Assembly (NCBI GenBank): GCA_027483885.1
Contig: JAIXTO010000089.1
Span: 1-64,000, forward strand
Length of the DNA: 64,000 nucleotides
Source of the DNA: Rhizobiaceae bacterium
GTDB taxonomy: Bacteria; Pseudomonadota; Alphaproteobacteria; Rhizobiales; Rhizobiaceae
Direction of reading: 5' to 3'
Shown: positions 1-64,000 of the stretch, piece after piece
How positions within the stretch are numbered: position 1 is the stretch's first letter
How the letters are laid out: each line of letters begins with the position of its first letter
Program-made: the position numbers and the translations under genes
Notes under the pieces: model-generated
Seen by the model: the letters and a program-made list of their open reading frames with translations, nothing else
Database searches by the model: none
What the model was told of the DNA's origin: nothing

Positions 1-1
1 C

Positions 2-118
2 AAACAGATGCGGGGCTTGGCAACCCGATACGACCGACGCGCCGACAACTATCTCGCAGCCATCAAGCTTGCAGCTACAAGGATATGGATCGCATCAGCT
101 AATGAGTCCGCATCCTAG
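2..118 (+). mobile_element. 3' end of IS5-family-like transposase (truncated by window start)
   Basis: Frame 2 reads ...KQMRGLATRYDRRADNYLAAIKLAATRIWIASANESAS*, resembling the C-terminus of IS5-group DDE transposases (RYDK.A.NFLAA.KLA.IRIWLR..ES). Stop TAG at 116-118. Confidence 0.65.
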
Positions 119-870
119 TAGAATGTCGCGATCCGCTGCCCATCCAGATCGTGCACCTTGAACGGGCTCTGGTAGATTTCACCCAGCGTTTCGGCCTCAA
201 TAATGTCGTTCACGCTCCCCTGCCGGAAGACACGGCCGTCACGCATGGCAACGATGTGATCGGCATAACAGGATGCGAAATTGATGTCGTGAAGGACAAC
301 GACGACCGTTTTGCCCAGATCCCGGCTGGCTTGTTTCAGCAGCGACATCATGGCGACGCCGTGAGGTATATCGAGGTTGTTGAGCGGCTCGTCGAACAGC
401 ATGTAATCGGTGTCCTGACACAGGATCATGGCGACGAAGGCGCGCTGTCGCTGACCGCCCGATAGCTCGTCGAGATAACGATCGGCTAGGGGGCGGAGCT
501 TCAGATAGTCCAGTGCTTCGTCGATCTTTGTCTTGTCTGCGATTGTCAGCCGTCCCTTGGAATAGGGGTAACGACCGAAGGCGACAAGATCGCTGACGGT
601 GAGCCGCGCGGCCATGTGGTTGTCCTGCCTGAGGATCGAGAGCCGCCTTGCGAGCATCTCGCCTCTCGTCTGGAAGACATCAAGCCCGTCGAGATGAACC
701 GTGCCGGCGTCCGGAAGCATCAGGCGCGCGATGATCGACAGGAGGGTGGACTTGCCAGCGCCGTTCGGCCCGATGATCGCCGTCAACCCGCCTTTGGCCA
801 GCGTCAGGCTGACATCGTCCAGAACCGTGCTGGTGCCATAGGCCTTGCTGAGACTGACGATCTCGATCAT
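115..870 (-). CDS. Iron-siderophore ABC transporter ATP-binding protein
   Basis: Walker A GPNGAGKST, signature LSGGQRQR, Walker B YMLFDEP; adjacent to FecCD-type permeases. Confidence 0.93.
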   Translation of the reverse strand: MIEIVSLSKAYGTSTVLDDVSLTLAKGGLTAIIGPNGAGKSTLLSIIARLMLPDAGTVHLDGLDVFQTRGEMLARRLSILRQDNHMAARLTVSDLVAFGRYPYSKGRLTIADKTKIDEALDYLKLRPLADRYLDELSGGQRQRAFVAMILCQDTDYMLFDEPLNNLDIPHGVAMMSLLKQASRDLGKTVVVVLHDINFASCYADHIVAMRDGRVFRQGSVNDIIEAETLGEIYQSPFKVHDLDGQRIATFY

Positions 871-1835
871 CGCGCACGCCCCTTGATCAGATAGAGGATA
901 AAGAACAGCCCGCCCGCGAATTCGATCACGATGGCAAGCGCGGTATTGTAACCGAGCGCGCGCTCCAGGATTGTCTGTCCGAACACGAGCGCGGTGAAGG
1001 CAATGAGAACAGCTGCCGGCAGCACATGCCGATGGGTCGCGACTGGCATCAGCAGATAGGCGAGGTTTGCCACCAGCAGCCCAAAAAAGGTGACGGGGCC
1101 GACCAGCGCTGTGGAAACGGAGACCAGCACCACGCAGAGCGACAGCATCAGGATCGATGTTCGCCGGTGATCGACGCCGAGCGAAATCGCGGCCTCGCGC
1201 CCCAGCGCCATGACATCCAGCCGATGCAGAAGTGGAAGGGCAAAGAGACTCGCCGCCAGGATAAGACCTGAGGATATGCCGAGAAGCGTTGGATCGATCG
1301 TGTTGAAACTGGCAAACAGCCTGTCCTGGAGCACGACGAAATCGTTGGGGTCGATGATCCTTTGCAGGAAGCCGGCAGCGCTGCGAAAGAGGATGCCGAA
1401 GAATATGCCGACCAGCAGCAAAAGATGCAGGCTGCGCAGCCTGTCGGAGAACAGGAAACGAAACAGCAGCAGCGAGAAGCCGACCATGACCGATACCTCG
1501 ACGGCAAACATGAGACGCGCATCGATGCCGGCGACCACATTGGCGCCGAGCAGGAAGACAAGCAGCGTCTGGAGGAAACCGAAGAGAGCATCGAAGCCCA
1601 TGATCGACGGCGTCAGGATGCGGTTGTTGGTAATCGACTGGAAGATGACAGTCGAAACGGCGACAGCATAAGCGACCAAAGCGAGCGCCAAAAGCTTCGT
1701 GCCGCGAAACGTCAGGATGAAGGACCAGTTGCCGCGAGCACCATAGGTGAGAAAAACAAGGCAGCCCGCCAGCGCTGCGGCCAGCAGCAGGCCGAGAATG
1801 AACCGGGTGGATCGCAGTCTCTGGTCAGGCGACAC
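867..1835 (-). CDS. Iron-siderophore ABC transporter permease (FecCD family)
   Basis: Hydrophobic FecCD-like protein (TALVGPVTFFGLLVANLAYLL); 4-bp overlap with the ATPase gene. Confidence 0.92.
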   Translation of the reverse strand: MSPDQRLRSTRFILGLLLAAALAGCLVFLTYGARGNWSFILTFRGTKLLALALVAYAVAVSTVIFQSITNNRILTPSIMGFDALFGFLQTLLVFLLGANVVAGIDARLMFAVEVSVMVGFSLLLFRFLFSDRLRSLHLLLLVGIFFGILFRSAAGFLQRIIDPNDFVVLQDRLFASFNTIDPTLLGISSGLILAASLFALPLLHRLDVMALGREAAISLGVDHRRTSILMLSLCVVLVSVSTALVGPVTFFGLLVANLAYLLMPVATHRHVLPAAVLIAFTALVFGQTILERALGYNTALAIVIEFAGGLFFILYLIKGRAR

Positions 1836-2883
1836 GGGCGTTCTTTCTCAAGACCATAGTCAGAAAGACGATGCTGCCGAGGATGCCGAGCACGGTGCCG
1901 ACAGGCACTTCATAGGGCGCAATGATCATCCGGCCGAATATGTCGCAGGCAAGCACGAGACCGGCACCGGCAAGCGCCGTGACGGGAAGGCTGCGCCGCA
2001 GATTATCTCCCATCGCCATGCTCACCAGATTGGGGACGATGAGACCGACGAACGGCACCATGCCCGCGGTGACAACAACCGATGCCGTGACCAGCGAGAC
2101 GATCACCAGTCCAAGCGCCAGCACACGCCGGTAGTTCAGCCCGACATTCTGGGCAAAGGCTTCCCCCATGCCGGCAAGTGTGAAGCGGTCGGCAGCGACA
2201 TAGGCCATAACAGCCAGTCCAAGCGCGACCCAGAGCGTTTCGTAGCGTCCCCGCAGAATGGTGGAAAAGTCGCCGCTCACCCAGGCCCCCATGCTCTGCA
2301 TCATGTCGAAGCCATAGGCGAAGAAAGCCGTGACCGCGCTGATGACACCGCCGAGCATGATGCCGACCAGCGGCACCATCAGAACCGAACGCAGCGGAAT
2401 CTGACTGAGGATGAGCAGGAATATCGTCGTGCCGGCAAGCGAAAAGCCCGCCGCAACCAGCATCTTGCCCAGAACAGGCATGTCCGGCGCAACCAGCAGG
2501 ACGACCAGCATGCCAAGGGCTGCCGATTCCACCGTTCCCACGGTAGATGGCTCAACAAAGCGGTTGCGGGCCAGCATCTGCATGATGGTGCCGGCCACCG
2601 CCATGCTCGACCCGGCAAAGACGAGTGCGAGCGTGCGCGGCAGGCGGCCGGCGCTCAGCACCAGCCACTGGGCCTCGCTGATGTCGCCACGGAGAATTGC
2701 CAGAGGCGAAATGGCGCTGACGCCGACAAAGAGGCTCACCACCCCCAGCACGCCAATCAGGATGCCCATTAGCACAAGGATCGCGGTCAGGCGTGGCAAC
2801 ACGAAGACGTCCGTTCTGAAGGCGGTTCGGCAAAGCCGTTCGGGCGAACCCTCCGGCCTGGGCAGGATTTCATTTCCGGGCAA
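1825..2883 (-). CDS. Iron-siderophore ABC transporter permease (FecCD family)
   Basis: FecCD motifs (GMVPFVGLIVPNLVSMAMGDNLRRSLP); overlaps neighbouring genes. Confidence 0.92.
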   Translation of the reverse strand: MPGNEILPRPEGSPERLCRTAFRTDVFVLPRLTAILVLMGILIGVLGVVSLFVGVSAISPLAILRGDISEAQWLVLSAGRLPRTLALVFAGSSMAVAGTIMQMLARNRFVEPSTVGTVESAALGMLVVLLVAPDMPVLGKMLVAAGFSLAGTTIFLLILSQIPLRSVLMVPLVGIMLGGVISAVTAFFAYGFDMMQSMGAWVSGDFSTILRGRYETLWVALGLAVMAYVAADRFTLAGMGEAFAQNVGLNYRRVLALGLVIVSLVTASVVVTAGMVPFVGLIVPNLVSMAMGDNLRRSLPVTALAGAGLVLACDIFGRMIIAPYEVPVGTVLGILGSIVFLTMVLRKNARVA

Positions 2884-3787
2884 GCGCCGCTGTGATCTGA
2901 TCCACCGACGACTGGAGCGAGGTCATTCCGGCACCGACGAGATACCAGGATGCGGCGTCGAGGTAAACGACATGACCTTTCTGCCAGGCCGCCGTCTGGC
3001 GAACGATGTCGTTGTCGAGAAGCTTGGAAGCCGAAGCCCCCTGCTCGCCGATGGCGCCGTCGCGGTCGATGACAAAAAGCCAATCGGGGTTCTTCTCAAG
3101 AATATATTCGAAGGAGACCGGCTGACCATGGTTGCCGGCAGCAATCTGGTCATCGGCCGGCTGGAAACCGTAATCGGTAAACAGCACGCCGAAGCGGGAA
3201 CCGCGACCATAGGTGCTCATCTTGCCACCTGTCGTCAGCACCAGCATCGCCTTGCCCGAAGATAACGCCTCAGTGCGCAGGGCAGAAGTCGAGGATTCCA
3301 GGCGGGCCAGTGCTGCTTCCGCCTCGGCCTGCTTGCCGAAAATCTCTCCAAGCTTGCGGACATTGCCCACAGCACTTTTCATGAAGGACTTGGGATCGGT
3401 GGTCAGATCAATCGTCGGCGCGATGGCAGCGAGTTCCGCATATTTCGGCGCCGCCCGTCCGGCCACGATGACGAGATCCGGCTGCATGGCACCGACCGCT
3501 TCATAATCCGGCTCGAAGAGAGAGCCGATCTTTGGCTTGTCCTTAAACTGCGACAGTGATTTCGGCAGGTTGGCCTCAGGCACGCCGGCCACATCGACGC
3601 CGAGTGCGGCAAGCGTATCGAGCGCCGAGAGATCGAAGGTCAGCACCGTTTTCGGCGGCACGGCAAGCTCCGTTACGCCCTGCGCATGGGTGATCTTCAG
3701 CGGTTCGGCCATTGTCGGCGCTGGCCCGACGGTCGCAAGGAAAGCGCCCGCGAGTGCCGCGATGGAGAAATACCTGTGATGCCGCAT
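2870..3787 (-). CDS. Siderophore-binding periplasmic protein (FatB/CeuE/YclQ-like)
   Basis: Signal peptide MRHHRYFSIAALAGAFLATVGPAPTMA; periplasmic binding protein fold sequence with TTGGKMSTYGRGSRFG. Start re-assigned to 3787 rather than 3883. Confidence 0.9.
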   Translation of the reverse strand: MRHHRYFSIAALAGAFLATVGPAPTMAEPLKITHAQGVTELAVPPKTVLTFDLSALDTLAALGVDVAGVPEANLPKSLSQFKDKPKIGSLFEPDYEAVGAMQPDLVIVAGRAAPKYAELAAIAPTIDLTTDPKSFMKSAVGNVRKLGEIFGKQAEAEAALARLESSTSALRTEALSSGKAMLVLTTGGKMSTYGRGSRFGVLFTDYGFQPADDQIAAGNHGQPVSFEYILEKNPDWLFVIDRDGAIGEQGASASKLLDNDIVRQTAAWQKGHVVYLDAASWYLVGAGMTSLQSSVDQITAALARK

Positions 3788-3848
3788 GATGTGCCCCCTT
3801 TGCCGCCTCGATCGCAGGCGCGAACGGCCGACACGACAAAGCATAAGT

Positions 3849-3863
3849 TGAGTTTTGCGGTCA
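3849..3863. promoter_or_regulatory. Candidate iron-responsive (RirA/IRO-type) operator
   Basis: TGA-GTTTTGCGG-TCA (TGA-N9-TCA) between the divergent binding-protein and LysR-TrpD2 genes. Confidence 0.5.
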
Positions 3864-3890
3864 GATATGTAACTGGGCAGCATCAGGTCA

Positions 3891-5423
3891 ATGAAGAAGT
3901 TTTTGACTCCTTCTAATTTGCTCCATGCGCAAAAGGCTTCGGGAGAGATAACGGTGGCGAAGGAAGAAGGTGCCCCAGTAACCAGCGCGACGAGGGACGA
4001 GGCCGTGCGCTTTCAGCAACTGCGCCTCCTGGTGGCGCTGGATGCGCTGCTGCGAGAAGCAAGCGTCAGCCGCGCTGCTGCGACACTGGGCCTCCAGACA
4101 TCCTCGATGAGCCGGATGCTAGGCGAGTTGCGGGAAATCTACGGCGACCGCATCTTCATCCGCACCGGCCGCGGCATGTCGCCGACGCCGTTTGCCGAGT
4201 CCATCCGCCAGCGCGTCCGCACCCTGGTGACGGAAACGGAAGCGCTGATGCTGAAGGATGGGGCGGCCCTTACCGCCAGTGCCGGGACCCTGGGAGACGG
4301 CTGGACGGGCAGGACACTGATGCCCATGGCGCCGCTCGCGGCCACCCGCAGTGACCGGCTCGACGCTTCGCCGACACCGGCAATCCTTGCCAGAAGGATC
4401 GCCTCCATCGGTGACAACGCCGCGCCGCAACGCCGGCTGGCAAAATATATCGCGATCACGTCGCCGGGCCCCGGCAAGAGCCGTCCAATGACGACAGAGG
4501 AGGCCCGCGATGCCTTCACCATCGTCCTCAGCGGCGAGGCAGATCGCGTCCAGGTCGGCGCGCTGTTGATGACGATGCAATATCGCGGCGTCACGACGGC
4601 AGAGCTTGCAGGTTTCGTGCAGGCGATCCGGGGCCGTATCCCGCCGGTGCCGGACGCACTCGGGCGTCCCGATCTTGACTGGCCGGCCTATGTGTCGGCG
4701 AGCTGGCGTCATCCCCCCTGGTTCATTCACGCCGCACGGCTCGTCGCCTCCGGCGGGTACAAGGTGCTGATCCACGGCTTTTTCGGCAATGGCGAGGAAA
4801 GCGGCAAGCTGGAGCTTGCCGCCGCCGATGCCGGTATCCGGGTCTGCCTTTCGGTGACCGAGGCGGCGCAGGCGCTTTCGCAAACCAACCTGGCCTATGT
4901 GCCGATCGGGGCCCTCGTGCCGCAGGTGCAGAGCCTGCTTGGCCTTTATCCGCTGTTTGAAACGCGCACACCGGTTCATGCCTTGCCCCACCTCGTCAAC
5001 CCGATGGCAGCACCCTGCATCGTCCTGGGTGCTGCCCAGATGTCGCGACGGGATCTTTATCGAGATGTCGCACGGCAACTCGGAGAAAAGGATGTGACGA
5101 TCCTGGGATCGGTGCGCGATTTTGCACAGTTCACCCCGCTGAAGGCGACGCCGCTCTATCGCATCGTAGAGGGCCAGTCCGAGGATGTGATTGTCCCGGC
5201 CCAGCGCGACGTCAGCCAGATTGCGACACCGCCGATCCTGTCGCAGCGGGAATACTGGCGAGCCGTGTGGACCGGTGCTGCCCGCGACGAATATGCCGAG
5301 GCAACGATTGTCAAAACCGCAGCTGCCGCCCTGCTCTGCCTGGCAAAGGACCGGGCCTTGTCCTTCGAGTCCGCACTGGAGCATGCGGTTCACCTCTGGC
5401 AGAAACGCGACCGCCACGGCTGA
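3891..5423 (+). CDS. LysR-type HTH fused to TrpD2/YbiB-like (anthranilate phosphoribosyltransferase-like) domain
   Basis: N-terminal LysR-like HTH (LRLLVALDALLREASVSRAAATLGLQTSSMSRMLGELREIYGDRIFIRTGRGMSPT). C-terminal TrpD-like sequence (RPMTTEEARDAFTIVLSGEADRVQVGALLMTMQYRGVTTAELAGFVQAIR ... HALPHLVNPMAAPCIVLGA). Confidence 0.82.
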   Translation: MKKFLTPSNLLHAQKASGEITVAKEEGAPVTSATRDEAVRFQQLRLLVALDALLREASVSRAAATLGLQTSSMSRMLGELREIYGDRIFIRTGRGMSPTPFAESIRQRVRTLVTETEALMLKDGAALTASAGTLGDGWTGRTLMPMAPLAATRSDRLDASPTPAILARRIASIGDNAAPQRRLAKYIAITSPGPGKSRPMTTEEARDAFTIVLSGEADRVQVGALLMTMQYRGVTTAELAGFVQAIRGRIPPVPDALGRPDLDWPAYVSASWRHPPWFIHAARLVASGGYKVLIHGFFGNGEESGKLELAAADAGIRVCLSVTEAAQALSQTNLAYVPIGALVPQVQSLLGLYPLFETRTPVHALPHLVNPMAAPCIVLGAAQMSRRDLYRDVARQLGEKDVTILGSVRDFAQFTPLKATPLYRIVEGQSEDVIVPAQRDVSQIATPPILSQREYWRAVWTGAARDEYAEATIVKTAAAALLCLAKDRALSFESALEHAVHLWQKRDRHG

Positions 5424-5505
5424 CCTTCAGGTCACGCCGCAACGGTACCGTTTTCCGCCTATGCGGAGCGAGCGCCAGGGAGGAGTGCCGGGGTCGGCGC
5501 TGCAA

Positions 5506-7773
5506 TCAAAAACGGGCAGCAAGCGAGACGTAGAAGGAGCGGCCGGGCTCGTTGTAGGTGTTTGCCCCTGCATTATTGCCGCTGCCTTCGCGATAGACGC
5601 GCTCATCGAAGACGTTGTTTATGCCAGCCGTCATACGATAGGTCTCGTTTATCTCGTAGGAAGCGCCAAGATTGACCAGCGTATAGGGCTTGCGGGGTTC
5701 CGGGTTGTCGACCACGGAACCATTGAAGGATCGTGAGGTGGGCGACTGCGTTTCACCGTAATGGGTGGCAGACAGGATCAGCGTGACATCCTCGCGCGCT
5801 TTCCATTCGAGCGACGTGTTGATCGTATAGTCCGGCACCAGCGACAGCGGCTGGCCGTCGCTCTTGTTTTCCGACTGGATCATATAGGTGAAGTTCGTCG
5901 CCCAGGTCAGCTGTTCATGCAGGGGCACGGACACATTGCCTTCCAGGCCGGAGACGACGGCCTCGGGCACGTTATCCCACTGGTAGACGTTGACGGTCGC
6001 GGTGCTCATGCCTGCGACGGCGATGGTCGAGGGCGAAATCCGGTTGCGGTAATCGTTATGAAAATAGGTGAGACCCGCATTCCAGCCGAGGTCGTCGTTG
6101 TAGGAGATACCAATCTCCTTGTTGATGCTGGTTTCCGGCTCGAGGTTTTCGTTGCCGATGATGTAGCAGCCGCCGGTGGTTCTCACGGCGCAACCATTGC
6201 CGTTTGAAAACAGGATATATTCGGGGTTCTGCTGAAAGAGGTTCGGCGCCTTGAAGGCCCTTGCGATGCCGGCCTTCAGGGTAATGTTCTCTGTGACGGT
6301 GTAGGATGCGTTGAGGCTTGGGCTTAAGTTCGAGCCGAAAGCGCTATGCTGATCGAGACGAAGTCCAGGCGTCAGCGTGAAGTCGTCGGTAACGGAAATG
6401 TTGTCTTCGGCATAAAGGCCGATCAACCAGTCGCTGCTGTCGGGGTCGAGGTTGCGGGGGATGGCCGGAATTGTGGGATAGGAAACGCTGCTGGAGCCTG
6501 GCTGAGCCGCAGAGACCGGATCATGCATCCATTCGCCGCGATACTCCGTGCCGATCGTCAGCTTCTGCTCGAAGAGGGTCTCGAGCGGCAGGATCCATTC
6601 GCTTTTGGCCGTCAACGTGTCGAGATCAATAGTGCTATTGGTGAGGTCACCGGAAATTGAGCCCTCGCTGCCGCCGGCCAGCGTTTCCGCAAGGCGGGTG
6701 TTGCGCGTGCGCTCCCACTGGATGTAGCTGGTCGATTCGCCGAAATCGTAGGTGCCGCGATGGGTGGCCGCAAGCGACCCGCGTTCCAGGCTGTTGGTTT
6801 CCTCCCCCACCAGCGAGGACAGACGGGCCGCATTCGCACCGGTTGCAGCGTTCTGCGAATCTCCCGCAAACAGGTTGCCCTGGCGGCTATAGGCAGCCTC
6901 GATGTCGATGGCGTGGTCATCGGTCGGTTCGAAGGTGAGGACACCGCGAATGTCCCGGTTGACGACGCCCTCGCGTCCTGCCGGCGGATTTGCCTGTGCT
7001 GCAGCGGAAGCTGCGGCATTGATGTCGGCAGCGTCGTTCTGGGTTCGGCTGTAGTTGCCCATCAGACGGAAGGAGGTCGTTTCGTTGATGGGTCCGCCCA
7101 CCAGGAAGTTGCCGCGAACGGTATGGCCTTCCTTGGAGTCCTGCGGAACGTTCACGTAGGTTGAGGCGGAGCCAGAAAGCGTCTCCGGCTTCTTCGTGAT
7201 AATGTTGACGACACCGCCGGCAGCACCCGACCCGTAGCGGGCTGCGGCCGGTCCGCGGATGACCTCGATGCGCTCTATGGCTTCCGCCGGAACCCAGTTG
7301 CTGTCACCGCGCGAATCCCGCTCCCCGCCGCGCCCCATGCGCACCGAGTTGCGCGACAGCACCGGCTTGCCGTCGATCAGGATCAGTGTGTTTTCCGGCC
7401 CCATGCCGCGCAGGTCAATCTGGCGCTGGTTGCCGCGCTGCCCGGATGCGCTGGTGCCGGTCAGGTTGGCGCCGGGCATCCGTCGGATGATTTCCGAGAT
7501 GTCGTTGGTCACGGGCCGCTGCTCCAGGTCGCTTGCCGTGATCGTTGACACGCCGGGCATCTGCTTCAACTGCTGTTCGGCCGAGAGGATGAGAACCTTG
7601 TCCAGCACAATCCCGTCTTCCTCGCCAGTGCCCTGCTCCTGGGCCTGCGCGGCGGTTGACGCGAGCGAAAGGACCGCACTTAAAACCACCGAAGCGCGCC
7701 CGACACCTCGACCCGAGCAACGCCCCGTCCGCCGCCCGGCATGTCCTGAAATCGGCCTCGTCATCCGCACCAT
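5506..7773 (-). CDS. TonB-dependent siderophore receptor (FepA/PfeA-like)
   Basis: Signal sequence, plug domain (MPGVSTITASDLEQRPVTNDISEIIRRMPGANLTG; IEVIRGPAAARYGSGAAGGVVNIITK), C-terminal ...SFYVSLAARF. Confidence 0.95.
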   Translation of the reverse strand: MVRMTRPISGHAGRRTGRCSGRGVGRASVVLSAVLSLASTAAQAQEQGTGEEDGIVLDKVLILSAEQQLKQMPGVSTITASDLEQRPVTNDISEIIRRMPGANLTGTSASGQRGNQRQIDLRGMGPENTLILIDGKPVLSRNSVRMGRGGERDSRGDSNWVPAEAIERIEVIRGPAAARYGSGAAGGVVNIITKKPETLSGSASTYVNVPQDSKEGHTVRGNFLVGGPINETTSFRLMGNYSRTQNDAADINAAASAAAQANPPAGREGVVNRDIRGVLTFEPTDDHAIDIEAAYSRQGNLFAGDSQNAATGANAARLSSLVGEETNSLERGSLAATHRGTYDFGESTSYIQWERTRNTRLAETLAGGSEGSISGDLTNSTIDLDTLTAKSEWILPLETLFEQKLTIGTEYRGEWMHDPVSAAQPGSSSVSYPTIPAIPRNLDPDSSDWLIGLYAEDNISVTDDFTLTPGLRLDQHSAFGSNLSPSLNASYTVTENITLKAGIARAFKAPNLFQQNPEYILFSNGNGCAVRTTGGCYIIGNENLEPETSINKEIGISYNDDLGWNAGLTYFHNDYRNRISPSTIAVAGMSTATVNVYQWDNVPEAVVSGLEGNVSVPLHEQLTWATNFTYMIQSENKSDGQPLSLVPDYTINTSLEWKAREDVTLILSATHYGETQSPTSRSFNGSVVDNPEPRKPYTLVNLGASYEINETYRMTAGINNVFDERVYREGSGNNAGANTYNEPGRSFYVSLAARF

Positions 7774-7783
7774 CCCATAATGT

Positions 7784-7798
7784 TGACTAATTAAGTCA
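7784..7798. promoter_or_regulatory. Candidate iron-responsive (RirA/IRO-type) operator
   Basis: TGACTAATTAAGTCA = TGA-N9-TCA with 5-bp palindromic arms, 11 bp upstream of the TonB receptor start. Confidence 0.55.
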
Positions 7799-7879
7799 GC
7801 TAATAGGGTCCCACTTGGCAGGCTTCAACGGGGATGTTTTAGAACCGTTAAAAATTGCATGGAACGCAATTGGCGCGTT

Positions 7880-8779
7880 TCAGGCACTGCCCCAGGTGCC
7901 GATCAGCATCGCGAGGAACCGCTCCGCTGCCGGTGACAGCGTCCCTCCCCTTCGCCGGACCACGCCGATCGTTCTTGAGATCTCGGGGTTTCGAATGGGC
8001 CGCGTGATCAGGAAAGGATGTTCGCCCTGCGGTGTTGCCATCTGCGGCAGGACCGAGATCCCCAATCCCGCCTCCACCAGACCGAGCGAGGTGGAGAGAT
8101 GCGTCACCTCGTAAAACCACCGCAGCCTGATGTTGGATTTCGCCAGCGCACCGTCCAGCAGGGTGCGGTTACCGCTGGAGCGATGCACGGTGATCAGATG
8201 GTACGGCGCCAGATCCTCCCAGCCCACCTCGGCCTTTTCCGCCAGCGGATGATCCTTGCGGGCGGCCAGGACGAAGGGGTCTTCCACGAGCCGGTCAAAG
8301 ATCAGGTCCGGATCCGCCGTTCCCATGATGTTGATGCCGAACTCCACCTCCCCGCGTGAAACCGCCTGCAATCCGTCCGTGGCGGGCAGATCGAGGATGC
8401 GGAAACGGATGTTGGGGTATTCAACGTTGAACTGACGGATGACCGTGGGCAGGAAATAGAAGGCGGCCGTCGGCAGGCAGGCAATCGTCACCAGCCCGCC
8501 GCGCTGGACCGCCGGATCGCGCACTGCAAACAGCGATCCGTCGAATTCCTCCAGCATGCGCCGCACCAGCGGTATCAATTCCGCGCCCAGTGCCGTCAGC
8601 GACACGTGCCGCGTCGTGCGCTCCAGCAGCGGCGCCCCGATGGCAAGCTCGAGTTTCTGGATGCGCCGGCTGAGCGCCGGCTGGGACATGTTGAGGATGT
8701 CGGCCGCCCGGTGGAACGTTTCCAGCTCAACAATCGCGAGAAATGCCCGCAGGTCCAGAATCTCACAATTAATGCTCAT
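7880..8779 (-). CDS. LysR family transcriptional regulator
   Basis: N-terminal HTH LRAFLAIVELETFHRAADILNMSQPALSRRIQKLE; divergent from the prpF-like gene. Confidence 0.93.
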   Translation of the reverse strand: MSINCEILDLRAFLAIVELETFHRAADILNMSQPALSRRIQKLELAIGAPLLERTTRHVSLTALGAELIPLVRRMLEEFDGSLFAVRDPAVQRGGLVTIACLPTAAFYFLPTVIRQFNVEYPNIRFRILDLPATDGLQAVSRGEVEFGINIMGTADPDLIFDRLVEDPFVLAARKDHPLAEKAEVGWEDLAPYHLITVHRSSGNRTLLDGALAKSNIRLRWFYEVTHLSTSLGLVEAGLGISVLPQMATPQGEHPFLITRPIRNPEISRTIGVVRRRGGTLSPAAERFLAMLIGTWGSA

Positions 8780-8892
8780 ATCGCATCAATACTCCGAATC
8801 TTCGCATTTCACATATCAATCCATCTGCCACAGAGTGCAACAAATCAACTGATTGATACCCACTACACATGAGTGGAGGCGAAAGCGCAAGC

Positions 8893-9975
8893 ATGAACGA
8901 TCTGATGTCTATTCCCTGTGTGCTGATGCGAGGCGGAACATCAAAGGGCCCGTTCTTTCTGGCGTCCGACCTGCCGGTCGATCCTCGAGAGCGCGACCAG
9001 ATCCTGCTGTCCGTCATGGGGTCAGGGCATCCGCTTCAGATCGATGGCATCGGCGGTGGCAATCCGGTCACGAGCAAGGTTGCGATCATCGGCCCCTCTA
9101 CGATTGCAGGCGCCGATATCGACTATCTCTTCGCGCAGGTGCGCATCGATCAGCAGCTGGTCGATACGGCGCCCAATTGCGGAAACATGCTGGCAGCCGT
9201 CGGCCCCTTTGCCATCGAAGCCGGGCTGATACAGGCGCAAGGGCCAACGACGCTGGTGCGCATCAACAACGTCAATACAGGCAAGCTGATCGAGGCCGAG
9301 GTCCCGACGCCCGATGGCAAGGTTTCCTATCTCGGAGATGCCAGCATTGACGGCGTGCCGGGCAAGGCCGCACCGATTGCGCTGACTTTCATGGATGCGG
9401 CAGGCGCCCGGACGGGCAAGCTCTTTCCCACAGGCCAGTCCTGCGAGCTGATCGACGGCATTGCCGTGACCTGCATCGACTGCGCCATGCCGATGGTTCT
9501 GATTGAGGCCGAGGCGCTCGGGGTGAGCGGATACGAGACCGCAACGGACCTCAACGCCAACAAGGCCCTGCTTGCACGGCTGGAAAGCCTGCGGCTGGAG
9601 GCAGGCCGGCGCATGGGCATGGGCGACGTCACCAACCAGGTTACGCCGAAGCCGGTGCTGATCAGCAAGGCCCGCAAGGGCGGCGCTCTCAATGTGCGGT
9701 ATTTCATGCCGCATGAATGCCACCCTTCCCTTGCGACAACCGGTGCAGTTGGAATTGCGACAGCCTGCATCACGGCCGATACTGTGGCATCCAGGCTTAT
9801 CGGGCTTCGGACGCCGCCGATCGTTTTATCTATCGAACATCCCAGCGGCCATCTCGACGTCAAGCTGCAGGAGCGCGACGAAAAGGTGATTGCCGGAATT
9901 CTGCGCACCGCGCGCCGTCTCTTCGAGGGACATGTCTTTGCAAAGCCGGCCAGCCAGTTCGTGTGCGCGGCTTGA
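8893..9975 (+). CDS. PrpF-family isomerase/4-oxalomesaconate tautomerase-like protein
   Basis: IPCVLMRGGTSKGPFF...GSGHPLQIDGIGGGNPVTSKVAIIGPS and APNCGNMLAAVGPFAIE motifs. Confidence 0.88.
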   Translation: MNDLMSIPCVLMRGGTSKGPFFLASDLPVDPRERDQILLSVMGSGHPLQIDGIGGGNPVTSKVAIIGPSTIAGADIDYLFAQVRIDQQLVDTAPNCGNMLAAVGPFAIEAGLIQAQGPTTLVRINNVNTGKLIEAEVPTPDGKVSYLGDASIDGVPGKAAPIALTFMDAAGARTGKLFPTGQSCELIDGIAVTCIDCAMPMVLIEAEALGVSGYETATDLNANKALLARLESLRLEAGRRMGMGDVTNQVTPKPVLISKARKGGALNVRYFMPHECHPSLATTGAVGIATACITADTVASRLIGLRTPPIVLSIEHPSGHLDVKLQERDEKVIAGILRTARRLFEGHVFAKPASQFVCAA

Positions 9976-10020
9976 AATCACGTGGTCGCCGGGAGGGCAC
10001 CACTTAACGGAGGAAAAACA

Positions 10021-11022
10021 ATGCGTAAATTCATGCTCGCTTTGGCGGCAACTGTTGCTTTCGCCGGAGCAGCGATGGCTGAGCCGGTTCGTATCAGCGT
10101 CGGATCCTACAACCTCAACAACCTGCCATTCCCGGTTGCCCAGGGGCTCGGCCTCTATGAGAAGGAAGGCCTTGACGTCACAGTCGAGAATTTTGCCTCC
10201 GGCGGATCGAAAACCCTTCAGGCGCTGGTCGCTGGCTCGACCGACATTGCCGTTGGCTTCTACGATCACACGATCCAGATGCAGTCGCAGAACAAGGCGG
10301 TCGTCGGTTTTGTCATGATGGCGCGCAATTCAGGCCTCGTTCTGGCCGGTGGCAACAAGTCGACCTTCGATCCCGCCAAGCCCGAGACGATCAAGGGCGC
10401 AAAGATCGGCATCACGGCGCCGGGCTCCTCGTCGGACTTCTTCGTTCGTTATTACCTGCAGCGTCACAAGCTCGCGGCAGACGATATCGCGCTGATCGGC
10501 GTTGGCTCGGGCTCGGCAGCCGTTGCGGCCCTGGAACAGGGCAAGATCGATCTTCTCGTCAACTATGACCCGGCGGCCACCTTCATCGAGGCCAAGGGCG
10601 TCGGCAAGATCCTCATCGATGCGCGCAGCGACGAAGGCGCCAAGGAAATCTATGGCGGCATCTACCCGACCTCGGTCCTCTACGCCACGCAGTCCTACAT
10701 CGACGGCAATCCCGAGACCATTCAGAAAGTCACCAACGCCACCGTCAAGGCGCTGAAGTGGATGAACTCCCATTCCGCCGAAGAGATCGTCGAGACGCTG
10801 CCCAAGGAGTTCATCTCCGGCGACCGCGAGACCTATGTGAAGGCGGTACAGAACGCCAAGGCGATCTTCTCCACCGATGGCAAGTTCAACCAGGAAGATA
10901 TCAAGACGCCGCTCGCCGTCCTCAAAAGCTTCAACGAGAAGGTTGCGGCAACGGAGATCGATCTTTCCAAGACATACACCAACGATTTCGTCGGCAAGGT
11001 GCCGCACGACGTCGCGAACTGA
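10021..11022 (+). CDS. ABC transporter substrate-binding protein (SsuA/NMT1-like)
   Basis: Signal peptide MRKFMLALAATVAFAGAAMA; NMT1-type sequence (GLYEKEGLDVTVENFASGGSKTLQALVAGSTDIAVG). Confidence 0.9.
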   Translation: MRKFMLALAATVAFAGAAMAEPVRISVGSYNLNNLPFPVAQGLGLYEKEGLDVTVENFASGGSKTLQALVAGSTDIAVGFYDHTIQMQSQNKAVVGFVMMARNSGLVLAGGNKSTFDPAKPETIKGAKIGITAPGSSSDFFVRYYLQRHKLAADDIALIGVGSGSAAVAALEQGKIDLLVNYDPAATFIEAKGVGKILIDARSDEGAKEIYGGIYPTSVLYATQSYIDGNPETIQKVTNATVKALKWMNSHSAEEIVETLPKEFISGDRETYVKAVQNAKAIFSTDGKFNQEDIKTPLAVLKSFNEKVAATEIDLSKTYTNDFVGKVPHDVAN

Positions 11023-11034
11023 CAGGAGGAGGCA

Positions 11035-11865
11035 ATGTCATTGGCCGTAGTCAAACCCGCGCCGGAAGCTGAGGCAACCGCACGCAACAAGGCCATGGTG
11101 TCGATCGACACCGTGACCATGTCGTTCGGTGCGTTCGTTGCCGTGGAGAATGTCAATCTGACTGTTGCGGATGGCGAGTTCCTCGCCATCGTCGGGCCGA
11201 CGGGCTGTGGCAAGAGCACGATCCTGAACGCCATCGCCGGATTGTTGAAACCCTCGCACGGCACCGTGTCGATTGACGGAAAAGCGGTCAATGGCGTTCA
11301 CAACGACATCGGCTACCTGTTCCAGCAGGATGCGCTCCTGCCGTGGAAAACCGCGTTGGAAAATGTCGAGCTTGGCCCGATGTTCAAGGGTGTCGGCGCC
11401 GCCGAGCGTCGAGAAAGCGCGCTGAACTGGCTTGCGAAGGTCGGCCTGAAAGGCTTTGAGCATCGTTATCCGCATCAGCTGTCCGGCGGCCAACGCAAGC
11501 GCGTGCAGATGGCGCAGGCGCTGATCACCGGCCCGAAGGTGATCCTGATGGATGAACCCTTCTCGGCACTCGACATCCACACCCGCCACCTGATGCAGAA
11601 CGAACTTCTGCGCCTGTGGCAGGAAGAACGCCGGGCCGTCGTGATGATCACGCACGATCTTGAGGAAGCAATCGCACTTGGCGACCGCGTCGTGGTGCTC
11701 GCCGCCGGCCCGCGCAGCCGCGTGATCGACAGTTTTCCCGTCGATCTCGCCCGCCCGCGCGATGTGGCCGAAATCAAGCTCGATCCGCACTTCATGGATC
11801 TGTACCGCAACATCTGGGCGTCGCTGCGCGGCGAAGTGGAGAAAAGCTATGAACGCCATGACTGA
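11035..11865 (+). CDS. ABC transporter ATP-binding protein (SsuB/TauB-like)
   Basis: Walker A GPTGCGKST, LSGGQRKR, VILMDEPFSALD. Confidence 0.94.
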   Translation: MSLAVVKPAPEAEATARNKAMVSIDTVTMSFGAFVAVENVNLTVADGEFLAIVGPTGCGKSTILNAIAGLLKPSHGTVSIDGKAVNGVHNDIGYLFQQDALLPWKTALENVELGPMFKGVGAAERRESALNWLAKVGLKGFEHRYPHQLSGGQRKRVQMAQALITGPKVILMDEPFSALDIHTRHLMQNELLRLWQEERRAVVMITHDLEEAIALGDRVVVLAAGPRSRVIDSFPVDLARPRDVAEIKLDPHFMDLYRNIWASLRGEVEKSYERHD

Positions 11866-12622
11866 ACGCCTGATCCAGTTGTGTCTGCTGGTCGTCATCC
11901 TGGGTGGCTGGCAGCTGGGCACATCGCTCGGTGTCATCGACGTCTTCTTCTTCCCCGCACCTGTCGATATCTTCAACCAGGTGATCCGGTGGGTGACGGA
12001 TACCGGCTTTTATCGCCATGTGACGATTACGCTGACGGAAACGGTTCTCGGCTACCTCATCGGCACGGGCCTTGGCGTCGCTGCCGGCGTCTGGCTCGGC
12101 CTCAGCCGTAGCGCCTCGCGCATTCTCGATCCCTTCATCAAGGGGCTGAATGCCATTCCGCGCGTGGTACTGGCGCCGATCTTCGTTCTCTGGCTCGGCC
12201 TTGGCCTCTGGTCGAAGGTGGCGCTTGCGGTGACGCTGGTGTTCTTCGTTACCTTCTTCAATGCCATGCAGGGTGTGCGGGAAGTCAATCCGGTGGTTCT
12301 GGCGAATGCCCGCATTCTCGGGGCAAAGCGTTCCGATCTCCTGCGGCACGTCTATTTCCCGGCAGCGGCAAGCTGGATCCTCTCCTCCCTTCGCACATCG
12401 GTCGGATTTGCTGTCGTGGGCGCCATCATCGGGGAATATCTCGGCTCGTCAGCCGGCCTCGGTTACCTGATCGCCCAGGCGGAAGGCAATTTCGATGCGG
12501 TTGGCGTTTTTGCCGGTATCCTCATCCTGGCGATTTTCGTCCTGATCATCGACAGCATTCTCGACGTGGTCGAAAAGCGCCTGATCAAATGGCGCCCAAG
12601 CGCCAGCGAAAGGCCCGCCTGA
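11849..12622 (+). CDS. ABC transporter permease (SsuC-like)
   Basis: Binding-protein-dependent permease with GLNAIPRVVLAPIFVLWLGLGLWSKV; start re-assigned to MNAMTERLIQ. Confidence 0.92.
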   Translation: MNAMTERLIQLCLLVVILGGWQLGTSLGVIDVFFFPAPVDIFNQVIRWVTDTGFYRHVTITLTETVLGYLIGTGLGVAAGVWLGLSRSASRILDPFIKGLNAIPRVVLAPIFVLWLGLGLWSKVALAVTLVFFVTFFNAMQGVREVNPVVLANARILGAKRSDLLRHVYFPAAASWILSSLRTSVGFAVVGAIIGEYLGSSAGLGYLIAQAEGNFDAVGVFAGILILAIFVLIIDSILDVVEKRLIKWRPSASERPA

Positions 12623-12655
12623 CCGCGCGGCCTTGCCAAAAGCCCCTCTTCGACC

Positions 12656-12693
12656 ACGAGCCCGGTGCCTATCGCATCGGGCTCGTCCTTTTT
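12656..12693 (+). terminator. Rho-independent terminator after the SsuABC-like operon
   Basis: ACGAGCCCG (12656-12664) / CGGGCTCGT (12678-12686) followed by CCTTTTTG. Confidence 0.75.
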
Positions 12694-12831
12694 GCGCACA
12701 TGGTTTCCGGCACATCCAGACGGCTGTAATCTGCTGTCCATCATCTGTTCATGAAAACGACAAGCGGCTTTCAGACTGGATCCCGATCTTATTGTTGTCG
12801 CTCGAAAGAGCCTTAAAACAGGAGATAAGAT

Positions 12832-13398
12832 ATGGGCTGGATAGCCAAGGCAACTGCCATCACGGGAACCGTTCTGCTTTTGACCACCGGTGCCGCCAGT
12901 GCCGTCGAGGTCCACAACGGCGCGATCAGCGAGGCAGAAGTCCTGCAGGCCCAGAAAGCCTGGGGCGAGGCGCTGGTTGCCATCTCGCGCGAGCATGCGG
13001 AAAAGGGCGCAAAGCCTGCCCGTGATCTCGCCGCCAAGGTCATCGATTCCGCTTACGGTTACCAGCTGGGTCCGGTTCTCTTCAAGCCGACGCTGACGCA
13101 GGAACCGCAGACCTTCCGCACCAATCGTGAGGGCGCGCTTGCCTATTTCGTTGGCCAGGATCCGAAATATCCTGAAGACACCGGTTTTGCCCTCAAGGGC
13201 TGGCAGAGCGTCAAGGTCGAGAATGCCGCCATCCTGATCAATGGCGAATATGGCACCACGCTCGGCAAGGTGTCCTTCACCAACAAGGCCGGCGAGGTGA
13301 CGACGGTCGACAAGTCCTGGACCTTCAAGAAGGATGAACAAGGCACCATCCGCATCATCCAGCATCACTCTTCGCTGCCCTATGTGGCCAAGCCGTGA
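12832..13398 (+). CDS. Secreted NTF2/SnoaL-like protein of unknown function
   Basis: Signal peptide (MGWIAKATAITGTVLLLTTGAASA) and compact alpha+beta sequence; family call is tentative. Confidence 0.55.
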   Translation: MGWIAKATAITGTVLLLTTGAASAVEVHNGAISEAEVLQAQKAWGEALVAISREHAEKGAKPARDLAAKVIDSAYGYQLGPVLFKPTLTQEPQTFRTNREGALAYFVGQDPKYPEDTGFALKGWQSVKVENAAILINGEYGTTLGKVSFTNKAGEVTTVDKSWTFKKDEQGTIRIIQHHSSLPYVAKP

Positions 13399-13407
13399 TG
13401 GGCAGGC

Positions 13408-13427
13408 CGGTGCGGTGCACCGTTTTC
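13408..13427 (+). terminator. Short hairpin/terminator candidate
   Basis: CGGTGC-GGT-GCACCG followed by TTTTCTC, between convergent genes. Confidence 0.4.
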
Positions 13428-13428
13428 T

Positions 13429-14145
13429 CTACACGGACGGTCCCCGTTCCAGCCGGTAGCCGATCCCCCGGACCGTGGTGATGCATGAACGATCCTCCGG
13501 CGCGCCGTCGATCTTGGCGCGCAGGCGGCGCACATAGACATCGACGACATTCGTCAGGGGGTCTTCGCCGGCCCCCCAGATATTGGAGAGAATCCGCTCC
13601 CGGCTCAGAACGCGCCCGGGGGCGGACATGAACAGTTCCAGAAGCGCCAGTTCCTTTGCCGTCAAGGCGATCTCGCGGCCGGAAACGGTCACCTGCATGG
13701 ACGCCCGATCCAGTTCCAGCGCGCCGACGCGCAGCGATCTGTCACCCGCCGGCTGCAGGTCTGGCGCGCGGCGCATGAGCGCCTCGATGCGCGCCAGCAA
13801 TTCCTCGAAGGAAAACGGCTTGACCAGGTAATCGTCGGCGCCCATGCGCAGCCCGGAAATGCGGTCCTCCACGGAACCAAGCGCCGTCAGCATCAGGATC
13901 GGCGCGGAAATGCCGCTTGCCCGAAGGGTCTGGCAGACATCGGCACCGTTGATGAACGGCAGCATGAGATCAAGCAGGATGGCGCCGTTTTGACCGGTTT
14001 CGCGCCAGTCCCGCCACAGGTCATGCGCCGCTTTTATTCCGGAAGGACCATCGCGGGCGACGGTGACGCCATACCCTTCCGCCCTCAGCCCGCGCTCCAG
14101 AAAATCTGCAACCCGCGGATCGTCTTCGATAATCAGGACATTCAC
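13429..14145 (-). CDS. OmpR-family DNA-binding response regulator
   Basis: Receiver (MNVLIIEDDPRVADFLERGL, LLDLMLPFINGADV, KPFSFEELLARI) plus winged helix (NVVDVYVRRLRAKI). Confidence 0.94.
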   Translation of the reverse strand: MNVLIIEDDPRVADFLERGLRAEGYGVTVARDGPSGIKAAHDLWRDWRETGQNGAILLDLMLPFINGADVCQTLRASGISAPILMLTALGSVEDRISGLRMGADDYLVKPFSFEELLARIEALMRRAPDLQPAGDRSLRVGALELDRASMQVTVSGREIALTAKELALLELFMSAPGRVLSRERILSNIWGAGEDPLTNVVDVYVRRLRAKIDGAPEDRSCITTVRGIGYRLERGPSV

Positions 14146-15776
14146 GTCGTTGTCTCCGTCGTCTGTGGCGGCAAGATCTGGTGGTCCGTCAACAACGGCA
14201 GGCTGAGCCGAGCTGTCGTACCCTTGGCGCCGCCCTCACTCTCCAGTGTGACCCAGCCGCCATGAGCGTTGACCAGTTGGCTTGCGATGGCCAATCCCAG
14301 TCCCGTGCCATCCGGGCGGTGCAGCCGTGCATTGGCGCCCCGGAAGGCGCGTTCGAACACATGCGGCAGCGCGTCTGCCTCGATGCCGATTCCCCAGTCG
14401 CGGATCGTCAGCTGCCAACGAACGCCATCAACGCCCGAGGTGATCTCCACCCGGCTGCCCTCGGGGGAATAACGGATGGCATTGTCGAGCAGGAGAGCGA
14501 TCACCTGGCGCAGGCGCATCGGGTCCCCGGCCACTATCGCTTCCACGTCCTCGATCTCTGTCGAAATCGAAATGCTGCGCTGGTTGGCCATGGCGGCTGC
14601 ACTGAGCAGCGCCTCCTCCAGCGGGCCTGCGATATCGATCGGCTCCTTTGCAAGCGTCAATACCTCGTTTTCCCCGCGTGACATCATGAGAAGGTCGTCG
14701 ATCAGGCTGCCCATCTGGCTTGCCGCCTGGCCGATGCGGGTGAGCGACGCGCGATAATCCTGCAGATCCTTATCGCCGCGCAGCGCGATCTCCGCCTCGC
14801 CGCGGATGGCTGTCGTGGGCGTGCGCAGTTCGTGGCTGATATCGGCCAGCAGGCTCAGCCGGCGCCCCTCCGATGCGCGCAGGCGCGACAAGGCAACCTC
14901 CAGCGCCGATGTCCTCTCCTGCACCTGTTGTTCCAGAAGGGTGCGCAGATTTGCCTCTTCCTCGCGCCGCAGCGAAAGTTCCTGGGCCATGCGGTTGATA
15001 CTGGCTGCAAAGCGGCCGAATTCGTCGGCGCGCGAAACGGGAATGCGATGGTCGAGCCGGCCGTGTTCATAGGCCCTTGCGCCCTCCGCCATCTGCTGCA
15101 GCGGACGACGAATGGCGCGCGCAATGGTGAAGGCCAGCGCCATGCCGGTGACGGTGATGAAAAGCGTCATACCCGCGGAGACGCGGTTGAGCTGTCGAAG
15201 CGCCGCATCGGCATCGGCCCGTTTGATGGCCAGCTGCGCCGTTTCCGTCGCAATCCTGCCGTTCAGCACTTCGCGCAGGTCGCGCCCGGCACCCTTATCG
15301 AACACGGTTTCGATGGACGCCCAGGCGCTGCGGGCATCACCCGTGCCGCTTTGCGCATTGATCGCCTCGATGGCCGGTTTCAGCGCCGTGACGCTGCCGG
15401 AAAGAAGGTGCAGCACCTCGTCCAGATCATCCTCGTCATCGGTGGATGCACCGGCGAGATCATCAAGCTCGCGGGATTGACGATTTATCTTCTGGAGGTG
15501 CTCGAGCGTCGAGCCCATCTGCGCGCGCAGCATCTCTCCATCACCCGGCTCATGTTCGGCACCGATCAGGGCGCGCAGCGACCAAGCCCGCAGCCTCTGC
15601 TTGGTGGCGGACAATTCCAGCAGGCCGGACACAAGATCGCCGGCGAACCGTCCACGCACAACCTGCTGCTGCGCTTCCGTGGCGATCTGGCGGTTCAAAA
15701 GCCCCTGCGCGACGATCAGCACGGCAAGCGCTGCAAACGCCGCCACAAGCCGTATCGCAAAATCAAACCGCCTCAT
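14142..15776 (-). CDS. HAMP-domain sensor histidine kinase
   Basis: HAMP, H-box ADISHELRTPTTAIRGE, N and G boxes (DNAIRYSPEGSRV, RPDGTGLGLAI); start codon overlaps the regulator stop. Confidence 0.93.
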   Translation of the reverse strand: MRRFDFAIRLVAAFAALAVLIVAQGLLNRQIATEAQQQVVRGRFAGDLVSGLLELSATKQRLRAWSLRALIGAEHEPGDGEMLRAQMGSTLEHLQKINRQSRELDDLAGASTDDEDDLDEVLHLLSGSVTALKPAIEAINAQSGTGDARSAWASIETVFDKGAGRDLREVLNGRIATETAQLAIKRADADAALRQLNRVSAGMTLFITVTGMALAFTIARAIRRPLQQMAEGARAYEHGRLDHRIPVSRADEFGRFAASINRMAQELSLRREEEANLRTLLEQQVQERTSALEVALSRLRASEGRRLSLLADISHELRTPTTAIRGEAEIALRGDKDLQDYRASLTRIGQAASQMGSLIDDLLMMSRGENEVLTLAKEPIDIAGPLEEALLSAAAMANQRSISISTEIEDVEAIVAGDPMRLRQVIALLLDNAIRYSPEGSRVEITSGVDGVRWQLTIRDWGIGIEADALPHVFERAFRGANARLHRPDGTGLGLAIASQLVNAHGGWVTLESEGGAKGTTARLSLPLLTDHQILPPQTTETTT

Positions 15777-16074
15777 CGCCACCGTCCCGCCTGTTGTCAA
15801 ACCCTGCCTGCCGGGATTTGCCACCGCCCTTATCACGGCCGGACCTTGCCGCAGCAGTAACACCAGCCAGGACCATGCATAGGGGGTAGTTTATGGTATT
15901 TATTCGGTCCCGCCGTCATTTCTGCCATCGAACGGATATAGGGGGGTGCGGTTGAGTATCAGTCCTGTCTGCTATGTAAGCAGGCAGGGGACCGGCGGCA
16001 GGATCTGCCGGACCCGCATCCGCAAGGTCGAACTGACCGTCAACCATGTCCAGGGGCCAATGTCAGGAGCCATG

Positions 16075-16977
16075 TCAGGCGGTCTCAAAGGCCGCCTTCA
16101 GGGTCTGGGCGATCAGGTGCGTCATCGGCCCCGCCATCTTTTCGTTGCCGAAGGTCAGGACCAGAGGCACGAGGCGCGTTCTGTTTGCCACCTCCACCTC
16201 TCGAAGACGCCCGGACGCCAGATCGTCGGCGACCAGATGGCGCGGCAGCCGTGCATGGCAAAGACCGCTGCGCACCGCCTCATGAGCCGCTTCCAGCGTG
16301 TTGACATGGACATGCTCACCCTTGAACGCCGAGCCCGACGCCGCATCGCCCGTATTGGCAACGATGGCAATCGGGTGGCGTGAAAGCAGCGTGTCTGTGA
16401 GCGGCATCCGGTAGGCATGAAGCGGATGATCGGCGCGGGCAACCGCAACCAGTTCGATATTTTGCAGAAAGAAGGCATATTGGGACCGGTTGTCCCAGAA
16501 GGTGACCGCCAGATCATAGGTCTCCGGCGCGATATCTTCGAGGGACTGACGGACCTGTTCCGTCACGAAGATCTCGGCGGAGGCACCGGTCTGGCGGAAT
16601 GCCGACAGGCCCTTGAAGATGATGGCGCGCGGGGCAATGCTGTCATAGGTCAGCCGCACACGCGCCTCGCGTCCGCTGGCAAACATGCGTCCGCGCTCCT
16701 CCAGCCGTGACATTTCCTCGATCAGCGACGTGGCTTCCGCCAGCAGATGCTCGCCCGCCGGTGTCAGCACTGCACGGCGCCCGTCAAGGCGCAGCAAGTC
16801 CACACCCAACCGCTCCTGCAGCCGGGCAATGGCATAACTGACGGAGGACTGGCTGCGGTTGAGCTGTTGAGCCGCCTTGGCAAAACTGCCGGCCTGCACT
16901 GCCGCGCGCAGAACCGCCCATTGCTCCAGTTCGGTGGAAGGCAATTTGAACATCATCGGATTTTTAGATGAAATCAA
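16075..16977 (-). CDS. LysR family transcriptional regulator
   Basis: HTH LRAAVQAGSFAKAAQQLNRSQSSVSYAIARLQE; divergent from the MBL gene. Confidence 0.92.
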   Translation of the reverse strand: MISSKNPMMFKLPSTELEQWAVLRAAVQAGSFAKAAQQLNRSQSSVSYAIARLQERLGVDLLRLDGRRAVLTPAGEHLLAEATSLIEEMSRLEERGRMFASGREARVRLTYDSIAPRAIIFKGLSAFRQTGASAEIFVTEQVRQSLEDIAPETYDLAVTFWDNRSQYAFFLQNIELVAVARADHPLHAYRMPLTDTLLSRHPIAIVANTGDAASGSAFKGEHVHVNTLEAAHEAVRSGLCHARLPRHLVADDLASGRLREVEVANRTRLVPLVLTFGNEKMAGPMTHLIAQTLKAAFETA

Positions 16978-17069
16978 CTCGAAGTTCGAGCTTTTTGTCT
17001 CAGACCTTCGACCATAAAATCAAAACACCGATGGAAAACAGACATCACCTTGTCGACAAGGATACTGAC

Positions 17070-18077
17070 ATGAAGAAAATCGCACTCTCCCTCATCGCCC
17101 TGCTGGCGCCGCTACCGGCCATGGCTGCAGCCCAGACACCGGAAGCGCTTGCACAACAGGGGATGAAAGCGGGCGATGCCTATCCGGGACTTGCCAATGT
17201 CTGCGATCTATCCAAACCGTTGATGACTGCGGGTCAACGCCCCCCTTCGGCCGAGCGCGCAAATGGCTCACAGCAGCGGCAGCGCCCCGAGCGGCCTGAA
17301 AACGCCTCGACCGCCGAACCGGCAAAGGTCTTCGAGAACCTCTATTTCGTCGGCACACGCAGCGTGACAAGCTGGGTCGTCAAGACCTCCGAGGGCCTGA
17401 TCGTTATCGATGCGCTCAACAACGACCGCGAATCCAAAAGCTATATCGAAGGTGGCCTGCAAAAGCTGGGGCTCGATCCCAAAGACATCAAATACCTGAT
17501 CATCACCCATGCCCATGGCGACCATTACGGTGGCCAGCAATATCTGGTCGACACCTACAAACCCAAGGTCATCATGAGCGAGCAGGATTGGCAGGAGCTT
17601 GAAAAGCCCGACCAGCAGTTTTTCAATCCGCGCTGGGGCAAACCGCCGGTGCGCGATGTCTCCGTCAAGGATGGCGACACGATCACGCTGGGCGACACCA
17701 CGCTCAAGCTTTACGTGACCCCCGGCCATACGCCCGGCACGCTTTCGCTGATCCTGCCGGTGATGGATGGAGCAGAAAAACATGAGGCCGCCCTCTGGGG
17801 CGGCACCGGGCTGAACTTCGGCCCGAATGCGGCACGGCTTGAAGAATATTCGCAGTCGGCCAAGCGCTTCCGTGACCTTGCAGCCAAGGCCAGCGTGGAT
17901 GTCTTCCTGTCGAACCATCCGACACGCGACGGCGCTCTCGATAATATTGCCAGGCTGAAGGAACGTGCAGCCGGTGGCCAGCATCCCTTCGTGACCGGTG
18001 AAAAGGCGCTGGGTGCGCTGGAACTTCTGGAGGATTGTGCGCTGGCGCAGGCTCAGAAGATCAGCGGCACCCCCTGA
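17070..18077 (+). CDS. Secreted metallo-beta-lactamase-fold hydrolase (subclass B3-like)
   Basis: Signal peptide MKKIALSLIALLAPLPAMAAA; HAHGDH motif; PGHTPGTLS. Confidence 0.85.
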   Translation: MKKIALSLIALLAPLPAMAAAQTPEALAQQGMKAGDAYPGLANVCDLSKPLMTAGQRPPSAERANGSQQRQRPERPENASTAEPAKVFENLYFVGTRSVTSWVVKTSEGLIVIDALNNDRESKSYIEGGLQKLGLDPKDIKYLIITHAHGDHYGGQQYLVDTYKPKVIMSEQDWQELEKPDQQFFNPRWGKPPVRDVSVKDGDTITLGDTTLKLYVTPGHTPGTLSLILPVMDGAEKHEAALWGGTGLNFGPNAARLEEYSQSAKRFRDLAAKASVDVFLSNHPTRDGALDNIARLKERAAGGQHPFVTGEKALGALELLEDCALAQAQKISGTP

Positions 18078-18083
18078 CAAACG

Positions 18084-18113
18084 TTCAGGCGGCCGCAATG
18101 CTGGCCGCCTGAA
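18084..18113. terminator. Hairpin between convergent MBL and ttuD genes
   Basis: TTCAGGCGGCC / GGCCGCCTGAA, 11-bp perfect stem with 8-nt loop; no clear T-tract. Confidence 0.45.
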
Positions 18114-18156
18114 CCGATCACTGCGTCACGGGATGGCTCAACATTCCGCGTGCCCG

Positions 18157-19434
18157 TCAGCCGATGACGATCGCCCTGAAGTCGTTGACATTGGTGCCCG
18201 TCGGGCCGGTGACGAAGAGGTCACCGATCGCCTCGAAACCCGTGTAACTGTCATTACGCGCCAGAACCTGACGCGCATCGTGGCCAGCCAAGCGCAACCG
18301 CTGCACCGTCGTGCCATCGGCAAAGGCACCGGCATGGGTGCCGGAGCCATCTATGCCATCCGTATCGGCGGCCAGTGCCGACACCGCGCAGCCATCAATG
18401 CCGAGCGCAAAGGCGAGCGCAAATTCGCTGTTGCGTCCACCCTTGCCCCCCCTGCCCCGGATCGTCACCGTGGTCTCGCCGCCGGACAACAAGACGGCGG
18501 GTTTCCGGAACGGCTGGTCCTTCAGCAAAACCTCGCGCGCCATGGCGGCATGCACCCATGCCACATCCCGGCTCTCCCCCTCGATGGCATCGGAGAGAAT
18601 ATAGGGCGTAAAACCCTGAGCCCGGGCAACCTCGGCGGCCGCCTGCAACGAAACGCCCGCCGAGGCGATGACGTGATGTTCGTGACGGGCAAACGCCGGA
18701 TCATCCGGATGCGGCGCATCGGCAGACGGTGAGTTCAGATGCGCCAGCATCGCGGGCGGCAGGTCGAGGCGGTAGTTCTCGATGATGGCGAGCGCATCTT
18801 GGCGGGTCGTCGCATCGGCAACCGTTGGGCCGGAGGCAACGAAAGCCGGGTTATCACCGGGAATATCGGAAACGATGAGACTGACCACACGGGCTTTCGT
18901 GGCAGCCGCCAGGCGCCCGCCCTTGATGGTGGAGAGATGCTTGCGCACCACGTTCATGGCAGAGATGGGAGCGCCGGAGGCAAGCAGCATCTCATTGAGC
19001 GCGATTTCGTCCTGCAGCGTCAACCCTGCAGGCGGAGACGGCAAAAGCGCCGAACCGCCACCGCAGATCAGCGCGATAACCAGATCCTCCGGCTGCAACC
19101 CCGATACCGTATCGAAAAGCCGTCTCGCCGCGATAAGCCCGGCTTCATCCGGCACCGGATGGGCGGCTTCGACAATCTCGATGGAACGCGTCGGGCAACC
19201 ATAACCGTAGCGGGTGACGACAAGGCCTTCCAGCGGTCCGGTCCAAAAGCTTTCGAGAGCCGCCGCCATCTGCGCCGCCCCCTTGCCGGCACCGATCACC
19301 ACCGTGCGGCCCTTTGCACGTGGCGCTGGCAGATGCCTGGTTATGCCGGTCAGAGGATCAGCCGCCGTGACGGCTGCCCGGTAGAGTTCTTCGAGGAAAT
19401 CGCGATGCTTCATGACGTCGCTTGGCCCATCCAT
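18157..19434 (-). CDS. ttuD: Glycerate 2-kinase/hydroxypyruvate reductase (MOFRL family)
   Basis: ALICGGGSALLPSPPAGLTLQDEIALNEMLLASGAPISAMNVVRKHLSTIKGGRLA; VLLSGGETTVTIRGRGGKGGRNSEFAL; next to a tartrate dehydrogenase-like gene. Confidence 0.88.
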   Translation of the reverse strand: MDGPSDVMKHRDFLEELYRAAVTAADPLTGITRHLPAPRAKGRTVVIGAGKGAAQMAAALESFWTGPLEGLVVTRYGYGCPTRSIEIVEAAHPVPDEAGLIAARRLFDTVSGLQPEDLVIALICGGGSALLPSPPAGLTLQDEIALNEMLLASGAPISAMNVVRKHLSTIKGGRLAAATKARVVSLIVSDIPGDNPAFVASGPTVADATTRQDALAIIENYRLDLPPAMLAHLNSPSADAPHPDDPAFARHEHHVIASAGVSLQAAAEVARAQGFTPYILSDAIEGESRDVAWVHAAMAREVLLKDQPFRKPAVLLSGGETTVTIRGRGGKGGRNSEFALAFALGIDGCAVSALAADTDGIDGSGTHAGAFADGTTVQRLRLAGHDARQVLARNDSYTGFEAIGDLFVTGPTGTNVNDFRAIVIG

Positions 19435-19558
19435 TGTCGTGTCTCGGCCTCTTCGGCTCCATCTGCAATGGCCGAGGCACTGCGCCTGTTATAGAGAGAA
19501 AGGTCAGGGCCGGAAGGCCCGAACACAGTTTCTGTCCGTTAGAGAAGGTCCTGGCGGA

Positions 19559-20845
19559 TCAGTGGATATGCACTTCGCCGCCCGGCTGCTTGCAGAGCTG
19601 GTTGATCAGCCCTTCCTTGCGGGCATCTTCCCAGATCGGATCCGTGGTGTCGAAGACCATCGGCTTCAGGTAATCCGTGGGGTCGATCAGCCAGCGGATC
19701 GCCGGTCTTTGATCCTTCGGCATGTTCATCAGGTCCAACTGCTTCAGATAGCCGGCATAGACGGACATGGAGGATGCCTCACGGGTGGCAGAGCCAGTCG
19801 TCAGGTGGTTCGGAATATAGATCTTCGGCTTCAGCGCCGCCTGATACTGGATGAGATCGCGCAGACCGTTATTGTTGAAATTGCCGCTGGAGGCCGTGCC
19901 CATATGCACATCGGTCGGCGGCAGCGCCTTCAGGATAGCGACGATCCGCTTGCCATCTTCCGGCGTGCCGTCCCATCCCTGCCCTTTGCCTTCTTTCAGC
20001 GCGCCGGCGCTGTTGTGCCAGACGAAGGAGAAATGGCTGCCATTGCGCAGGATGAAGCTGAAGAACAGGCTCTCGCTGCCACCGGGCTTGCCGATTGTCT
20101 CGAGGTTCATCTGGCCAGTCACCGGCGAAGTCGCCTTTTCATCCGGCGTCAGCGCCACGCCCTTCGGGAACAGGTCGGCATCACGCGGATCGACGATGAT
20201 CTTCACCGGCGTCGGCGGGAAGGATGCATCCGGCGGCACTGCCACCGAATGAAGATGACGGAAGGCAATCGTGCAGGCATTCGGCTCCAGCACGTCGAGC
20301 TGCAGGATCTCGGTTCCCGGCGTGGAGCCTGCCGAGGTGACGGACATGCAATCGATCTTTGCGGCCGGGTCGAGCTTTGCCACCGGATCGTTCATGATCG
20401 CCGGATCGGCCAGCATGCGCTCCAGATCCTTGGCCATCACGCCGCAGGTTTCGGTGGTCGCAACAATCCGCGCACCGGTCTTGGCGGCAATATAGGCCGC
20501 GTTGTCGGCATGATCGCCGTGGCCATGCCCCAGCAGGATGGATTCCGGATCGAGATCCACCATATCCTTGATGACGATCGGCGTGCGGCCCGGCTCCACC
20601 TCCAGACGCGTGATGTAGGTATCGAGATAGACAACGCGCCCTTCTATGGATGCGGCAAAGGTGGAATTGGAGAGCCAGGAAAACAGGACCTTGTTTTTCG
20701 GCAACGCGCCGGTCTTCGGATCGACATGCTCGACGCCGAAGATCTTCTGGCGCGCGGCAATCGTGTCCGGCAATGCGGCATCAGCCAGGCCCGGAAGCAG
20801 AACGGTTGCCGCCAGCAGGCCGGCCATGGGCAATAGATGTTTCAT
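19559..20845 (-). CDS. Secreted MBL-fold hydrolase, atypical large form
   Basis: Signal peptide MKHLLPMAGLLAATVLLPGLADA; GHGHGDHADN metal-binding motif; about 428 aa with long insertions. Confidence 0.78.
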   Translation of the reverse strand: MKHLLPMAGLLAATVLLPGLADAALPDTIAARQKIFGVEHVDPKTGALPKNKVLFSWLSNSTFAASIEGRVVYLDTYITRLEVEPGRTPIVIKDMVDLDPESILLGHGHGDHADNAAYIAAKTGARIVATTETCGVMAKDLERMLADPAIMNDPVAKLDPAAKIDCMSVTSAGSTPGTEILQLDVLEPNACTIAFRHLHSVAVPPDASFPPTPVKIIVDPRDADLFPKGVALTPDEKATSPVTGQMNLETIGKPGGSESLFFSFILRNGSHFSFVWHNSAGALKEGKGQGWDGTPEDGKRIVAILKALPPTDVHMGTASSGNFNNNGLRDLIQYQAALKPKIYIPNHLTTGSATREASSMSVYAGYLKQLDLMNMPKDQRPAIRWLIDPTDYLKPMVFDTTDPIWEDARKEGLINQLCKQPGGEVHIH

Positions 20846-20938
20846 GCGTATCTCCTCCACACTCGGTTTCCTCCCGAAACCTTCAGTTTCAGCTCCCCGT
20901 CGAAATGTCTCCGACACCCCGGCCGGGATCAACGAACA

Positions 20939-22447
20939 TCAATCATCCTCCACGAAGACCTGATCGCGCTTGGAACGGATCGACGGCAGCAGGGCGACGA
21001 TGACGCAGATGATACCGGCGGCCAGCAGCGAGGCGGCAATCGGATTGGTCACGAATACGGTGGCATCCCCGCGCGAGATGATCATGGCGCGCCTCAGATG
21101 CTCCTCCAGAAGCGGGCCAAGCACGAAGCCGAGCAACAGTGGCGCCGGTTCGCAGCCGACCCGGATCAGCATATAACCGACAATGCCCGACACGATGATG
21201 GCATAGACATCGAAGGGGTTGTTGTTGATCGAGTAGCAGCCGATCGAGGCAAAGATGACGATGGCCGGAAACAGCGCCCGATAGGGGATGGACAGCATCT
21301 TCACCCAAAGGCCGATCAGCGGCAGGTTGAGGATGACGAGCAGCAGATTGCCGATCCACATGGAGGCGATGATGCCCCAGAACAGCGCCGGCTGGCTGGT
21401 GATCACATCCGGGCCGGGGGTTATGCCTTGCAGGATGAAGGCCCCGACAATGAGCGCCATCACCGGATGGGCGGGAATGCCGAGGGTGAGAAGCGGAATG
21501 AACGAGGTTTGCGCCGCCGCATTGTTGGCGCTTTCCGGCCCTGCGACCCCTTCGATTGCACCGTGTCCAAACTCATGGGGCGTCTTCGACAGGTTTTTTT
21601 CCATCGAATAGCTGGCAAAGGAGGCAAGCACGTGGCCACCGCCCGGCAGCACGCCGAGGATGGAGCCGAGCGCCGTGCCACGCATCACAGGGCCTGCAAT
21701 GCGCCGGATTTCGGCCTTGTTGAGCCAGAGATTGGTGACATGCTTGACGCCGACTTCGCGTTCCTTGCCGCTTTGCAGATTGCGGAAAATCTCCGCCAGA
21801 CCAAAGACGCCGACCGCCACCGATACGAAGTTGATGCCCTGAGACAGTTCCAGCTGGCCGAAGGTAAAACGCTCCTCGCCGGTATAGATGTCCTGGCCGA
21901 CTGTGCCGAGCAGCAGGCCGATGATGATCATGCCAAGCGCTTTCATCACCGAACCGTTGGCCAGCGAGATCGACACCAGCAGACCAAGCACGATGAGGGC
22001 GAAATATTCCGGCGCACCGAATTCCAGCGCGATGGACGCAAGCGGCGGGGCGGCAATGGCCAGAAGCAGAGTGGCGACGCAGCCAGCGAAGAAGGAGCCA
22101 AGCGCTGCCGTGGCCAGCGCTTGCCCCGCCCGCCCCTTTCGCGCCATCTGATATCCGTCGATGGCCGTGACCGCCGAAGAGGATTCCCCCGGCAGATTGA
22201 TCAGGATCGCCGTTGTCGAGCCGCCATACTGCGCACCGTAATAGATGCCGGACAGCATGATGAGCGACGTGACGGGCGAGAAGGTGAAGGTGATCGGCAA
22301 AAGCATGGCGATGGTCGCCGTCGGGCCGATGCCGGGCAGAACGCCGACAAGCGTGCCGAGCAGAACACCGATGAAGCACCAGAAGATGTTGATCGGTGTC
22401 AGCGCTGTCTCGAAGCCGAGCGCCAGGTTGGACAGAAGATCCATCAT
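20939..22447 (-). CDS. tctA: Tripartite tricarboxylate transporter, large permease subunit
   Basis: TctA signature FWCFIGVLLGTLVGVLPGIGPTATIAMLLPITF...GIYYGAQYGGSTTAILINLPGE. Confidence 0.95.
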   Translation of the reverse strand: MMDLLSNLALGFETALTPINIFWCFIGVLLGTLVGVLPGIGPTATIAMLLPITFTFSPVTSLIMLSGIYYGAQYGGSTTAILINLPGESSSAVTAIDGYQMARKGRAGQALATAALGSFFAGCVATLLLAIAAPPLASIALEFGAPEYFALIVLGLLVSISLANGSVMKALGMIIIGLLLGTVGQDIYTGEERFTFGQLELSQGINFVSVAVGVFGLAEIFRNLQSGKEREVGVKHVTNLWLNKAEIRRIAGPVMRGTALGSILGVLPGGGHVLASFASYSMEKNLSKTPHEFGHGAIEGVAGPESANNAAAQTSFIPLLTLGIPAHPVMALIVGAFILQGITPGPDVITSQPALFWGIIASMWIGNLLLVILNLPLIGLWVKMLSIPYRALFPAIVIFASIGCYSINNNPFDVYAIIVSGIVGYMLIRVGCEPAPLLLGFVLGPLLEEHLRRAMIISRGDATVFVTNPIAASLLAAGIICVIVALLPSIRSKRDQVFVEDD

Positions 22448-22459
22448 GAAGCTGGCTCC

Positions 22460-22927
22460 TTAAAAGCTGAAGATCGGGCCGAAGGTCGGCAGCGATACCG
22501 CCAGCCCGACCTTGAAGACCACGTAGCAGAGGACGGACATGACCACGCCCATGACGCAGGCCGAAAGCGGCGGGTTCTTGGGGCTTGCAAGCGCCGTCAG
22601 CACGGTACAGAGAAAGACGATCGGAACGAGCCCCAGCGTGCGGGCCCCGGCGGCAAACAGCACGAGCGCAGCACAGATCAGGATCATGCCGCGCCAGGGC
22701 ACAGGTCCGCCTGACAGGTCCGGCGCCTTGCGGAACCCGCCGACGATTACGAAAATGCCGAAGACGGTGAGAAGCCCGGCCAGCACGACCGGAAAGAAGC
22801 CCGGCCCCATCTGCAAGGCGGTGCCGAAGTCATAGCGCGATCCCTCGATAAAAAAGAGCGCGGCAATGGCAATGAAGATCCCGCCGGCGATAACATCGTG
22901 GCGGCTGCGTTTTTCGGTCATATCCAT
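22460..22927 (-). CDS. tctB: Tripartite tricarboxylate transporter, small permease subunit
   Basis: TctB-like 4-TM protein directly upstream of tctA. Confidence 0.85.
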   Translation of the reverse strand: MDMTEKRSRHDVIAGGIFIAIAALFFIEGSRYDFGTALQMGPGFFPVVLAGLLTVFGIFVIVGGFRKAPDLSGGPVPWRGMILICAALVLFAAGARTLGLVPIVFLCTVLTALASPKNPPLSACVMGVVMSVLCYVVFKVGLAVSLPTFGPIFSF

Positions 22928-22993
22928 GACTACTCCTCCCGGTCCGGCCCGCCCTCGCCCGCGGGCCTTTCCGTCATTTGCTGGATACGGGAT

Positions 22994-24103
22994 TTAGAGA
23001 ATGTTGGAGCCCGCGATGGCCTCGCAGACCGCCTGTGTCACATCCTTGGTATTGGCGGTGCCGCCAACATCCGGCGTCAGAATGCCGGCGGCCGTCACGC
23101 GTTCCACAGCCTGCATCAGGCGGGCCGCTGCTTCGCGCTCGCCCAGATGTTCCAGCATCTGCGCCGCCGTCCAGAAGGTGGCAACCGGATTGGCAATGCC
23201 CTTGCCGGTGATATCGAAGGCCGAACCGTGGATCGGCTCGAACATCGAGGGGAAGCGACGCTCTGGATCGATATTGGCCGTCGGTGCAACGCCGAGGCTG
23301 CCGGCCAGCGCACCGGCGAGATCGGAGAGAATATCGGCATGCAGGTTGGTAGCGACAATCGTGTCGAGGCTCTTCGGGTTGAGCGTCATGCGCACGGTCA
23401 TGGCGTCGACCAGCATCTTGTCCCAGGTCACGTCCGGGAATTCCGTGGCGACTTCGGCCGCAATTTCGTCCCACATCACCATGCCGTGACGCTGGGCATT
23501 GGATTTGGTGACGACGGTGAGCAGCTTGCGGGGACGCGCCTGCGCCAGTTTGAAGGCATAACGCATGATACGGGTCACGCCGACGCGGGTGAAGATGGCC
23601 ACTTCCGTGCCCACTTCCTCCGGCAGGCCACGATGGGCGCGCCCGCCATGGCCGGAATATTCGCCTTCCGAGTTTTCGCGCACGATGACCCAATCGAGGT
23701 CTCCGGGACCGCAGTTGCGCAAAGGCGGCGTAATACCGGGCAGGATCTTGGTGGGTCGCACATTGGCATACTGGTCAAAGCCCTGGCAGATCGGCAGACG
23801 CAGGCCCCAGAGCGTGATGTGATCGGGCACATCCGGCGCACCGACGGCACCGAAATAGATCGCATCGAATTTCTTGAGCGTCTCAAGCCCGTCTGCCGGC
23901 ATCATCACACCGTGCTTCTTGTAATAGTCCGAACCCCAATCGAAGGTTTCCGTTTCGATGGTAAAATCGCCGCTACGCTTGGACAGCGCCTCAAGGACCT
24001 GAAGTCCGGCGGCAATCACTTCGGGGCCGATGCCATCGGCAGGGATGGCGGCAATCTTATAGGCGCGCATATTCGTCTCGACTGTTGGAGTTATTGTTGT
24101 CAT
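22994..24103 (-). CDS. ttuC: Tartrate dehydrogenase/isopropylmalate dehydrogenase family
   Basis: YKIAAIPADGIGPEVIAAGLQVLEAL...; WVIVRENSEGEYSGHGGR; LHADILSDLAGALAGSLGVAPTANIDP. Confidence 0.9.
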   Translation of the reverse strand: MTTITPTVETNMRAYKIAAIPADGIGPEVIAAGLQVLEALSKRSGDFTIETETFDWGSDYYKKHGVMMPADGLETLKKFDAIYFGAVGAPDVPDHITLWGLRLPICQGFDQYANVRPTKILPGITPPLRNCGPGDLDWVIVRENSEGEYSGHGGRAHRGLPEEVGTEVAIFTRVGVTRIMRYAFKLAQARPRKLLTVVTKSNAQRHGMVMWDEIAAEVATEFPDVTWDKMLVDAMTVRMTLNPKSLDTIVATNLHADILSDLAGALAGSLGVAPTANIDPERRFPSMFEPIHGSAFDITGKGIANPVATFWTAAQMLEHLGEREAAARLMQAVERVTAAGILTPDVGGTANTKDVTQAVCEAIAGSNIL

Positions 24104-24209
24104 TGGCCGCCCGTTGGGCAGGCCAGATCAAATTGCCCGCCGGACGCAGCCGGCGGGACGGGATCGGGAAAATCGTATCGGGCAGGTCGCACCGCCCGAT
24201 ACAACACGA

Positions 24210-25178
24210 TCATTTTCCGGCAGCTGCGATCAGCGTGGTCAGACGCTCAACCTCGGCCTTGAACTTGACATCGAGAGCCGCAGGCGTTGCCTGGTCCTGG
24301 GAAACCGGCGTCGTGCCAAGGCTTGCCATGCGCTCGATGACAACCGGATCCTTGAGCGCCACCTTCAGCGCATCGGAAAGCTTGCCCCGCACATCATCCG
24401 GCGTGCCTTTGGGTGCCCACAGCGCATGCCAGGCGCTCAGCTCGAAGCCCTTGATTCCGCTTTCGGAAACCGTCGGCAGATCAGGCAGGATGGAGATGCG
24501 TGCCGCGGTGGTCACCGCATAGGGCTTTACTTCGCCAGCCTTGATCTGCGTCGTCGTATTGGTGGTCTGGTCGCAGGCAAGATCGATACGTCCACCGATA
24601 AGATCGGTCATGGCAGGCCCCATGCCCTTGTAGGGCACCAGGGTCATCTTGGATTTGGTGGCTTCCTGCAACAGCATGCCGCACAGATGCGACACCGCAC
24701 CGGTACCGGCCGTACCGAAGGTCACGGCGGCACCGTTTGCCTTCAGATAACCGAGAAGGTCGGAAAAACTCTTCGGCTCAAGATCCTTGCGCCCCACCAC
24801 CGTCATCGGCACTTCGGTGATCAGGCCAATACTGGAAAAGTCCTCGATCGGCTTGTAGCTGAGGTTCGGATAGAGTGCCGAAAACGTCGCTGTACCGATA
24901 TGGTAGAGAAGAAGGCGATAACCGTCGGGATCGGCCTTGGCCACGGATGCGGCACCGAGCGATCCCCCGGCACCCCCCATATTCTCGATCAGCACCTGCT
25001 GCCCAAGTGTCTTGGACATGGACTGCGCCACCAGACGCGCCACCGTATCGCTCGGTCCGCCGGCTGCGGCAGGAACCATGATCGTGATCGGCTTATCGGG
25101 GAAATTGCTCTGGGCCTGGGCCCCATATGCTGTGCCCGTCAGCAGGGCTGCGGCCAATGCCAAACGAAAAACCTTCAT
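24210..25178 (-). CDS. tctC: Tripartite tricarboxylate transporter substrate-binding protein (Bug/TctC)
   Basis: Signal peptide and Bug motifs (FPDKPITIMVPAAAGGPSDTVARLVAQSMSKTLGQQVLIENMGGAGGSLG). Confidence 0.93.
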   Translation of the reverse strand: MKVFRLALAAALLTGTAYGAQAQSNFPDKPITIMVPAAAGGPSDTVARLVAQSMSKTLGQQVLIENMGGAGGSLGAASVAKADPDGYRLLLYHIGTATFSALYPNLSYKPIEDFSSIGLITEVPMTVVGRKDLEPKSFSDLLGYLKANGAAVTFGTAGTGAVSHLCGMLLQEATKSKMTLVPYKGMGPAMTDLIGGRIDLACDQTTNTTTQIKAGEVKPYAVTTAARISILPDLPTVSESGIKGFELSAWHALWAPKGTPDDVRGKLSDALKVALKDPVVIERMASLGTTPVSQDQATPAALDVKFKAEVERLTTLIAAAGK

Positions 25179-25236
25179 TGCTCTCCTCCTAGAGATCGAA
25201 ACCCCGTGCCTCCACACCGGATTTCTTCCATGCTAT

Positions 25237-25248
25237 CTTGCATGCAAG
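25237..25248. promoter_or_regulatory. Candidate GntR (FCD) operator
   Basis: Perfect 12-bp palindrome CTTGCATGCAAG between divergent tctC and gntR genes. Confidence 0.5.
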
Positions 25249-25305
25249 TAAGAATTTATAGATCATTGGCTGGTTGTCAACGGCGTTTCGCGTAGAAGAT
25301 GAAAT

Positions 25306-26058
25306 GTGGAGATGAACGAGGCGGCCATGATCAGACCCAATGAAATCCTGCGTCCCCAGACGGTCGATCAGGATATGCCGCCTGTCGAACCCTCCGGTGC
25401 AGGGCGTGTGACAGCCGCCTACCAGGCCATTCGCGAGGCGATCCGCTCCAATGTTTTCCCACCCGGATACCAGGCAGCTGAAGTGGAAATCGCCCGTCAG
25501 CTGGGCATGAGCCGCACGCCGGTGCATGAGGCCATGGCGCGCCTGCAGGAAGACGGGCTGGTGCGCATCCTGCCAAAGAAGGGCATCATCATCCGCGCCC
25601 TGTCTCCGGCCGATATCGACGAAATCTACGAGGTGACGATTGCGCTTGAAGGGGCGGCAGCGGCGCGCATTGCCTCCTTCACGCCCGAACAGCGAAAGAA
25701 CGTGGCAGAGCAGCTGCGCGAAGCCACATCTGCCATGGACGAGGCACTCAAGGGTGAGGATCTGCAGGCCTGGGCGCTGGCCGACGAACGATTTCACGAA
25801 ACGCTGGTGGCCAGCAGCGGCAATCGCCGACTTGTGCGCATGGCTGGAACCGTAGCCGACCAGCTGCACCGGGCCCGCATGTTCACGCTCAACCTGCGCC
25901 CCCTGCCCTCGGCATCCTCGCAGGAACATTTCGCCATCATCGAGGGCATCGAGGCGGGTGACGCGGAAACGGCGAGCCGTGCAGCGCGCCATCACCGACG
26001 GCATGCGCGCGATCAGCTTCTGCCGCTGATTGCCCGGCTGAACCTGCGTAACCTCTGA
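25306..26058 (+). CDS. GntR family transcriptional regulator (FCD domain)
   Basis: wHTH (AIREAIRSNVFPPGYQAAEVEIARQLGMSRTPVHEAMARLQEDGLV) plus FCD helices. Confidence 0.94.
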   Translation: MEMNEAAMIRPNEILRPQTVDQDMPPVEPSGAGRVTAAYQAIREAIRSNVFPPGYQAAEVEIARQLGMSRTPVHEAMARLQEDGLVRILPKKGIIIRALSPADIDEIYEVTIALEGAAAARIASFTPEQRKNVAEQLREATSAMDEALKGEDLQAWALADERFHETLVASSGNRRLVRMAGTVADQLHRARMFTLNLRPLPSASSQEHFAIIEGIEAGDAETASRAARHHRRHARDQLLPLIARLNLRNL

Positions 26059-26061
26059 CGT

Positions 26062-26946
26062 TCAGTCCGCCGCCGCGATAGCTTTTCGCGTGGTCCCGGC
26101 CGGCGCCTTCAGCACAATCGCAACGCCGACAAGGGCGGCTGCCGTGCCGATGAGCGTGCGCATATCGATATGGTCACCGGTAATCGTCAGGCCGAGAAAC
26201 ATGGTCATGATCGGCATGGCCAGCGTGAGCGGCACGATAAGATTGGCCTCATAGCGCTGCAGGATCGAAAAATAGGCGGTGTGCGCCCAGATCGTCACGA
26301 CGAGCACGGAAAAGGCAAGGGCCGCCCAAAACGCCCAGCCGCCGGCCAGTGAAGCCGTCCATTGCTGCTGTTCCAGAAGCGCCGAGGCTGCTGCCAGCGG
26401 CAGTGCAGACACGCAACTCACCCAGGCCTGCAGGCGCAGCGGCCGGATGGGACCGAAACGCTTCAAAAGGATAGAGCCGCAGGCAAGCGCTGCCGCAGAC
26501 CCCGCAACCGCGATCAGACCGACGGAAAACCGGGCTTCGGCGGGGTTCCAGATGACGACGAGAACACCCGACAGCGCCACCAGCATGCCGACCACCCTCA
26601 ACGGCGACATGCGCTCCCCGAGAAACAGCACGGACAGAAGCGTGGTGAGGGGAATCCCGAGTTGCAGCACGATAGCAGCGCTGGAGGGTGTCGAGGCGGT
26701 GAGGCCAAGGAACAGAAGACCGAAATGGGAGGCCCCCATCAGGAAGCCAATCGCGACGATCGGGCCGAATGGGCGTGGCAGGGGCCACAGGAGCGGCGAC
26801 AGAACCAGCGCCACCAGCACGAAACGGATGCCGGCATAATAGAAGGGCGGCACATGCATGCCCGAGAGCACAAGCTTGCCGACGACGACGTTCAGAGCCC
26901 AGATGAAGCAGACGAACATCAGCAGGCAAAGGTCTTTGCTACGCAT
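26062..26946 (-). CDS. EamA/DMT family transporter
   Basis: 10-TM DMT-type protein (MFVCFIWALNVVVGKLVLSGMHVPPFYYAGIRFVLVALVL). Confidence 0.9.
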   Translation of the reverse strand: MRSKDLCLLMFVCFIWALNVVVGKLVLSGMHVPPFYYAGIRFVLVALVLSPLLWPLPRPFGPIVAIGFLMGASHFGLLFLGLTASTPSSAAIVLQLGIPLTTLLSVLFLGERMSPLRVVGMLVALSGVLVVIWNPAEARFSVGLIAVAGSAAALACGSILLKRFGPIRPLRLQAWVSCVSALPLAAASALLEQQQWTASLAGGWAFWAALAFSVLVVTIWAHTAYFSILQRYEANLIVPLTLAMPIMTMFLGLTITGDHIDMRTLIGTAAALVGVAIVLKAPAGTTRKAIAAAD

Positions 26947-26993
26947 GGCGCGAAATCGATTCTGTCAAAAATGGAAGAAACCAGCAGGCGGCT

Positions 26994-27995
26994 TCAGACC
27001 TCGTTCTGCGGGAAATGGCAAGCGGCAAACTGGCCATCGGCCATCTGGCGCAGCGCCGGCTCCAGCCGTTCGCACACCTCCGTTGCCTTCCAGCAACGGG
27101 TGCGGAAGCGACAGCCGCTGGGCGGATTCATCGGGCTTGGGACATCGCCCTTCAGCACGATGCGGCTGCGCGCCTTTTCCGCCTTCGGGTCCGGCAGCGG
27201 CACGGCAGACATCAGCGCCTGCGTGTAGGGATGCTGCGGATTGGCGTAGAGATCCTCGGCACGGGCAATTTCCACGATGCCGCCCAAATACATCACCGCC
27301 ACCCGCTGGGAGATGTGGCGCACCACGGCCAGATCATGGGCGATGAAAAGGTAGGAGATGCCAAGCCGGTTCTGCAGATCCTGCAGAAGGTTGAGGACGC
27401 CCGCCTGTACCGACACGTCGAGCGCCGATACCGGCTCGTCGAGCACGATCACCTTCGGCTCCAGCGCCAGCGCCCGGGCAATGCCCACCCGCTGCCGCTG
27501 TCCGCCTGACAGTTCGTGCGGGAACCGATCGGCCATTTCCGGCGAAAGCTGGACGAGAGACAGAAGTTCATCGACGCGCGTCTGCACCGCGGCAGGCGAT
27601 AGTTTCGCAAGCCGCAGCGATTCCTCGATGATACGGCGCACTCGCATGCGCGGATGGAGCGACGCGAGCGGGTCCTGGAAGACGATCTGCAGGTCCTTGC
27701 GCATCATGCGCAGTTCTGACGCCGAGGCCGAGGCGATATCGCGCCCGGACACCCGGACCTCGCCGGCGGTTGGGGTCAAGAGGCGCATGATGCAGCGGCC
27801 GAGGGTGGATTTTCCACAGCCGGATTCCCCCACCAGCCCCAAGGTTTCCCCAGCCCCCAGCTTGAAGGAGACGCCAGTGACGGCGCGCACATGGCCGGTC
27901 GGCTTGTTGAAGATGAGGCCCCGCCCGACCGGGAAATCCTTGACCAGTCCATGCACTTCCAGAACAGGCGCGGCAGCGGTTTGAACATCGGTCAT
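26994..27995 (-). CDS. Oligopeptide/dipeptide ABC transporter ATP-binding protein (DppF-like)
   Basis: [29 protein letters not shown], Opp/Dpp C-terminal Cys motif. Confidence 0.94.
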
Positions 27996-29029
27996 GCGCT
28001 GATCCTTTGAAGTTCTTCGGAACGGTGGCAGGCGGTTTCCACGCCGTTCAGGGACAGAAGCGCAGGAACGATGGTGGAACAGCGCTCCACGGATACGCTA
28101 CAGCGCGGGCGAAAGGCGCAGCCCGCCGGTCGGTTGCGCAGCGATGGCGGCGTGCCCTCGATGGCGACCAGCGGCCCCGCCTCCCCGTCGATCTTCGGCA
28201 GAGCCGCCAACAGACCCCGCGTATAGGGATGCCTCGGATTGTAGAAGACCTCGTCGACACTGCCCTGTTCAACGATGCGACCGCTATACATGACGGCAAT
28301 GCGGTCTGCGGCACCGGCCACGACGCCCAGATCGTGGGTGATGAGGATGAGGCCGATATTGCGCTCCTCGCGCAACCGGTTGAGCAGATCCATGATCTGC
28401 GCCTGCACCGTCACGTCGAGCGCCGTGGTCGGCTCGTCAGCGATCAAAAGGTCAGGCCGATTGGCAATTGCCATGGCAATCATGGCGCGCTGGCGCATGC
28501 CGCCGGAAAATTCGTGCGGATACTGGGTGGCGCGCCGGTCCGGCTGGGGAATGGAAACCTCCGCCAGCAGTTCCACTGCCCGTTCCCAGGCCGCCTTCTT
28601 CGACAGGTCCTTCTCATGCAGGCGCAGCGCCTCGACGATCTGCGCGCCGACAGTCAGGACCGGATTGAAGGCCGTGAGCGGATCCTGGAAGATCATGCCG
28701 ATGCGCGCACCGCGCAACTGGCGCATGGTGGAGGATGTCGCGCCCACAAGCTCCTGCCCGCGAAACCTGGCACTGCCGGTAATCTGCGCTGAGGCCGGCA
28801 GAAGCTGCATCAGCGCCATCATCGTCACGCTCTTGCCCGAGCCGGATTCCCCGACGATGCCGAGCACCTCGCCCGCCCCGACGGAAAGGTCGATGCCGCA
28901 AATGGCGTCCGCCGCACCATCCGGTGAATTGAAAGTGACCTTGAGGTCGCGGACTTCCAGCAAGGGCGCAGTCTGCGTGGCGATGCTCGAGGCCACCGTT
29001 TCGGTTCTTGTCATGGTCTCGTGCCTCAT
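27992..29029 (-). CDS. Oligopeptide/dipeptide ABC transporter ATP-binding protein (DppD-like)
   Basis: [39 protein letters not shown]; start re-assigned. Confidence 0.93.
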
Positions 29030-29952
29030 TTCGAACGGGGGTCCAGCATGTCGCGCAGGCCGTCTCCAAGGAAGCTGAAGCCGAGAACCAGCGTCAGGAT
29101 GGCCATGCCGGGGCCAAAGGCGACCCACCAGCTATAAAAGCGCGCAGCGCCTTCGGAGATCATCGATCCCCATTCCGGCGTCGGCGGCGAGGCACCAAGA
29201 CCGATAAAGCTGAGCGAGGCGGCAAGCAGGACCACCTGGCCGAAATCCATGGTGGCGTTGATGAGGATCGGCGTCCAACAGAGCGGCAGGATATGGATGC
29301 CCAGCACGCGAATATGGCCAGCACCGCCGGCAATCGCTGCCTCCACATGCTCGCGCTCCTTCACCTCCAGCACCTGAGCGCGCATCAGGCGCGCATAGAT
29401 CGGCCACCAGACGATGATCATGGCGATGGCGGCATTGACAAGGCCGGGCCCGAGCGTTGCGGAGATCGTCATGGCCAGGAGAATGGGCGGGAATGCGAGC
29501 GTCACATCCACCAGCCGCATGATGATACCGTCCACCACACCACCGACATAGCCGGCAATGGCGCCGAGGGTAGCGCCGATGAAGACGCCGACGGCCACGA
29601 CGCCGATCGCGATCGGCACCGAATAGACGGCGCCATAGAGCGTGCGGGACAGAACGTCGCGACCCAGCGCATCGGTGCCCAGCCAGTGGGAGAGGCTCGG
29701 CGCCTGCAGGCGTTTGCCGGCGATCTGGATCGGATCGGGCAGGCCCCAGAAACTCACGGTCAGCGCTGTGATGATCCAGAACAACACGACGAAACCGCCG
29801 ATCAGCACCGGCAGGGGCACCTGGCGCAGCCGGCGCCCGAAGGAGGGCCCAGACCTCGCGACATTGGCAGGCAGCGACACGGCGGGAGAGGAAACGCTTG
29901 CGGTCATCGGTCTGGCCCTATTGCAGTTTGACGCGGGGATTGGCGAACGCAT
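29026..29952 (-). CDS. Peptide-type ABC transporter permease (DppC-like)
   Basis: HWLGTDALGRDVLSRTLYGAVYSV; terminal [14 protein letters not shown]. Confidence 0.93.
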   Translation of the reverse strand: MRSPIPASNCNRARPMTASVSSPAVSLPANVARSGPSFGRRLRQVPLPVLIGGFVVLFWIITALTVSFWGLPDPIQIAGKRLQAPSLSHWLGTDALGRDVLSRTLYGAVYSVPIAIGVVAVGVFIGATLGAIAGYVGGVVDGIIMRLVDVTLAFPPILLAMTISATLGPGLVNAAIAMIIVWWPIYARLMRAQVLEVKEREHVEAAIAGGAGHIRVLGIHILPLCWTPILINATMDFGQVVLLAASLSFIGLGASPPTPEWGSMISEGAARFYSWWVAFGPGMAILTLVLGFSFLGDGLRDMLDPRSK

Positions 29953-30931
29953 AGGCGATGTCGGTCAGGAGGTTTGCCACAAGAAAGGCGAGCGAGCCGA
30001 CGAGCGTCACCCCGATGATGCCCGGCAGATCAAGCGAGCGGGCCGAACTGACCGCATAGGAGCCGACACCCGGCCAGGAGAAGACCGCCTCCGTCAGCAC
30101 CGCACCGGTGATCAGATAAGCAAAGGAGAAGCCGATAATCGTCAATGTCGGGATGAGCGCGTTTCGCAGGGCATGGTTCAGCATCACCCGCCCTTCACCA
30201 GCGCCCTTGGCACGGGCAGTGCGCACATAATCCTGCCCCATAACCTCCAGCAGGCTGGAGCGTACCAGGCGCGTGATGACACCGATAACGGACCAGGCAA
30301 GCACAATGGAGGGCAAAAGCAGATGGTGCAGGCTTTCAAAGAACAGTGGAATATTGCCGTTGAGGAGGGAATCCACGGTGTAGAAGCCGGTGATCGAGGG
30401 CGGCGCAACACTTCGTGCATCCAGCCGTCCCGGCCCCGGCACCCAGCCGAGTTGCACGGAAAACAGGAAGAGCAGCAGAAGCCCCGACCAGAACACCGGT
30501 AAAGAAGAACCGAGCAGCGCAAACACGCGGGAGATATAATCCACCGATCGGTCCCGGTAGCGGGCCGACAGGACGCCAAGCGTGATGCCGACGACGGTTG
30601 CAATCAGCATGGCAGCCATGACCAGTTCGAGCGTCGCGGGCAGGCGCTCGCCAAGATCGGCGCTCACGGCACGGCGGGTGGTGAAAGACACACCGAGATC
30701 GCCCTGAACCAGGTTGCCGATATAGAGCCCGTAGCGTTCGATCAGGCTCTTATCGAGCCCCCACTTCTCCTTGGCCGCCGCAACAATTTCCGGATTGTTC
30801 ATCTGCCGCTCGGGCACGATGGCCGAAAGCGGATCACCCTTGGTCATCTGCGACAGGAAGAAGGCGACCGTTGCCACCCCCAGAAGCAGAAGGGGGGTGG
30901 CGATGAGGCGGCGAAGGACGAAGCGCAGCAT
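29918..30931 (-). CDS. Peptide-type ABC transporter permease (DppB-like)
   Basis: MLRFVLRRLIATPLLLLGVATVAFFLSQMTKGDP; VRTARAKGAGEGRVMLNHALRNALIP. Confidence 0.93.
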   Translation of the reverse strand: MLRFVLRRLIATPLLLLGVATVAFFLSQMTKGDPLSAIVPERQMNNPEIVAAAKEKWGLDKSLIERYGLYIGNLVQGDLGVSFTTRRAVSADLGERLPATLELVMAAMLIATVVGITLGVLSARYRDRSVDYISRVFALLGSSLPVFWSGLLLLFLFSVQLGWVPGPGRLDARSVAPPSITGFYTVDSLLNGNIPLFFESLHHLLLPSIVLAWSVIGVITRLVRSSLLEVMGQDYVRTARAKGAGEGRVMLNHALRNALIPTLTIIGFSFAYLITGAVLTEAVFSWPGVGSYAVSSARSLDLPGIIGVTLVGSLAFLVANLLTDIAYAFANPRVKLQ

Positions 30932-30932
30932 G

Positions 30933-32543
30933 TCACTTCTTCCGGCTGATTTCGGAGAGCGGCAGGTTGCAGCAGGCGCTGTAGCGAACGCCCTCGATAT
31001 CGCTGCGATAGGCAAGAACCATGTTCGGGCTGACCAGGGGGATGATGATATTGTCGTTGATCATCTCCAGCGCCAGTGCATGGAAATTCTTCTCCTGCTC
31101 GGCACCACCGGATGCCAGTGCCTTCTTCAGAAGCTCGGCTTCCTTCGCATTGATGACAGACGGTTCGCGGGCAGCACCGGCGCGCTTGGCCCAGGCCGTG
31201 CCCGGCATCATGGCGAAGTAATCGGCATATTGGCCAGAACCATAATAGTCAGGCGCGTAGTAGACGGCGGTCATGGGAATGCCGGCACCATTGATCTGAT
31301 CGCGCCAGACGGGATAGGTCGCCGGTGTCAAGGTGACCTTGATGCCGACATCGGTCAGATCCTGCTGCACCTTCTGCATCATGAGATTGATATCGACGCC
31401 GTAGACGTTGTCATTGGGATAGACGGCCTCGATTTCGAAACCATCGGCAAGACCGGCTTTTGCGAGCAGAACCTTGGCTTCCGCCAGGTTGCGGCCACGC
31501 TCAGGCAGGCCTTCGGTACCGGGAAAGCCATTGGGGATCGGCGATGGCTGCGACTTTCCCGCGCCGCCAACGGTAAAGTCGATCACGCCTTCATAATCGA
31601 TGGCAAGCGAGATGGCGCGGCGCACATCCGGGGTAAGCGGCACCTTGTTGGATTTGGCGCCGGCGCCCAGTGCAATATAGAGGAAGTTGTAGGAGGGAAT
31701 GATGTCAGTCTTGACGTCATTGCCATGGAGGGATTTGGCCGTGTCCATATCGACCTGCATGGCCACATCTGCACCACCCGATTGCAGAAGCTGCGCCTGC
31801 GCCACGGCATCCTGCGTCTGGCGGAACACGGTTTCTGCGAAATAGGGCTTCTTGCCCCAATAGGCATCATTGCGGGCCAGGCGCAGTTCATCGTCAGGAC
31901 GGTAGGAAACAAGCGTGAACGGCCCGCCACCGGCGGAATGTTCCAGGAACCATGTTTCAGCCTTGTCGGCCTTGTCGGCATCGGCACCGGCCGTTGCACC
32001 GGCTGCGGCTGCGACATCGCTGTTGATGATGCCGGTGAAGCCGGCCGACAGCTTGTTGATGAATTCGGAATTGGACGCGGCAAGCGTGATCACCACGGTC
32101 GCCGCATCCGGCGTCTCCACGCTGGTAACGCCATCCATGAAGAAGGAGGGACTGCCCTTGATGTTCTTCAGGCGCTCGAAGGTCCACTTGATATCCTTGG
32201 CCTCAACCTTGGAACCATCAGCGAAGGTGGCTGCCGGATCGAGCTTGAAGGTGAAGACCGTCTGGTCGGCATTGATCTGCCAGGAGGCGGCAAGCTTGGG
32301 CACGATGGTCTTGTTGTCAGGGGCAAGGCCGACCAACGTGTCATAAAGCGCGGTCAGCACGATCTGGCAGGTGTCGCAGAAGGCCCTGGCCGGATCGAGC
32401 GCGTTGATATCCATGGAACGGGCAATCACCAGCGTTTCGCCGCCCTCGGCACGAGCGATGGGTGCCGCAGACGCCAGAAGCGCCACCGCAAGCGTTGCAG
32501 ATTTCAGAAGCGACCCGGAACGGGCCAGGAATGCGTATGCCAT
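30933..32543 (-). CDS. Peptide-type ABC transporter substrate-binding protein (DppA-like, SBP_bac_5)
   Basis: Signal sequence; LVIARSMDINALDPARAFCDTCQIVLTALYDTLVGL; SBP_bac_5 length and pattern. Confidence 0.93.
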   Translation of the reverse strand: MAYAFLARSGSLLKSATLAVALLASAAPIARAEGGETLVIARSMDINALDPARAFCDTCQIVLTALYDTLVGLAPDNKTIVPKLAASWQINADQTVFTFKLDPAATFADGSKVEAKDIKWTFERLKNIKGSPSFFMDGVTSVETPDAATVVITLAASNSEFINKLSAGFTGIINSDVAAAAGATAGADADKADKAETWFLEHSAGGGPFTLVSYRPDDELRLARNDAYWGKKPYFAETVFRQTQDAVAQAQLLQSGGADVAMQVDMDTAKSLHGNDVKTDIIPSYNFLYIALGAGAKSNKVPLTPDVRRAISLAIDYEGVIDFTVGGAGKSQPSPIPNGFPGTEGLPERGRNLAEAKVLLAKAGLADGFEIEAVYPNDNVYGVDINLMMQKVQQDLTDVGIKVTLTPATYPVWRDQINGAGIPMTAVYYAPDYYGSGQYADYFAMMPGTAWAKRAGAAREPSVINAKEAELLKKALASGGAEQEKNFHALALEMINDNIIIPLVSPNMVLAYRSDIEGVRYSACCNLPLSEISRKK

Positions 32544-32585
32544 GATGTTCCCCTTTTTTTGGCAGTTCGGTTTGGGCAGGCAGGA

Positions 32586-33878
32586 TCAGGCAGCCGCCCT
32601 CGCCTTCAGGCGGGCGGCGACATATTCGTTGGACTGCGGGCCAAGCGTTGCGTAGGCGCGCCGCAGTTCCACAAAAGCGTCCTCCGTCACCGTCAGCGTC
32701 TTTTCGATATCGGCTGGCGTCAGCGCACTGGTCACGAACATGTTGTGATAGGGATGCAGATAGACGCCGCGGCGCACGGCAGCCGCCGTCCAGCAATAAC
32801 CAACGCGCATGTCCGGATCCTCCTCGAACAGCATCTGCGGCATCTGCGACGGGCCTGTCTGGCGCAGTGCAAAGCCGTGACGCAGCGCCTGTTCGGCAAT
32901 GCCGGCGCGCAATCGATCGGCAATCGCGACCATACGCTCCAGATAGTCGCTTTCGCGCACCAGCCGGAGCGTTTCGACGGCCGCCGCCATCGGCACGGCC
33001 GAGAACCAGAAAGAACCGGTGACGAAGATGGAGCGCGCCGCCTCGCGCATCCGGTCAGAGCCGAGCAGGGCGGAAATCGGATAGCCGTTGGCAAGCACCT
33101 TGCCCCAGGCGCTGAGATCCGGCTCAACACCCAGCAGGCTCCAGCTGCAATCACGCGCCAACCGGAAACCGGCACGCACATCATCGACGATCAGCACGGC
33201 ATCGAGATCGTCGCAGATCTTGCGCACACCCTTGGCATAGTCCACCGAAGGCAGGAACTGGTCCTCGAACACCTCGTGGCGGAACGGGGTCGCGAAAATG
33301 CCGGCCACATCGCCGTCGCAGGCCTTCACCGCATCCATCAGGCTATCGAGGTCATTGTAGTCGAAATAGACGATATGCGCGCGGTCCTCCGGCAGGATGC
33401 CGCCCTTGCCGGGCGTCGTCCACACCGAAGCACCATGATAGGCGCCCTTGGCGGCAAGGATCTTGCGGCGGCCGCGATAGGCACGCGCCATGACCATGGC
33501 CATCGAGGTCGCATCGCTGCCGTTCTTGCAGAACATGGCCCAGTCCGCATGGGAGACCATGCCGACAAAATCCTCCGCCAGCCGCACCATGACTTCTGAC
33601 GGGCCGGTCAGGGTGTCGCCGAGCGCCTGCTGCGCACGCGCCGCCGCATCGATGGACGAATGATTATAACCCAACAGGTTCGGGCCATAGGCACACATGT
33701 AGTCGACATATTCATTACCATCGACATCCCACAGGCGGGCGCCTTCGGCTCGCGCAAAGAACTGCGGGTAATCCGCCGGCAGAAGCGCCGTCGATTCATG
33801 CCCATACATGCCGCCGGGAATGACGCGGCGCGCACGCTCCACCAGCTCGCTGTTTTTCGAGTTCGTCCTGACCTGCAT
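32586..33878 (-). CDS. Class-III PLP aminotransferase (glutamate-1-semialdehyde aminomutase-like family)
   Basis: WAMFCKNGSDATSMAMVMARAYRGR; LIVDDVRAGFR; GVEPDLSAWGKVLANGYPISALLG (PLP lysine in WGK). Confidence 0.9.
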   Translation of the reverse strand: MQVRTNSKNSELVERARRVIPGGMYGHESTALLPADYPQFFARAEGARLWDVDGNEYVDYMCAYGPNLLGYNHSSIDAAARAQQALGDTLTGPSEVMVRLAEDFVGMVSHADWAMFCKNGSDATSMAMVMARAYRGRRKILAAKGAYHGASVWTTPGKGGILPEDRAHIVYFDYNDLDSLMDAVKACDGDVAGIFATPFRHEVFEDQFLPSVDYAKGVRKICDDLDAVLIVDDVRAGFRLARDCSWSLLGVEPDLSAWGKVLANGYPISALLGSDRMREAARSIFVTGSFWFSAVPMAAAVETLRLVRESDYLERMVAIADRLRAGIAEQALRHGFALRQTGPSQMPQMLFEEDPDMRVGYCWTAAAVRRGVYLHPYHNMFVTSALTPADIEKTLTVTEDAFVELRRAYATLGPQSNEYVAARLKARAAA

Positions 33879-33931
33879 ATCACCCTCAATGCAACACCCG
33901 ACCGCCGTCAGGCCTCAACAACTGCAAGGAC

Positions 33932-33956
33932 GATAACCATAAATAATTCGGTTATC
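33932..33956. promoter_or_regulatory. Candidate operator upstream of aminotransferase operon
   Basis: GATAACC-N11-GGTTATC inverted repeat in AT-rich region. Confidence 0.4.
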
Positions 33957-34048
33957 AAGCAGGACATGTTTATATTTTTTGCAAAGCCTATATCTGCATA
34001 TTTTTTGCCCAAAGGATGAATTATCGGCCTATTTTCCGCTCAAAAAGC

Positions 34049-34075
34049 ATTTTCGATCAGCAGAATATCGAAAAT
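34049..34075. promoter_or_regulatory. Candidate TetR-type operator
   Basis: ATTTTCGAT-N9-ATCGAAAAT perfect 9-bp arms. Confidence 0.45.
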
Positions 34076-34275
34076 ATCAAACCAAGGGAGAAAGGGACCC
34101 AGCCAAATTAGCTATAATTTATTCGATTATTTTTCGCTTCCGCACAGGTCGGAACTGCCGCAAACCCGCGCGACGATGGGTGCGCGAAGCCGGCAATGGC
34201 AACGAGACATGGGCTTGGCAGGGGACTGACCGAAGATCGGGTCGCGAAACGCATTCGTTTCGACGCTTGGTATTC

Positions 34276-34920
34276 CTAGCGCGCGCGCGGCATATGCTCT
34301 GGCAGATAACAGCGCAGATACATCAACGAGGCACGCACCGCTTCCTGCACATACTCGTCGGTGATCATTCGATGATTGCTGTAGGACAGCGCCCATATGC
34401 CATCGATCAGGGCAAGTGCGATAGCCAGCCGCTTTTCAAGATCCGGCATGGGCGCCATAAGGTAATGGTGGCGCAGATAAGCGGCGCGCTGGCGGGCCAG
34501 CTCCGCATTGCCGGCCACATCGGCATTGCGCACCTCGGCACTGACGCCGGCGCCCATGAACAGGCGCAGCGCCGCCGGATTGGCATTGAGAAACTGCGCG
34601 CTGCGGCTAAGACGAAACTCGAACAGTGCCTGCCAGCGCTCCGGCGGCTCGTTGTTCTCCACCATCAGCATCTCGCCGATCTGGCGGTGGTAACGCTGGG
34701 CAAGCGCAACGAAGACCGCGTTGCGGTTCGGAAAGAAGTGGTAGACCGACGCAATCGGCACCCCGGCCCGTTCGGCAATATGGGCAAGGCTGATGTCGGC
34801 ATCCGGATTTTCCGCAATCAGCGCAGCCGTTGCGTCCAACAGGAATTCGAAGCGCTCGATGCCGCGCTTGCGCATGGGGGCACGATGAAGGGTGGGCGCT
34901 GCGGCAGTCTTTTCGGTCAT
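34276..34920 (-). CDS. TetR family transcriptional regulator
   Basis: HTH SLAHIAERAGVPIASVYHFFPNRNAVFVALAQRY. Confidence 0.9.
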   Translation of the reverse strand: MTEKTAAAPTLHRAPMRKRGIERFEFLLDATAALIAENPDADISLAHIAERAGVPIASVYHFFPNRNAVFVALAQRYHRQIGEMLMVENNEPPERWQALFEFRLSRSAQFLNANPAALRLFMGAGVSAEVRNADVAGNAELARQRAAYLRHHYLMAPMPDLEKRLAIALALIDGIWALSYSNHRMITDEYVQEAVRASLMYLRCYLPEHMPRAR

Positions 34921-35012
34921 GACACCGAAATATCGTTTTTCGGGCGGACACGCAAAGGCAATTGCCGCCTCTGCGCACCCATCCTCCATCGAAAGCACTC
35001 GGATTGAGCCGG

Positions 35013-35978
35013 TCAGGCCGCCGTGTAGTCGATCGCAAAGCTCAGGCGATCATCATAATGCAGGTCCCAATAGGCCTGCCAGATCTGCCGGGTAACCGGC
35101 CCCACCTGCCCGCCGCCCACCGGCACGCCATCCAGCTCGGTAATCGGCATGATGCCGCCGGCCGTTGTCGACATGAAGATCTCGTCACACTGGTAGGCGA
35201 GATCGACAGGCACATGGTCGATATTGACTGTCCAGCCTTTGGCCTCGGCCATCTCCACCACCGTCCGGCGCGTCACGCCCTCCAGCACGCCGCGCGCAGG
35301 CGTGTGCAGCACGCCGTCCTTGACGAGGAAGATGTTGAAGCCCGATCCCTCCGTCAGGTTGCCATCGCCATCCGGCAGGAAGGGATACATGGCGCCGCGG
35401 TCACGCGCCTCGAAAATCCCGCGCACGAAATCCCCCCATTGCAGGTTCTTGACCGTCGGATCGATGGCGCCGGGAGGAATGCGCCGCACGGTGCGGGTCA
35501 TGACGGCACTGCCGCCCCGCGCCTGCACATCCGGCGACATGACCCAGACATAGGGCATGATCAGCAGATAGATGTGGTTTTCGATATCTTCCGGCCGGTG
35601 GGCTCTGACGAATTTGAAGCCGCGCGTCACGGTGATCTGCACATAGGCGTCACGAATGCCGCTTTTTGCGGCCATCTCCATCAGCGTCCGACGCAGCGTG
35701 TCACGGTCCATGGGGCTTGTCAGCCGCAGCTTTGCGCAACTGCGCTCCAGCCGGTCGAGGTGATCGTCGAGACGGAAGAACCGCCCGTCCCAGATGGCCG
35801 GCACGTCATAAGTGAGATCCGAATGCATGAAGCCTTGGTCCAGCAGCGGAATACGGGCCTTGGCCAGCGGCACCAGTTCGCCCTCCACCCAGGCGATACC
35901 ATCCGCATAGGGGTTTTCGCTTTCGGCCAGCGCATCCACGCGCTTCCGATAGGCCTCGATCACGGCTTCCATCGACAT
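35013..35978 (-). CDS. Fold-type IV aminotransferase ((R)-amine transaminase/BCAT/D-amino acid transaminase-like)
   Basis: [58 protein letters not shown] (catalytic Lys); [25 protein letters not shown]. Confidence 0.9.
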
Positions 35979-36084
35979 GTCATGTCCCCTCTTTGTGTGT
36001 GCGCCGGCCATCGCCGTGGCGGCGATAGACGGCTTTTCCCGGTTATTTCGGAATAAGCTAGGAGCACTTCTTTCCTGCGTCAAC

Positions 36085-36112
36085 GATTTAATCGATATTT
36101 ATCGCTTAAATC
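36085..36112. promoter_or_regulatory. Candidate TetR operator (28-bp near-palindrome)
   Basis: GATTTAAtCGATAttTATCGcTTAAATC, 12 of 14 pairs complementary, between divergent aminotransferase and tetR genes. Confidence 0.6.
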
Positions 36113-36251
36113 CATTCAGGGAGAAGGTGCCGCTGCCGGTCTCAGCCGATCCTCGCTTTAGAGGATGCGTTTGGGTAAGGCCGGCCATAGCCAGCGTTTG
36201 CCTTGGCGGCAAAAATCCCGCATCTAGGCGGACGGGAGCCCGCGCGGCAGC

Positions 36252-37007
36252 ATGGCTTTGCAGGAGACTGGCATCGTGAGCGAAACGGACGGCAAGCCGG
36301 ACAAAAAGACAAAGCGCGCCAGCGCCACGCCCCGCCAGCCATCACGCGGGCGCGGCATGCTGCGCTATGAAAGCCTGATCGACAGCACCGAGACCCTTCT
36401 TCGGGAGCGCAATGCCGACGAGGTGGGCCTCTATCAGATTGCCGAGTATGCCGGCGTACCGTCTGCTTCCGTCTATCATTTTTTCCCCACCAAGGAGGCG
36501 GCCTTCGCAGCGCTTGCGCAACGCTATCTGCGGGGATTTGCCGAGCAGGCGCGCAAACCGATCGACCCCGGCGCCCTCTACAGCTGGCAGGGCCTGATGG
36601 CCTGGGACCAGTTGCAGGCGATCGACTATTACCATGCCAATCCGCCGGCGATGACGCTCTTCATGGGCCGCTATGGCGGGCTTGAAACCCGCAAGGCGGA
36701 GGCCGAACACAATGGCCTTCTGGCGGCACGCGTCTACCGCAGGCTGAACAGCCTCTTCCACATGCCGGCGCTGCGCGACACCGAAGAGAAATTCCATATT
36801 TATCTGGAAATCGTCGATGCGATCCTGGCGCTTTCCTTTGTCAAGCACGGCAGGGTCACCGATGATTATCGCCAGCAGGCATGGCGGGCCTCCACCGCCT
36901 ATTGCCGTCTGTTCCTGCCAGACGTGGTGGAACTGCGCGACGAATTCCGCGAAACCGTCGCGCGCGGCGAAGCCGTGACTGCCCCGCTCCTTCCTGTCGA
37001 AGCCTGA
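36252..37007 (+). CDS. TetR family transcriptional regulator
   Basis: HTH GLYQIAEYAGVPSASVYHFFPTKEAAFAALAQRY. Confidence 0.9.
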   Translation: MALQETGIVSETDGKPDKKTKRASATPRQPSRGRGMLRYESLIDSTETLLRERNADEVGLYQIAEYAGVPSASVYHFFPTKEAAFAALAQRYLRGFAEQARKPIDPGALYSWQGLMAWDQLQAIDYYHANPPAMTLFMGRYGGLETRKAEAEHNGLLAARVYRRLNSLFHMPALRDTEEKFHIYLEIVDAILALSFVKHGRVTDDYRQQAWRASTAYCRLFLPDVVELRDEFRETVARGEAVTAPLLPVEA

Positions 37008-37025
37008 GCCAGGCTTCCGGCGACC

Positions 37026-38192
37026 TTACTGGCTTGCGGCAATCGCTGCGGCTGGCACCCGAAGCCCACCCTTGACGGCCGCATAACCACCGCGCACCAG
37101 CGCCGCGCCAAGGCTCGGCTGCGCCGTTTCCAGCCGCTGCTCGGAAAGCCGTGCGGTGAGCGAGTTCAGCATGTCCGATGATTCAGCAAAGGCCGAATGC
37201 CCCAGCGGATCGGATTGGGTGGCATCCGTCGCATCGATCACCGAAATGCCATAGGCTGTCAGCAGATCTTTGTAGGGGCGCAGGTCCGCACCGCCCAACC
37301 GTTCCACATCACCGGCCAGAAAGGTGGAGATGGCAAGCGCCTTGTCCTTGCGCGAGGAATAGACGGTAAAGTGCGGGCGCTTGTCGCCCATTTCCAGGAT
37401 CTGGCGGCGGAAAACATCCACGTCGATATCCGGCGAGGCGAGCACGACATTGTGGATTTTTGGCGAAACCTTGCCGTTGCGCAGGGCCATCTCCCGCAAG
37501 GCTTCCATCGTCAGCCATGTGCCCATGGAATGGGCGAGAATGGTGATCTCGGTGACATCAGGGCTTCTCGCTGCCGCATCCAGCACCTCGACCAGACCGA
37601 AGCGCGAATAGATCGTGCTTTCGCGGTCATAGACGTAATCGAGCGGATTGGCGCGGGACGGCCAGGTGAACAGAAGCGGGGCGGCATCCACCTTCACGTC
37701 ATGCGCCACCTGGGCAAAGCGGAACACCGCATCCGCATAGCTGTTGTTGAAGCCATGGACAAAAATCAGCACCCGCCGCTTCTTGCCGCTGGTGCGTTGA
37801 AACCATTGCATGGCCTGCGGATCCGTCAGGCTTTCGGCCTTGGTGACGACGAAGGATTTTTCCGGGTCCGGGTTTGTGCCCGGCCATTGCACTTCGCCGG
37901 GCTTGCGTGCTTTGTCGGGCGGAATAGACACGACGATATTGTCGAGACGAACATCTTCGCCGCGCTCACCGCCGTAGCGCAACGCCGGATCGTTCGACGG
38001 CGCGCGGGTGGTGGCGACCAGCATGTCGACACGCCCGGTATCGGTGGCCGTCACCGCCACCGGCTTCATCACGTCGGCGCGGTGACCGCAGGCGGATAAA
38101 AGCACTGCGAGCGCAAGAAGGACCAGCACGCGGTAAGGCCGCGCAGATTGCGCGGCCTGCTCTATCATTCCGTACCGAACCTCAATGTCCAT
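37026..38192 (-). CDS. Alpha/beta hydrolase, DUF900-type, putative lipoprotein
   Basis: Lipobox-like LLSACG; VLIFVHGFNNSYADAVFRFAQ; nucleophile elbow AHSMG. Confidence 0.85.
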   Translation of the reverse strand: MDIEVRYGMIEQAAQSARPYRVLVLLALAVLLSACGHRADVMKPVAVTATDTGRVDMLVATTRAPSNDPALRYGGERGEDVRLDNIVVSIPPDKARKPGEVQWPGTNPDPEKSFVVTKAESLTDPQAMQWFQRTSGKKRRVLIFVHGFNNSYADAVFRFAQVAHDVKVDAAPLLFTWPSRANPLDYVYDRESTIYSRFGLVEVLDAAARSPDVTEITILAHSMGTWLTMEALREMALRNGKVSPKIHNVVLASPDIDVDVFRRQILEMGDKRPHFTVYSSRKDKALAISTFLAGDVERLGGADLRPYKDLLTAYGISVIDATDATQSDPLGHSAFAESSDMLNSLTARLSEQRLETAQPSLGAALVRGGYAAVKGGLRVPAAAIAASQ

Positions 38193-41100
38193 CGGCCACC
38201 ATCGCAGGCTCCTGTTCCCCCACTAGCGCCGTCTTCACCTTGGGACCTTGCGCCGTCAAGAGCCAGAGCATCAGGCAGGGCAGAAGCGTCAGCGTCAGCA
38301 CGGTTGCGCCCGCCAGGCCGCCGATGATGGCAAAGGCCATCGGCCCCCAGAAGATCTGCATTGCAATCGGCACCATGCCCAGGATCGCCGCCAGTGCCGT
38401 GAGCACGATGGGACGTGCCCGGTGGACGGCGGCCCCGACGATGGCCTCGCGGATCGGCTGGCCAAGCGCGACATTCTGATCAACCTCCTGGATGAGGATG
38501 ACGGCGTTGCGGATGATCATGCCCGACAGCGCGATCACGCCCAGCTGTGCCACAAAGCCCATGGGCGTGCCGGTGGGCAGCATGGCCGCCACCACCCCGA
38601 TGAGGCCGAAGGGTGCCATGGCCATCGCAAGCGCCATGCGCGAGAAGCTCTGCAACTGCACCATCAGCAGGAAGATGATGACGATCAGCATGACAGGAAC
38701 CACGGCAAAGACCGAGGAATTGCCCTTGGCCGCCTCTTCCGTCATGCCACCGGCGGTGATGGCATAACCGATCGGCAGGCCCGCGCGCAGATCGCTGAGG
38801 GCAGTGTCCAGTTCCCCGGCAACCGTTGCAGGCTGCACGCCCTTCGGCACATCGGCCTGCACGACGATCATCGGCTTGCCCTGGCGGTGCCAGATCACCG
38901 GCTCCTCGAAGCCATATTCGACATTCGCCACCTGGCGCAGTGGGACGGTGCGACCATCGCCGGTGCGCAGCTGCAGGTTTCCGATGGTGGCTACCGAGGT
39001 GCGATCCGCCTGGATGCCCTTGACGACCACATTCACCAGCCGGTCGCCGTCACGCACCGTCGTGACGGTGGAGCCGGCAAAGATTGCGGCGATTTCACTC
39101 GCCACCGATTGCGAACTCATGCCAAGCGCCCGCGCTTCCACCTGATTGACCACAACGGTGACCCGCCGCTGCGGCTCGCCGGCCGTCATGTTGACGTCAC
39201 GCGTCAGCGCATGGTTGTCGACGACGGCCGCCGTCTGCAGCGCAAGCTCACGCACCTTGGCATAATCGGGGCCGGTCACGCGGAACTTCAGCGGCCAGCC
39301 GACCGGAGGCCCAAGCTCCAACGGCGAAACGCGGGTGATGACATCGGGGAAATCCTTGGCCATTGCCTGTTCGAGACGCGCCCGCACCGCATCGCGCTCT
39401 TCCACGCCCTTGGTAACGATCACCGTCTCGGAAACGTTATCGTTTTCGAGCAGCAGATCCATCGGCAGATAGAAGCGCACCGACCCGGATCCGACATAGG
39501 TGGTGAAGTGATCGACATCGCCGTCGGCCTTCAAAAGGGCTTCCAGCTGTCTTGCCCGCGCATCGGTGGCGGCACGCGAGGCGTTCTGTGGCAGTGTCAG
39601 GCTGACCAGCAGTTCCGGGCGGTCGGAAGCCGGGAAGAACTGCTGTTCCAGCCGCGTGGCACCAAAGCCGGACGCGACGAGAAGCACAAGGGCGATGCCG
39701 AGCGACAGCCAGCGGTGGCTGAGCGACCAGTCAAGGCTCTTGCGATAGGCTTTCATCACGCGGCCACCTTCGTGACTGGCGTGCTTCATCCTATCGGGCA
39801 GGATCCAGGTGCCGAGGATCGGCGAGAACAGCACGGCCACGATCCACGATGCGACGAGCGCAATCAGAACAACCATGAACAGCGAGAATGTATATTCGCC
39901 AGCGCTGGAGGCTGCAAAGCCGACCGGAATGAAGCCGGCGATCATCACCAGCGTGCCCGTCAGCATCGGAAAGGCCGTCGTCTCATAGGCATGGCTTGCG
40001 GCCACCGACTTGTCCTGCCCGTTTTCAAGGCATGACACCATGGTCTCCACGGTGATCATCGCATCATCAACCAGAAGGCCGAGCGCGATGATGAGGGCAC
40101 CGAGCGAGATACGCTGCAGGCCGATGCCAGCGAGATCCATGCCGAAGAAGGTCATGGCCAGCACCAGCGGGATAGAGGCCGTGATGACGAGGCCGGCACG
40201 GGTGCCAAGCGACACGAAGGAGACCGCGAGAACGATGACGATGGCCTCGATCAGCACCTTGACGAAGCTGCCGACGGCATCCTTCACCACGGTCGTCTGG
40301 TCGGCAACCTGCACCATCTCGATGCCATGCGGCAGCTGCGCGGCAATCTCGCGCATCTTTTCTTTCACCGTCGCGCCGAATTCCAAGAGGTCACCATTGG
40401 CGGCCATGGATATGGCCAGTGCGAGCACAGGCTGGCCGTTGACGCGCACGGACGGAGCTGGCGGATCGACCAGCGTGCGGGAAATCGTTGCCACGTCCTC
40501 CAGGCGGATGTAGCGGCTGTCGACCTTGAAGGTGAGGTCATGCAGGCTCTTTTCCGAGACAAAGGCGCCGCTGACGCGCAGCGAGATATTCTCCTGCGGC
40601 GTGCGCAAGATGCCCGTTGGCGTCACCGCATTCTGTGCCTGGATGGCGGCAACGGCGGCAGCCGGATCGATGCCAAGGCTTGCAAGCTTGCTCGAGGAGA
40701 ATTCGATGACGATCTCCTCCTCCTGCACGCCCAGCACATTCACCTTGCCGATATCCTTGATCGACAGGATCTCGGCGCGCACCGCATCCACCCGGTCGCG
40801 CAGTTCGCGCTTGGAGAAGCCTTCGGCCTGGAAAGCATAGATGCTGCCGAACGTGTCGCCAAATTCATCGTCGAAGAAGGGGCCCTGCACGCCCTGCGGC
40901 AATGTCGGGGCAATGTCCTGCATCTTCTTGCGCACCTGATACCAGATGTCGGCAACCTCTTGCGGCGGCGTACTGTCGCGCAGGTTAACGAAGATAACCG
41001 ACTGGCCGGGGCGCGAATAACTTTGGGTAAAATCCAGATAGGGCGTTTCCGAAAGCTTCTTTTCCAGCTTGTCGGTCAGAAGGTTCACGGTATCAGTGGT

Positions 41101-41301
41101 GCTGGCGCCCGGCCAGAGCGCCGACACGACCATGGTCTTGATGGTGAATGGTGGATCTTCGTTGCGTGACAGGCGCTGATAGCTCCAGATGCCGCCGAGC
41201 ACGGTGAGGATCATCAGGAAAACAACGAAGGACTGGTGTTTCAGCGCCCAGGCGGACAGGTTGAACGCCTTGCGTGGAGGGGTATTGGAGGCACTCATCA
41301 C
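38182..41301 (-). CDS. RND-family efflux transporter permease (AcrB-like)
   Basis: 1039 aa; LVDDAMITVETMV; repeated TM blocks typical of RND. Confidence 0.95.
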   Translation of the reverse strand: MMSASNTPPRKAFNLSAWALKHQSFVVFLMILTVLGGIWSYQRLSRNEDPPFTIKTMVVSALWPGASTTDTVNLLTDKLEKKLSETPYLDFTQSYSRPGQSVIFVNLRDSTPPQEVADIWYQVRKKMQDIAPTLPQGVQGPFFDDEFGDTFGSIYAFQAEGFSKRELRDRVDAVRAEILSIKDIGKVNVLGVQEEEIVIEFSSSKLASLGIDPAAAVAAIQAQNAVTPTGILRTPQENISLRVSGAFVSEKSLHDLTFKVDSRYIRLEDVATISRTLVDPPAPSVRVNGQPVLALAISMAANGDLLEFGATVKEKMREIAAQLPHGIEMVQVADQTTVVKDAVGSFVKVLIEAIVIVLAVSFVSLGTRAGLVITASIPLVLAMTFFGMDLAGIGLQRISLGALIIALGLLVDDAMITVETMVSCLENGQDKSVAASHAYETTAFPMLTGTLVMIAGFIPVGFAASSAGEYTFSLFMVVLIALVASWIVAVLFSPILGTWILPDRMKHASHEGGRVMKAYRKSLDWSLSHRWLSLGIALVLLVASGFGATRLEQQFFPASDRPELLVSLTLPQNASRAATDARARQLEALLKADGDVDHFTTYVGSGSVRFYLPMDLLLENDNVSETVIVTKGVEERDAVRARLEQAMAKDFPDVITRVSPLELGPPVGWPLKFRVTGPDYAKVRELALQTAAVVDNHALTRDVNMTAGEPQRRVTVVVNQVEARALGMSSQSVASEIAAIFAGSTVTTVRDGDRLVNVVVKGIQADRTSVATIGNLQLRTGDGRTVPLRQVANVEYGFEEPVIWHRQGKPMIVVQADVPKGVQPATVAGELDTALSDLRAGLPIGYAITAGGMTEEAAKGNSSVFAVVPVMLIVIIFLLMVQLQSFSRMALAMAMAPFGLIGVVAAMLPTGTPMGFVAQLGVIALSGMIIRNAVILIQEVDQNVALGQPIREAIVGAAVHRARPIVLTALAAILGMVPIAMQIFWGPMAFAIIGGLAGATVLTLTLLPCLMLWLLTAQGPKVKTALVGEQEPAMVADGH

Positions 41302-42374
41302 TTACCCTCGCCTTCCAGTCGAACTTCCACGCCGTCGCGCAGCTTGCTGACACCGGCCGTCGCCACGATATCGCCATCGGCGAGCCCCTTGGAGACGAAC
41401 AGGTCGTTGTCGTTAAAACGCTCCACGGTGACGGGTTTGTAGACAAGCTTGCGGGTCGCCGGATCGTAGACGAGAACCGCCGGATCGCCCTTGTTGCTGG
41501 TGAGCGCCGAGGCCGGCAGCTGCACCAGCAATTTTGGCGAAAGCGTGATGGTGCCGACCACAGCCGCACCGAACTGCATGCGGTTGCCCTTGTCGTCCAG
41601 CGCCACCTTCACCCGGAAGGTGCGGGTCACCGGATCGGCGGACGGTGTCACTTCGCGCACCGTGCCGCTGGCCGTCACCGCCGGATCCGAGATCAGCCGC
41701 ACCTCGACCGGCGGCGATTGCAGCCGTGCATTCATCAGCTTTTCGGGAATGTCGAACACGGCATCGCGCTCGCGGTCGGAGATGAGCGTGACCACCATCT
41801 GGCCGGCGGCCACCACCTGTCCTTCATTGGCGCCGACGGCCGAGACGATGCCATCGCGCGGTGCCTTGATATCGGTATAACCGAGCATTTCCTGCGCATT
41901 GGCAAGCGCTGCGCGGGCTGCATCCACACGGGCACGCGCACTCTGCAGGTTGGCATCCGCCTCCTGCATCTGGGCGCGCGGAATGATGTTCTTGGCAAAC
42001 AGGTCGCGGTTACGATCGGCTGTCATCTGGGCCAGATCGTAACCGGACTGGGCGGTGGCAAGATCGGCCTGTGCGGTGAGAAGATTGTTGCGCGACGGTG
42101 TCTTGTCGATGCTGGCAAGGATATCGCCAGCCTTCACCGCCGAACCGTTTTCCGCGCGCAGCAGAAGCTGGCCATTGATGCGGAAGGAGAGTTGCGTTTC
42201 GTGGCGTGGCTTCACCTCGCCGATCTGCGTGACGGTTTCGCCGAGCGGGCGTGCCTCGGCCACCACCGACTTGATCGGACGCGGCGCCTTGGCTTCCGGT
42301 TGCTCCTCGGAACAGCCGGACAGAACCAGCATCGCCCCACCAAGGAGCAAAGATGTCTTGACGAAAAATGTCAT
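41298..42374 (-). CDS. RND efflux periplasmic adaptor (membrane fusion protein)
   Basis: Lipoprotein signal LLLGGAMLVLSGCSEEQ; RPIKSVVAEARPLGETVTQIGEVKPRHETQLSFRINGQLL. Confidence 0.93.
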   Translation of the reverse strand: MTFFVKTSLLLGGAMLVLSGCSEEQPEAKAPRPIKSVVAEARPLGETVTQIGEVKPRHETQLSFRINGQLLLRAENGSAVKAGDILASIDKTPSRNNLLTAQADLATAQSGYDLAQMTADRNRDLFAKNIIPRAQMQEADANLQSARARVDAARAALANAQEMLGYTDIKAPRDGIVSAVGANEGQVVAAGQMVVTLISDRERDAVFDIPEKLMNARLQSPPVEVRLISDPAVTASGTVREVTPSADPVTRTFRVKVALDDKGNRMQFGAAVVGTITLSPKLLVQLPASALTSNKGDPAVLVYDPATRKLVYKPVTVERFNDNDLFVSKGLADGDIVATAGVSKLRDGVEVRLEGEGK

Positions 42375-42988
42375 TGCGAAACTCCTTGCAGGGCCATGCC
42401 GCGAAACAGGCAGGTGATGTTCTCATCGAGCAGACGGCCGATATTTCCCAGTTCGAATGTGTTGAGTGTGCATGCGAGTGTGACAATCCCGTGAACGCTC
42501 CCCCACAGGATATTGGTCACAAGAACAGGGTCCGAAGCATGGATGAGCCCCAGTTCTTGAGCCTTCACAACCTCGGATTTCAGCATGTAATAGGGGGCCA
42601 TCGCCTCTGCGTCCGACTCCAGGGAGGCTGTCGCGCCCTGATCGTTTTCGAGGAAAAGCAACCGGAAACGATCCTTGTCCTCCAGCGCGAAATCGGCATA
42701 GGCATGCAGCATGTGGCTGATGGCGGCGAGCGGATTGTCCGCCGTCTGCTGTTGCTGGGCAAAGCGCTCCTTCAAAGCCGCAAGCGCTGTCGAGCAGCAA
42801 TCGAAGATCAACTCCCGCTTGCTTGGATAATAGCGATAAAGAGCGCCGGCCGTGAGGTTGAGACTGTCGGCAAGCTTGCGCATCGAAAGGCCGACAAGAC
42901 CGACCTCGCCGGCGATGACAATCGCATGGCGCTGAATGACAGCCCGAAAATCGGCAATCTCCTGTTGGGTCAATGATGGGCGTGGCAT
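42371..42988 (-). CDS. TetR family transcriptional regulator of RND operon
   Basis: HTH SMRKLADSLNLTAGALYRYYPSKRELI; stop overlaps adaptor start. Confidence 0.93.
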   Translation of the reverse strand: MPRPSLTQQEIADFRAVIQRHAIVIAGEVGLVGLSMRKLADSLNLTAGALYRYYPSKRELIFDCCSTALAALKERFAQQQQTADNPLAAISHMLHAYADFALEDKDRFRLLFLENDQGATASLESDAEAMAPYYMLKSEVVKAQELGLIHASDPVLVTNILWGSVHGIVTLACTLNTFELGNIGRLLDENITCLFRGMALQGVSQ

Positions 42989-43009
42989 GGTGTCTCCTTT
43001 TGGTATGCG

Positions 43010-43037
43010 CGTTCAATAAACGCGTTTAGTGAACGCG
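43010..43037. promoter_or_regulatory. TetR operator candidate (28-bp near-perfect palindrome)
   Basis: GCGTTCAATAAACG/CGTTTAGTGAACGC; 13 of 14 pairs complementary; 21 bp upstream of tetR. Confidence 0.75.
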
Positions 43038-43160
43038 TCAATTAAAAAAGCACAAAAAGCGGCACCATCCGCCCACAGCACGACGGGGCCATTCATTCAG
43101 CCCATTCGTGATGAGTGGAGCCCAATCAGGGACAATGGAAGATCCGCGCGCCCGACCCGT

Positions 43161-43868
43161 CTAGCCTCGATGATCGCAGCCCTGCAGCCCTCGAAGCGTT
43201 GCGGTCAGCATCACCGCCAGCGCATCGATCAAGGTCGGGCGCATCTGGGACTCCGAATGCATGATGGCGATGACATTTCCCTGCACCGCTTCCAGAATGA
43301 CGATCATCAAGGTCGGAATCTGCCCGTCGGGAAGATCGGGCGCGACCCAGCGCAGGTATGGCTCAAGATCTCGCGCATTGCGCACGGTGTCTTCCATGTC
43401 CAGCTGGCGCAGATCCGGGCTTGAGCGAAGGCTGTCCCAGATGACGGCGGATGCCGGGGTGCGCAGAAGATAGTCCAGCACATTGCGCACCAGCCGGTCC
43501 CCCGTGCATGGGCGAAGGCTCACCGGCATGTCCTCATCCAGGACGGCCGCAAGTTCATGGCCCAGCACATCTCGCAGATTTTCAAGGTGGCGCACCGCAA
43601 GCGCGCGCACGACGCTGCTGCTGGAGGGGAAGTAATGGTAGAGCGATGCGATGGGAAGGCCGGCCCGCCGGGCAAGCTCGCGCATTTTAAGGCCCTCCAT
43701 CCCCGTCTCGACAACAAGGGTCTCGGCAGCGGCCAGAACCTGCTCGACCCGCTCCCGGCTGCGGCTCTGCAAGCCGGTGCTGCGCATGTTCAAGCGGCCT
43801 TCAGCCCCTGATTCCGGGATTTTTGCGTCCATCAGTCGTTCAATTCCTGTTTTTTCAGATTCGAACAT
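43161..43868 (-). CDS. TetR family transcriptional regulator
   Basis: HTH KMRELARRAGLPIASLYHYFPSSSSVVRALAVRH; divergent from the APC-FMO gene; exact start uncertain (43892, 43868 or 43832). Confidence 0.88.
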   Translation of the reverse strand: MFESEKTGIERLMDAKIPESGAEGRLNMRSTGLQSRSRERVEQVLAAAETLVVETGMEGLKMRELARRAGLPIASLYHYFPSSSSVVRALAVRHLENLRDVLGHELAAVLDEDMPVSLRPCTGDRLVRNVLDYLLRTPASAVIWDSLRSSPDLRQLDMEDTVRNARDLEPYLRWVAPDLPDGQIPTLMIVILEAVQGNVIAIMHSESQMRPTLIDALAVMLTATLRGLQGCDHRG

Positions 43869-43958
43869 TGCTCGATATTGACAGAATTGCAAACTCGATC
43901 AATGCTCGGGTTATAAATGACGACCGTCAAGACAATTGGTCGCAAGGGGAACTGAAAC

Positions 43959-46886
43959 ATGGAACTGAACCGCCGAAACTCGGCCACCTATCCGGCTGGC
44001 CAATCGAAAAAACGTGCGCTCACGACACGGGGCGTCATCGTCCTGGTCATTGCCGCGGCAGCACCGCTTGCCGCGATGATCGGCAACACACCACTCGCGT
44101 TCGAAACGGGTGCCGGGCTTGCCATGCCAGCCGGCTTCATTCTCGTCGGGTTGACCTTGCTGTGCTTTGCCTTTGGCTACACGGCGCTCAGCCGCGAAAT
44201 CGTCAGTAAGGGCGCTTTCTATACGCAGGTAGGCCAGGGCCTCGGGCGTCCGGCGGGCGTGATTGCGGCCTATGCCGCAGCGCTTGCCTATTGCGCCTAC
44301 TCGCTCGGCATGGCCGCAGCCTTTGGCTATTTCACCTCCCTTTTGACCAAGGAACTGGGCTATGAATTGCCCTGGATGGGATGTGCTGCCTTCGGCATCC
44401 TCACGGTCGCGGCGCTCGGTTACCGGTCGCTCGATCTGTCGGCGCGTGTTCTCACCTATTTCATGATCGCGGAATTCGCCGTGCTGCTCGTCTTCGACGT
44501 TCTAGTCCTGACGAAGCTCGGGCTTTCGGCGCTTCCGCTCCAGGTCTGGTCTGCGGGCGAAGCCTTCAACCCCGCCATTGGCGCGATCATTCCCTTTGTC
44601 ATCGTTTCCTTCCTCGGTTTCGAAGCCGCCGCGCTTTACGGCGAGGAAACAAAAAATCCGCGGCGCTCCATCCCGATTGCCACCTATGTTTCGCTATCCG
44701 TCATCGTCGCCTTCTACATGGTCTCGGTGTGGATCATCATCGGCTCGATCGGAACCGCCGAGGTGCAGACCATGGCGACCCGCGAATCTGGCAATCTGCT
44801 TTTTGCGCTCGCCAATAGCTATGGCGGCGAAGCGTTGACGGCGGTCATGGGCCTGCTTCTGGTCGCCAGCATGCTCGCAAGCTTCCTTGCCGTTCATAAC
44901 GCCGCCAGCCGTTATCTGTTTGCGCTGTCAAGTGATCATCTACTGCCCGGCGCACTGGCCAAGTTCCATCCGGATTATCATTCACCCCACGTGGCAAGCG
45001 TGGTCATGACGACGCTGCAGCTCACCGTGGTCTTCGGTCTCGGGATGTATGGCGTCGCGCCCTATCTCGGCATTGCATCTTCCGCCATCGGTCTTGGCAC
45101 CATCGGCATTCTGTCCATGCAGATCGCCTGCTCGCTTGCCGTTGTCGGCTTCTTCGTGAAGGCCAAGCGCGGCCATGTCATGACAACGCGCATCCTGCCG
45201 ACCCTGGGCGCTCTCGGGTTGGCGGCATGTCTTTATCTCGTCACCAACAGCTATGAAAAGCTGACCGGCAGTGACAATGCCTTGGTCAACGGCCTGCCCT
45301 GGGTGTTCGTGCCGCTTGCCGTTGTGGCGCTCGTCTATGCCCGCTACCTCAAGGCAAAACGGCCGAATGTCTATGCGCAGATTGCCGGCGCGCAGTACCG
45401 CCCGGTTCTTAACCGAACCGCCACCGAGACCAGCTACGAGAACCAGTATTGCATCATCGGTGCCGGCCCCTCGGGCCTCATCATGGCCCGCGCCTTCATC
45501 AAGGAAGGCGTACCATTTGATTGTTTCGAACGGTATTCGGATGTCGGTGGCCTCTGGGACCCGAACAATCCGGGCACGCCGATCTATGAAAGCGCCCATT
45601 TCATTTCCTCGAAATGGACCTCCTATTTCTACGGCTTCCCGATGCCGGACCATTATCCGGACTATCCGTCCTACCGGCAGATTCTCGATTACATCCGCTC
45701 TTTTGCCCGCGCTTTCGGCCTTTACGATCACATCACCTTCAACACGGAAGTGGTGTCGGCCGTGCCTGCCGGGGATAAATGGAAGGTTACGCTCTCCACC
45801 GGTGAAGTGCGCGTCTACGCGGGTGTTGTGGCCTGCCCGGGCGTGACCTGGCATGCTTCCATTCCCAAACTCCCGGGTGCCGAAACGTTCAAGGGCGAGA
45901 TCCGCCATTCGGTCAGTTACATGAAACCGGATGAATTCCGGGGCAAACGCGTGCTGGTCATGGGGGCTGGCAATTCCGGCGTCGATATCGCCTGCGATGC
46001 GGCAAAATTCGCCGACAAGGCCTTCTTCAGCGTTCGCCGCGGCTATCGTTTCGTTCCAAAGCACCTCTTCGGCATTCCAACGGATGTTCTGATGAGCGGC
46101 AAGGTTCTGCCGCCAAAGGGTGTCTCCATCTCCACCGACGTCGGCAAGATGCTGGACACGCTGAACGGCGACCTGACACGGCTTGGCCTGCCGAAGCCCG
46201 ATCACGATGCGCTTTCCAGCCATCCGATCATGAACACGCAGATCCTGCACTATCTCGGCCATGGCGATCTCATCGCAAAATCCGATATCAAGGAATTGCG
46301 CGGCAATACGGTCGTCTTCAAGGACGGCTCGGAGGAAGAGATTGACCTCATCATGCTGGCCACCGGCTATGAGTACAAGATGCCTTTCTTCGATCCGGCA
46401 ATGTTCGAGTGGAAGGACGGGCGCCCGCAGCTCTACCTGAACGTCATCCATCGCACGCAGCGCGGTCTTTACGTTCTGGGCTTCACCGAATTCGCCGATG
46501 CCGCCTATCGCCGTTTCGACGAAATGGCCCAGCTCATCATTGCCGATGTTCACGCCACCGAAACCGGCATTGCTCGCGACTGGCTGAACCGCCAGCTCAC
46601 AGGCCACTTCCCGGATCTGCGCGGCGGCAAGGTCTATATCAACTCGCCGCGTCACGCCAACTACGTCCACACCGATACCTATAAGCGGCTTCTGGCTGAG
46701 TTTCGCCGCCAGCTCGGCTGGCCGGATCTCGACGACGAGTTCTATGCCGACCTGCGCCGCCCGGACAACAACGTCCATGCCCTTGCCGGGGCAGGCAGAA
46801 CGGGCGGCCAAACGCCCCGCAGCCCGCAACTCAACGCCCTTGAGAACACGGTGCAGGAAACCAAAGCACTGGAGGCTGGCCAATGA
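43959..46886 (+). CDS. Fusion protein: APC-superfamily amino acid/amine permease joined to flavin-containing monooxygenase
   Basis: Residues about 1-470 APC permease (RGVIVLVIAAAAPLAAMIGNTPLAF, VSFLGFEAAALYGEETKNPRRSIP). Residues about 495-975 FMO: FAD GAGPSG, FMO motif FKGEIRHSVSY, NADPH GAGNSG. Confidence 0.9.
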   Translation: MELNRRNSATYPAGQSKKRALTTRGVIVLVIAAAAPLAAMIGNTPLAFETGAGLAMPAGFILVGLTLLCFAFGYTALSREIVSKGAFYTQVGQGLGRPAGVIAAYAAALAYCAYSLGMAAAFGYFTSLLTKELGYELPWMGCAAFGILTVAALGYRSLDLSARVLTYFMIAEFAVLLVFDVLVLTKLGLSALPLQVWSAGEAFNPAIGAIIPFVIVSFLGFEAAALYGEETKNPRRSIPIATYVSLSVIVAFYMVSVWIIIGSIGTAEVQTMATRESGNLLFALANSYGGEALTAVMGLLLVASMLASFLAVHNAASRYLFALSSDHLLPGALAKFHPDYHSPHVASVVMTTLQLTVVFGLGMYGVAPYLGIASSAIGLGTIGILSMQIACSLAVVGFFVKAKRGHVMTTRILPTLGALGLAACLYLVTNSYEKLTGSDNALVNGLPWVFVPLAVVALVYARYLKAKRPNVYAQIAGAQYRPVLNRTATETSYENQYCIIGAGPSGLIMARAFIKEGVPFDCFERYSDVGGLWDPNNPGTPIYESAHFISSKWTSYFYGFPMPDHYPDYPSYRQILDYIRSFARAFGLYDHITFNTEVVSAVPAGDKWKVTLSTGEVRVYAGVVACPGVTWHASIPKLPGAETFKGEIRHSVSYMKPDEFRGKRVLVMGAGNSGVDIACDAAKFADKAFFSVRRGYRFVPKHLFGIPTDVLMSGKVLPPKGVSISTDVGKMLDTLNGDLTRLGLPKPDHDALSSHPIMNTQILHYLGHGDLIAKSDIKELRGNTVVFKDGSEEEIDLIMLATGYEYKMPFFDPAMFEWKDGRPQLYLNVIHRTQRGLYVLGFTEFADAAYRRFDEMAQLIIADVHATETGIARDWLNRQLTGHFPDLRGGKVYINSPRHANYVHTDTYKRLLAEFRRQLGWPDLDDEFYADLRRPDNNVHALAGAGRTGGQTPRSPQLNALENTVQETKALEAGQ

Positions 46887-47716
46887 GCACGCGCAAGATA
46901 CTCGACGGCAAAGGCAAGTTCGCGCTCGTCACCGGGGCTGCGGGTGGCATCGGCCAGCCCATCACCCGCAGGTTGCTGGATGCAGGCTTCCATGTCCTGA
47001 TGCTCGATATCAACGCGACGGGGCTTGAGGCGGCAAGGGCTAAGCTTGACGGCACCACTACAGGCATTGTCTGCGATCTCACAGATCCTGCCTCCGTCGC
47101 GCAGGCTGCGGCCAGCGTGGGCGCGCTCACCGGGCGGATCGACGTCATCGTCAACAATGCCGGCCTCATCAAGCCCGGCCCTTTCCTCAGCCTGAAGGAA
47201 GAGGATATCGAGCGGCAGGTTCAGATCAACCTGCTGGGTCCTCTGCGGATCCTGCATCATTTCCTGCCGTCTGTCCCGAACGGCGGCTCGGTGGTCAACA
47301 TCGTGTCCATGGCCGGCATCCTGCCGCTTGCCGATAGCAGCGTCTATACCGCCGGAAAGTTCGGCCTGCGCGGCTTTTCCAATTCGCTTTCGCTGGAATT
47401 GCGCAGCCGCAACATCCGCGTATCGGGCATTTATCCGTCCGGCGTCGATACGCCCATGCTGCGAATGGAAGCGCAGAGCGGCGGTTCACCGCTCAACTTC
47501 GTGTCGGATCCGCTATCTGCAGAACAGGTGGCGGAAACGGCCGTGCGCGCCATCGGCGAAGGCCGGCTCGAATATTACCTGCCCTACGGCGACGGTATCC
47601 TGTCGCGGATTCTGGGAAACATTCCGTGGATCCTGCCGCGCCTGCTGCCGATGTTCTTGAAAAAGGGGATCGAGGGACACAAGCGTTACCTCGCAAAAAT
47701 CGGGGTTAATCAATAA
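46883..47716 (+). CDS. SDR-family NAD(P)-dependent oxidoreductase
   Basis: FALVTGAAGGIGQPITRRLLDAG; VNNAGLIKPG; YTAGKFGLRGFS (YxxxK); ATGA overlap with the fusion gene. Confidence 0.93.
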   Translation: MSTRKILDGKGKFALVTGAAGGIGQPITRRLLDAGFHVLMLDINATGLEAARAKLDGTTTGIVCDLTDPASVAQAAASVGALTGRIDVIVNNAGLIKPGPFLSLKEEDIERQVQINLLGPLRILHHFLPSVPNGGSVVNIVSMAGILPLADSSVYTAGKFGLRGFSNSLSLELRSRNIRVSGIYPSGVDTPMLRMEAQSGGSPLNFVSDPLSAEQVAETAVRAIGEGRLEYYLPYGDGILSRILGNIPWILPRLLPMFLKKGIEGHKRYLAKIGVNQ

Positions 47717-47734
47717 AAAAGAGGGGACTAAAAC

Positions 47735-48682
47735 ATGAAAACGAGACTCTGCAGGATGGCCGCCCTTGGTCTTGTCGCGCTTGGTGCCCAGACGGCGCCC
47801 GGCATGGCGGGGGAAGGGGCAAGCAGCAACATGACCCTGGGGGGCACTACCTTCCAGACCCCAGTCATTCCGGAACCGGGCTTTTATTACAGCAACTATG
47901 TGAACTATTACCACGCCAACCGGCTGAACGACGGCGAAGGCAACAGCCTGGTGCCGAATTTCAGCGTCGATGCCTGGGTGGATTACAACCAGTTCGTGTA
48001 TGTCGCACCGTTCGAGCTTGGCGATTTCAAGTTCGCCGCGGGCGCGGTTGTGCCCTTCGCCAGTATCCGCCAGAATGCCGGCGGCACCATCAGCTCGTCC
48101 AAAGGGCTTGCCGACATAGTCCTGCAGCCGCTTATCATCGGCTGGCAGAAGGACAATTTCCATGTCGTTCTCGTCCAGGGGATCATCGCTCCGACAGGGG
48201 CCTATGACGCGGCATCCGACGTCAATGCCGGGCGCAACACCTGGCAATACCAACCGCAATTGTCTCTCGGATACGTCGATCCGCAGGGCATCGAGGCAAC
48301 AGCGTCAATCACCTACATCACCAGCGGAACCAACAAGGACCCGATGGTTTTCTTTGCCAACACGACCGGTTCGGATTATCGCACCGGCGACGAGATCGGC
48401 ATGGACTTTGCCCTCGGTTACAACTTCACGCCCAGCTTCGAACTGGGTTTGACAGGTTACTATTACCAGCAGCTTTCCGCCGACAAGATGAGCGATCCGG
48501 CGGGCGATGCGATCCTGCAGCAGGCTTTCGGCGGCTTCAAGGGGCGCGTCGCAGCGCTTGGTGTCGGTGCCCGATACCTCACCGAATACGGTGAGTTCTA
48601 TGCCCAGGTCCACAAGGAGTTTGCGGTCGAAAACCGTACGGCGGGAACCTCGGCCTGGCTGCGCTGGAGCATATCCTTCTAA
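47735..48682 (+). CDS. Outer-membrane transporter-like protein (Phenol_MetA_deg/SphA-like)
   Basis: Signal peptide; GFYYSNYVNYYHANRLNDGEGNSLVPNFSVDAWVDYNQFVYV; beta-barrel pattern, terminal WLRWSISF. Confidence 0.75.
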   Translation: MKTRLCRMAALGLVALGAQTAPGMAGEGASSNMTLGGTTFQTPVIPEPGFYYSNYVNYYHANRLNDGEGNSLVPNFSVDAWVDYNQFVYVAPFELGDFKFAAGAVVPFASIRQNAGGTISSSKGLADIVLQPLIIGWQKDNFHVVLVQGIIAPTGAYDAASDVNAGRNTWQYQPQLSLGYVDPQGIEATASITYITSGTNKDPMVFFANTTGSDYRTGDEIGMDFALGYNFTPSFELGLTGYYYQQLSADKMSDPAGDAILQQAFGGFKGRVAALGVGARYLTEYGEFYAQVHKEFAVENRTAGTSAWLRWSISF

Positions 48683-48709
48683 AAGCGCGCTCCAGCTCAC
48701 TTTATAGAC

Positions 48710-48744
48710 CGCCGCGGACGTAATATCCGCGGCGTTCTGTTTTG
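48710..48744 (+). terminator. Terminator candidate after outer-membrane gene
   Basis: CGCCGCGGA (48710-48718) / TCCGCGGCG (48726-48734) followed by TTCTGTTTTG. Confidence 0.6.
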
Positions 48745-48806
48745 AACCGGGCCATCCCTTCCGCGACTATCCCCGTTGGCAGGCGACCGCACACGAAACA
48801 TGAGAC

Positions 48807-48846
48807 TGAAAAAGAGCGGCGGGGTTGCCTCCCGCCGCTCTTTTTT
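48807..48846. terminator. Bidirectional Rho-independent terminator
   Basis: AAGAGCGGCGGG / CCCGCCGCTCTT 12-bp perfect stem flanked by A-run and T-run, between convergent genes. Confidence 0.9.
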
Positions 48847-48882
48847 CTGGCTCTGATCCGGAAAGGACCGGGTGAACTCCCT

Positions 48883-50034
48883 TCAGGGCACAAGGCCCGC
48901 TGGCACCGTCCGGCGACGCGCCGACAGGCCGACGAGGACGAATATCGCGACAACCATGAAGGTGGCGAAAAACGCCGGCGCCTCGCCGATGGTCGCATCG
49001 CTCAGCAGCAGCGAGGCAGACAGCGGCCCGAAAGCGCAGCCAAGCAACTGGGCAGTGCCAAGCTGCATGGCGGTCCGGCGGCTGGGATCGATCCGGATGA
49101 GAAGCTGTGTCTGGAACGGCATCATGAAAATCCAGAGAAAGCCGAAACCCATGGAGGCGAGCGTGAAGCTGAGGCCGGTCGGGCCGGATTGAAGGATCGC
49201 GGCAACGCCGAGGTTCAAAAGCCCTCCGATCAACAGGCTGAGAAATGGCGACCATCGCGGGCCGATGGCGGTGGCGGCAAGGCCGCCGGCGAGCTGGGCG
49301 ACCAGAGAGAGCGCAATCAGGCCACCGGCATCTTCCTGGCTCATGCCGGCGTGAACTGCCAGCGGCTCCAGATAGACCCAGAGGCCGACGGAAAAGGACA
49401 TGAAGAAGAAAACACAGAGGAGTCCGGCGGCACCCTTCAAGCTGATGCCCGTGCCCTCTCCGCTTTGTCCCTTCGCAAGCGGCTCATAGCTCTCGTGTCC
49501 ACGCAGCGAAAGGCCAGCGGCAAGGACGGAAATGGCGGCCATCAGCATGAAGGCACCGTTCGGGCCCCATGCGGGGATGACCAGCAGAGCCAGTGCGGCG
49601 GCAAGGAAGGTCTGGGTCAGTGCCTGCCAGATGACGAACAGGCCGGTATACCGTTCAGGGCTTCGCGAATGCATGATGGTGCTGATCGCCGTCCAGAGCA
49701 TTACGCCCTCGGCCACACCACTTGCACCCCGCACGAGCACGAGGGCAACGCCGCCGAGCGGAATGCTGAACAGGTTGATGGCGGCATGGGCAAGGCTTGC
49801 CGCAACAAGGATCGGCCGCACGCGCACTGCGTTGAAGCGCGCGGCCGCGAGGCCGCAGGCCAATCCGAGCATCAGCAGTTCCACTGTGGCTGCAAGCCCG
49901 ATTTCGTTGACGGTCAACCGGTTGTCATGCGCGAGCGCACCGAGAAGGATCGGCTGGACGCCCGCGATCAGCAAAGCGATGGAGCCGATGGTCAAAGCTC
50001 CGAGATCTTTGAAAAATGCGAAATTCCTGGTCAT
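48883..50034 (-). CDS. MFS transporter
   Basis: 12-TM protein with MFS-like repeats; start re-assigned to MTRNFAFFKDLG. Confidence 0.88.
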   Translation of the reverse strand: MTRNFAFFKDLGALTIGSIALLIAGVQPILLGALAHDNRLTVNEIGLAATVELLMLGLACGLAAARFNAVRVRPILVAASLAHAAINLFSIPLGGVALVLVRGASGVAEGVMLWTAISTIMHSRSPERYTGLFVIWQALTQTFLAAALALLVIPAWGPNGAFMLMAAISVLAAGLSLRGHESYEPLAKGQSGEGTGISLKGAAGLLCVFFFMSFSVGLWVYLEPLAVHAGMSQEDAGGLIALSLVAQLAGGLAATAIGPRWSPFLSLLIGGLLNLGVAAILQSGPTGLSFTLASMGFGFLWIFMMPFQTQLLIRIDPSRRTAMQLGTAQLLGCAFGPLSASLLLSDATIGEAPAFFATFMVVAIFVLVGLSARRRTVPAGLVP

Positions 50035-50105
50035 TGCGTTCCCCTTTTTTATGATTGCGCAATGGGTGGAGCCAAGGCACCGGCAGGTTACGTCGGGCCC
50101 GAACG

Positions 50106-50135
50106 AAAAAGGCACCGGGGTTGCCCCCGGTGCCT
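50106..50135 (-). terminator. Rho-independent terminator after aminotransferase gene
   Basis: AGGCACCGGGG / CCCCGGTGCCT 11-bp stem; minus-strand T-run (TTTTT). Confidence 0.85.
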
Positions 50136-50143
50136 CGTTTGGA

Positions 50144-51421
50144 TCATGCCGCGTGCAGGATCTCGTTGAGAGCGACGATCTGCGGCGGAGGTGCTTGCGG
50201 GTTCTCCTTGGCCAGCGCCTTGAAGCTCTCTTCGGCGGCGGCAAGGGTGAAGTCGATATCCGCATCGGTCATCGATGCTGACATGAACATGTTGTGCCAG
50301 GGATGCATGTAGACGCCCTGTGCCAGCATGTTGCTGACCCAGCTGTAGCCCTTGGCAAGATAAGGGTCGTCCTGGAACATGATCAGCGGCATTTCAGCAG
50401 GACCGGTCTGGCGAAGACCGAAACCGTAACGGCCTGCAGCTGCATCCAGTCCCTGCCGCAACAGCCCGCCCAGCCGCTGGGTCTCCTCGAGGTAGTTGGT
50501 GTCGCGGATCAGCGCGAGCGTGGCGAGCGAAGCGGCCATGGCAGCGCCCGACAGCCAGTAGGACCCGGTAACATAGATGCTGGCGGCGGCATAACGCGCC
50601 TTGTCATTGCCAAGCAGCGCCGACAGCGAATGGCCGTTGGCAATCGCCTTGCCCCAGCATGACAGATCCGGCTCGACGCCGACGAGAGACCAGCTGCAAT
50701 CGCGGGCCAGACGAAAGCCTGCGCGTACATCGTCGACAATCAGAAGCGCACCTTTTTCATCGCACAATTCACGGGCGCGACGGGCATAGTCCGGGTTCGG
50801 CAATTCCTGATCGATGAAGGCATCATGCTTGATCGGCGAAGCGAGGATGGCGGCGAGATCGTCGCCTGCTTCCCGAACGGCTGCTTCAAGGCTTTCGACA
50901 TCGTTATATTCGTAGAAGATCTGATGCGCACGGTCGCCCGGCGTGGTTCCATAGGGAAACGGCGTCGACCAGGGAGCTGCACCATGATAGGCGCCTTTGG
51001 CGATGACCAGGGTATGGCGGCCGGTATGTTTTCTGGCCACCATCGTTGCCATGGTGTTGGCGTCCGAGCCGTTCTTGCAGAACATCGCCCAATCGGCATG
51101 CGACACCATGCGTGTCAGCGTTTCCGCCAGTTCCACCGCAAGCGCGGTCGGGCCGGTCAGGCACTCTCCCGTCTTCAGCTGATCCGTATAGGCACGGTCG
51201 ATGGTCTCATTGGCATAGCCAAAAAGTGTCGGGCCGTAACCGCAGAGATAATCGACGTATTTCCGTCCATCGACATCCCAGAGATAGGCACCTTCTCCTT
51301 TTGAGAAGAACTGCGGATAGGCCGAAGGCAGAAAGCGGACCGACTGGTGTCCGTAAATGCCGCCGGGCATGACGGCTTCGGCGCGCTGGCGAAGTGCTGC
51401 ATCGAGTATTGCGTCTGTCAT
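50144..51421 (-). CDS. Class-III PLP aminotransferase (glutamate-1-semialdehyde aminomutase-like), paralogue of 32586-33878
   Basis: MPGGIYGHQSVRFLPSAYPQFFSKGEGAYLWDVDG; HADWAMFCKNGSDANTMATMVARKHTGR; GVEPDLSCWGKAIANGHSLSALLG. Confidence 0.9.
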   Translation of the reverse strand: MTDAILDAALRQRAEAVMPGGIYGHQSVRFLPSAYPQFFSKGEGAYLWDVDGRKYVDYLCGYGPTLFGYANETIDRAYTDQLKTGECLTGPTALAVELAETLTRMVSHADWAMFCKNGSDANTMATMVARKHTGRHTLVIAKGAYHGAAPWSTPFPYGTTPGDRAHQIFYEYNDVESLEAAVREAGDDLAAILASPIKHDAFIDQELPNPDYARRARELCDEKGALLIVDDVRAGFRLARDCSWSLVGVEPDLSCWGKAIANGHSLSALLGNDKARYAAASIYVTGSYWLSGAAMAASLATLALIRDTNYLEETQRLGGLLRQGLDAAAGRYGFGLRQTGPAEMPLIMFQDDPYLAKGYSWVSNMLAQGVYMHPWHNMFMSASMTDADIDFTLAAAEESFKALAKENPQAPPPQIVALNEILHAA

Positions 51422-51475
51422 GATGTTCCCTCTCTATAAAAGATAGCCATAACTACCGTATGCAGAAATAGTAGT

Positions 51476-51500
51476 CAATATTATCATATGATCAATATTT
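51476..51500. promoter_or_regulatory. Candidate operator between divergent aminotransferase and tetR genes
   Basis: TCAATATT-ATCATATGAT-CAATATT; perfect palindrome ATCATATGAT flanked by AATATT on both sides. Confidence 0.45.
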
Positions 51501-51654
51501 ATGCATATCGCGAGAAACTCTGCACCCGCACAGGCAAACGCCTTTCTGGTGTGCACGAAAGCTGCGCGCCGACATTCAGCCTCACCGCGCCTTGAGGCCG
51601 CCACCGCGCTGTGCCACAAGCGACACAAGAGAAGTCCACGGCAGCATCGCCGTC

Positions 51655-52317
51655 ATGTCAGGGAAATACGGGACGTTGGTTGACCTCGATCCGAAGCTTG
51701 AGCCCTCGCAGATGCGGGCGCGCAACACCTACGAAACGATCCTTGCCGTGACGGGCGATCTGCTCGGCAAAGTCGGCTTCGAACGGCTGTCAACCAATAT
51801 GGTGTGCCAGACGGCGGGGCTGACCCCACCGGCGCTTTATCGGTACTTTCCGAACAAATATGCGATATTGAGCGAGCTGGCCCGGCGGCTGATGGATAGC
51901 CAGGATGAGGCCGTTTATCGCTGGATACAGGAGGGCGGCATCGAGGCGTGCAGCGTTGACGATGCCGCGAGCAAGAATCTTGCGATCCTGCGCGAAATCA
52001 ACCGGATCACCCGCGACATGCCCGGTGGCGCCTGGGTGCTGAGGGCAATGCGTGCCGTTCCCCTGCTCCAGGAAATCCGTATCCAGTCGCGTGACCGGGT
52101 TGCCGCGCATCTCGTCCAGACACTGGAGCAGAGCCATCCCGCCCTCAACACCGACGAGTTCGTCGGCGGTGTCGGGATCATCCTCGATATGATGATGTCC
52201 GTGACGGAAATGGTCCTCACCGAGCCCGACATCGACGAGGCCGCCGTGGAGCGGCGCGCCTGCCGTATGGCGGCTCTCTATTACCTGGACCTGATCTCCA
52301 ATCCGTCTTCGGCATAA
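51655..52317 (+). CDS. TetR family transcriptional regulator
   Basis: HTH LSTNMVCQTAGLTPPALYRYFPNKYAILSELARRL. Confidence 0.88.
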   Translation: MSGKYGTLVDLDPKLEPSQMRARNTYETILAVTGDLLGKVGFERLSTNMVCQTAGLTPPALYRYFPNKYAILSELARRLMDSQDEAVYRWIQEGGIEACSVDDAASKNLAILREINRITRDMPGGAWVLRAMRAVPLLQEIRIQSRDRVAAHLVQTLEQSHPALNTDEFVGGVGIILDMMMSVTEMVLTEPDIDEAAVERRACRMAALYYLDLISNPSSA

Positions 52318-52652
52318 ACAGCACCCGCTGGCGTTGCGTGTAACGCAAAACGCCATCCTGGCGGAAGATGGCCGGCCAAAAGGTCTCACCAGGAACTGGA
52401 CGAGACTGTCTGCTCCCAGCGAAAACCAACAGTCTGGGCAACGCTGGAACGGTGGGTGCATAACCAAGTCGCGCCGCGATTGCTGAAATTTCGGCACAGC
52501 TACACACCCATCGGGCGCAGCATGATCGGACGATCCGACAATTCCAGTTCTGTCTCGTGAGCGGAACGGCTAACCCTGTTCGAAGAGACCCGGGGTCTCA
52601 TCTCATCGATCCCAGGGCGCTTGCAATCTGATACGAACACATATAGTACGAT

Positions 52653-52668
52653 CCCTAACTACTTAGGG
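52653..52668. promoter_or_regulatory. Candidate MarR operator
   Basis: CCCTAA-CTAC-TTAGGG inverted repeat 7 bp upstream of the marR start codon. Confidence 0.5.
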
Positions 52669-52675
52669 TGCCGCC

Positions 52676-53203
52676 ATGCTCAATGCCAAACACAAATCTC
52701 TCTATGAAGAAGCCCAGCGTCGAGGACGAAGGGATGTTCGACAGATTGAACTCTGCGGCGGGGTCCTCAGCCTTGCCGCTGCAATTGAGGCCGATTGCGC
52801 TCGGCGGCTTTCGCGGCATCAGCTCTCGGAGAGCAAATTCGTCATGCTTGTCGTGCTGCTTGAGGCGAAGGATGGGCTTGCTGCCAACGAAGTAGCGACA
52901 CGCTGTGGTGTCACGCGCGCCACCATGACCAGCCTGATCGATGGGCTGGAGCGTGATGGCCTCGCCCGTCGCACAGCCGATGGACAAGATCGACGTAGCG
53001 TCAACATCCAACTGACAGACAAAGGCGCGGATCTGGCACGTTCCGTGTTCGACGAACATGCGGAATGGTTGGCTTCGGTCTTCGGTGGATTGGATCGGGA
53101 GCAGTCGGAGCTACTGACCTCGATGATCCGTTTGATCTGGCAGAAAACCGATGTCGGAAAACTGGCCTCCGCAGCCACCACACCCGACGATGAGACTGCC
53201 TGA
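52676..53203 (+). CDS. MarR family transcriptional regulator
   Basis: wHTH LAANEVATRCGVTRATMTSLIDGLERDGLARRTADGQDRRSVNIQLTDKG. Confidence 0.93.
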   Translation: MLNAKHKSLYEEAQRRGRRDVRQIELCGGVLSLAAAIEADCARRLSRHQLSESKFVMLVVLLEAKDGLAANEVATRCGVTRATMTSLIDGLERDGLARRTADGQDRRSVNIQLTDKGADLARSVFDEHAEWLASVFGGLDREQSELLTSMIRLIWQKTDVGKLASAATTPDDETA

Positions 53204-53263
53204 GCAAGGTCCACTTGCCCCTCTACTTTCAGGCGCAATCAGGCAATCAGCAAGGCCACTCCC

Positions 53264-55054
53264 ATGCCTCTCTCGAATATCCGTAATTTCTGCATCATTG
53301 CCCATATTGACCACGGCAAGTCGACACTCGCCGACCGTTTCATTGAGATGACCCAGACGGTAACCGACCGCGACATGCAGGAACAGCTGCTTGATTCAAT
53401 GGATATTGAGCGAGAGCGCGGCATCACAGTGAAGCTGCGCCCAGTGCGCATGCAGCACCGAGCCGCGGACGGCATCGACTACCAGTTCAACCTGATCGAT
53501 ACACCCGGCCATGTGGATTTCTCCGCTGAAGTCAGTCGTAGCCTTGCGGCCTGCGAGGGCGCAATCGTCCTGATCGATGCGACGCAGGGCGTGCAGGCGC
53601 AGACCATTGCCAATGTGCGGCTGGCGCGCGAACAGGGGCTGAAGTTGCTTGCCGTTCTCAATAAGATCGACAGTCCACTTTCCGATCCGCAGCGCATCAT
53701 TCGCCAGCTTTACGACATCGAGGGGCTCGATCCGGACGAGGTGCTGCTGGTATCGGCCAGAACCGGCGAAGGCGTTCGCACGGTGCTGGACGCGATTGCA
53801 AGCACGTTCCCACCGCCAGAAAGCAAGGATGAGCTGCTGCGGGCGCTTGTCTTCGACAGCTATTACGATCCCTATCGGGGCGTGGTCCTTTCAGTGCGCG
53901 TCGTGGACGGCACCGTGGCAGTGGGCAATCGCATTCGCTTCATGTCGGCACCTGCCGGGTTCGAAGTGACTGAAGTGGGCATTTTTCGACCCGAACTTGT
54001 GCCGTGGAAAAAACTCTCGGCCGGAGAGGTTGGTTATGTCGCAACCGGCATCAAGGACCCCACCTACATCCGGCTCGGTGACACGCTGACATGGATGGAC
54101 AAGCCCGCGCAACAGCCGGTTGCCACCTACCGTGAATCCAAACCCATGGTGTTTGCAGGTCTATACCCTTCCGGCAATCTGACCATCAACATGTTGCGCG
54201 ATGCGGTGCAGAAGCTCGCGCTGAATGACGCCGCCTTCCGCGCCGAAGCCGAAGTTTCGGAAGCTCTAGGCGCTGGCTATCGCTGTGGTTTCCTGGGTAT
54301 GTTGCATCTGGAGATCATCAAAGAGCGACTGAGACGGGAGTATGGCGTCGAAGTCATCACCACTGCGCCGAGCGTTGTCTACAAGGTGACGCTCAAAGAC
54401 GGCGAAGTACGCTTCATCGACAATCCAGCCCATTTTCCGAACCCGGAGACACTCGAGCTTGCCGAAGAACCGATGGTGTCAAGCGTGATTCAGACGCCCT
54501 CGGATCACGTTGGCGCGGTGATGGAATTGTGCGGTCGCAGCCGTGGCATCTTCGGCACACTGGATTATGGCGATGATGGTTATGCGCGCATTGCTTATGA
54601 ACTGCCCATGAGCCAGATGGCCTTTGGCTTTTTCGACAGCCTGAAATCCCTGACCCAGGGTTATGCCACACTGGATTACGAGTTCTCCGATTACCGTCCC
54701 GCTGATCTTGTGCGTGTGGATATCCTGATCGAGAATCAACCAGTCGATGCCTTCGCCTTTGTGTGCGTGCGACTGCAGGCCTACGAGAAAGCCGCCGATA
54801 TCGTTCACAGACTGAAATATGTCATGCCAAAAAAGCTCTATCCTGTGCCGCTTCAGGCCGCCATCGGCAGCCGCGTGATCGCCCGCGAAGATATTCCTCC
54901 ATTGCGCAAAGATGCGCTGGCCAAGGGCTTCGAGGGGAGCATGTCGGCAAAAAACAGACTGATCCGCAAGGCGAAGGAAAACAAGGGCAAGCGACACGGA
55001 CTTTCCCGGGGCGACATCCCCAAGGAAGCCTTTCTCGCGATACTGGGCGTATGA
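53264..55054 (+). CDS. LepA/EF4-family translational GTPase, divergent paralogue
   Basis: [39 protein letters not shown]; LepA C-terminal region ending [16 protein letters not shown]. Confidence 0.93.
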
Positions 55055-55093
55055 ATGCCAAAGGGGCGCCGGAAGGTGGCGGCGTGTCTTCCT

Positions 55094-56305
55094 CTACGGC
55101 GCGCTCTTTTCTTCGAAGTCGCTGAGCATCTGAAATAAATCCTCGCGATCCTGATCAAGATGCGGTGGAGGGCGATGAAGGCGAACGGGCGTCACCGACA
55201 TTTTCAGAGGATTGCCAAGAAGGCGCAGAGGCTGCCCCTCCGGCGTCTGCATGTCCACCACCATCTCCCGCGCCAGCGTGTGCGGATTGGAGACGACCTG
55301 ATCGATGGTTGCCACCCGCCCGGCGGGGATTTCGGCCAGGACGAGACGTCGCTCCCATTGTTCCGCCGTCTGCGTTTTCAAGGCCTCGGTGACAAGACCG
55401 TCCAGCGCATCGATATTCACCACCCGGTCGCGGTTGCGGGCGAAACGCGCGTCGTGAACAAGTTCCGGCGTGCCGATGACTGCACAAAAACGGGCAAACT
55501 GCTGATCGTTGCCAACGGCGATCGCGATGTCACCGTCCGCTGTCGTGAAGGTCTGATAGGGTGCGATGTTGGGATGCCGGTTGCCGATCCGTGCCGGTAT
55601 CCTGCCGGAGACCAGATGGTTTGTTGCTGCATTGATCAGCCAGGCCACCTGGGCGTCGTAAAGCGCCAGATCGATATATTGGCCTTCACCTGTGCGATCC
55701 CGGTGGCGAAGAGCGGCCAGGATGCCGACCGTCGCGTACATGCCGCACATGACGTCCGCAATGCCGAGACCGACCTTGACTGGCCGCCCTCCATCCGCGT
55801 CACTGTCGCCGGTGATGCTCATGATGCCACCCATGGCCTGGATCAGGAAATCGTAGCCGGTGCGGTCAGCGTAAGGCCCTGTCTGGCCAAAGCCTGAAAT
55901 CGCACACCAGACGATATCCGGCTTGACCCTGCATAGGTCGTCATACCCAAGGCCGCGGCGCGCGAGGTCGCCCGGCTTGTAGTTTTCGATGAGGACATCG
56001 CACATCGCCACCAGTCGTTTGACCAGCGCGACCCCGTCTTCGGTCGCAAGATCGATTGCGATCGATCGCTTGTTGCGGTTGGCCGAGAGGAAATAGGCGC
56101 TGAGATCACTGTCGCTTCCATCAGCATTGGCAACAAAGGGCGGGCCCCAGCTGCGGGTATCATCCCCGGCTCCCGGCCGCTCGACCTTGATGACATCCGC
56201 GCCCAGATCGGCGAGAAGCTGCGCCGCCGTCGGCCCGGCCAGGATGCGAGAGAGGTCAAGGATGCGCAGCCCCTCGAGGCTTTGGGGCTTCTGGTGGTCG
56301 GACAT
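55094..56305 (-). CDS. Family III CoA-transferase (CaiB/BaiF)
   Basis: LEGLRILDLSRILAGPTAAQLLADLGADVIKVERPGAGDDTRSWGPPF...NRNKRSIAIDL. Confidence 0.94.
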   Translation of the reverse strand: MSDHQKPQSLEGLRILDLSRILAGPTAAQLLADLGADVIKVERPGAGDDTRSWGPPFVANADGSDSDLSAYFLSANRNKRSIAIDLATEDGVALVKRLVAMCDVLIENYKPGDLARRGLGYDDLCRVKPDIVWCAISGFGQTGPYADRTGYDFLIQAMGGIMSITGDSDADGGRPVKVGLGIADVMCGMYATVGILAALRHRDRTGEGQYIDLALYDAQVAWLINAATNHLVSGRIPARIGNRHPNIAPYQTFTTADGDIAIAVGNDQQFARFCAVIGTPELVHDARFARNRDRVVNIDALDGLVTEALKTQTAEQWERRLVLAEIPAGRVATIDQVVSNPHTLAREMVVDMQTPEGQPLRLLGNPLKMSVTPVRLHRPPPHLDQDREDLFQMLSDFEEKSAP

Positions 56306-56312
56306 CGACACC

Positions 56313-57458
56313 TCACGATTTCCAGGGGGACATTTTGAACCAGCGAACCAGATAGGCAGCCGCAATCAGGGTGGCAAAGCCAAACAGGTTGCCGATCACT
56401 TCGGCAGAAGTCGTACGGCCGGCATGATCAAGAGCGATGCCGATCGGCTGAGCGATGACGATGCCGGTGATGAAGACGGCGAGCGATTGTTGTCCAACGA
56501 CGGTCAGCACACGCACGATCCGACCGCGCAGGCGCGCACCCTTTTCGCCGACCAGATGCACCGCGATATAACAGAGGGCCAGGAAATGAACGAAGCGGAG
56601 CAGGCCGAAATCGGTCTTGTCGGTCAGCGGAGCGATCTGCTCGGCCGCCATCTGGAAGAAAGGATGGACCGCGTGGAAATGCACCCATGCGAAAGGCACC
56701 GTGACGATCACGATTGCAACGGCAAGCACCATCAGACGACGGTCATAGCCCGGTGACGGCAGCGTGCCACGCATGAGGAAAAAACCGCTGTAGAACAGAA
56801 GTTGCCAGCCGAAGGGATCGAAAAACCATGGGCGATCCGACCAGGGCTCGGCCGGCAGGCGTGTCAGTCCGAACTGGGTTGCACACCATAAGGCAACCAT
56901 CAGGGCGAGAGGCAGGTAACGATGCACGTTCGAGGCAAAGATCATCAATGGCATCAATGCCAGGATGACGATGTACATCGGAAGGATGTCAAAATAGTTC
57001 GGCACGTAGGTCAGCGTCAGCAATCCGACCAGCAGGCCGCCCGGATCCTTCATGAAGGGCACGAGGTTGAGGCTTTCGACATAGGTGACGCCGTCATAGC
57101 GTGTTCCCGCCAGGACCATCATGGCAACAACCACGACAAAGACGGCAATGTGAGCCCAGAAGATCTGCCAGATGCGGTGTCCGACACGCGCAATCAGCGC
57201 AGTTGCGCCCTGGCGATCATAGGTCGAGCCAAAGGCAATCGCCGATGCCATGCCGGATTGAAAGACGAACATTTCCGTCGCGTCCGAAAAGCCGAAGCGC
57301 GCCGGTATCCAGAGCGCCCAGCCATCATCGGGGATATGCGCCAGCAGAATGATGAGCATGCCAATGCCGCGAAAGAAATCGAGGCGCAGATCGCGGGGAC
57401 GTTTTATCTCTAGTGCAGCCGACGCCTGTTTCGCCTGTGTATCAGAAGGCGCCGTCAT
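56313..57458 (-). CDS. OpgC-domain membrane protein
   Basis: RDLRLDFFRGIGMLIILLAHIPDDGW; multi-TM OpgC/acyltransferase-3-like; start re-assigned. Confidence 0.82.
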   Translation of the reverse strand: MTAPSDTQAKQASAALEIKRPRDLRLDFFRGIGMLIILLAHIPDDGWALWIPARFGFSDATEMFVFQSGMASAIAFGSTYDRQGATALIARVGHRIWQIFWAHIAVFVVVVAMMVLAGTRYDGVTYVESLNLVPFMKDPGGLLVGLLTLTYVPNYFDILPMYIVILALMPLMIFASNVHRYLPLALMVALWCATQFGLTRLPAEPWSDRPWFFDPFGWQLLFYSGFFLMRGTLPSPGYDRRLMVLAVAIVIVTVPFAWVHFHAVHPFFQMAAEQIAPLTDKTDFGLLRFVHFLALCYIAVHLVGEKGARLRGRIVRVLTVVGQQSLAVFITGIVIAQPIGIALDHAGRTTSAEVIGNLFGFATLIAAAYLVRWFKMSPWKS

Positions 57459-59082
57459 AGGCTCTGGCATCGAACCTGCAGGCGATAAGGCTGAAGCCCG
57501 GACGTCTTCCGGCGTCCTCAAGCGCGTTACGGAAGTCATCGATTGTCTCCACATTCACACCATGGCCGCCAAATCCTTGCGCGACGGCGGCAAAATCCGT
57601 TTCCCCGAGAGTGACACCGACCGAAGGCAGCCCGGCAGATGCCTGCTTCAGGGCGATCAGCGCGAGGCTGCGGTCCTGGAACAGAACGACGGTTACCGGC
57701 AGGCCGAGATCGCGAAGAGTTGCAAGTTCGCCGATGCCCATTTCAAGGCCGCCGTCACCCATCACGGCAAAAACCCGCCGCGACGGATCGGCAACCTTCG
57801 CGCCGATCGCCAACGGCAAGGCCGCATTCATGGTGCAGAAACCGGCGGACTGGAGAAGGGTGAGCGGCTGGGTCGCAACCCATTTTTGCGACAGAAGGAT
57901 ACGATGGGCGCCGCTATCGACGGTCACGAGGCCACCCGGACCGGCAACGCGGTTCAAATGATCGATGATCGCATGGGGTCCCCACGGCTGTTTTGTTGAA
58001 AAGATCCGCCGAAGCTCTGTTTTCGCCGCCTCAGGCTCCCCATCCGCCCTTGTCCTGCGCTGCGCAAGCGCACCGTTGAGGGCCTGCAGGATGCGTGACG
58101 GCGCGCCACCGATCCAGGTGCCAGCGTGATGCATGGCGTGATCGGGAGGGACGCTCGACATATCCACCAGCTTTGCCGGATCGGCGACGAAATCCAGCCA
58201 GCCAAGACGCATTTCTATCGGATCGTAACCGACGAGAAGCACCAGATCCGCTTGCCGTGCCAGCGGAAGGAGAACAGCATCTGCCAGCGGCGACAGGCCC
58301 GCAGCACCAAGCGCCAGCGGATGGTCTTCCGGGATGACGCCCTTGGCCTTGTAGGTGGTGATCACAGGGGCGCCGATGGTCTCTGCCAGATGCTGCAGCG
58401 CGGGTCCGGCCTGACTGCGGGCCGCTTCAAGGCCGGCTATAAGCAACGGCCGATCGGCACCCTGGATACGCTCCAACAGAAAACGAACAGCAGGCTCTGC
58501 CCCGGAAACGGGGGCCGCGAACCGTTTCGGGGGCGCGGGAATAGATGTTTCCATGCTGGATGCTGCAGCAACTGCAGGCGAAAGATCCAGATGCACAGGC
58601 CCCATCGGGTCTGTCATTGCAATTGCAAGAGCCCGCGCCACAGTGGAGGCGGCACTTTCAGGCTCGATTTCGAACGATGCCTTGACGAGCGGTCGCAACA
58701 GCTGAGCGTGGTCGATCACCTGGTGCGTGTAGCGTGCGCGCGTGGCACGGTCGACGACACCAGAAATGACCACCAGCGGAACCCGTTCCTGCACGGCATC
58801 GGCAATGCCGTTGACGGCATTTGCAAGACCCGGACCGACCGTTGTCACCAGCAGTTCGGGATGAGCAGTCATGGCACTGGCACCCGCTGCCATGATGGCG
58901 GCAGACGTTTCATGACGCGCGAGATGGAACGTTATTCCAGCCGTTTGCAGGGCGTCGATCAGTGTCACCACCTCTCCGCCCGGCACACCGAAGGCATGGC
59001 GCACATCGTGTGCGTGGAGGGTCTTTGCAACGATGTCGGCAACGCGGTTCAGACTTCGGGCCAGGCTTCGGGATTGAGACAT
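57442..59082 (-). CDS. ThDP-dependent acetolactate synthase-like enzyme
   Basis: AFGVPGGEVVTLIDAL; catalytic Glu in ARHETSAAIMAAGASA; GDGGLEMGIGELATLRDLGLPVTVVLFQDRSLALI. Confidence 0.88.
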   Translation of the reverse strand: MSQSRSLARSLNRVADIVAKTLHAHDVRHAFGVPGGEVVTLIDALQTAGITFHLARHETSAAIMAAGASAMTAHPELLVTTVGPGLANAVNGIADAVQERVPLVVISGVVDRATRARYTHQVIDHAQLLRPLVKASFEIEPESAASTVARALAIAMTDPMGPVHLDLSPAVAAASSMETSIPAPPKRFAAPVSGAEPAVRFLLERIQGADRPLLIAGLEAARSQAGPALQHLAETIGAPVITTYKAKGVIPEDHPLALGAAGLSPLADAVLLPLARQADLVLLVGYDPIEMRLGWLDFVADPAKLVDMSSVPPDHAMHHAGTWIGGAPSRILQALNGALAQRRTRADGEPEAAKTELRRIFSTKQPWGPHAIIDHLNRVAGPGGLVTVDSGAHRILLSQKWVATQPLTLLQSAGFCTMNAALPLAIGAKVADPSRRVFAVMGDGGLEMGIGELATLRDLGLPVTVVLFQDRSLALIALKQASAGLPSVGVTLGETDFAAVAQGFGGHGVNVETIDDFRNALEDAGRRPGFSLIACRFDARAYDGAF

Positions 59083-59169
59083 TCAGGCAAGCCACTTCCG
59101 TGAGAGTTATTCCACACAGCGCAGCCTACCCAGCCGATGGGGCCGGGCAGGTTTTCTTCTTGATACATC

Positions 59170-59655
59170 CTAGCGTTCCAGGGCACGCACGACGAATGCG
59201 ACGACGATGCCGAACAGGATATGGCCGATGAGAGACGCCCAGGTCAGCGTGATAAAGCCGAGGAATGGCGGCAGACCCGCAAACAGATGCGCCATGACAT
59301 AAAGGGCAAAGATCCAGAGGCCGGTGCCAAAACCGATGCCGGTCAGCAGCAGAGGCAACTTCGGAAAGATCAGGCGCTGGAGCGGCCGGGCAATGAAAAG
59401 ATAACCTATCGGGTAAAAGATGATGCCGACAATGGCGTGAATGGCTTCAGCGGCCAGCGGATTGCTGAAGCCGAAGACGGACTGCACGAGACCGGCAGGT
59501 TCCAGCGGGCCACCAACCCAGAGCGGGGTGAACACCCGAGCCCAGATCTCCCACGTGATGTCTGCGGCAAGGCCCGACAGGACGATGGTCCGCGCCAGGC
59601 CCGGCTGAATATCCGGAAAGATCGGCGATTTCTGCATTTCCATCATAGACATCAA
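59170..59655 (-). CDS. Small integral membrane protein of unknown function
   Basis: About 4 hydrophobic segments; co-directional with flanking genes. Confidence 0.65.
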   Translation of the reverse strand: MMSMMEMQKSPIFPDIQPGLARTIVLSGLAADITWEIWARVFTPLWVGGPLEPAGLVQSVFGFSNPLAAEAIHAIVGIIFYPIGYLFIARPLQRLIFPKLPLLLTGIGFGTGLWIFALYVMAHLFAGLPPFLGFITLTWASLIGHILFGIVVAFVVRALER

Positions 59656-59679
59656 CTTTCTCCTTGGTTGCGGGGTACA

Positions 59680-61017
59680 TCAGGCAGAGAGGCTTCTGCC
59701 GGCTGACCGCTTGATGGACTGGATGGACTGGAAGAGGCGGTCATCCGCCTTGAGGCGTTTGCGGATCTCGCCGATCCGCGACACCGCAGCCTTGTCGCCG
59801 CCGTGTCCGACAGCTCTGGCCAAAGCAAGCACGAAGAAGTCTCGTTGCGCGTTGCTGCCGCCGATCTTCGGGAGGTTGGCCACCATGCGATCGATCACGC
59901 GCTGGTCGGCCGGTGTATCGAGGCCCGCCAGCACACGCGCCATCGGAACGCCAATTTCGGCAGCGACGCGCGCCTGATCATCGACACCGAGGGCCTTGGC
60001 TTCGATCTGCGCCACGAGTTCGGCCATGCCATTGCGATCACCGACTGCCACCATCGCCGCCAGGTTATGAAGGGCGGCAAAGATCAAGGTCGTGTCGGTG
60101 CGCCGGCGATATGCGATTTCGGCGGCGTCCAGCCACCGGTCACCCACCTGGATGCCCGACTGTTGCATACGCCAGAGAAGCGAGACGGCATTGGCCATGT
60201 CCCGGAAATCGTCCGTCTGCTGCGGGCGGACTTCGTCGTCGTAGATCTGCAAGACGCGTTCGTGATCTCCTCGTTCCAGATGCAAAAGGGCAAGATGCCA
60301 GGCCATGTGGAAGGAGAAGTTGTTACAGCGGGACCAGGCCCTGCGGCTGCCTTCAAGCCACTCGATGCCTTCGACCGTGTCACCTCGCATTTCAAAGACA
60401 TGGGAGACGGCGTGAAGGCCCCAGGCGTCATCGGGCTGCAGCAGGACCGCGTGTTGGCCAACAACCAGGGCTTCCTGATATCGCCCATGTTCTTCAAGCG
60501 AAAAGGCGTGGCAGCCGAGAATAAAGCCGGCTGAATTGCTTGCCAGATCCAGTCCGTCGACCGCCTTCGTGCTGGCGCTCAGCATGCTGGCGGCATCGCC
60601 CAGCATGAAACGCAGGGCTTGCGAAATCTTGAACGGGAGAAAGACGGTCGGACGGTCTTCAAAACCGTCATCCAGCAGGTCGGCTGCGTGCGCGAAGGAG
60701 CCGGTGGCAGCCGCCTCAAGCGCCTTGACCAGCACACGCTCGTCACCTGTTCCCCCATCTCTTGCGGCCAGTGCGGTGCGGGCGTTGTTCAAGGCATCGA
60801 CGGCGGGCACCGCAAGTTCCGAGCGCGCCAGGATGAGATTGGCAAACCCCTTCAGCACGTGGCCCGCAACGTGATGGCCATCGGCCGCAATCGTCGCCTG
60901 AAGCGCCGAACCGGTGCTCGGGCGATGGGTCGCCAATCCGAAGACTGCATTCTCGAATGCCCGTTGCGCATCGCAGCTGTCACTACTGGTCACGAGACCA
61001 TATGCATCACGTTTCAT
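59680..61017 (-). CDS. TPR-repeat protein resembling eukaryotic TTC38
   Basis: DAWGLHAVSHVFEMRGDTVEGIEWLEGSRRAW...NNFSFHMAWHLALLHLERGDHERVLQIYDDEVRPQ. Confidence 0.82.
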   Translation of the reverse strand: MKRDAYGLVTSSDSCDAQRAFENAVFGLATHRPSTGSALQATIAADGHHVAGHVLKGFANLILARSELAVPAVDALNNARTALAARDGGTGDERVLVKALEAAATGSFAHAADLLDDGFEDRPTVFLPFKISQALRFMLGDAASMLSASTKAVDGLDLASNSAGFILGCHAFSLEEHGRYQEALVVGQHAVLLQPDDAWGLHAVSHVFEMRGDTVEGIEWLEGSRRAWSRCNNFSFHMAWHLALLHLERGDHERVLQIYDDEVRPQQTDDFRDMANAVSLLWRMQQSGIQVGDRWLDAAEIAYRRRTDTTLIFAALHNLAAMVAVGDRNGMAELVAQIEAKALGVDDQARVAAEIGVPMARVLAGLDTPADQRVIDRMVANLPKIGGSNAQRDFFVLALARAVGHGGDKAAVSRIGEIRKRLKADDRLFQSIQSIKRSAGRSLSA

Positions 61018-61356
61018 ACGTTTGCTCCTTGGGGACGCATTGGCGGGCCATCAGGATCCGTCATCACCGTCCACAATGGCGTTTACGGCTGCGGCGCAGC
61101 ATTCGTTACAGGGGTCGGGAGATTTTCGATGTCGCGGCAGGGCGGGTTCTTCCGACGCTCGGCGCCAGAGAAATCTTGAGGCCATCTGTAACGAACGCAT
61201 GCAGACCTGCGAATGTGCCTGCGAGCAGCCAACGTTAGCCTCTGGACTGGAAGGACCGAACGCCATGATCGCAGCGACAGCAAAACGGGCCGGTCGTCAT
61301 CGGCACCGCGCGGGGGCAGCCACCGCCGCCGGTTTTATGGCGCGGCGTGACGCGTG

Positions 61357-61773
61357 ATGTACCTCTACGTCAAGGCGATCCACGTGTTTGCCGTCGTCAC
61401 TCTGATCGGGGGCATGCTGGCGATGGCATTGGTGTTGCGGTCCGCGATTGCTTCGCCAGAGGCAACCGACGTCCGCCGCTTCGGCGAAGCCGTTTTACGC
61501 TGGGACGGACTGGTCACGACACCGGCGCTTGCCATCGTCTGGATGGCAGGTTTCACGATGGCCTTCGGTGCGGGCTGGGACAGTTCGCTCTGGCTGCTGG
61601 TGAAGATGATCCCGGCCGTCGTCCTCAGCGGTCTGCACAGCCTGGAAGCCCTGGTGCTGAAGAGGCTGCTGCGGGAAGGCCGGCGGGTCCACCCGCTGTT
61701 CGGCGCGGCCGCGTTTGCAATCCTTGCCGTCTTTGCAGCCATTGCATGGCTTGCCGTCGTTAAGCCGTTCTAG
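61357..61773 (+). CDS. CopD/HemJ-like integral membrane protein
   Basis: MYLYVKAIHVFAVVTLIGGML...WLLVKMIPAVVLSGLHSLEALVLKRLL; 4-TM. Confidence 0.65.
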   Translation: MYLYVKAIHVFAVVTLIGGMLAMALVLRSAIASPEATDVRRFGEAVLRWDGLVTTPALAIVWMAGFTMAFGAGWDSSLWLLVKMIPAVVLSGLHSLEALVLKRLLREGRRVHPLFGAAAFAILAVFAAIAWLAVVKPF

Positions 61774-61942
61774 ATTGACGTGGCAGGTGCCGTCTCGATG
61801 ACCCATGCCCGATAGATGCGAAAGTGAAGACGCGCAACGGTGATCGGGCCGTGATTGCATTTTAAATCGACCGTTATAAAACCAATCTTGCGCTGTTCTC
61901 ATCTCTGCGGGAGGCGCGTTCAATTTCCAAGAGACAGATCCC

Positions 61943-62557
61943 ATGGCCCGGCCAAGAGAATTCGATGAGGAACGGGTGCTGGAATTGGCCGTGCAACAGT
62001 TCTGGGAACGAGGATACAAAGCAACATCGATCCGGGATCTGGCCCAGGCAATGGGACTGACGACTGCCAGCGTCTACAATGCGTTTGGCGACAAGCGGGC
62101 GGTGTATCGACGTGCCCTGGATCTTTACGTGGATCGAAGTTTCTACGACCGCGTCGGGCGGTTTGAATCGAAGCCTCCGCGTCAGGCCTTAATTGCCTTC
62201 TTCAACGAAATCATCGAACGATCCCTCGGCGATCCGAGACGGAAGGGCTGCATGCTCGTCAATTCGGCACTCGAAGTTGCGCCCCATGACGAAGAATTTC
62301 AGCATGTCGTGGCCGGCGTTCTTGTCCAGGTCGAGAGATTTTTCACGCGTTGTGTGGAGCAAGGTCAGCAGGACGGAACGATCAGTCGTCACCAGACGGC
62401 AGCTGATCTTGCCCGGACACTGCTTGGGATTTTGCTCGGGATCCGGGTGCTTGCACGCACGCGTCCGGAAAGGCACTTGCTGGACGGACTGATAAAGCCT
62501 GTTTTTGCCCTCCTGGACCCCGATACGGCCATGCAAGCGGGACCGTCTATTTCATGA
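61943..62557 (+). CDS. TetR family transcriptional regulator
   Basis: RPREFDEERVLELAVQQFWERGYKATSIRDLAQAMGLTTASVYNAFGDKRAVYRRAL. Confidence 0.94.
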   Translation: MARPREFDEERVLELAVQQFWERGYKATSIRDLAQAMGLTTASVYNAFGDKRAVYRRALDLYVDRSFYDRVGRFESKPPRQALIAFFNEIIERSLGDPRRKGCMLVNSALEVAPHDEEFQHVVAGVLVQVERFFTRCVEQGQQDGTISRHQTAADLARTLLGILLGIRVLARTRPERHLLDGLIKPVFALLDPDTAMQAGPSIS

Positions 62558-62614
62558 GATACAATGACATGGGATGTCTTTTGAGGTTTTGGACAAAAAC
62601 TTGCGCTGTGCGCT

Positions 62615-62640
62615 GTAACGCTGGCCCCGGCTTTTGCGAA
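62615..62640 (+). promoter_or_regulatory. Possible ECF-type autoregulatory promoter
   Basis: GTAACG-N16-CGAA immediately upstream of the sigma factor start. Confidence 0.3.
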
Positions 62641-62654
62641 CTTGGATTGATCGG

Positions 62655-63212
62655 ATGAACAATCTGGCCCGCGAAGAAGAATGGGCTTTGTGGATGAGAT
62701 CCGCAATCGCAGGCGACACGCACGCATATCATAACTTGCTCACAGCCATCACACCCCATCTGCGTGTGATGGCCCGCAAACGATGCGAACAGTGGGGCGT
62801 GCCGTCAAGTGAGGCTGAAGACGTGGTTCAGGAAGTGCTGTTGGCTATCCATCTCAAACGGGGCACCTGGGATTTCTCCAGACCCTTGGGGCCGTGGATG
62901 GCGGCCCTCGTTCGCAACAAGCTGATCGACAGCCTTCGGCGCAGAGGCAGGCGCGTCAACGTTCCCTTGGAGGACGTGATCTCGACACTCGAAAGCGATG
63001 CCGGGCTAGACGTGTCGGATCGCATGTCCATTGAACAGATCCTGGGCCGCCTGGGAGACCCGCAGCGCACGATTGTTCAGGCGATATCCATCGAGGGGTC
63101 AAGTGTGCGCGAGACGGCAGCGCGTTTGAAGATGACGGAAGTGGCGGTGCGTGTGGCGCTTCATCGGGCTCTCAAGGCATTGTCTGCTCGCTATTCCGGG
63201 CAACTCAAATGA
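62655..63212 (+). CDS. ECF-family RNA polymerase sigma factor
   Basis: Sigma2 region (AEDVVQEVLLAIHLKRGTWDFSRPLGPWMAALVRNKLIDSLRRRGRR) and sigma4 HTH (SSVRETAARLKMTEVAVRVALHRALKAL). Confidence 0.93.
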   Translation: MNNLAREEEWALWMRSAIAGDTHAYHNLLTAITPHLRVMARKRCEQWGVPSSEAEDVVQEVLLAIHLKRGTWDFSRPLGPWMAALVRNKLIDSLRRRGRRVNVPLEDVISTLESDAGLDVSDRMSIEQILGRLGDPQRTIVQAISIEGSSVRETAARLKMTEVAVRVALHRALKALSARYSGQLK

Positions 63213-63220
63213 CGACACAC

Positions 63221-63300
63221 CGTCTCGTTGCGCTCCCGGCACAGGACGCCTCGCCCCGCTGCAATTTCAATTCGATATTTCAGCGGGGCAAAACGAGACG
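63221..63300. repeat. Nested inverted-repeat element between ECF sigma and NrsF-like genes
   Basis: Outer arms CGTCTCGTT (63221-63229)/AACGAGACG (63292-63300); inner arms GCCCCGCTG (63253-63261)/CAGCGGGGC (63281-63289); all perfect. Confidence 0.75.
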
Positions 63301-63494
63301 ATCAACGGACTTTCCATCGTGATGCACGCAACCCATATCCTATGTCCTCGTCGTGACTGCAGATGGGGAGTGGAATGCACCACGCTATCGCTGTCTTGAT
63401 TGACGCTTTCTCCCCGGTTTGGATATGCAGGCAAACGCCGTGGGTTGAGACCGAAACGATCGAAGAATGAAATCCCAGGCCAGGAGCTTGCCGC

Positions 63495-64000
63495 GTGAAA
63501 ACAGATCAACTCATTACCCTGCTGGCGCAGGATACGCGGCGACCGGTCAAGCTGGGAATGGCGTTGGCAGGCGCCGTTGCAGCCGGAGCCGCACTCGCAG
63601 CCGTTGCATTCTTCCTGATGATCGGGTTTCGGCCGGATATCGCGCATGCCATCGAGACGGTTCGGTTCGTCTTCAAGTTCATCGTGACGCTGTCCTTGCT
63701 GGCGGCGGCCACATCATTGATGGGCCCTGCCCTGCGCCCCGGGAGCACACCTGGCGCGCGCCGGTGGCTTCTGGCACTGGCGCCAACCCTTCTCGTCGCG
63801 GCGACCATTGTGGAACTGTTCGTGACACCGTCTGATCTCTGGCTCGGCAAACTGCTTGGTCGCAACGCGTTGCATTGCCTGACGATGATCCCTGGGCTGT
63901 CTCTCTTCCCGGGCGTTTTTCTGTTTCTGGCCATGCGTCAGGGCGCTCCAGAAAATCCGGGGCTTGCAGGTGCGCTCGCAGGCCTTGTCTCGGCCAGCAT
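63495..64000 (+). CDS. NrsF/DUF1109-like anti-sigma factor, GTG start, truncated by window end
   Basis: VKTDQLITLLAQDTRRPVKLGMALAGAVAAGAALAAVAFFLMIGFRPDIAHAIETVRFVFKFIVTLSLLAAATSLMGPALRP...; missing from ORF track because of GTG start and open 3' end. Confidence 0.85.
   Translation, partial: MKTDQLITLLAQDTRRPVKLGMALAGAVAAGAALAAVAFFLMIGFRPDIAHAIETVRFVFKFIVTLSLLAAATSLMGPALRPGSTPGARRWLLALAPTLLVAATIVELFVTPSDLWLGKLLGRNALHCLTMIPGLSLFPGVFLFLAMRQGAPENPGLAGALAGLVSAS

Follow-up and report, generated by a model that had tools for sequence, protein, structure and literature searches.

The stretch of DNA analysed here (64,000 nucleotides, referred to as the window) carries a gene whose product joins a LysR-type winged helix-turn-helix (wHTH) to a domain with the fold of anthranilate phosphoribosyltransferase (AnPRT), as found in TrpD2 proteins. 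This fusion gene is located between an operon encoding a siderophore substrate-binding protein (SBP), two FecCD permeases and an ABC ATPase and a gene encoding a FepA-type TonB-dependent receptor (Table 1), and the identification of these five genes confirmed that the fusion lies in an iron locus, as originally predicted. The best NCBIfam match of the SBP was an SstD-type catechol SBP, with a score under the cut-off. Beyond the receptor gene, an ordinary LysR gene with a PF03466 domain (7880-8779) is found divergent from a PrpF-family gene, followed by an apparent NMT1/SsuA-like ABC transporter set, and this region (7880-12622) is considered a separate unit.

Table 1. Genes, protein domains and predicted regulatory elements of the locus (window coordinates)
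Feature	Position	Strand	Basis or remark
ABC ATPase	115..870	-	PF00005
FecCD permease 2	867..1835	-	PF01032
FecCD permease 1	1825..2883	-	PF01032
Siderophore ABC transporter SBP, predicted target	2870..3883, probable start 3787	-	PF01497 1.4e-34
TGA-N9-TCA, just after SBP -10	3849..3863	.	exact match to reported RirA operator consensus
-10-like CATATC, SBP promoter	3864..3869	-	16-bp spacer
-35 box TTGACC, divergent SBP promoter	3886..3891	-	34 bp from operator centre
LysR-TrpD2 fusion ORF	3891..5423	+	510 aa from ATG 3891; probable true start GTG 3954, 489 aa
Predicted operator 1, CTAATTTGCTCCATGCGCAAAAGGC, T-N11-A palindrome	3913..3937	.	dyad count, matrix, genome pattern
Shine-Dalgarno GGGAGAG for GTG 3954	3941..3947	+	sequence
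LysR-type winged HTH, residues 44-103	4020..4199	+	PF00126 E 7.1e-15; AlphaFold helices and wing strands
Linker helix, residues 106-120	4206..4250	+	AlphaFold secondary structure; dimer-making helix in LysR proteins
Connector, mostly disordered, residues 123-159	4257..4367	+	pLDDT <50 at 123-134, 151-159
TrpD2/AnPRT-fold domain, residues 163-507	4377..5411	+	PF02885, NF006564, Foldseek
FepA-family catecholate TonB-dependent receptor, predicted target	5506..7773	-	NF010048 965 bits
Predicted operator 2, AAAAATTGCATGGAACGCAATTGGC, upstream of TonB receptor	7850..7874	.	TTGAAG at same +34 position

In the original prediction, the fusion gene starts at ATG 3891. However, the protein probably begins at GTG 3954 and comprises residues 22-510, since predicted operator 1 would otherwise fall within the proposed N-terminus and a good Shine-Dalgarno sequence precedes this second codon. 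By the same reasoning, the SBP gene likely starts at 3787 instead of 3883, where it had been placed before.

The wHTH, expected at residues of about 38-118, was recovered by PF00126, and in an AlphaFold model built with 63 fused sequences (pLDDT 84.4, pTM 0.70) it displays helices at residues 32-56, 59-66 and 70-84 and wing strands at 89-98. Apart from the wHTH, the linker helix and the disordered connector, the model shows a compact domain at residues 163-504, consisting of a helical bundle and an alpha/beta domain. Foldseek related this part to the AnPRT 1khd_B (E 1.9e-14) and to YbiB (8bfr, E 6.7e-13, TMt 0.79), so that the TrpD-like fold proposed for the C-terminal part was found, and a PDB sequence search matched AnPRT, YbiB and LysR proteins to the corresponding parts of the fusion. 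In the domain searches, PF02885 (Glycos_trans_3N) matched residues 198-247 (E 4.7e-13), and PF00591 (Glycos_transf_3), which had been proposed for the search together with PF00126, matched residues 281-486 (E 3.3e-5) under its gathering score. The NCBIfam model NF006564/PRK09071, named 'glycosyl transferase family protein', covered residues 174-508 with 299.2 bits versus a cut-off of 257, whereas the YbiB model reached 72.3 bits versus a cut-off of 185 and the TrpD model also remained well under its own cut-off. Thus, the TrpD2/AnPRT fold stands as predicted, and this part of the protein belongs to the PRK09071 branch rather than to YbiB proper. The Pfam search gave no match to the LysR effector domain PF03466 in the fusion, although the ordinary LysR protein encoded at 7880-8779 does contain it, in accordance with the original proposal that a TrpD2/AnPRT fold takes the place of the effector domain. 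Since domain matches, AlphaFold model and Foldseek matches agree, the LysR wHTH-TrpD2 fusion is real.

A copy 97% identical to the fusion is found in another assembly, and an independent genome scan revealed no fewer than 80 loci in which one frame encodes both the HTH and the TrpD2 part. They belong to many families of Alphaproteobacteria and occur in Rhizobiaceae, Brucellaceae, Phyllobacteriaceae, Stappiaceae, Azospirillaceae, Novispirillaceae, Xanthobacteraceae, Microvirga and others. In the window's genus, a relative matching both parts occurs in 14 other genomes of 57, being split over two frames in one of them (G043), while another genome (G038) carries two fused paralogues, at C3:113595-114986 and C3:329560-330960, which are 49% and 57% identical to the protein of the window. 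Two of the 80 loci, L096 and L138, have a truncated HTH part; taken with L014 and L015, these four cases of a truncated HTH or a gene split over two frames indicate that some copies may be decaying. In four Rhizobium/Neorhizobium relatives (L003, L005, L072 and L073), the fused frame runs stop-free into sequence with an IalB domain and a stretch resembling a signal peptide, giving about 683 aa in total, which may represent a single protein or a second, overlapping gene for a secreted product. The same gene layout is seen in annotated plasmid records, with the product named 'glycosyl transferase family protein' or 'LysR family transcriptional regulator'. In a phylogeny of 93 TrpD2 domains, the 45 from fusions group together with 100/100 support, their long branch arising amid the standalone relatives, and this single clade fits a single origin of the fusion. 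The alternative that two genes were joined by a sequencing or assembly error, raised with the original prediction, is contradicted by this clade, by the 97% identical copy and by about 80 single-frame relatives from independent genomes; it was ruled out, and its probability is regarded as negligible. No description of the fusion was found in the open-access journal literature searched.

The TrpD2 domain has lost the motifs on which the enzymatic activity of TrpD depends. In fact, the PRPP motif GTGGD, whose absence had been noticed from the start, is replaced by AYVSA, and the KHGN position reads IHGF, with HG retained. Additionally, the Mg-binding DE of TrpD aligns with A412-Q413, the anthranilate-binding Arg is Tyr or His in the fused clade, and the NF006564/PRK09071 invariants KGxGGE and R at positions 230 and 367 are absent. 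Judged from these residues, the domain is catalytically dead. An active phosphoribosyl- or glycosyltransferase tethered to DNA by the HTH would suit the AnPRT fold and the name 'glycosyl transferase family protein' in the records, but the replacement of GTGGD, of the metal-binding DE and of the anthranilate Arg makes this reading very improbable, and it was rejected on motif loss.

Despite this loss, conservation in the fused family is higher in the four AnPRT substrate loops (0.61 versus 0.51 elsewhere), a value reached by none of 330 mask shifts. The fused clade conserves the loop residues S269, P270, R409 and D410, as well as W456 outside the loops, whereas standalone relatives have other residues at these positions. 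The same enrichment in the cleft loops is observed in the standalone proteins; thus, it supports a retained pocket and is by itself no proof of sensing. Moreover, as the anthranilate Arg is replaced by Tyr or His, the ligand class is not inferable from homology. The original prediction had left open whether the domain acts as a sensor or as a second DNA-binding module, and these family-specific residues favour the former. In a YbiB-like reading, the domain would instead serve for oligomerisation or as an accessory nucleic-acid-binding module, and the signal would enter elsewhere, for example only through RirA or Irr at the promoter. The YbiB dimer was reported to hold DNA within its basic grooves (PMC10123104), the folds of YbiB and of the fused TrpD2 domain match well, and basic residues persist near the YbiB Arg92 position, in a region where the alignment is ambiguous. 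An exact TGA-N9-TCA located after the SBP -10 also agrees with a signal entering elsewhere. However, in most fused proteins Ser or Gly occupies the YbiB Arg123 position, at which Arg is found in about half of the standalone relatives, and conservation concentrated in the substrate loops, including the four fused-only loop residues, suits a ligand pocket. Therefore, this module reading appears unlikely, though less so than any other alternative considered here, and a sensory cleft is preferred.

The gene neighbourhood connects the fusion and its relatives, present in dozens of soil bacteria, to siderophore uptake. The adjacent divergent gene codes for a TonB receptor in 49 of the 80 loci and for an SBP in 21 (together 70/80), and in the remaining loci a transporter or receptor gene is found nearby, except in L145. 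This locus, on a 3.4-kb contig, is the sole one showing no siderophore-uptake gene in its flanks, so that the co-occurrence with TonB/FecCD genes, for which a survey had been proposed, holds in 79 of 80 relatives. In Azospirillum-type loci, a different TonB receptor gene is found just downstream of the fusion, followed by a gene for a PKHD-type dioxygenase. All ten receptors sampled scored best with FepA/IrgA/CirA-type models, most of them under the curated cut-offs. In E. coli K-12 (L069, 5249-11532), about 2.3 kb separate ybiB from the catecholate receptor locus formed by ybiX and fiu, which is possibly a coincidence.

A candidate operator emerged from a count of palindromic dyads, performed with no prior model on 61 non-redundant upstream regions, in which TTGC-N7-GCAA occurred in 15 regions, while in shuffled sequences no dyad exceeded six. 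Starting from this dyad, a palindromic matrix (seeded EM) converged on CYAAWTTGC-N7-GCAAWTTRG, a T-N11-A LysR box, with a log-likelihood of 387 versus 32-59 in shuffles. Matrix scores above 12 were obtained for 75% of regions versus 2.6% of background pieces; as these regions had also served to train the matrix, the count of dyads is less affected by bias. Over the window as a whole, the site ranking second precedes the receptor gene, and in the window and 11 relatives such a site stands in front of a receptor gene other than the divergent neighbour. In most Azospirillum loci and in the Pseudochrobactrum loci, the matrix found no strong upstream site. Towards the target gene, the elements follow the order T-N11-A core, TTCTAAAAC-like element, TTGACC-type -35 and -10-like CATAAG, and in nearly all of 50 promoters a TTGA/TTGC-type -35 box is positioned at +34 from the core centre, which places the core near -70. 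It is known that LysR recognition sites are usually located at about -65 (PMC8407307), a position that the T-N11-A operator computed here fits. Of the two regions proposed earlier for binding assays, 7770-7880 does hold an operator, whereas operator 1 lies just outside 3790-3890. A further conserved element, CTCAASTTA, is observed about 10-15 bases after the -10 in most SBP and receptor promoters (about 3843-3853 in the window).

The derived operator pattern has two perfect matches in the 5.5-Mb genome, both in this locus; a third match with one mismatch (C31:43993) lies within coding sequence and was taken as chance. A second pattern, designed from the window and three relatives and searched genus-wide, gave matches close to the fusion in 10 of the 15 carrier genomes, with G013, G016, G029, G033, G038 and G040 as independent matches. 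It also matched in 4 of 43 non-carriers, three of these matches being a near-identical recurring sequence that is present elsewhere in two carriers too.

A different iron regulator may use part of this conserved DNA, as the promoter element is similar in its second half to TTTAGAA-N3-TTCTAAA, a sequence of the Irr consensus type. Indeed, the element beside the palindromic core differs from this sequence by three or fewer mismatches in 35 of 50 promoters, and shuffles rarely reach three. If the whole element were the site of an Irr- or RirA-like regulator rather than of the fusion protein, a site would be expected in fusion-free genus mates, where global iron regulators should occur, but these lack a convincing one. 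Additionally, the second element is degenerate in many loci in which the T-N11-A core is kept, the combined pattern is mismatch-free only at this locus in its own genome, and the site geometry suits LysR proteins (PMC8407307), so that this possibility is considered quite unlikely. A strict Irr-like palindrome was discarded as the main conserved element, its exact form TTAGAA-N3-TTCTAA being present in only 2 of 50 promoters. TGA-N9-TCA, the reported RirA operator consensus (PMC8822346), was likewise discarded as a common element, because by eye it is exact in the window and in L071 and not obvious in most other loci. Nevertheless, its match in the window makes iron repression of the SBP promoter by RirA plausible on sequence grounds.

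Computation established the fusion, its fold, the gene neighbourhood and the geometry of operator and promoter. Taken as a binding site of the fusion protein, the operator suggests the following mechanism. We infer that a LysR-type regulator, whose effector domain was swapped for a dead AnPRT/TrpD2 domain of the PRK09071 branch, would bind the two 25-bp T-N11-A palindromes, each centred about 70 bp upstream of a predicted transcription start, that of the SBP-ABC operon (near 3857) and that of the FepA-type receptor gene. This position is typical of LysR activators and would imply activation of both units, and regulation of the SBP and receptor promoters by the fusion protein is considered highly probable. 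The regulator probably represses its own gene, since operator 1 ends 17 bp before its start codon. The signal would more likely than not be bound by the remodelled TrpD2 cleft. The retained pocket, together with the catecholate-type receptors, suggests a siderophore-derived ligand, plausibly a catecholate siderophore that is being imported or an aromatic acid that it sets free, and the catecholate origin of this ligand is advanced only tentatively. Altogether, the protein is likely to be an activator of catecholate-siderophore uptake and autorepressor with the remodelled cleft as its probable sensor, and it probably represents a previously undescribed kind of iron-scavenging regulator. The broader proposal of a new LysR class, in which a dead phosphoribosyltransferase fold was converted once in Alphaproteobacteria into a sensor of foreign catecholates and spread with the uptake loci, may be right or wrong with about equal probability.

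Regulators of the LysR type, which count among the most abundant in bacteria, are defined by a single effector-domain fold; thus, a widespread subfamily carrying a TrpD2 swap shows that the LysR DNA-binding head can pair with another module and, if the sensor reading is true, that a metabolic active site was turned into a regulatory pocket. For the TrpD2 fold, which has an obscure biological role, this provides a concrete and testable setting comprising target promoters, a candidate ligand class and a predicted operator, the latter being the new element of this analysis. These findings also suggest how rhizobia, agrobacteria, Brucella relatives and Azospirillum may control the uptake of siderophores made by others, a function of the fused genes that is hidden by the current annotation, mostly 'glycosyl transferase family protein'.

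As regards known systems, the fusion has the PF00126 wHTH and linker helix of LysR-type regulators, in which the effector domain is the periplasmic-binding-protein-like PF03466; without this domain, replaced here by TrpD2, it is not a canonical member of the family. The standalone NF006564/PRK09071 proteins, above whose family cut-off the fused domain scores (299 versus 257), have in common with it conserved residues such as W264, H295-G296, R359, W460, W503 and R506, but lack an HTH and retain KGxGGE and several Arg, Glu and His residues lost in the fused clade. Their genes (standalone TrpD2-like genes occur in L018, L019, L020 and L152) adjoin, in the few loci seen, not siderophore genes but NrfD and CbiA-type genes in some alphaproteobacteria or, in a different class of the phylum, a DsrE/TusD-like gene, suggesting that they are connected with sulfur relay or dsr loci. 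E. coli YbiB, the nucleic-acid-binding founder of TrpD2, also possesses an AnPRT fold without GTGGD; however, it has no HTH fusion, shares 17% identity with the fusion in the structural alignment, is represented by a model that the fusion matches far under the cut-off, and carries an Arg123 that is mostly replaced in the fused family. With TrpD itself the fold is common, whereas the catalytic and substrate-binding motifs are replaced. ModE, in which a LysR-like HTH is joined to molybdate-binding MOP domains, sets a precedent for coupling such an HTH to another ligand-binding domain, although its sensor fold and target differ from those of the fusion. IrgB of Vibrio cholerae is a LysR-type regulator and has in common with the fusion the wHTH and linker helix and, as predicted here, a T-N11-A operator near -70, a divergent target gene and a catecholate receptor as target. 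IrgB is described as the activator of the enterobactin receptor IrgA (PMC7600106), and AraC-like or LysR-like regulators are reported to induce receptors of this kind (PMC4141801).

Follow-up and report, generated by a model that had tools for sequence, protein, structure and literature searches.

We show that the window, meaning the whole stretch of 64,000 nucleotides analyzed here (contig C209 of a 5.5-Mb genome from a family that includes Rhizobium wuzhouense), encodes an APC permease and an FMO as one polypeptide, and the evidence supports an anatomy in which a transporter is tethered to a cytosolic FMO. No description of the APC–FMO architecture was found in the open-access literature (open-licence PMC papers, with transporter–enzyme fusions, DiatB and amine N-oxidation also covered) and, to our knowledge, proteins in which an uptake transporter is fused directly to the enzyme for its cargo are uncommon. 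We tentatively propose, with confidence that falls a little short of even, that this bifunctional inner-membrane protein couples the uptake of an amine to its flavin-dependent oxidation, with an SDR acting afterwards. The cassette and its borders are as follows.

43161 to 43832, minus strand: TetR-family regulator, divergent (TetR_N, 41.6 bits; TetR_C_15); the ORF extends to a TTG at 43892
43861 to 43875 and 43895 to 43909, no strand: pair of 15-bp operator-like palindromes, TCGAnCAnnGnTCGA, with conserved spacing and place
43959 to 46886, plus strand: APC permease–FMO fusion, 975 aa
46883 to 47716, plus strand: SDR (adh_short, 167.8 bits)
47735 to 48682, plus strand: Phenol_MetA_deg outer-membrane protein (OMP; 183.8 bits)
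48700 to 48850, plus strand: two terminator-like hairpins between convergent units
48883 to 50265, minus strand: MFS transporter, convergent

The first-pass annotation had called an APC–FMO fusion, and this was borne out by a single unbroken ORF with no internal stops, in which both Pfam domains score above their cut-offs: AA_permease_2 spans residues 25–432 (91.7 bits, cut-off 27) and FMO-like spans residues 497–831 (204.9 bits, cut-off 22). The APC half occupies about residues 1–470, followed by a linker (about 470–494) and the FMO half (495–931). Hydropathy, on which the count is based, predicts 12 TM segments in the APC half, with a positive-inside pattern and both termini cytosolic; the FMO half begins about 25 residues past the last of these helices, and the predicted topology supports its placement on the cytosolic face. 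An assembly artefact or frameshift was ruled out as the source of the fusion: since the identical single-ORF architecture recurs at 10 loci, including a complete plasmid of Agrobacterium sp. T29, we conclude that the fusion is genuine. Thus, of the membrane import fused to cytosolic oxygenation that had been described from the first reading, the fused transporter-like half and the cytosolic FMO stand, and the import direction is one that we infer.

According to our proposal, the APC half would import an amine or amino compound, and the tethered cytosolic FMO half, using NAD(P)H and O2, would oxygenate this compound or its direct product. The carbonyl or alcohol formed would then be reduced or oxidized by the SDR, whose translation is coupled to that of the fusion, and the OMP, where present, would let in a fairly hydrophobic substrate. 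Nearby FumI-like and (R)-type transaminases may deaminate the same kind of amine in a parallel or following route, and the divergent TetR would repress the unit through two palindromes until substrate arrives. What the analysis shows is the architecture and its conservation, the topology pattern, the gene linkage and the operator footprint; the amine substrate, the order of the steps and the hand-over between the halves are, like the import direction, what we infer. As set out below, the proposal draws on the recurrence of the fusion in two phyla, the gene set of a Rhodococcus plasmid, the FMO–SDR coupling, amine-related genes around several fusions and around Streptomyces APC relatives, the topology and the structural ranking of the FMO half; against it weigh the loss of the Asn of classical FMOs, two fusion genomes that lack a FumI-like gene, the distance of the window's transaminases from the cassette and the poor model of the APC half.

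The start of the SDR gene overlaps the fusion stop by 4 bp (ATGA, seen at 46883), as had been noted earlier, and the OMP gene follows 18 nt 3' of the SDR, which corrects the 19 bp first given. The SDR carries the classical motifs TGxxGGxG, NNAG and YxxxK; that it interconverts alcohol and carbonyl is a guess from its family. A double terminator had also been claimed, and two hairpins were indeed found, at 48700–48745 (-22.8 kcal/mol, z -5.7) and 48803–48850 (-29.1 kcal/mol, z -5.3). Because the opposite strand, where the convergent MFS gene ends, forms the second hairpin with about equal stability, this one is probably bidirectional. A sigma-70 promoter scan gave no convincing candidate at the fusion start. 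The unit is best described as a tri-cistron with a divergent regulator, the three plus-strand genes being presumably co-transcribed; the TetR gene, which had been counted in the cassette, lies on the minus strand, outside the transcript.

A divergent TetR homologue is present at all six alphaproteobacterial fusion loci, and was also found at one actinobacterial locus (L151) using a Rhodococcus TetR query. The two palindromes look like candidate TetR operators. They were recognized by alignment since, being imperfect, they escaped an inverted-repeat scan, and the pair is present at 5/5 Rhizobiaceae fusion loci, at about -95 and -60 and with a spacing of 34–35 bp; at L089, a locus left out when the palindrome was defined, both are perfect. 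The listed TTG 43892 falls within this conserved operator-like region, between the two palindromes, so ATG 43832 is the likelier start of TetR.

Full-length fusions were found at 10 loci in Alphaproteobacteria and Actinomycetes, thus in two phyla, at 50–88% identity. Besides the window, these are the following.

Rhizobium wuzhouense (locus L002, genome G237): fusion
Rhizobium MAG (L003): fusion, 88% identical to that of the window
Complete plasmid of Agrobacterium sp. T29: fusion, WP_142781854.1, labelled just 'amino acid permease'
Genome G333: fusion
Genome G1172, of a different alphaproteobacterial family: fusion, 50%
Genomes G1473, G1489, G1329 and G1262, in the same class as G1201 (a Nocardioidaceae MAG): fusions, 50–52%

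The fusion is rare, occurring in two other genomes of the 393 in the family sample, in four of 296 in the actinobacterial sample and in none of 56 congeners; no similar DNA was found in the phages searched. Because this distribution is patchy and the T29 fusion is carried on a plasmid, horizontal spread is suggested. An SDR gene adjoins the fusion at 8/10 loci, directly downstream at seven and directly upstream at one (G1172), and TetR was found at 7/10. The ATGA coupling (-4 overlap) of FMO and SDR was seen at 21 of the 24 loci where the SDR gene immediately follows, a set that spans Pseudomonadota and Actinomycetota and includes some near-duplicates. The OMP is present at only three of the ten fusion loci (window, L003 and T29, L083) and is therefore accessory. 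The conserved unit is thus TetR/(APC-)FMO/SDR, with FMO–SDR as its core: the survey that had been suggested for the trio upheld the wide FMO–SDR linkage, and a conserved OMP–fusion–SDR trio was ruled out as regards the OMP. In Acidimicrobiia (L022, L024, L025 and L027), a stand-alone FMO lies in a conserved block with apparent amidase, P450, acyltransferase-type and ureohydrolase genes, and amidase- and ureohydrolase-like genes are close to the R. wuzhouense fusion too.

In the FMO tree, the ten fused FMOs cluster (86/79) and their sister is an unfused FMO of Rhodococcus erythropolis plasmid pCRE138 (100/99). This plasmid (L084) carries APC, SDR, nitronate monooxygenase, TetR and FMO genes within 7 kb and shares the transporter and FMO lineages with the window; unlike in the window, APC and FMO are separate genes 4 kb apart and no OMP is annotated. 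The pCRE138 permease is 37% identical to the APC half of the fusion. Fused APCs cluster with actinobacterial APCs, apart from rhizobial paralogues, and form long branches; at least two label changes are required in this tree, with one unfused APC (L154, adjoined by an opposite-strand SDR gene) nesting among the fused ones. The fusion is old, and the simplest story, though not a proven one, is that neighboring genes fused in an actinobacterial or shared pool, with transfer and some loss thereafter. Since the fusion recurs in two phyla and has an unfused sister pair, the coupling of import to oxidation is directly testable.

The APC half shares with APC superfamily permeases (GkApcT, 5oqt; xCT, 7p9u; models of BcaP and the ethanolamine permease) an AA_permease_2 domain over nearly the full length and 12 hydrophobic segments, and differs from them by the added C-terminal enzyme domain. 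It is remote from all named subfamilies (89.7 bits, where TIGR00909 has a cut-off of 556.8). Its AF2 model is poor (pLDDT mostly <50) because few relatives were supplied. This half might have lost transport and serve the FMO only as an anchor in the membrane or as a sensor, as the long branches of the fused APCs and the missing confident fold model would allow; we hold this to be improbable, given that the APC half is 42–89% identical to that of the window among alphaproteobacterial fusions and retains many invariant Gly, Glu and Tyr residues. On two Streptomyces plasmids (L086, L087), relatives of the fused APC (42–43%) adjoin genes for a PLP decarboxylase and annotated N-oxygenase-type proteins, the latter being a diiron oxygenase and a VlmB-like protein with a flavin reductase.

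The presence of a PLP decarboxylase, a flavin reductase and a VlmB-like protein at these Streptomyces loci also bears on a biosynthetic role, in which amino acid or amine supply and N-oxidation would serve a natural product. However, no PKS, NRPS or similar genes were recognized around the cassette in the window ORF list, and the plasmid location and patchy distribution, together with transaminases, suit catabolism better. We therefore give this role as little credence as we give the anchor.

The best clue to the substrate class of the cassette comes from transaminases that the first reading had passed over, encoded in separate units, 2–11 kb away.

26994 to 32543, minus strand: ABC transporter genes (substrate-binding protein, permeases, ATPases), adjoining FumI-like gene 1
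32586 to 33878, minus strand: FumI-like class-III aminotransferase 1 (638 bits over 409 residues to 6hbs, aminopentol aminotransferase)
35013 to 36083, minus strand: (R)-selective amine transaminase-type class-IV aminotransferase (517 bits to 4ce5, 518 bits to 9k35)
50144 to 51421, minus strand: FumI-like class-III aminotransferase 2 (500 bits to 6hbs)
51592 to 52317, plus strand: TetR-family regulator, divergent from FumI-like gene 2 and 38% identical to a G1172-locus sequence

The class-IV protein, which has the class-IV fold and is closest to characterized R-ATAs, is a predicted (R)-selective amine transaminase. The 6hbs enzyme deaminates hydrolyzed fumonisin B1; active FumI homologues share about 62–74% of their sequence (PMC9858248), and FumI converts its amine to the methyl ketone 2-keto-HFB1 (PMC2933618). 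FumI-like aminotransferases near the fusion recall the fumonisin degradation cluster (FumD–FumI) of Sphingopyxis MTA144. Unlike that cluster, the window has no COesterase or FumD-type carboxylesterase gene, the sole COesterase match of the genome being on contig C163, and a fumonisin cluster was thus ruled out.

Similar genes surround other fusions. In G1172, a FumI-like gene (66% identical to FumI-like gene 2) and an MFS gene (35% identical to that of the window) adjoin the fusion. On the T29 plasmid, genes for a substrate-binding protein (58% identical to the ABC substrate-binding protein of the window), a FumI-like enzyme, an (R)-type transaminase and a haem-dependent N-demethylase lie directly upstream. 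The fusion thus has a FumI-like gene close by in the window, G1172 and T29; in the Rhizobium MAG this gene is on another contig, and the R. wuzhouense and G333 genomes have none. FumI-like genes were found in four of the six fusion genomes or records and in 15 of the 246 other genomes of the family (p = 3e-4 by Fisher's test; 3e-3 with the window left out), a small comparison of alphaproteobacterial fusions that includes one plasmid record and one out-of-family genome, the genomes not being independent. The (R)-type transaminase occurs near the T29 fusion as well as in the window and the Rhizobium MAG; elsewhere, 2 of 198 family genomes have it. Since FumI-like and (R)-selective transaminase genes lie nearby, and also near two unrelated fusion loci, the genomic setting favors an amine or amino compound over a ketone as substrate.

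The block at 26062–37007 (TetR, (R)-type transaminase, TetR, FumI-like, ABC transporter and EamA genes) is 92–99% identical on contig C2 of the Rhizobium MAG (L125). As the fusion itself is only 88% identical there, separate recent transfer of block and fusion is suggested by the sequences. FumI-like and (R)-type transaminase genes are also adjacent on Shinella HZN7 plasmid pShin-08 (L161, 7642–9948), on other Shinella plasmids and on one Sinorhizobium plasmid. No fusion is annotated around the pShin-08 pair, so the link between transaminases and fusion is an association, not proof. It is a possibility we regard as unlikely, though the least so of those weighed beside our main proposal, that the fusion imports a chiral amine and oxidizes it at the membrane alongside the paired (R)- and FumI-type transaminases, forming an amine catabolic module. 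Most of what is known of (R)-selective and FumI-type transaminases comes from biocatalysis and mycotoxin research. If true, such a module would provide a natural role for (R)-selective amine transaminases. The conserved pair on the Shinella and Sinorhizobium plasmids could reveal the natural substrate of these enzymes, and for both transaminase types the window locus is a concrete place to seek one.

The FMO half was modeled well (pLDDT mostly 80–97) and has the class-B FMO fold, matching 8z17 with Z 40.0 and rmsd 2.5 over 413 residues. DiatB (Z 40) is followed by ancestral mammalian FMOs (33–35), LbmA Ox–ACP (31.9) and pyrrolizidine N-oxygenase (31), and type-I BVMOs rank lower (about 25). 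With class-B FMOs (DiatB, 8z12; ancestral FMO5, 6sek; LbmA Ox, 8odw; Z 32–40 over >400 residues) it has in common GAGPSG, GAGNSG, FxGxxxHxxxY and ATGY, and both GxGxxG motifs, for FAD (G501, G503, G506) and NADPH (G669, G671, G674), are present. It differs from them by the transporter fused in front, by Ile549, where classical FMOs have their catalytic Asn (N57 of DiatB and the aligned Asn of ancestral FMO5), and by a Met at the end of the fingerprint, which reads FKGEIRHSVSYM vs FxGxxxHxxx(Y/F)(K/R). This Met is confined to the window and two close relatives (3/10 fusions); the last position is R in six (L083, L089, L088, L150, L151 and L153) and S in one (L152). The Ile recurs in 30 of 35 aligned rows, and because it replaces the catalytic Asn, classical N-oxygenation is not assured. 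Assignment as a type-I BVMO was rejected, FxGxxxHxxxW(P/D) being broken by Y or F for W in all ten fusions. With the BVMO Trp and the FMO Asn both absent, the reaction therefore cannot be named from sequence.

FMO5 has a recognized Baeyer–Villiger activity, and of the structures solved so far, that of ancestral FMO5 is one of the closest to the FMO half. The main rival to our proposal is therefore that this half acts second, as a Baeyer–Villiger-type or keto-acid oxygenase on a ketone or aldehyde made by a transaminase, while the APC half imports the parent amine. The loss of the catalytic Asn and the methyl ketone produced by FumI would suit such a route, as would Pseudosulfitobacter plasmid pSMR1-1, where a FumI relative and another FMO-like enzyme are encoded two genes apart. 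Yet the type-I BVMO fingerprint fails at its Trp, FMO–SDR units without transaminases are common among the loci seen, and amidase-, ureohydrolase- and nitrilase-like genes (named from sequence) recur beside some of these units. We consider this rival rather unlikely, somewhat more so than the chiral-amine module. On pSMR1-1 (L164, 4995–9260), the FumI-like gene has as neighbors a TetR gene and one for an FMO-like oxidoreductase of 575 aa that carries FxGxxxHxxxYK.

RND efflux genes adjoin the fusion in both the window and L003, the MFS gene is conserved in G1172 and TetR would control the unit, all of which would fit detoxification or export: a toxic amine would be oxidized and the APC half would exchange or expel the product, the nearby RND and MFS pumps doing likewise. 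The remaining alphaproteobacterial fusion loci showed no RND homologue, however, and the transaminases, ABC importer and OMP indicate uptake and catabolism, which makes export improbable, if slightly less so than the anchor or biosynthetic roles. The RND genes of the window, with a TetR gene, occupy 38182–42988, and L003 has the same block in reversed orientation. Finally, the proteins encoded at 8869–9975 of the window and at 15750–16841 of L088 have a similar N-terminal CxxMRGGTSKG motif and are possibly PrpF-like.

Follow-up and report, generated by a model that had tools for sequence, protein, structure and literature searches.

Transporters and enzymes joined in a single polypeptide are already known, for example SulP anion transporters with a carbonic anhydrase attached (Felce and Saier 2004, as cited in PMC6458275), which combine a transporter and an enzyme for one presumed metabolite. 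The gene described here likewise combines a complete transporter and a complete enzyme in one conserved open reading frame (ORF), but differs in its transporter superfamily and in its enzyme, with hydration there and oxygenation here; it contains neither SulP nor carbonic anhydrase domains, so the two are linked by analogy only. On the transporter side, the closest described systems are APC permeases (PF13520), such as BasC, ApcT, AdiC and the bacterial CAT homologue 5oqt, which share with the fused permease twelve transmembrane (TM) segments, cytoplasmic N- and C-termini and a fold matching over the whole domain; the stand-alone permeases compared end shortly after TM12, whereas in the fusion a full enzyme follows. 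On the enzyme side, class B flavin monooxygenases (FMOs), including DiatB (8z12), ancestral mammalian FMO1/2/5 and the Zonocerus pyrrolizidine alkaloid N-oxygenase, have in common with the fused FMO the fold, the two dinucleotide folds, and the FxGxxxHxxxY and ATGY motifs, but the nearest solved one is ~33% identical to it and, unlike these enzymes, the fused FMO sits behind a permease.

Unfused relatives are found in units where a TetR regulator is divergent to an FMO gene and its short-chain dehydrogenase (SDR) partner (Rhodobacterales and others; L031, L032, L034, L044, L103). Their FMOs belong to the same family (51–54% identity) and their TetR is related, but no permease lies between TetR and FMO. 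A cluster on the Rhodococcus erythropolis R138 plasmid pCRE138 (L081) brings permease, SDR and FMO together as in the fusion locus, but as separate genes. Both halves thus belong to well-known families, and it is the permease-FMO combination that is new to the open-licence literature searched, where no description of a transporter-FMO fusion was found; an earlier notice elsewhere is possible. A first, sequence-only reading of this DNA had likewise known of no characterised protein of this kind.

Architecture of the fusion gene

The window, i.e. the whole stretch of 64,000 nucleotides that was analysed (contig JAIXTO010000089.1 of the Rhizobiaceae bacterium assembly GCA_027483885.1), holds at 43959–46886 (+) an ORF of 975 aa, uninterrupted as the sequence-only reading had it, with an ATG start and no internal stop (Table 1). 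Two Pfam profiles match it in succession, AA_permease_2 (PF13520) at aa 25–432 (E 6e-26, 91.7 bits against a curated cut-off of 27) and FMO-like (PF00743) at aa 497–831 (E 2e-60, 204.9 bits against a curated cut-off of 22). Hydropathy resolves twelve TM-like segments in the permease half, and positive charge is concentrated on its N-terminus, cytoplasmic loops and C-terminus; this clean positive-inside pattern puts both permease termini in the cytoplasm, and the FMO is consequently predicted to be cytoplasmic. An AlphaFold2 model built from a 41-sequence input (mean pLDDT 86.7, pTM 0.81, linker ~65–71) aligns over residues 15–478 to solved APC transporters (BasC, Z 35.3; ApcT, Z 35.0) and over residues 495–912 to class B FMOs (DiatB, Z 40.4; AncFMO5, an ancestral FMO5, Z 35.6). 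The first half is accordingly an APC family member by profile, by its twelve TM segments with N-in/C-in topology and by fold, and the second a class B FMO by profile, by its FAD and NADPH dinucleotide folds and by fingerprint, which bears out the order of domains first proposed.

The motifs quoted in the sequence-only reading (GAGPSG, FKGEIRHSVSY and GAGNSG) were all found in the FMO half, and with ATGY all four FMO motifs of the window protein are intact. The strict fingerprint FxGxxxHxxx[YWF] is present in the window protein and absent from two of the nine intact fusions. Some FMOs, such as FMO5, perform Baeyer-Villiger chemistry. Assignment to the type I Baeyer-Villiger monooxygenases was rejected, as a Y replaces the W of their fingerprint FxGxxxHxxxW in the window protein, which may still have Baeyer-Villiger activity itself. 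How are the two halves joined? The linker sequence quoted in the sequence-only reading is correct, and its first part, as far as residue ~479, looks like the end at which stand-alone permeases naturally stop. The chain then enters the natural N-terminus of stand-alone FMOs, so that two whole proteins are joined by ~15 residues.

Table 1. Features of the fusion gene and of its neighbours in the window.
Feature	Position	Strand	Basis and remarks
APC permease-FMO fusion, 975 aa	43959..46886	+	Single ORF; Pfam; nine intact full-length members including that of the window
APC permease domain, aa 1-462, 12 TM, N-in/C-in	43959..45344	+	PF13520; hydropathy, positive-inside; APC fold Z ~35
Junction, aa 463-495: permease C-terminus RPNVYAQIAG and ~15-aa fusion-specific linker	45345..45443	+	GxGxxG at residue 499-503 in nine fusions; pLDDT ~65-71
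Class B flavin monooxygenase domain, aa 496-930	45444..46748	+	PF00743; DiatB Z 40.4; dN/dS ~0.05
FAD-binding GAGPSG, aa 501-506	45459..45476	+	Motif search
FKGEIRHSVSY (FxGxxxHxxxY), aa 644-654	45888..45920	+	Motif search
NADPH-binding GAGNSG, aa 669-674	45963..45980	+	Motif search
ATGY motif, aa 801-804	46359..46370	+	Motif search
Divergent C-terminal tail, aa 931-975	46749..46883	+	Low identity, low pLDDT
Short-chain dehydrogenase	46883..47716	+	PF00106; SDR adjoins FMO in most relatives; start overlaps fusion stop by 4 bases (ATGA)
MetA-pathway outer-membrane-type protein (PF13557)	47735..48682	+	Pfam; likewise after SDR in L029 and T29
Divergent TetR regulator	43161..43892	-	PF00440; related TetR divergent to fusion in L028, L029, T29 and L102
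MFS transporter	48883..50265	-	PF07690; homologue in G948 cluster and in unfused G1028 cluster
Class III aminotransferase close to FumI (aminopentol aminotransferase)	50144..51421	-	6hbs E 2.7e-149, next relative 1e-51
Second TetR regulator	51592..52317	+	Pfam; 38.5% homologue near fusion in G948
Second FumI-like aminotransferase	32586..33878	-	6hbs E 6.2e-191
Class IV aminotransferase, (R)-selective amine transaminase kind	35013..36083	-	8xiy, 4ce5, E ~1e-154 to 1e-157

Conservation, distribution and origin

The transporter-monooxygenase fusion is genuine. It is rare but has been kept in two bacterial families that are only distantly related. Nine intact full-length members were found, including that of the window: five in Rhizobiaceae and four in another alphaproteobacterial order, all of one family (L127, L131, L132, L134). 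The Rhizobiaceae members besides the window are those of Rhizobium wuzhouense W44 (L028), a Rhizobium metagenome-assembled genome (L029), Agrobacterium sp. T29 and L102, which are 69–88% identical to the window protein, as compared with ~50% for the other order. The T29 gene, annotated merely as 'amino acid permease', sits on a complete conjugative plasmid of 451 kb (NZ_CP040642, L080). In all nine proteins, the GxGxxG motif starts at residue 499–503. A tenth fusion (L133, G1261:C279), from the same family as L127, L131, L132 and L134, has one in-frame TGA inside its FMO part, which may represent a real pseudogene or an assembly error.

Among the three closest members (window, L028, L029), dN/dS is ~0.06 for the permease and ~0.05 for the FMO (range 0.05–0.07), 0.10–0.18 for the 33-aa junction and 0.2–0.6 for the C-terminal tail, and it is 0.06–0.14 for the permease in pairs without L102; for more distant pairs dS approaches saturation and such ratios are only approximate. 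Both halves are under purifying selection, and values of ~0.05 in both among the three closest members exclude chance. Between orders, the halves have diverged to ~42% (permease) and ~58% (FMO) identity, and of the internal segments the linker has the lowest conservation (36–58% between the more distant Rhizobiaceae pairs). An assembly, frameshift or pseudogene artefact, as might be suspected from a window genome that is a draft of 252 contigs and from the TGA of the related draft genome L133, has a negligible probability, since the fusion recurs in independent assemblies, one of them a complete plasmid, and dN/dS in it is low; the frameshift that the sequence-only reading had envisaged at the junction is ruled out by these independently assembled orthologues.

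That the FMO is translated separately, from a start codon within the ORF, was also considered and rejected: in L028 and L131, one from each family, the 45 codons that precede the FMO nucleotide fold contain neither ATG nor GTG nor TTG, which makes it unlikely. In the window, the sole candidate internal start is a GTG that falls within TM12 and is not preceded by any obvious Shine-Dalgarno sequence. The fusion may be cleaved proteolytically into two parts.

The fusion gene belongs to the accessory genome. Within the genus, a search of the 56 other genomes gave no match at E 1e-90; full-length fusions were present in 3 of 394 genomes of the family (including the window's own), in 5 of 199 from the other-order family (one with the TGA), and, the window's own apart, in none of 289 genomes across the class. 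These genome samples were tool-drawn, and the counts are not population frequencies. As to universally separate genes in close relatives, the other possibility raised at the outset, every genome found with halves this similar has them fused.

In the permease tree, the halves of all ten fusions are monophyletic (support 100/98). So are the nine FMO halves (83/52), which are joined with the R. erythropolis L081 FMO at 100/99, in a tree that leaves out the longest-branch rows. Taken together, these two clades suggest a single old fusion event as the simplest reading of the trees. Two independent fusions are disfavoured by the permease clade and by the common junction position. The monophyly of the FMO halves against Rhodococcus L081 alone is weak (83/52), and a fission on the Rhodococcus side may thus have occurred. 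Gene order is fusion-SDR in Rhizobiaceae and SDR-fusion in those members of the other-order family in which an SDR was found, indicating that the fusion outlived a rearrangement.

Gene neighbourhood and unfused relatives

Two FumI-like transaminases and a relative of (R)-amine transaminases lie within ~11 kb of the window fusion. The substrate of FumI is hydrolysed fumonisin B1, which the enzyme converts to the 2-keto form by deamination (PMC2933618). In G948, the fusion, an SDR, a FumI-like transaminase, an MFS transporter and two TetR regulators are grouped as in the window, with a homologue of the 50144–51421 product (65.6% identity) near the fusion; in T29, a transaminase pair is located ~8–9 kb upstream of the fusion, near which a homologue of the class IV enzyme (35013–36083) also occurs (65%). 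More generally, a class III aminotransferase was found within ~10 kb of four of the nine fusions, of three of the closer unfused FMOs, and of none of 13 loci whose FMO is less than 44% identical. This association is moderate; the loci are unequal in length and were sampled non-randomly. Most FumI-like transaminase clusters elsewhere list no close homologue of the fusion's FMO. One FumI-like transaminase, encoded on a Pseudosulfitobacter plasmid, has as its partner another FMO-related enzyme, with the motif FAGTQLHSSQY (FxGxxxHxxxY); this enzyme (L138, 6004–7731, minus strand; nearest solved structure 8acs) is divergent from the FumI-like transaminase unit.

Outside fusions, FMO relatives (~50–54% identity) occur in TetR-divergent FMO-SDR units, or in FMO-SDR units, in Rhodobacterales, Acidimicrobiia and gammaproteobacteria, and in several genomes a related TetR is divergent to an unfused FMO. 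In Rhizobiaceae, the permease occupies precisely the space that separates the divergent TetR from the FMO. The pCRE138 cluster holds its APC permease (37%), SDRs and FMO (56%) as individual genes, showing that these parts associate unfused too. Stand-alone permease relatives adjoin a class III aminotransferase and a tyramine oxidase in Phyllobacterium, a class III aminotransferase in Mesorhizobium, and genes annotated as VlmB-like, flavin reductase and acyl-CoA dehydrogenase-like in Streptomyces; to judge by valanimycin, such clusters would hydroxylate amines.

Several other observations were made at these loci. In L131, a second flavin oxidoreductase of 604 aa (7356–9170, plus strand) is convergent to the fusion and carries a type I Baeyer-Villiger-like fingerprint, FKGHSFHTSRW. 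The SDR that follows the fusion in L102 (12549–13367) is only 40% identical to that of the window, though the fusion itself is ~70% identical, and may have been replaced or be faster-evolving (the T29 SDR is 62% identical). On the T29 plasmid (NZ_CP040642, L080), genes annotated as a dimethylamine monooxygenase subunit, DUF3445 and a PDR/VanB oxidoreductase (13947–16399) lie just upstream of the fusion's regulators. In the window, oligopeptide-type ABC transporter genes stand beside the second FumI-like aminotransferase and the (R)-amine-transaminase relative, and this region (26994–36083, minus strand) looks like a separate amine-catabolism cluster. A second, divergent LepA/EF4 is encoded at 53264–55054 (+), 46–48% identical to canonical LepA, of which a copy is present on another contig, and ten relatives examined gave one match each. 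At 55094–59082 (-), genes for a family III CoA-transferase and a TPP-dependent enzyme, which possibly serve oxalate catabolism, flank an OpgC-family gene. Searches of a phage collection and of PHROGs returned nothing relevant.

Proposed function and alternatives

The neighbourhood points to amine catabolism. The sequence-only reading had proposed an amine or a ketone as substrate, and the amine type gains support both from the FumI-like and (R)-amine transaminases and from the aminotransferase or amine-oxidase neighbours of the stand-alone permease relatives. We lean towards the following scheme, which seems to us somewhat better than an even bet. The APC domain would take up an amine-type substrate (amine, amino alcohol or amino acid derivative), and the tethered cytoplasmic FMO, using FAD, NADPH and O2, would oxygenate either the imported compound or the carbonyl product of the neighbouring transaminases at the inner membrane face; the overlapping SDR would perform the following redox step, and the divergent TetR would regulate the fusion-SDR unit. 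We infer the direction of transport, the class of substrate and the link between uptake and oxidation; import coupled to oxidation, as first proposed, appears to be the best explanation.

Which compound would the FMO act on? The logic of the fusion favours the imported compound itself (N-oxygenation); judged by the transaminase context, a ketone or aldehyde would be the likelier substrate (Baeyer-Villiger-type oxidation). If a transaminase acted first, the FMO substrate would not come straight from the permease. Other points against the scheme are that a class III aminotransferase lies near only four of the nine fusions, that most FumI-like transaminase clusters elsewhere list no close homologue of this enzyme, and that two fusions lack the strict fingerprint; APC proteins can be exchangers, and net uptake by the fusion is not assured. 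A bolder version of the scheme, which we put forward tentatively and as the less probable of the two, would make the protein the first transporter-monooxygenase: the APC importer would hand its substrate to the tethered FAD/NADPH monooxygenase, whose immediate oxygenation of it at the membrane would make uptake one-way (vectorial oxidation), or would swap the substrate for its oxygenated product.

Among the alternatives, the permease part could mainly anchor the FMO, or transport independently, with transport and oxygenation uncoupled. The moderately ordered linker, least conserved of the internal segments, and the existence of unfused FMO-SDR pairs without any linked permease speak for this, but the permease keeps its full length under purifying selection, and a mere anchor would need no twelve conserved helices; we regard this alternative as unlikely. 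Slightly less likely still, in our estimation, is an APC domain working as an antiporter (substrate in, oxygenated product out) or as an exporter of a detoxified product. The model does match solved exchangers such as AdiC and BasC (Z 32–35), and TetR control would fit uptake or detoxification alike. Transport direction is unreadable from sequence, but the nearby SDR and transaminases suggest that the product is catabolised further and not released.

Metabolite channelling between a transporter and an enzyme has often been proposed but is rarely testable. With import coupled to oxidation as the preferred reading, a polypeptide kept fused across divergences to ~42% and ~58% identity makes channelling testable with split and dead-domain constructs. 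Beyond the fusion itself, its association with transaminase neighbours may guide functional work on the larger family of unfused FMO-SDR pairs, for which amine-type substrates are suggested.

Follow-up and report, generated by a model that had tools for sequence, protein, structure and literature searches.

The cassette described here lies on the forward strand of a 64,000-nucleotide stretch of DNA (the window) and consists of two genes. The upstream ORF, marR (52676-53203, + strand), encodes a 175-residue MarR-family regulator with a wHTH domain (Pfam MarR/MarR_2; PF12802 and PF01047, both above gathering scores). The downstream ORF, lepA2 (53264-55054, + strand), encodes a divergent LepA/EF4 paralogue of 596 residues, an assignment based on the TIGR01393 profile, a tree with AU tests and a structural model that fits LepA structures. 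An earlier note on this DNA had described a full-length LepA-type gene 60 bp downstream of a MarR gene and away from lepB, and both statements agree with what we find: the two genes share a strand and are separated by a 60-bp gap in which a scan found no terminator-like site, and the flanking genes are tetR, aminotransferase, MFS and CoA-transferase genes, with no lepB adjoining.

The palindrome that the same note had seen at the marR promoter, CCCTAA-CTAC-TTAGGG, is present and exact (52653-52668, + strand), 7 bp 5' of the marR start codon, and is a putative MarR operator. The pattern CCCTAA-N4-TTAGGG occurs only once in the 5.5-Mb assembly, just 5' of marR (a reversed-pattern control gave 0 occurrences), and hence no further site in the assembly points to a wider regulon served through it. 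Comparison of marR promoters indicates a second, weaker operator-like unit (52634-52654, + strand), of putative role, which contains TATAGT (52642-52647). The matching unit at the other LepA2 loci reads GGxxCC-ATATAGTWA-GGCGCC. A promoter scan found no sigma-70 consensus at 52634-52654.

LepA2 scores 776 bits on the TIGR01393 lepA profile (cut-off 534) and has the full LepA domain set, with the Pfam LepA_C domain (PF06421) extending across residues 489-594. Its G domain aligns with that of LepA, without the G' insertion of EF-G. The G-motifs had been reported as intact, which holds for G1-G4 (G2 RERGIT, G3 DTPGHVDF, G4 NKID) and for the catalytic His83 (E. coli His81) but not for G5, where SAK reads SAR. 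An AlphaFold model matches LepA structures and the LepA fold; it is of moderate quality (mean pLDDT 78), with pLDDT below 50 at residues 550-559 and 572-584, so that it does not give the fold of the changed C-terminal tip. In comparison to canonical LepA/EF4 (TIGR01393; PDB 3CB4, 2YWE, 4W2E and 5IMQ), LepA2 is alike in length, domains, GTPase motifs, catalytic histidine and fold, but differs in its identity of 45-51%, its separate long branch, its accessory nature, its marR neighbour and the loss of the C-terminal-domain signature CYGGD...RKxKLL...GKKRM. Judged by profile, domain and motif tests, LepA2 belongs to the LepA family as a divergent paralogue without the C-terminal signature; the missing signature weakens the case for action as a canonical EF4 and leaves its profile-based membership of the family untouched. 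Tet(M)-type ribosomal protection proteins are likewise accessory EF-G-superfamily GTPases, and a protection role is possible for LepA2 as well, but it differs from them in possessing LepA_C and in scoring only 147 bits on the tet_protect profile, far under the cut-off of 775.

A canonical lepA is also present in the assembly, as two contig-end pieces (C59:2-1408 and C51:2-532) that are 48% and 39% identical to LepA2, respectively; identity between LepA2 and the resident LepA is about 46%. The outer flanks of the two pieces match the flanks of canonical lepA in congeners, and when joined the pieces group with lepA of genus members. Identity across their 155-bp overlap is only about 88%, and this difference of roughly 12% implies that the assembly (5.5 Mb; completeness 96%, contamination 3.7%) probably mixes closely related strains, the two pieces probably being one locus. 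Hence the proposals of the earlier note that the window gene is a second EF4 besides a canonical copy, and a strongly divergent one, both stand.

In a tree of 36 LepA proteins, repeated with 38 rows, LepA2 forms one clade (support 100/100) that lies outside the alphaproteobacterial clade and whose branch measures 1.63 changes per site. AU tests reject a grouping of LepA2 with the LepA of its genus (p = 4.5e-5) and marginally reject a grouping with all Alphaproteobacteria (p = 0.04). Long-branch effects may influence this position and, with it, any assignment of a donor. The phylogeny of both copies, which had been suggested as a check, thus places the canonical gene with the genus and LepA2 on a separate long branch; the outcome that would have spoken against a second EF4, a sole lepA clustering with rhizobial housekeeping genes, was not what we found. 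It is extremely improbable that LepA2 serves as the housekeeping LepA here or arose from it by recent duplication within the genus: the canonical gene is incomplete in the assembly, which is the one point in favour of this reading, but its pieces exist and group with lepA of the genus, and the same AU test rejects recent duplication.

We found LepA2 in four Rhizobium genomes, at five loci in total. Besides the window copy these are Rhizobium sp. FY34 (88% identical to the window), MAG AG18 (87%), plasmid pMK-3 (82%) and plasmid pMK-2 of Rhizobium sp. NIBRBAC000502774, where the gene is broken off after about 389 codons. In the pMK-2 locus excerpt (10001-11212) lepA2 runs at that point into unrelated sequence, and its marR is intact. 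Both plasmids are typed as conjugative, so that one of the two copies on conjugative plasmids is truncated. At 5/5 loci marR lies directly upstream of lepA2, and the flanks differ. As read from ORFs, the FY34 copy is flanked by branched-chain-amino-acid-type ABC transporter genes and an Lrp-type regulator, and the AG18 copy by murA-like and hisD-like genes. On pMK-3 and pMK-2 a two-gene multidrug-type RND efflux pump is divergent from marR-lepA2 (excerpts 4800-9135 and 4798-9133, respectively); a search before this pump for the operator of the MarR clade gave only weak matches (11-13/21 bases), and none of the other three loci has an RND pump beside lepA2. When the 7.2 kb of the window that end at marR were searched against FY34, marR was the sole substantial match, and the CoA-transferase operon on the 3' side in the window has counterparts elsewhere among Rhizobium replicons, the matches breaking off before lepA2. 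Together with the differing flanks, these boundaries argue that marR-lepA2 is the moving unit.

The cassette is rare. A search of the genus found LepA2 in 2/58 genomes (the window genome and FY34), and among 299 genomes of the family only the window genome had more than one LepA match at E<=1e-100. No LepA2 relatives above about 51% identity were found outside Rhizobium in the family, class, phylum and order samples (299, 385, 399 and 393 genomes, respectively), these searches covering about 1,600 genomes in overlapping sets; the contig scan requires exact 8-residue matches, and relatives of 60-70% identity could escape it. Two 50% matches from the order sample were considered as kin and rejected, as they fall inside the alphaproteobacterial lepA clade. 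The plasmid set contained no relatives beyond the two pMK plasmids, and IMG/VR contained none. Among the matches listed from phage records, the best full-length one is 52% identical to LepA2, with one record having a match in the 60-80% band left out. A 274-kb record of Microcystis phage MaAM05 carries an annotated full-length lepA (MW495066.1 204974-206743) that is 48% identical to LepA2.

The four full LepA2 copies differ at 42-56% of third positions and have no indels over 596 codons. With dN at 0.06-0.12 and dS at 0.7-2.2, the latter near saturation, these values indicate that LepA2 is under purifying selection. Against this background, we compared LepA2 with 184 near-invariant columns defined over 32 other LepA sequences. 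Changes are concentrated in the C-terminal domain (residues 487-596; 54722-55051, + strand), where 16/37 such sites are altered, vs 12/147 elsewhere (Fisher p=2e-6), and the C-terminal changes are present in all four full copies. The near-invariant C-terminal signature of LepA (Tyr554, a Gly-Gly linker and a basic helix) is absent from LepA2, which has Phe at the position of E. coli Tyr554 and Glu or Asp at Gly555. Taken singly, no other LepA lineage has changes concentrated in this way except the B. subtilis row, whose signal we attribute to gaps (a truncated plasmid copy, 573 residues aligned). The LepA-specific C-terminal domain reaches the peptidyl-transferase centre, and from its altered state we infer that LepA2 would meet this centre differently from canonical LepA.

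The MarR protein has relatives that precede other genes. All 22 MarR relatives found in the family (38-48% identical) are followed by a gene for an AlkD-like DNA-alkylation protein, by one for a DUF6616 protein or by the two together, with alkD present next to 17/22. Sphingopyxis, Paracoccus and Klebsiella also have plasmids with the marR-alkD-DUF6616 arrangement, and a plasmid of Shinella has marR-DUF6616. Operons of these two types are widespread, in many Rhizobiaceae, and have a strongly conserved promoter palindrome. On Sphingopyxis pDB-2 the neighbour of a related marR, in divergent orientation, is an RND pump of Cus/Czc type. These operons resemble the window cassette in their MarR clade (38-50% identity), two invariant cysteines, an equally placed operator-like motif and a short or overlapping junction between marR and the second gene; they differ in that the place of alkD is taken by lepA2, and no DUF6616 gene was seen beside lepA2. 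In the open-access literature we found no name for these operons and nothing relevant on DUF6616 or on a MarR-AlkD pairing, and the operon type is apparently undescribed.

Promoters of the MarR clade have a common 25-bp motif close to RTWWGGCGCCATAYTATAYGGCGCC, mostly ending a few bases 5' of marR. The window palindrome occupies this position, and its sequence differs from the clade motif while its symmetry is kept. A diverged but symmetric site is what would be expected had regulator and site changed together, and we infer that this happened in the window lineage. The two cysteines, Cys27 (52754-52756, + strand) and Cys41 (52796-52798, + strand), are kept in 33/33 MarRs compared. Their location near the N terminus suggests thiol sensing; however, the quinone-responsive MhqR has no thiol mechanism (PMC6798810), so the cysteines need not be the sensor and thiol sensing is only a lead. 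The relatives of this MarR point to alkylating, electrophilic or drug stress, not to phenolics in particular.

These data are consistent with a model, to which we give about an even chance, where marR-lepA2 is a horizontally moving two-gene cassette for a chemical-stress-inducible EF4 paralogue with altered ribosome action. MarR would act as a repressor at the palindrome before marR and hold the marR-lepA2 operon low. Relief would come with a chemical stress, for which a thiol-reactive or alkylating compound is the likeliest signal, perceived through Cys27/Cys41 or in the ligand pocket of MarR. LepA2, with its intact GTPase core and changed C-terminal domain, would then be made, and on ribosomes that are stalled or damaged it would act at the A site or peptidyl-transferase centre, giving the cell an EF4 specialised for stress in addition to its housekeeping LepA. 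The regulatory half of the model draws on comparative evidence, with repression and ligand as its putative elements, and the ribosomal half is suggested by the LepA fold and the changed C-terminal domain. In its favour we count the second copy, its rarity, the marR pairing, the sequence constraint, the retained G-motifs and catalytic histidine, the C-terminal changes, the MarR clade and the RND pump on the pMK plasmids; against it we count the difference between the window operator and the clade motif, the example of MhqR as regards the cysteines, and the truncation of one of five lepA2 copies. Furthermore, a passage in PMC13090387 cites higher tolerance to several antibiotics in an E. coli lepA deletion, so more EF4 is not obviously protective, which also counts against the model.

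Chief among the rival readings are that LepA2 is an inducible backup of ordinary LepA or that it protects against a drug. A backup would do the ordinary work of LepA (initiation, 30S maturation, elongation pausing), so that only its regulation would be new. The complete set of LepA domains, the intact GTPase core and the LepA fold are all compatible with this, but the low identity to the resident LepA (about 46%) and the concentration of losses at LepA-invariant sites in the C-terminal domain are not readily so, and we consider it fairly unlikely. We regard as unlikely that LepA2 shields ribosomes from a ribosome-targeting antibiotic, resembling Tet(M) in action while belonging to another family. 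MarR control, plasmid carriage, the multidrug-type pump nearby on pMK-2 and pMK-3, and changes in the very domain that reaches the peptidyl-transferase centre would fit such a role; on the other hand the remaining three loci have no adjoining pump, DNA-alkylation repair and not drug resistance is what the sister operons carry, and LepA2 is far under the Tet family cut-offs. It is very unlikely that lepA2 is a neutral or selfish passenger that rides with marR and is useless to its host: rare and patchy occurrence and the truncated plasmid copy would be explained, but not the strong constraint on 596 indel-free codons in four copies so different at third positions.

Taking the stress-inducible cassette as the preferred reading, a more specific version can be put forward tentatively. 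Here a horizontally transferred EF4 paralogue under a thiol-sensing MarR switch would rescue or remodel ribosomes that chemically damaged RNA, or a toxin at the peptidyl-transferase centre, has brought to a halt. It would be the translation side of a mobile response to chemical damage, with the sister alkD operon as the DNA side.

Almost all bacteria have LepA, yet deleting it has weak effects and its function is disputed. We found nothing relevant on a second bacterial LepA in the open-access literature. A survey of translational GTPases (PMC4342817) covers duplicates of EF-Tu and EF-G in bacteria, and in these passages it mentions no paralogue of bacterial LepA. The duplicates treated there, such as the second EF-Tu of Streptomyces and spdEFG2, are alike in being second, divergent translation factors thought to be condition-specific, but they are different factors from LepA2. 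An accessory, apparently regulated and horizontally spread LepA2 must be kept for some condition-specific task. Through lepA2 a MarR clade of alkylation-repair operons is tied to translation, and LepA2 is a good handle on the role of LepA-type factors under chemical stress; its inducer and deletion phenotype could reveal directly when EF4 is needed.
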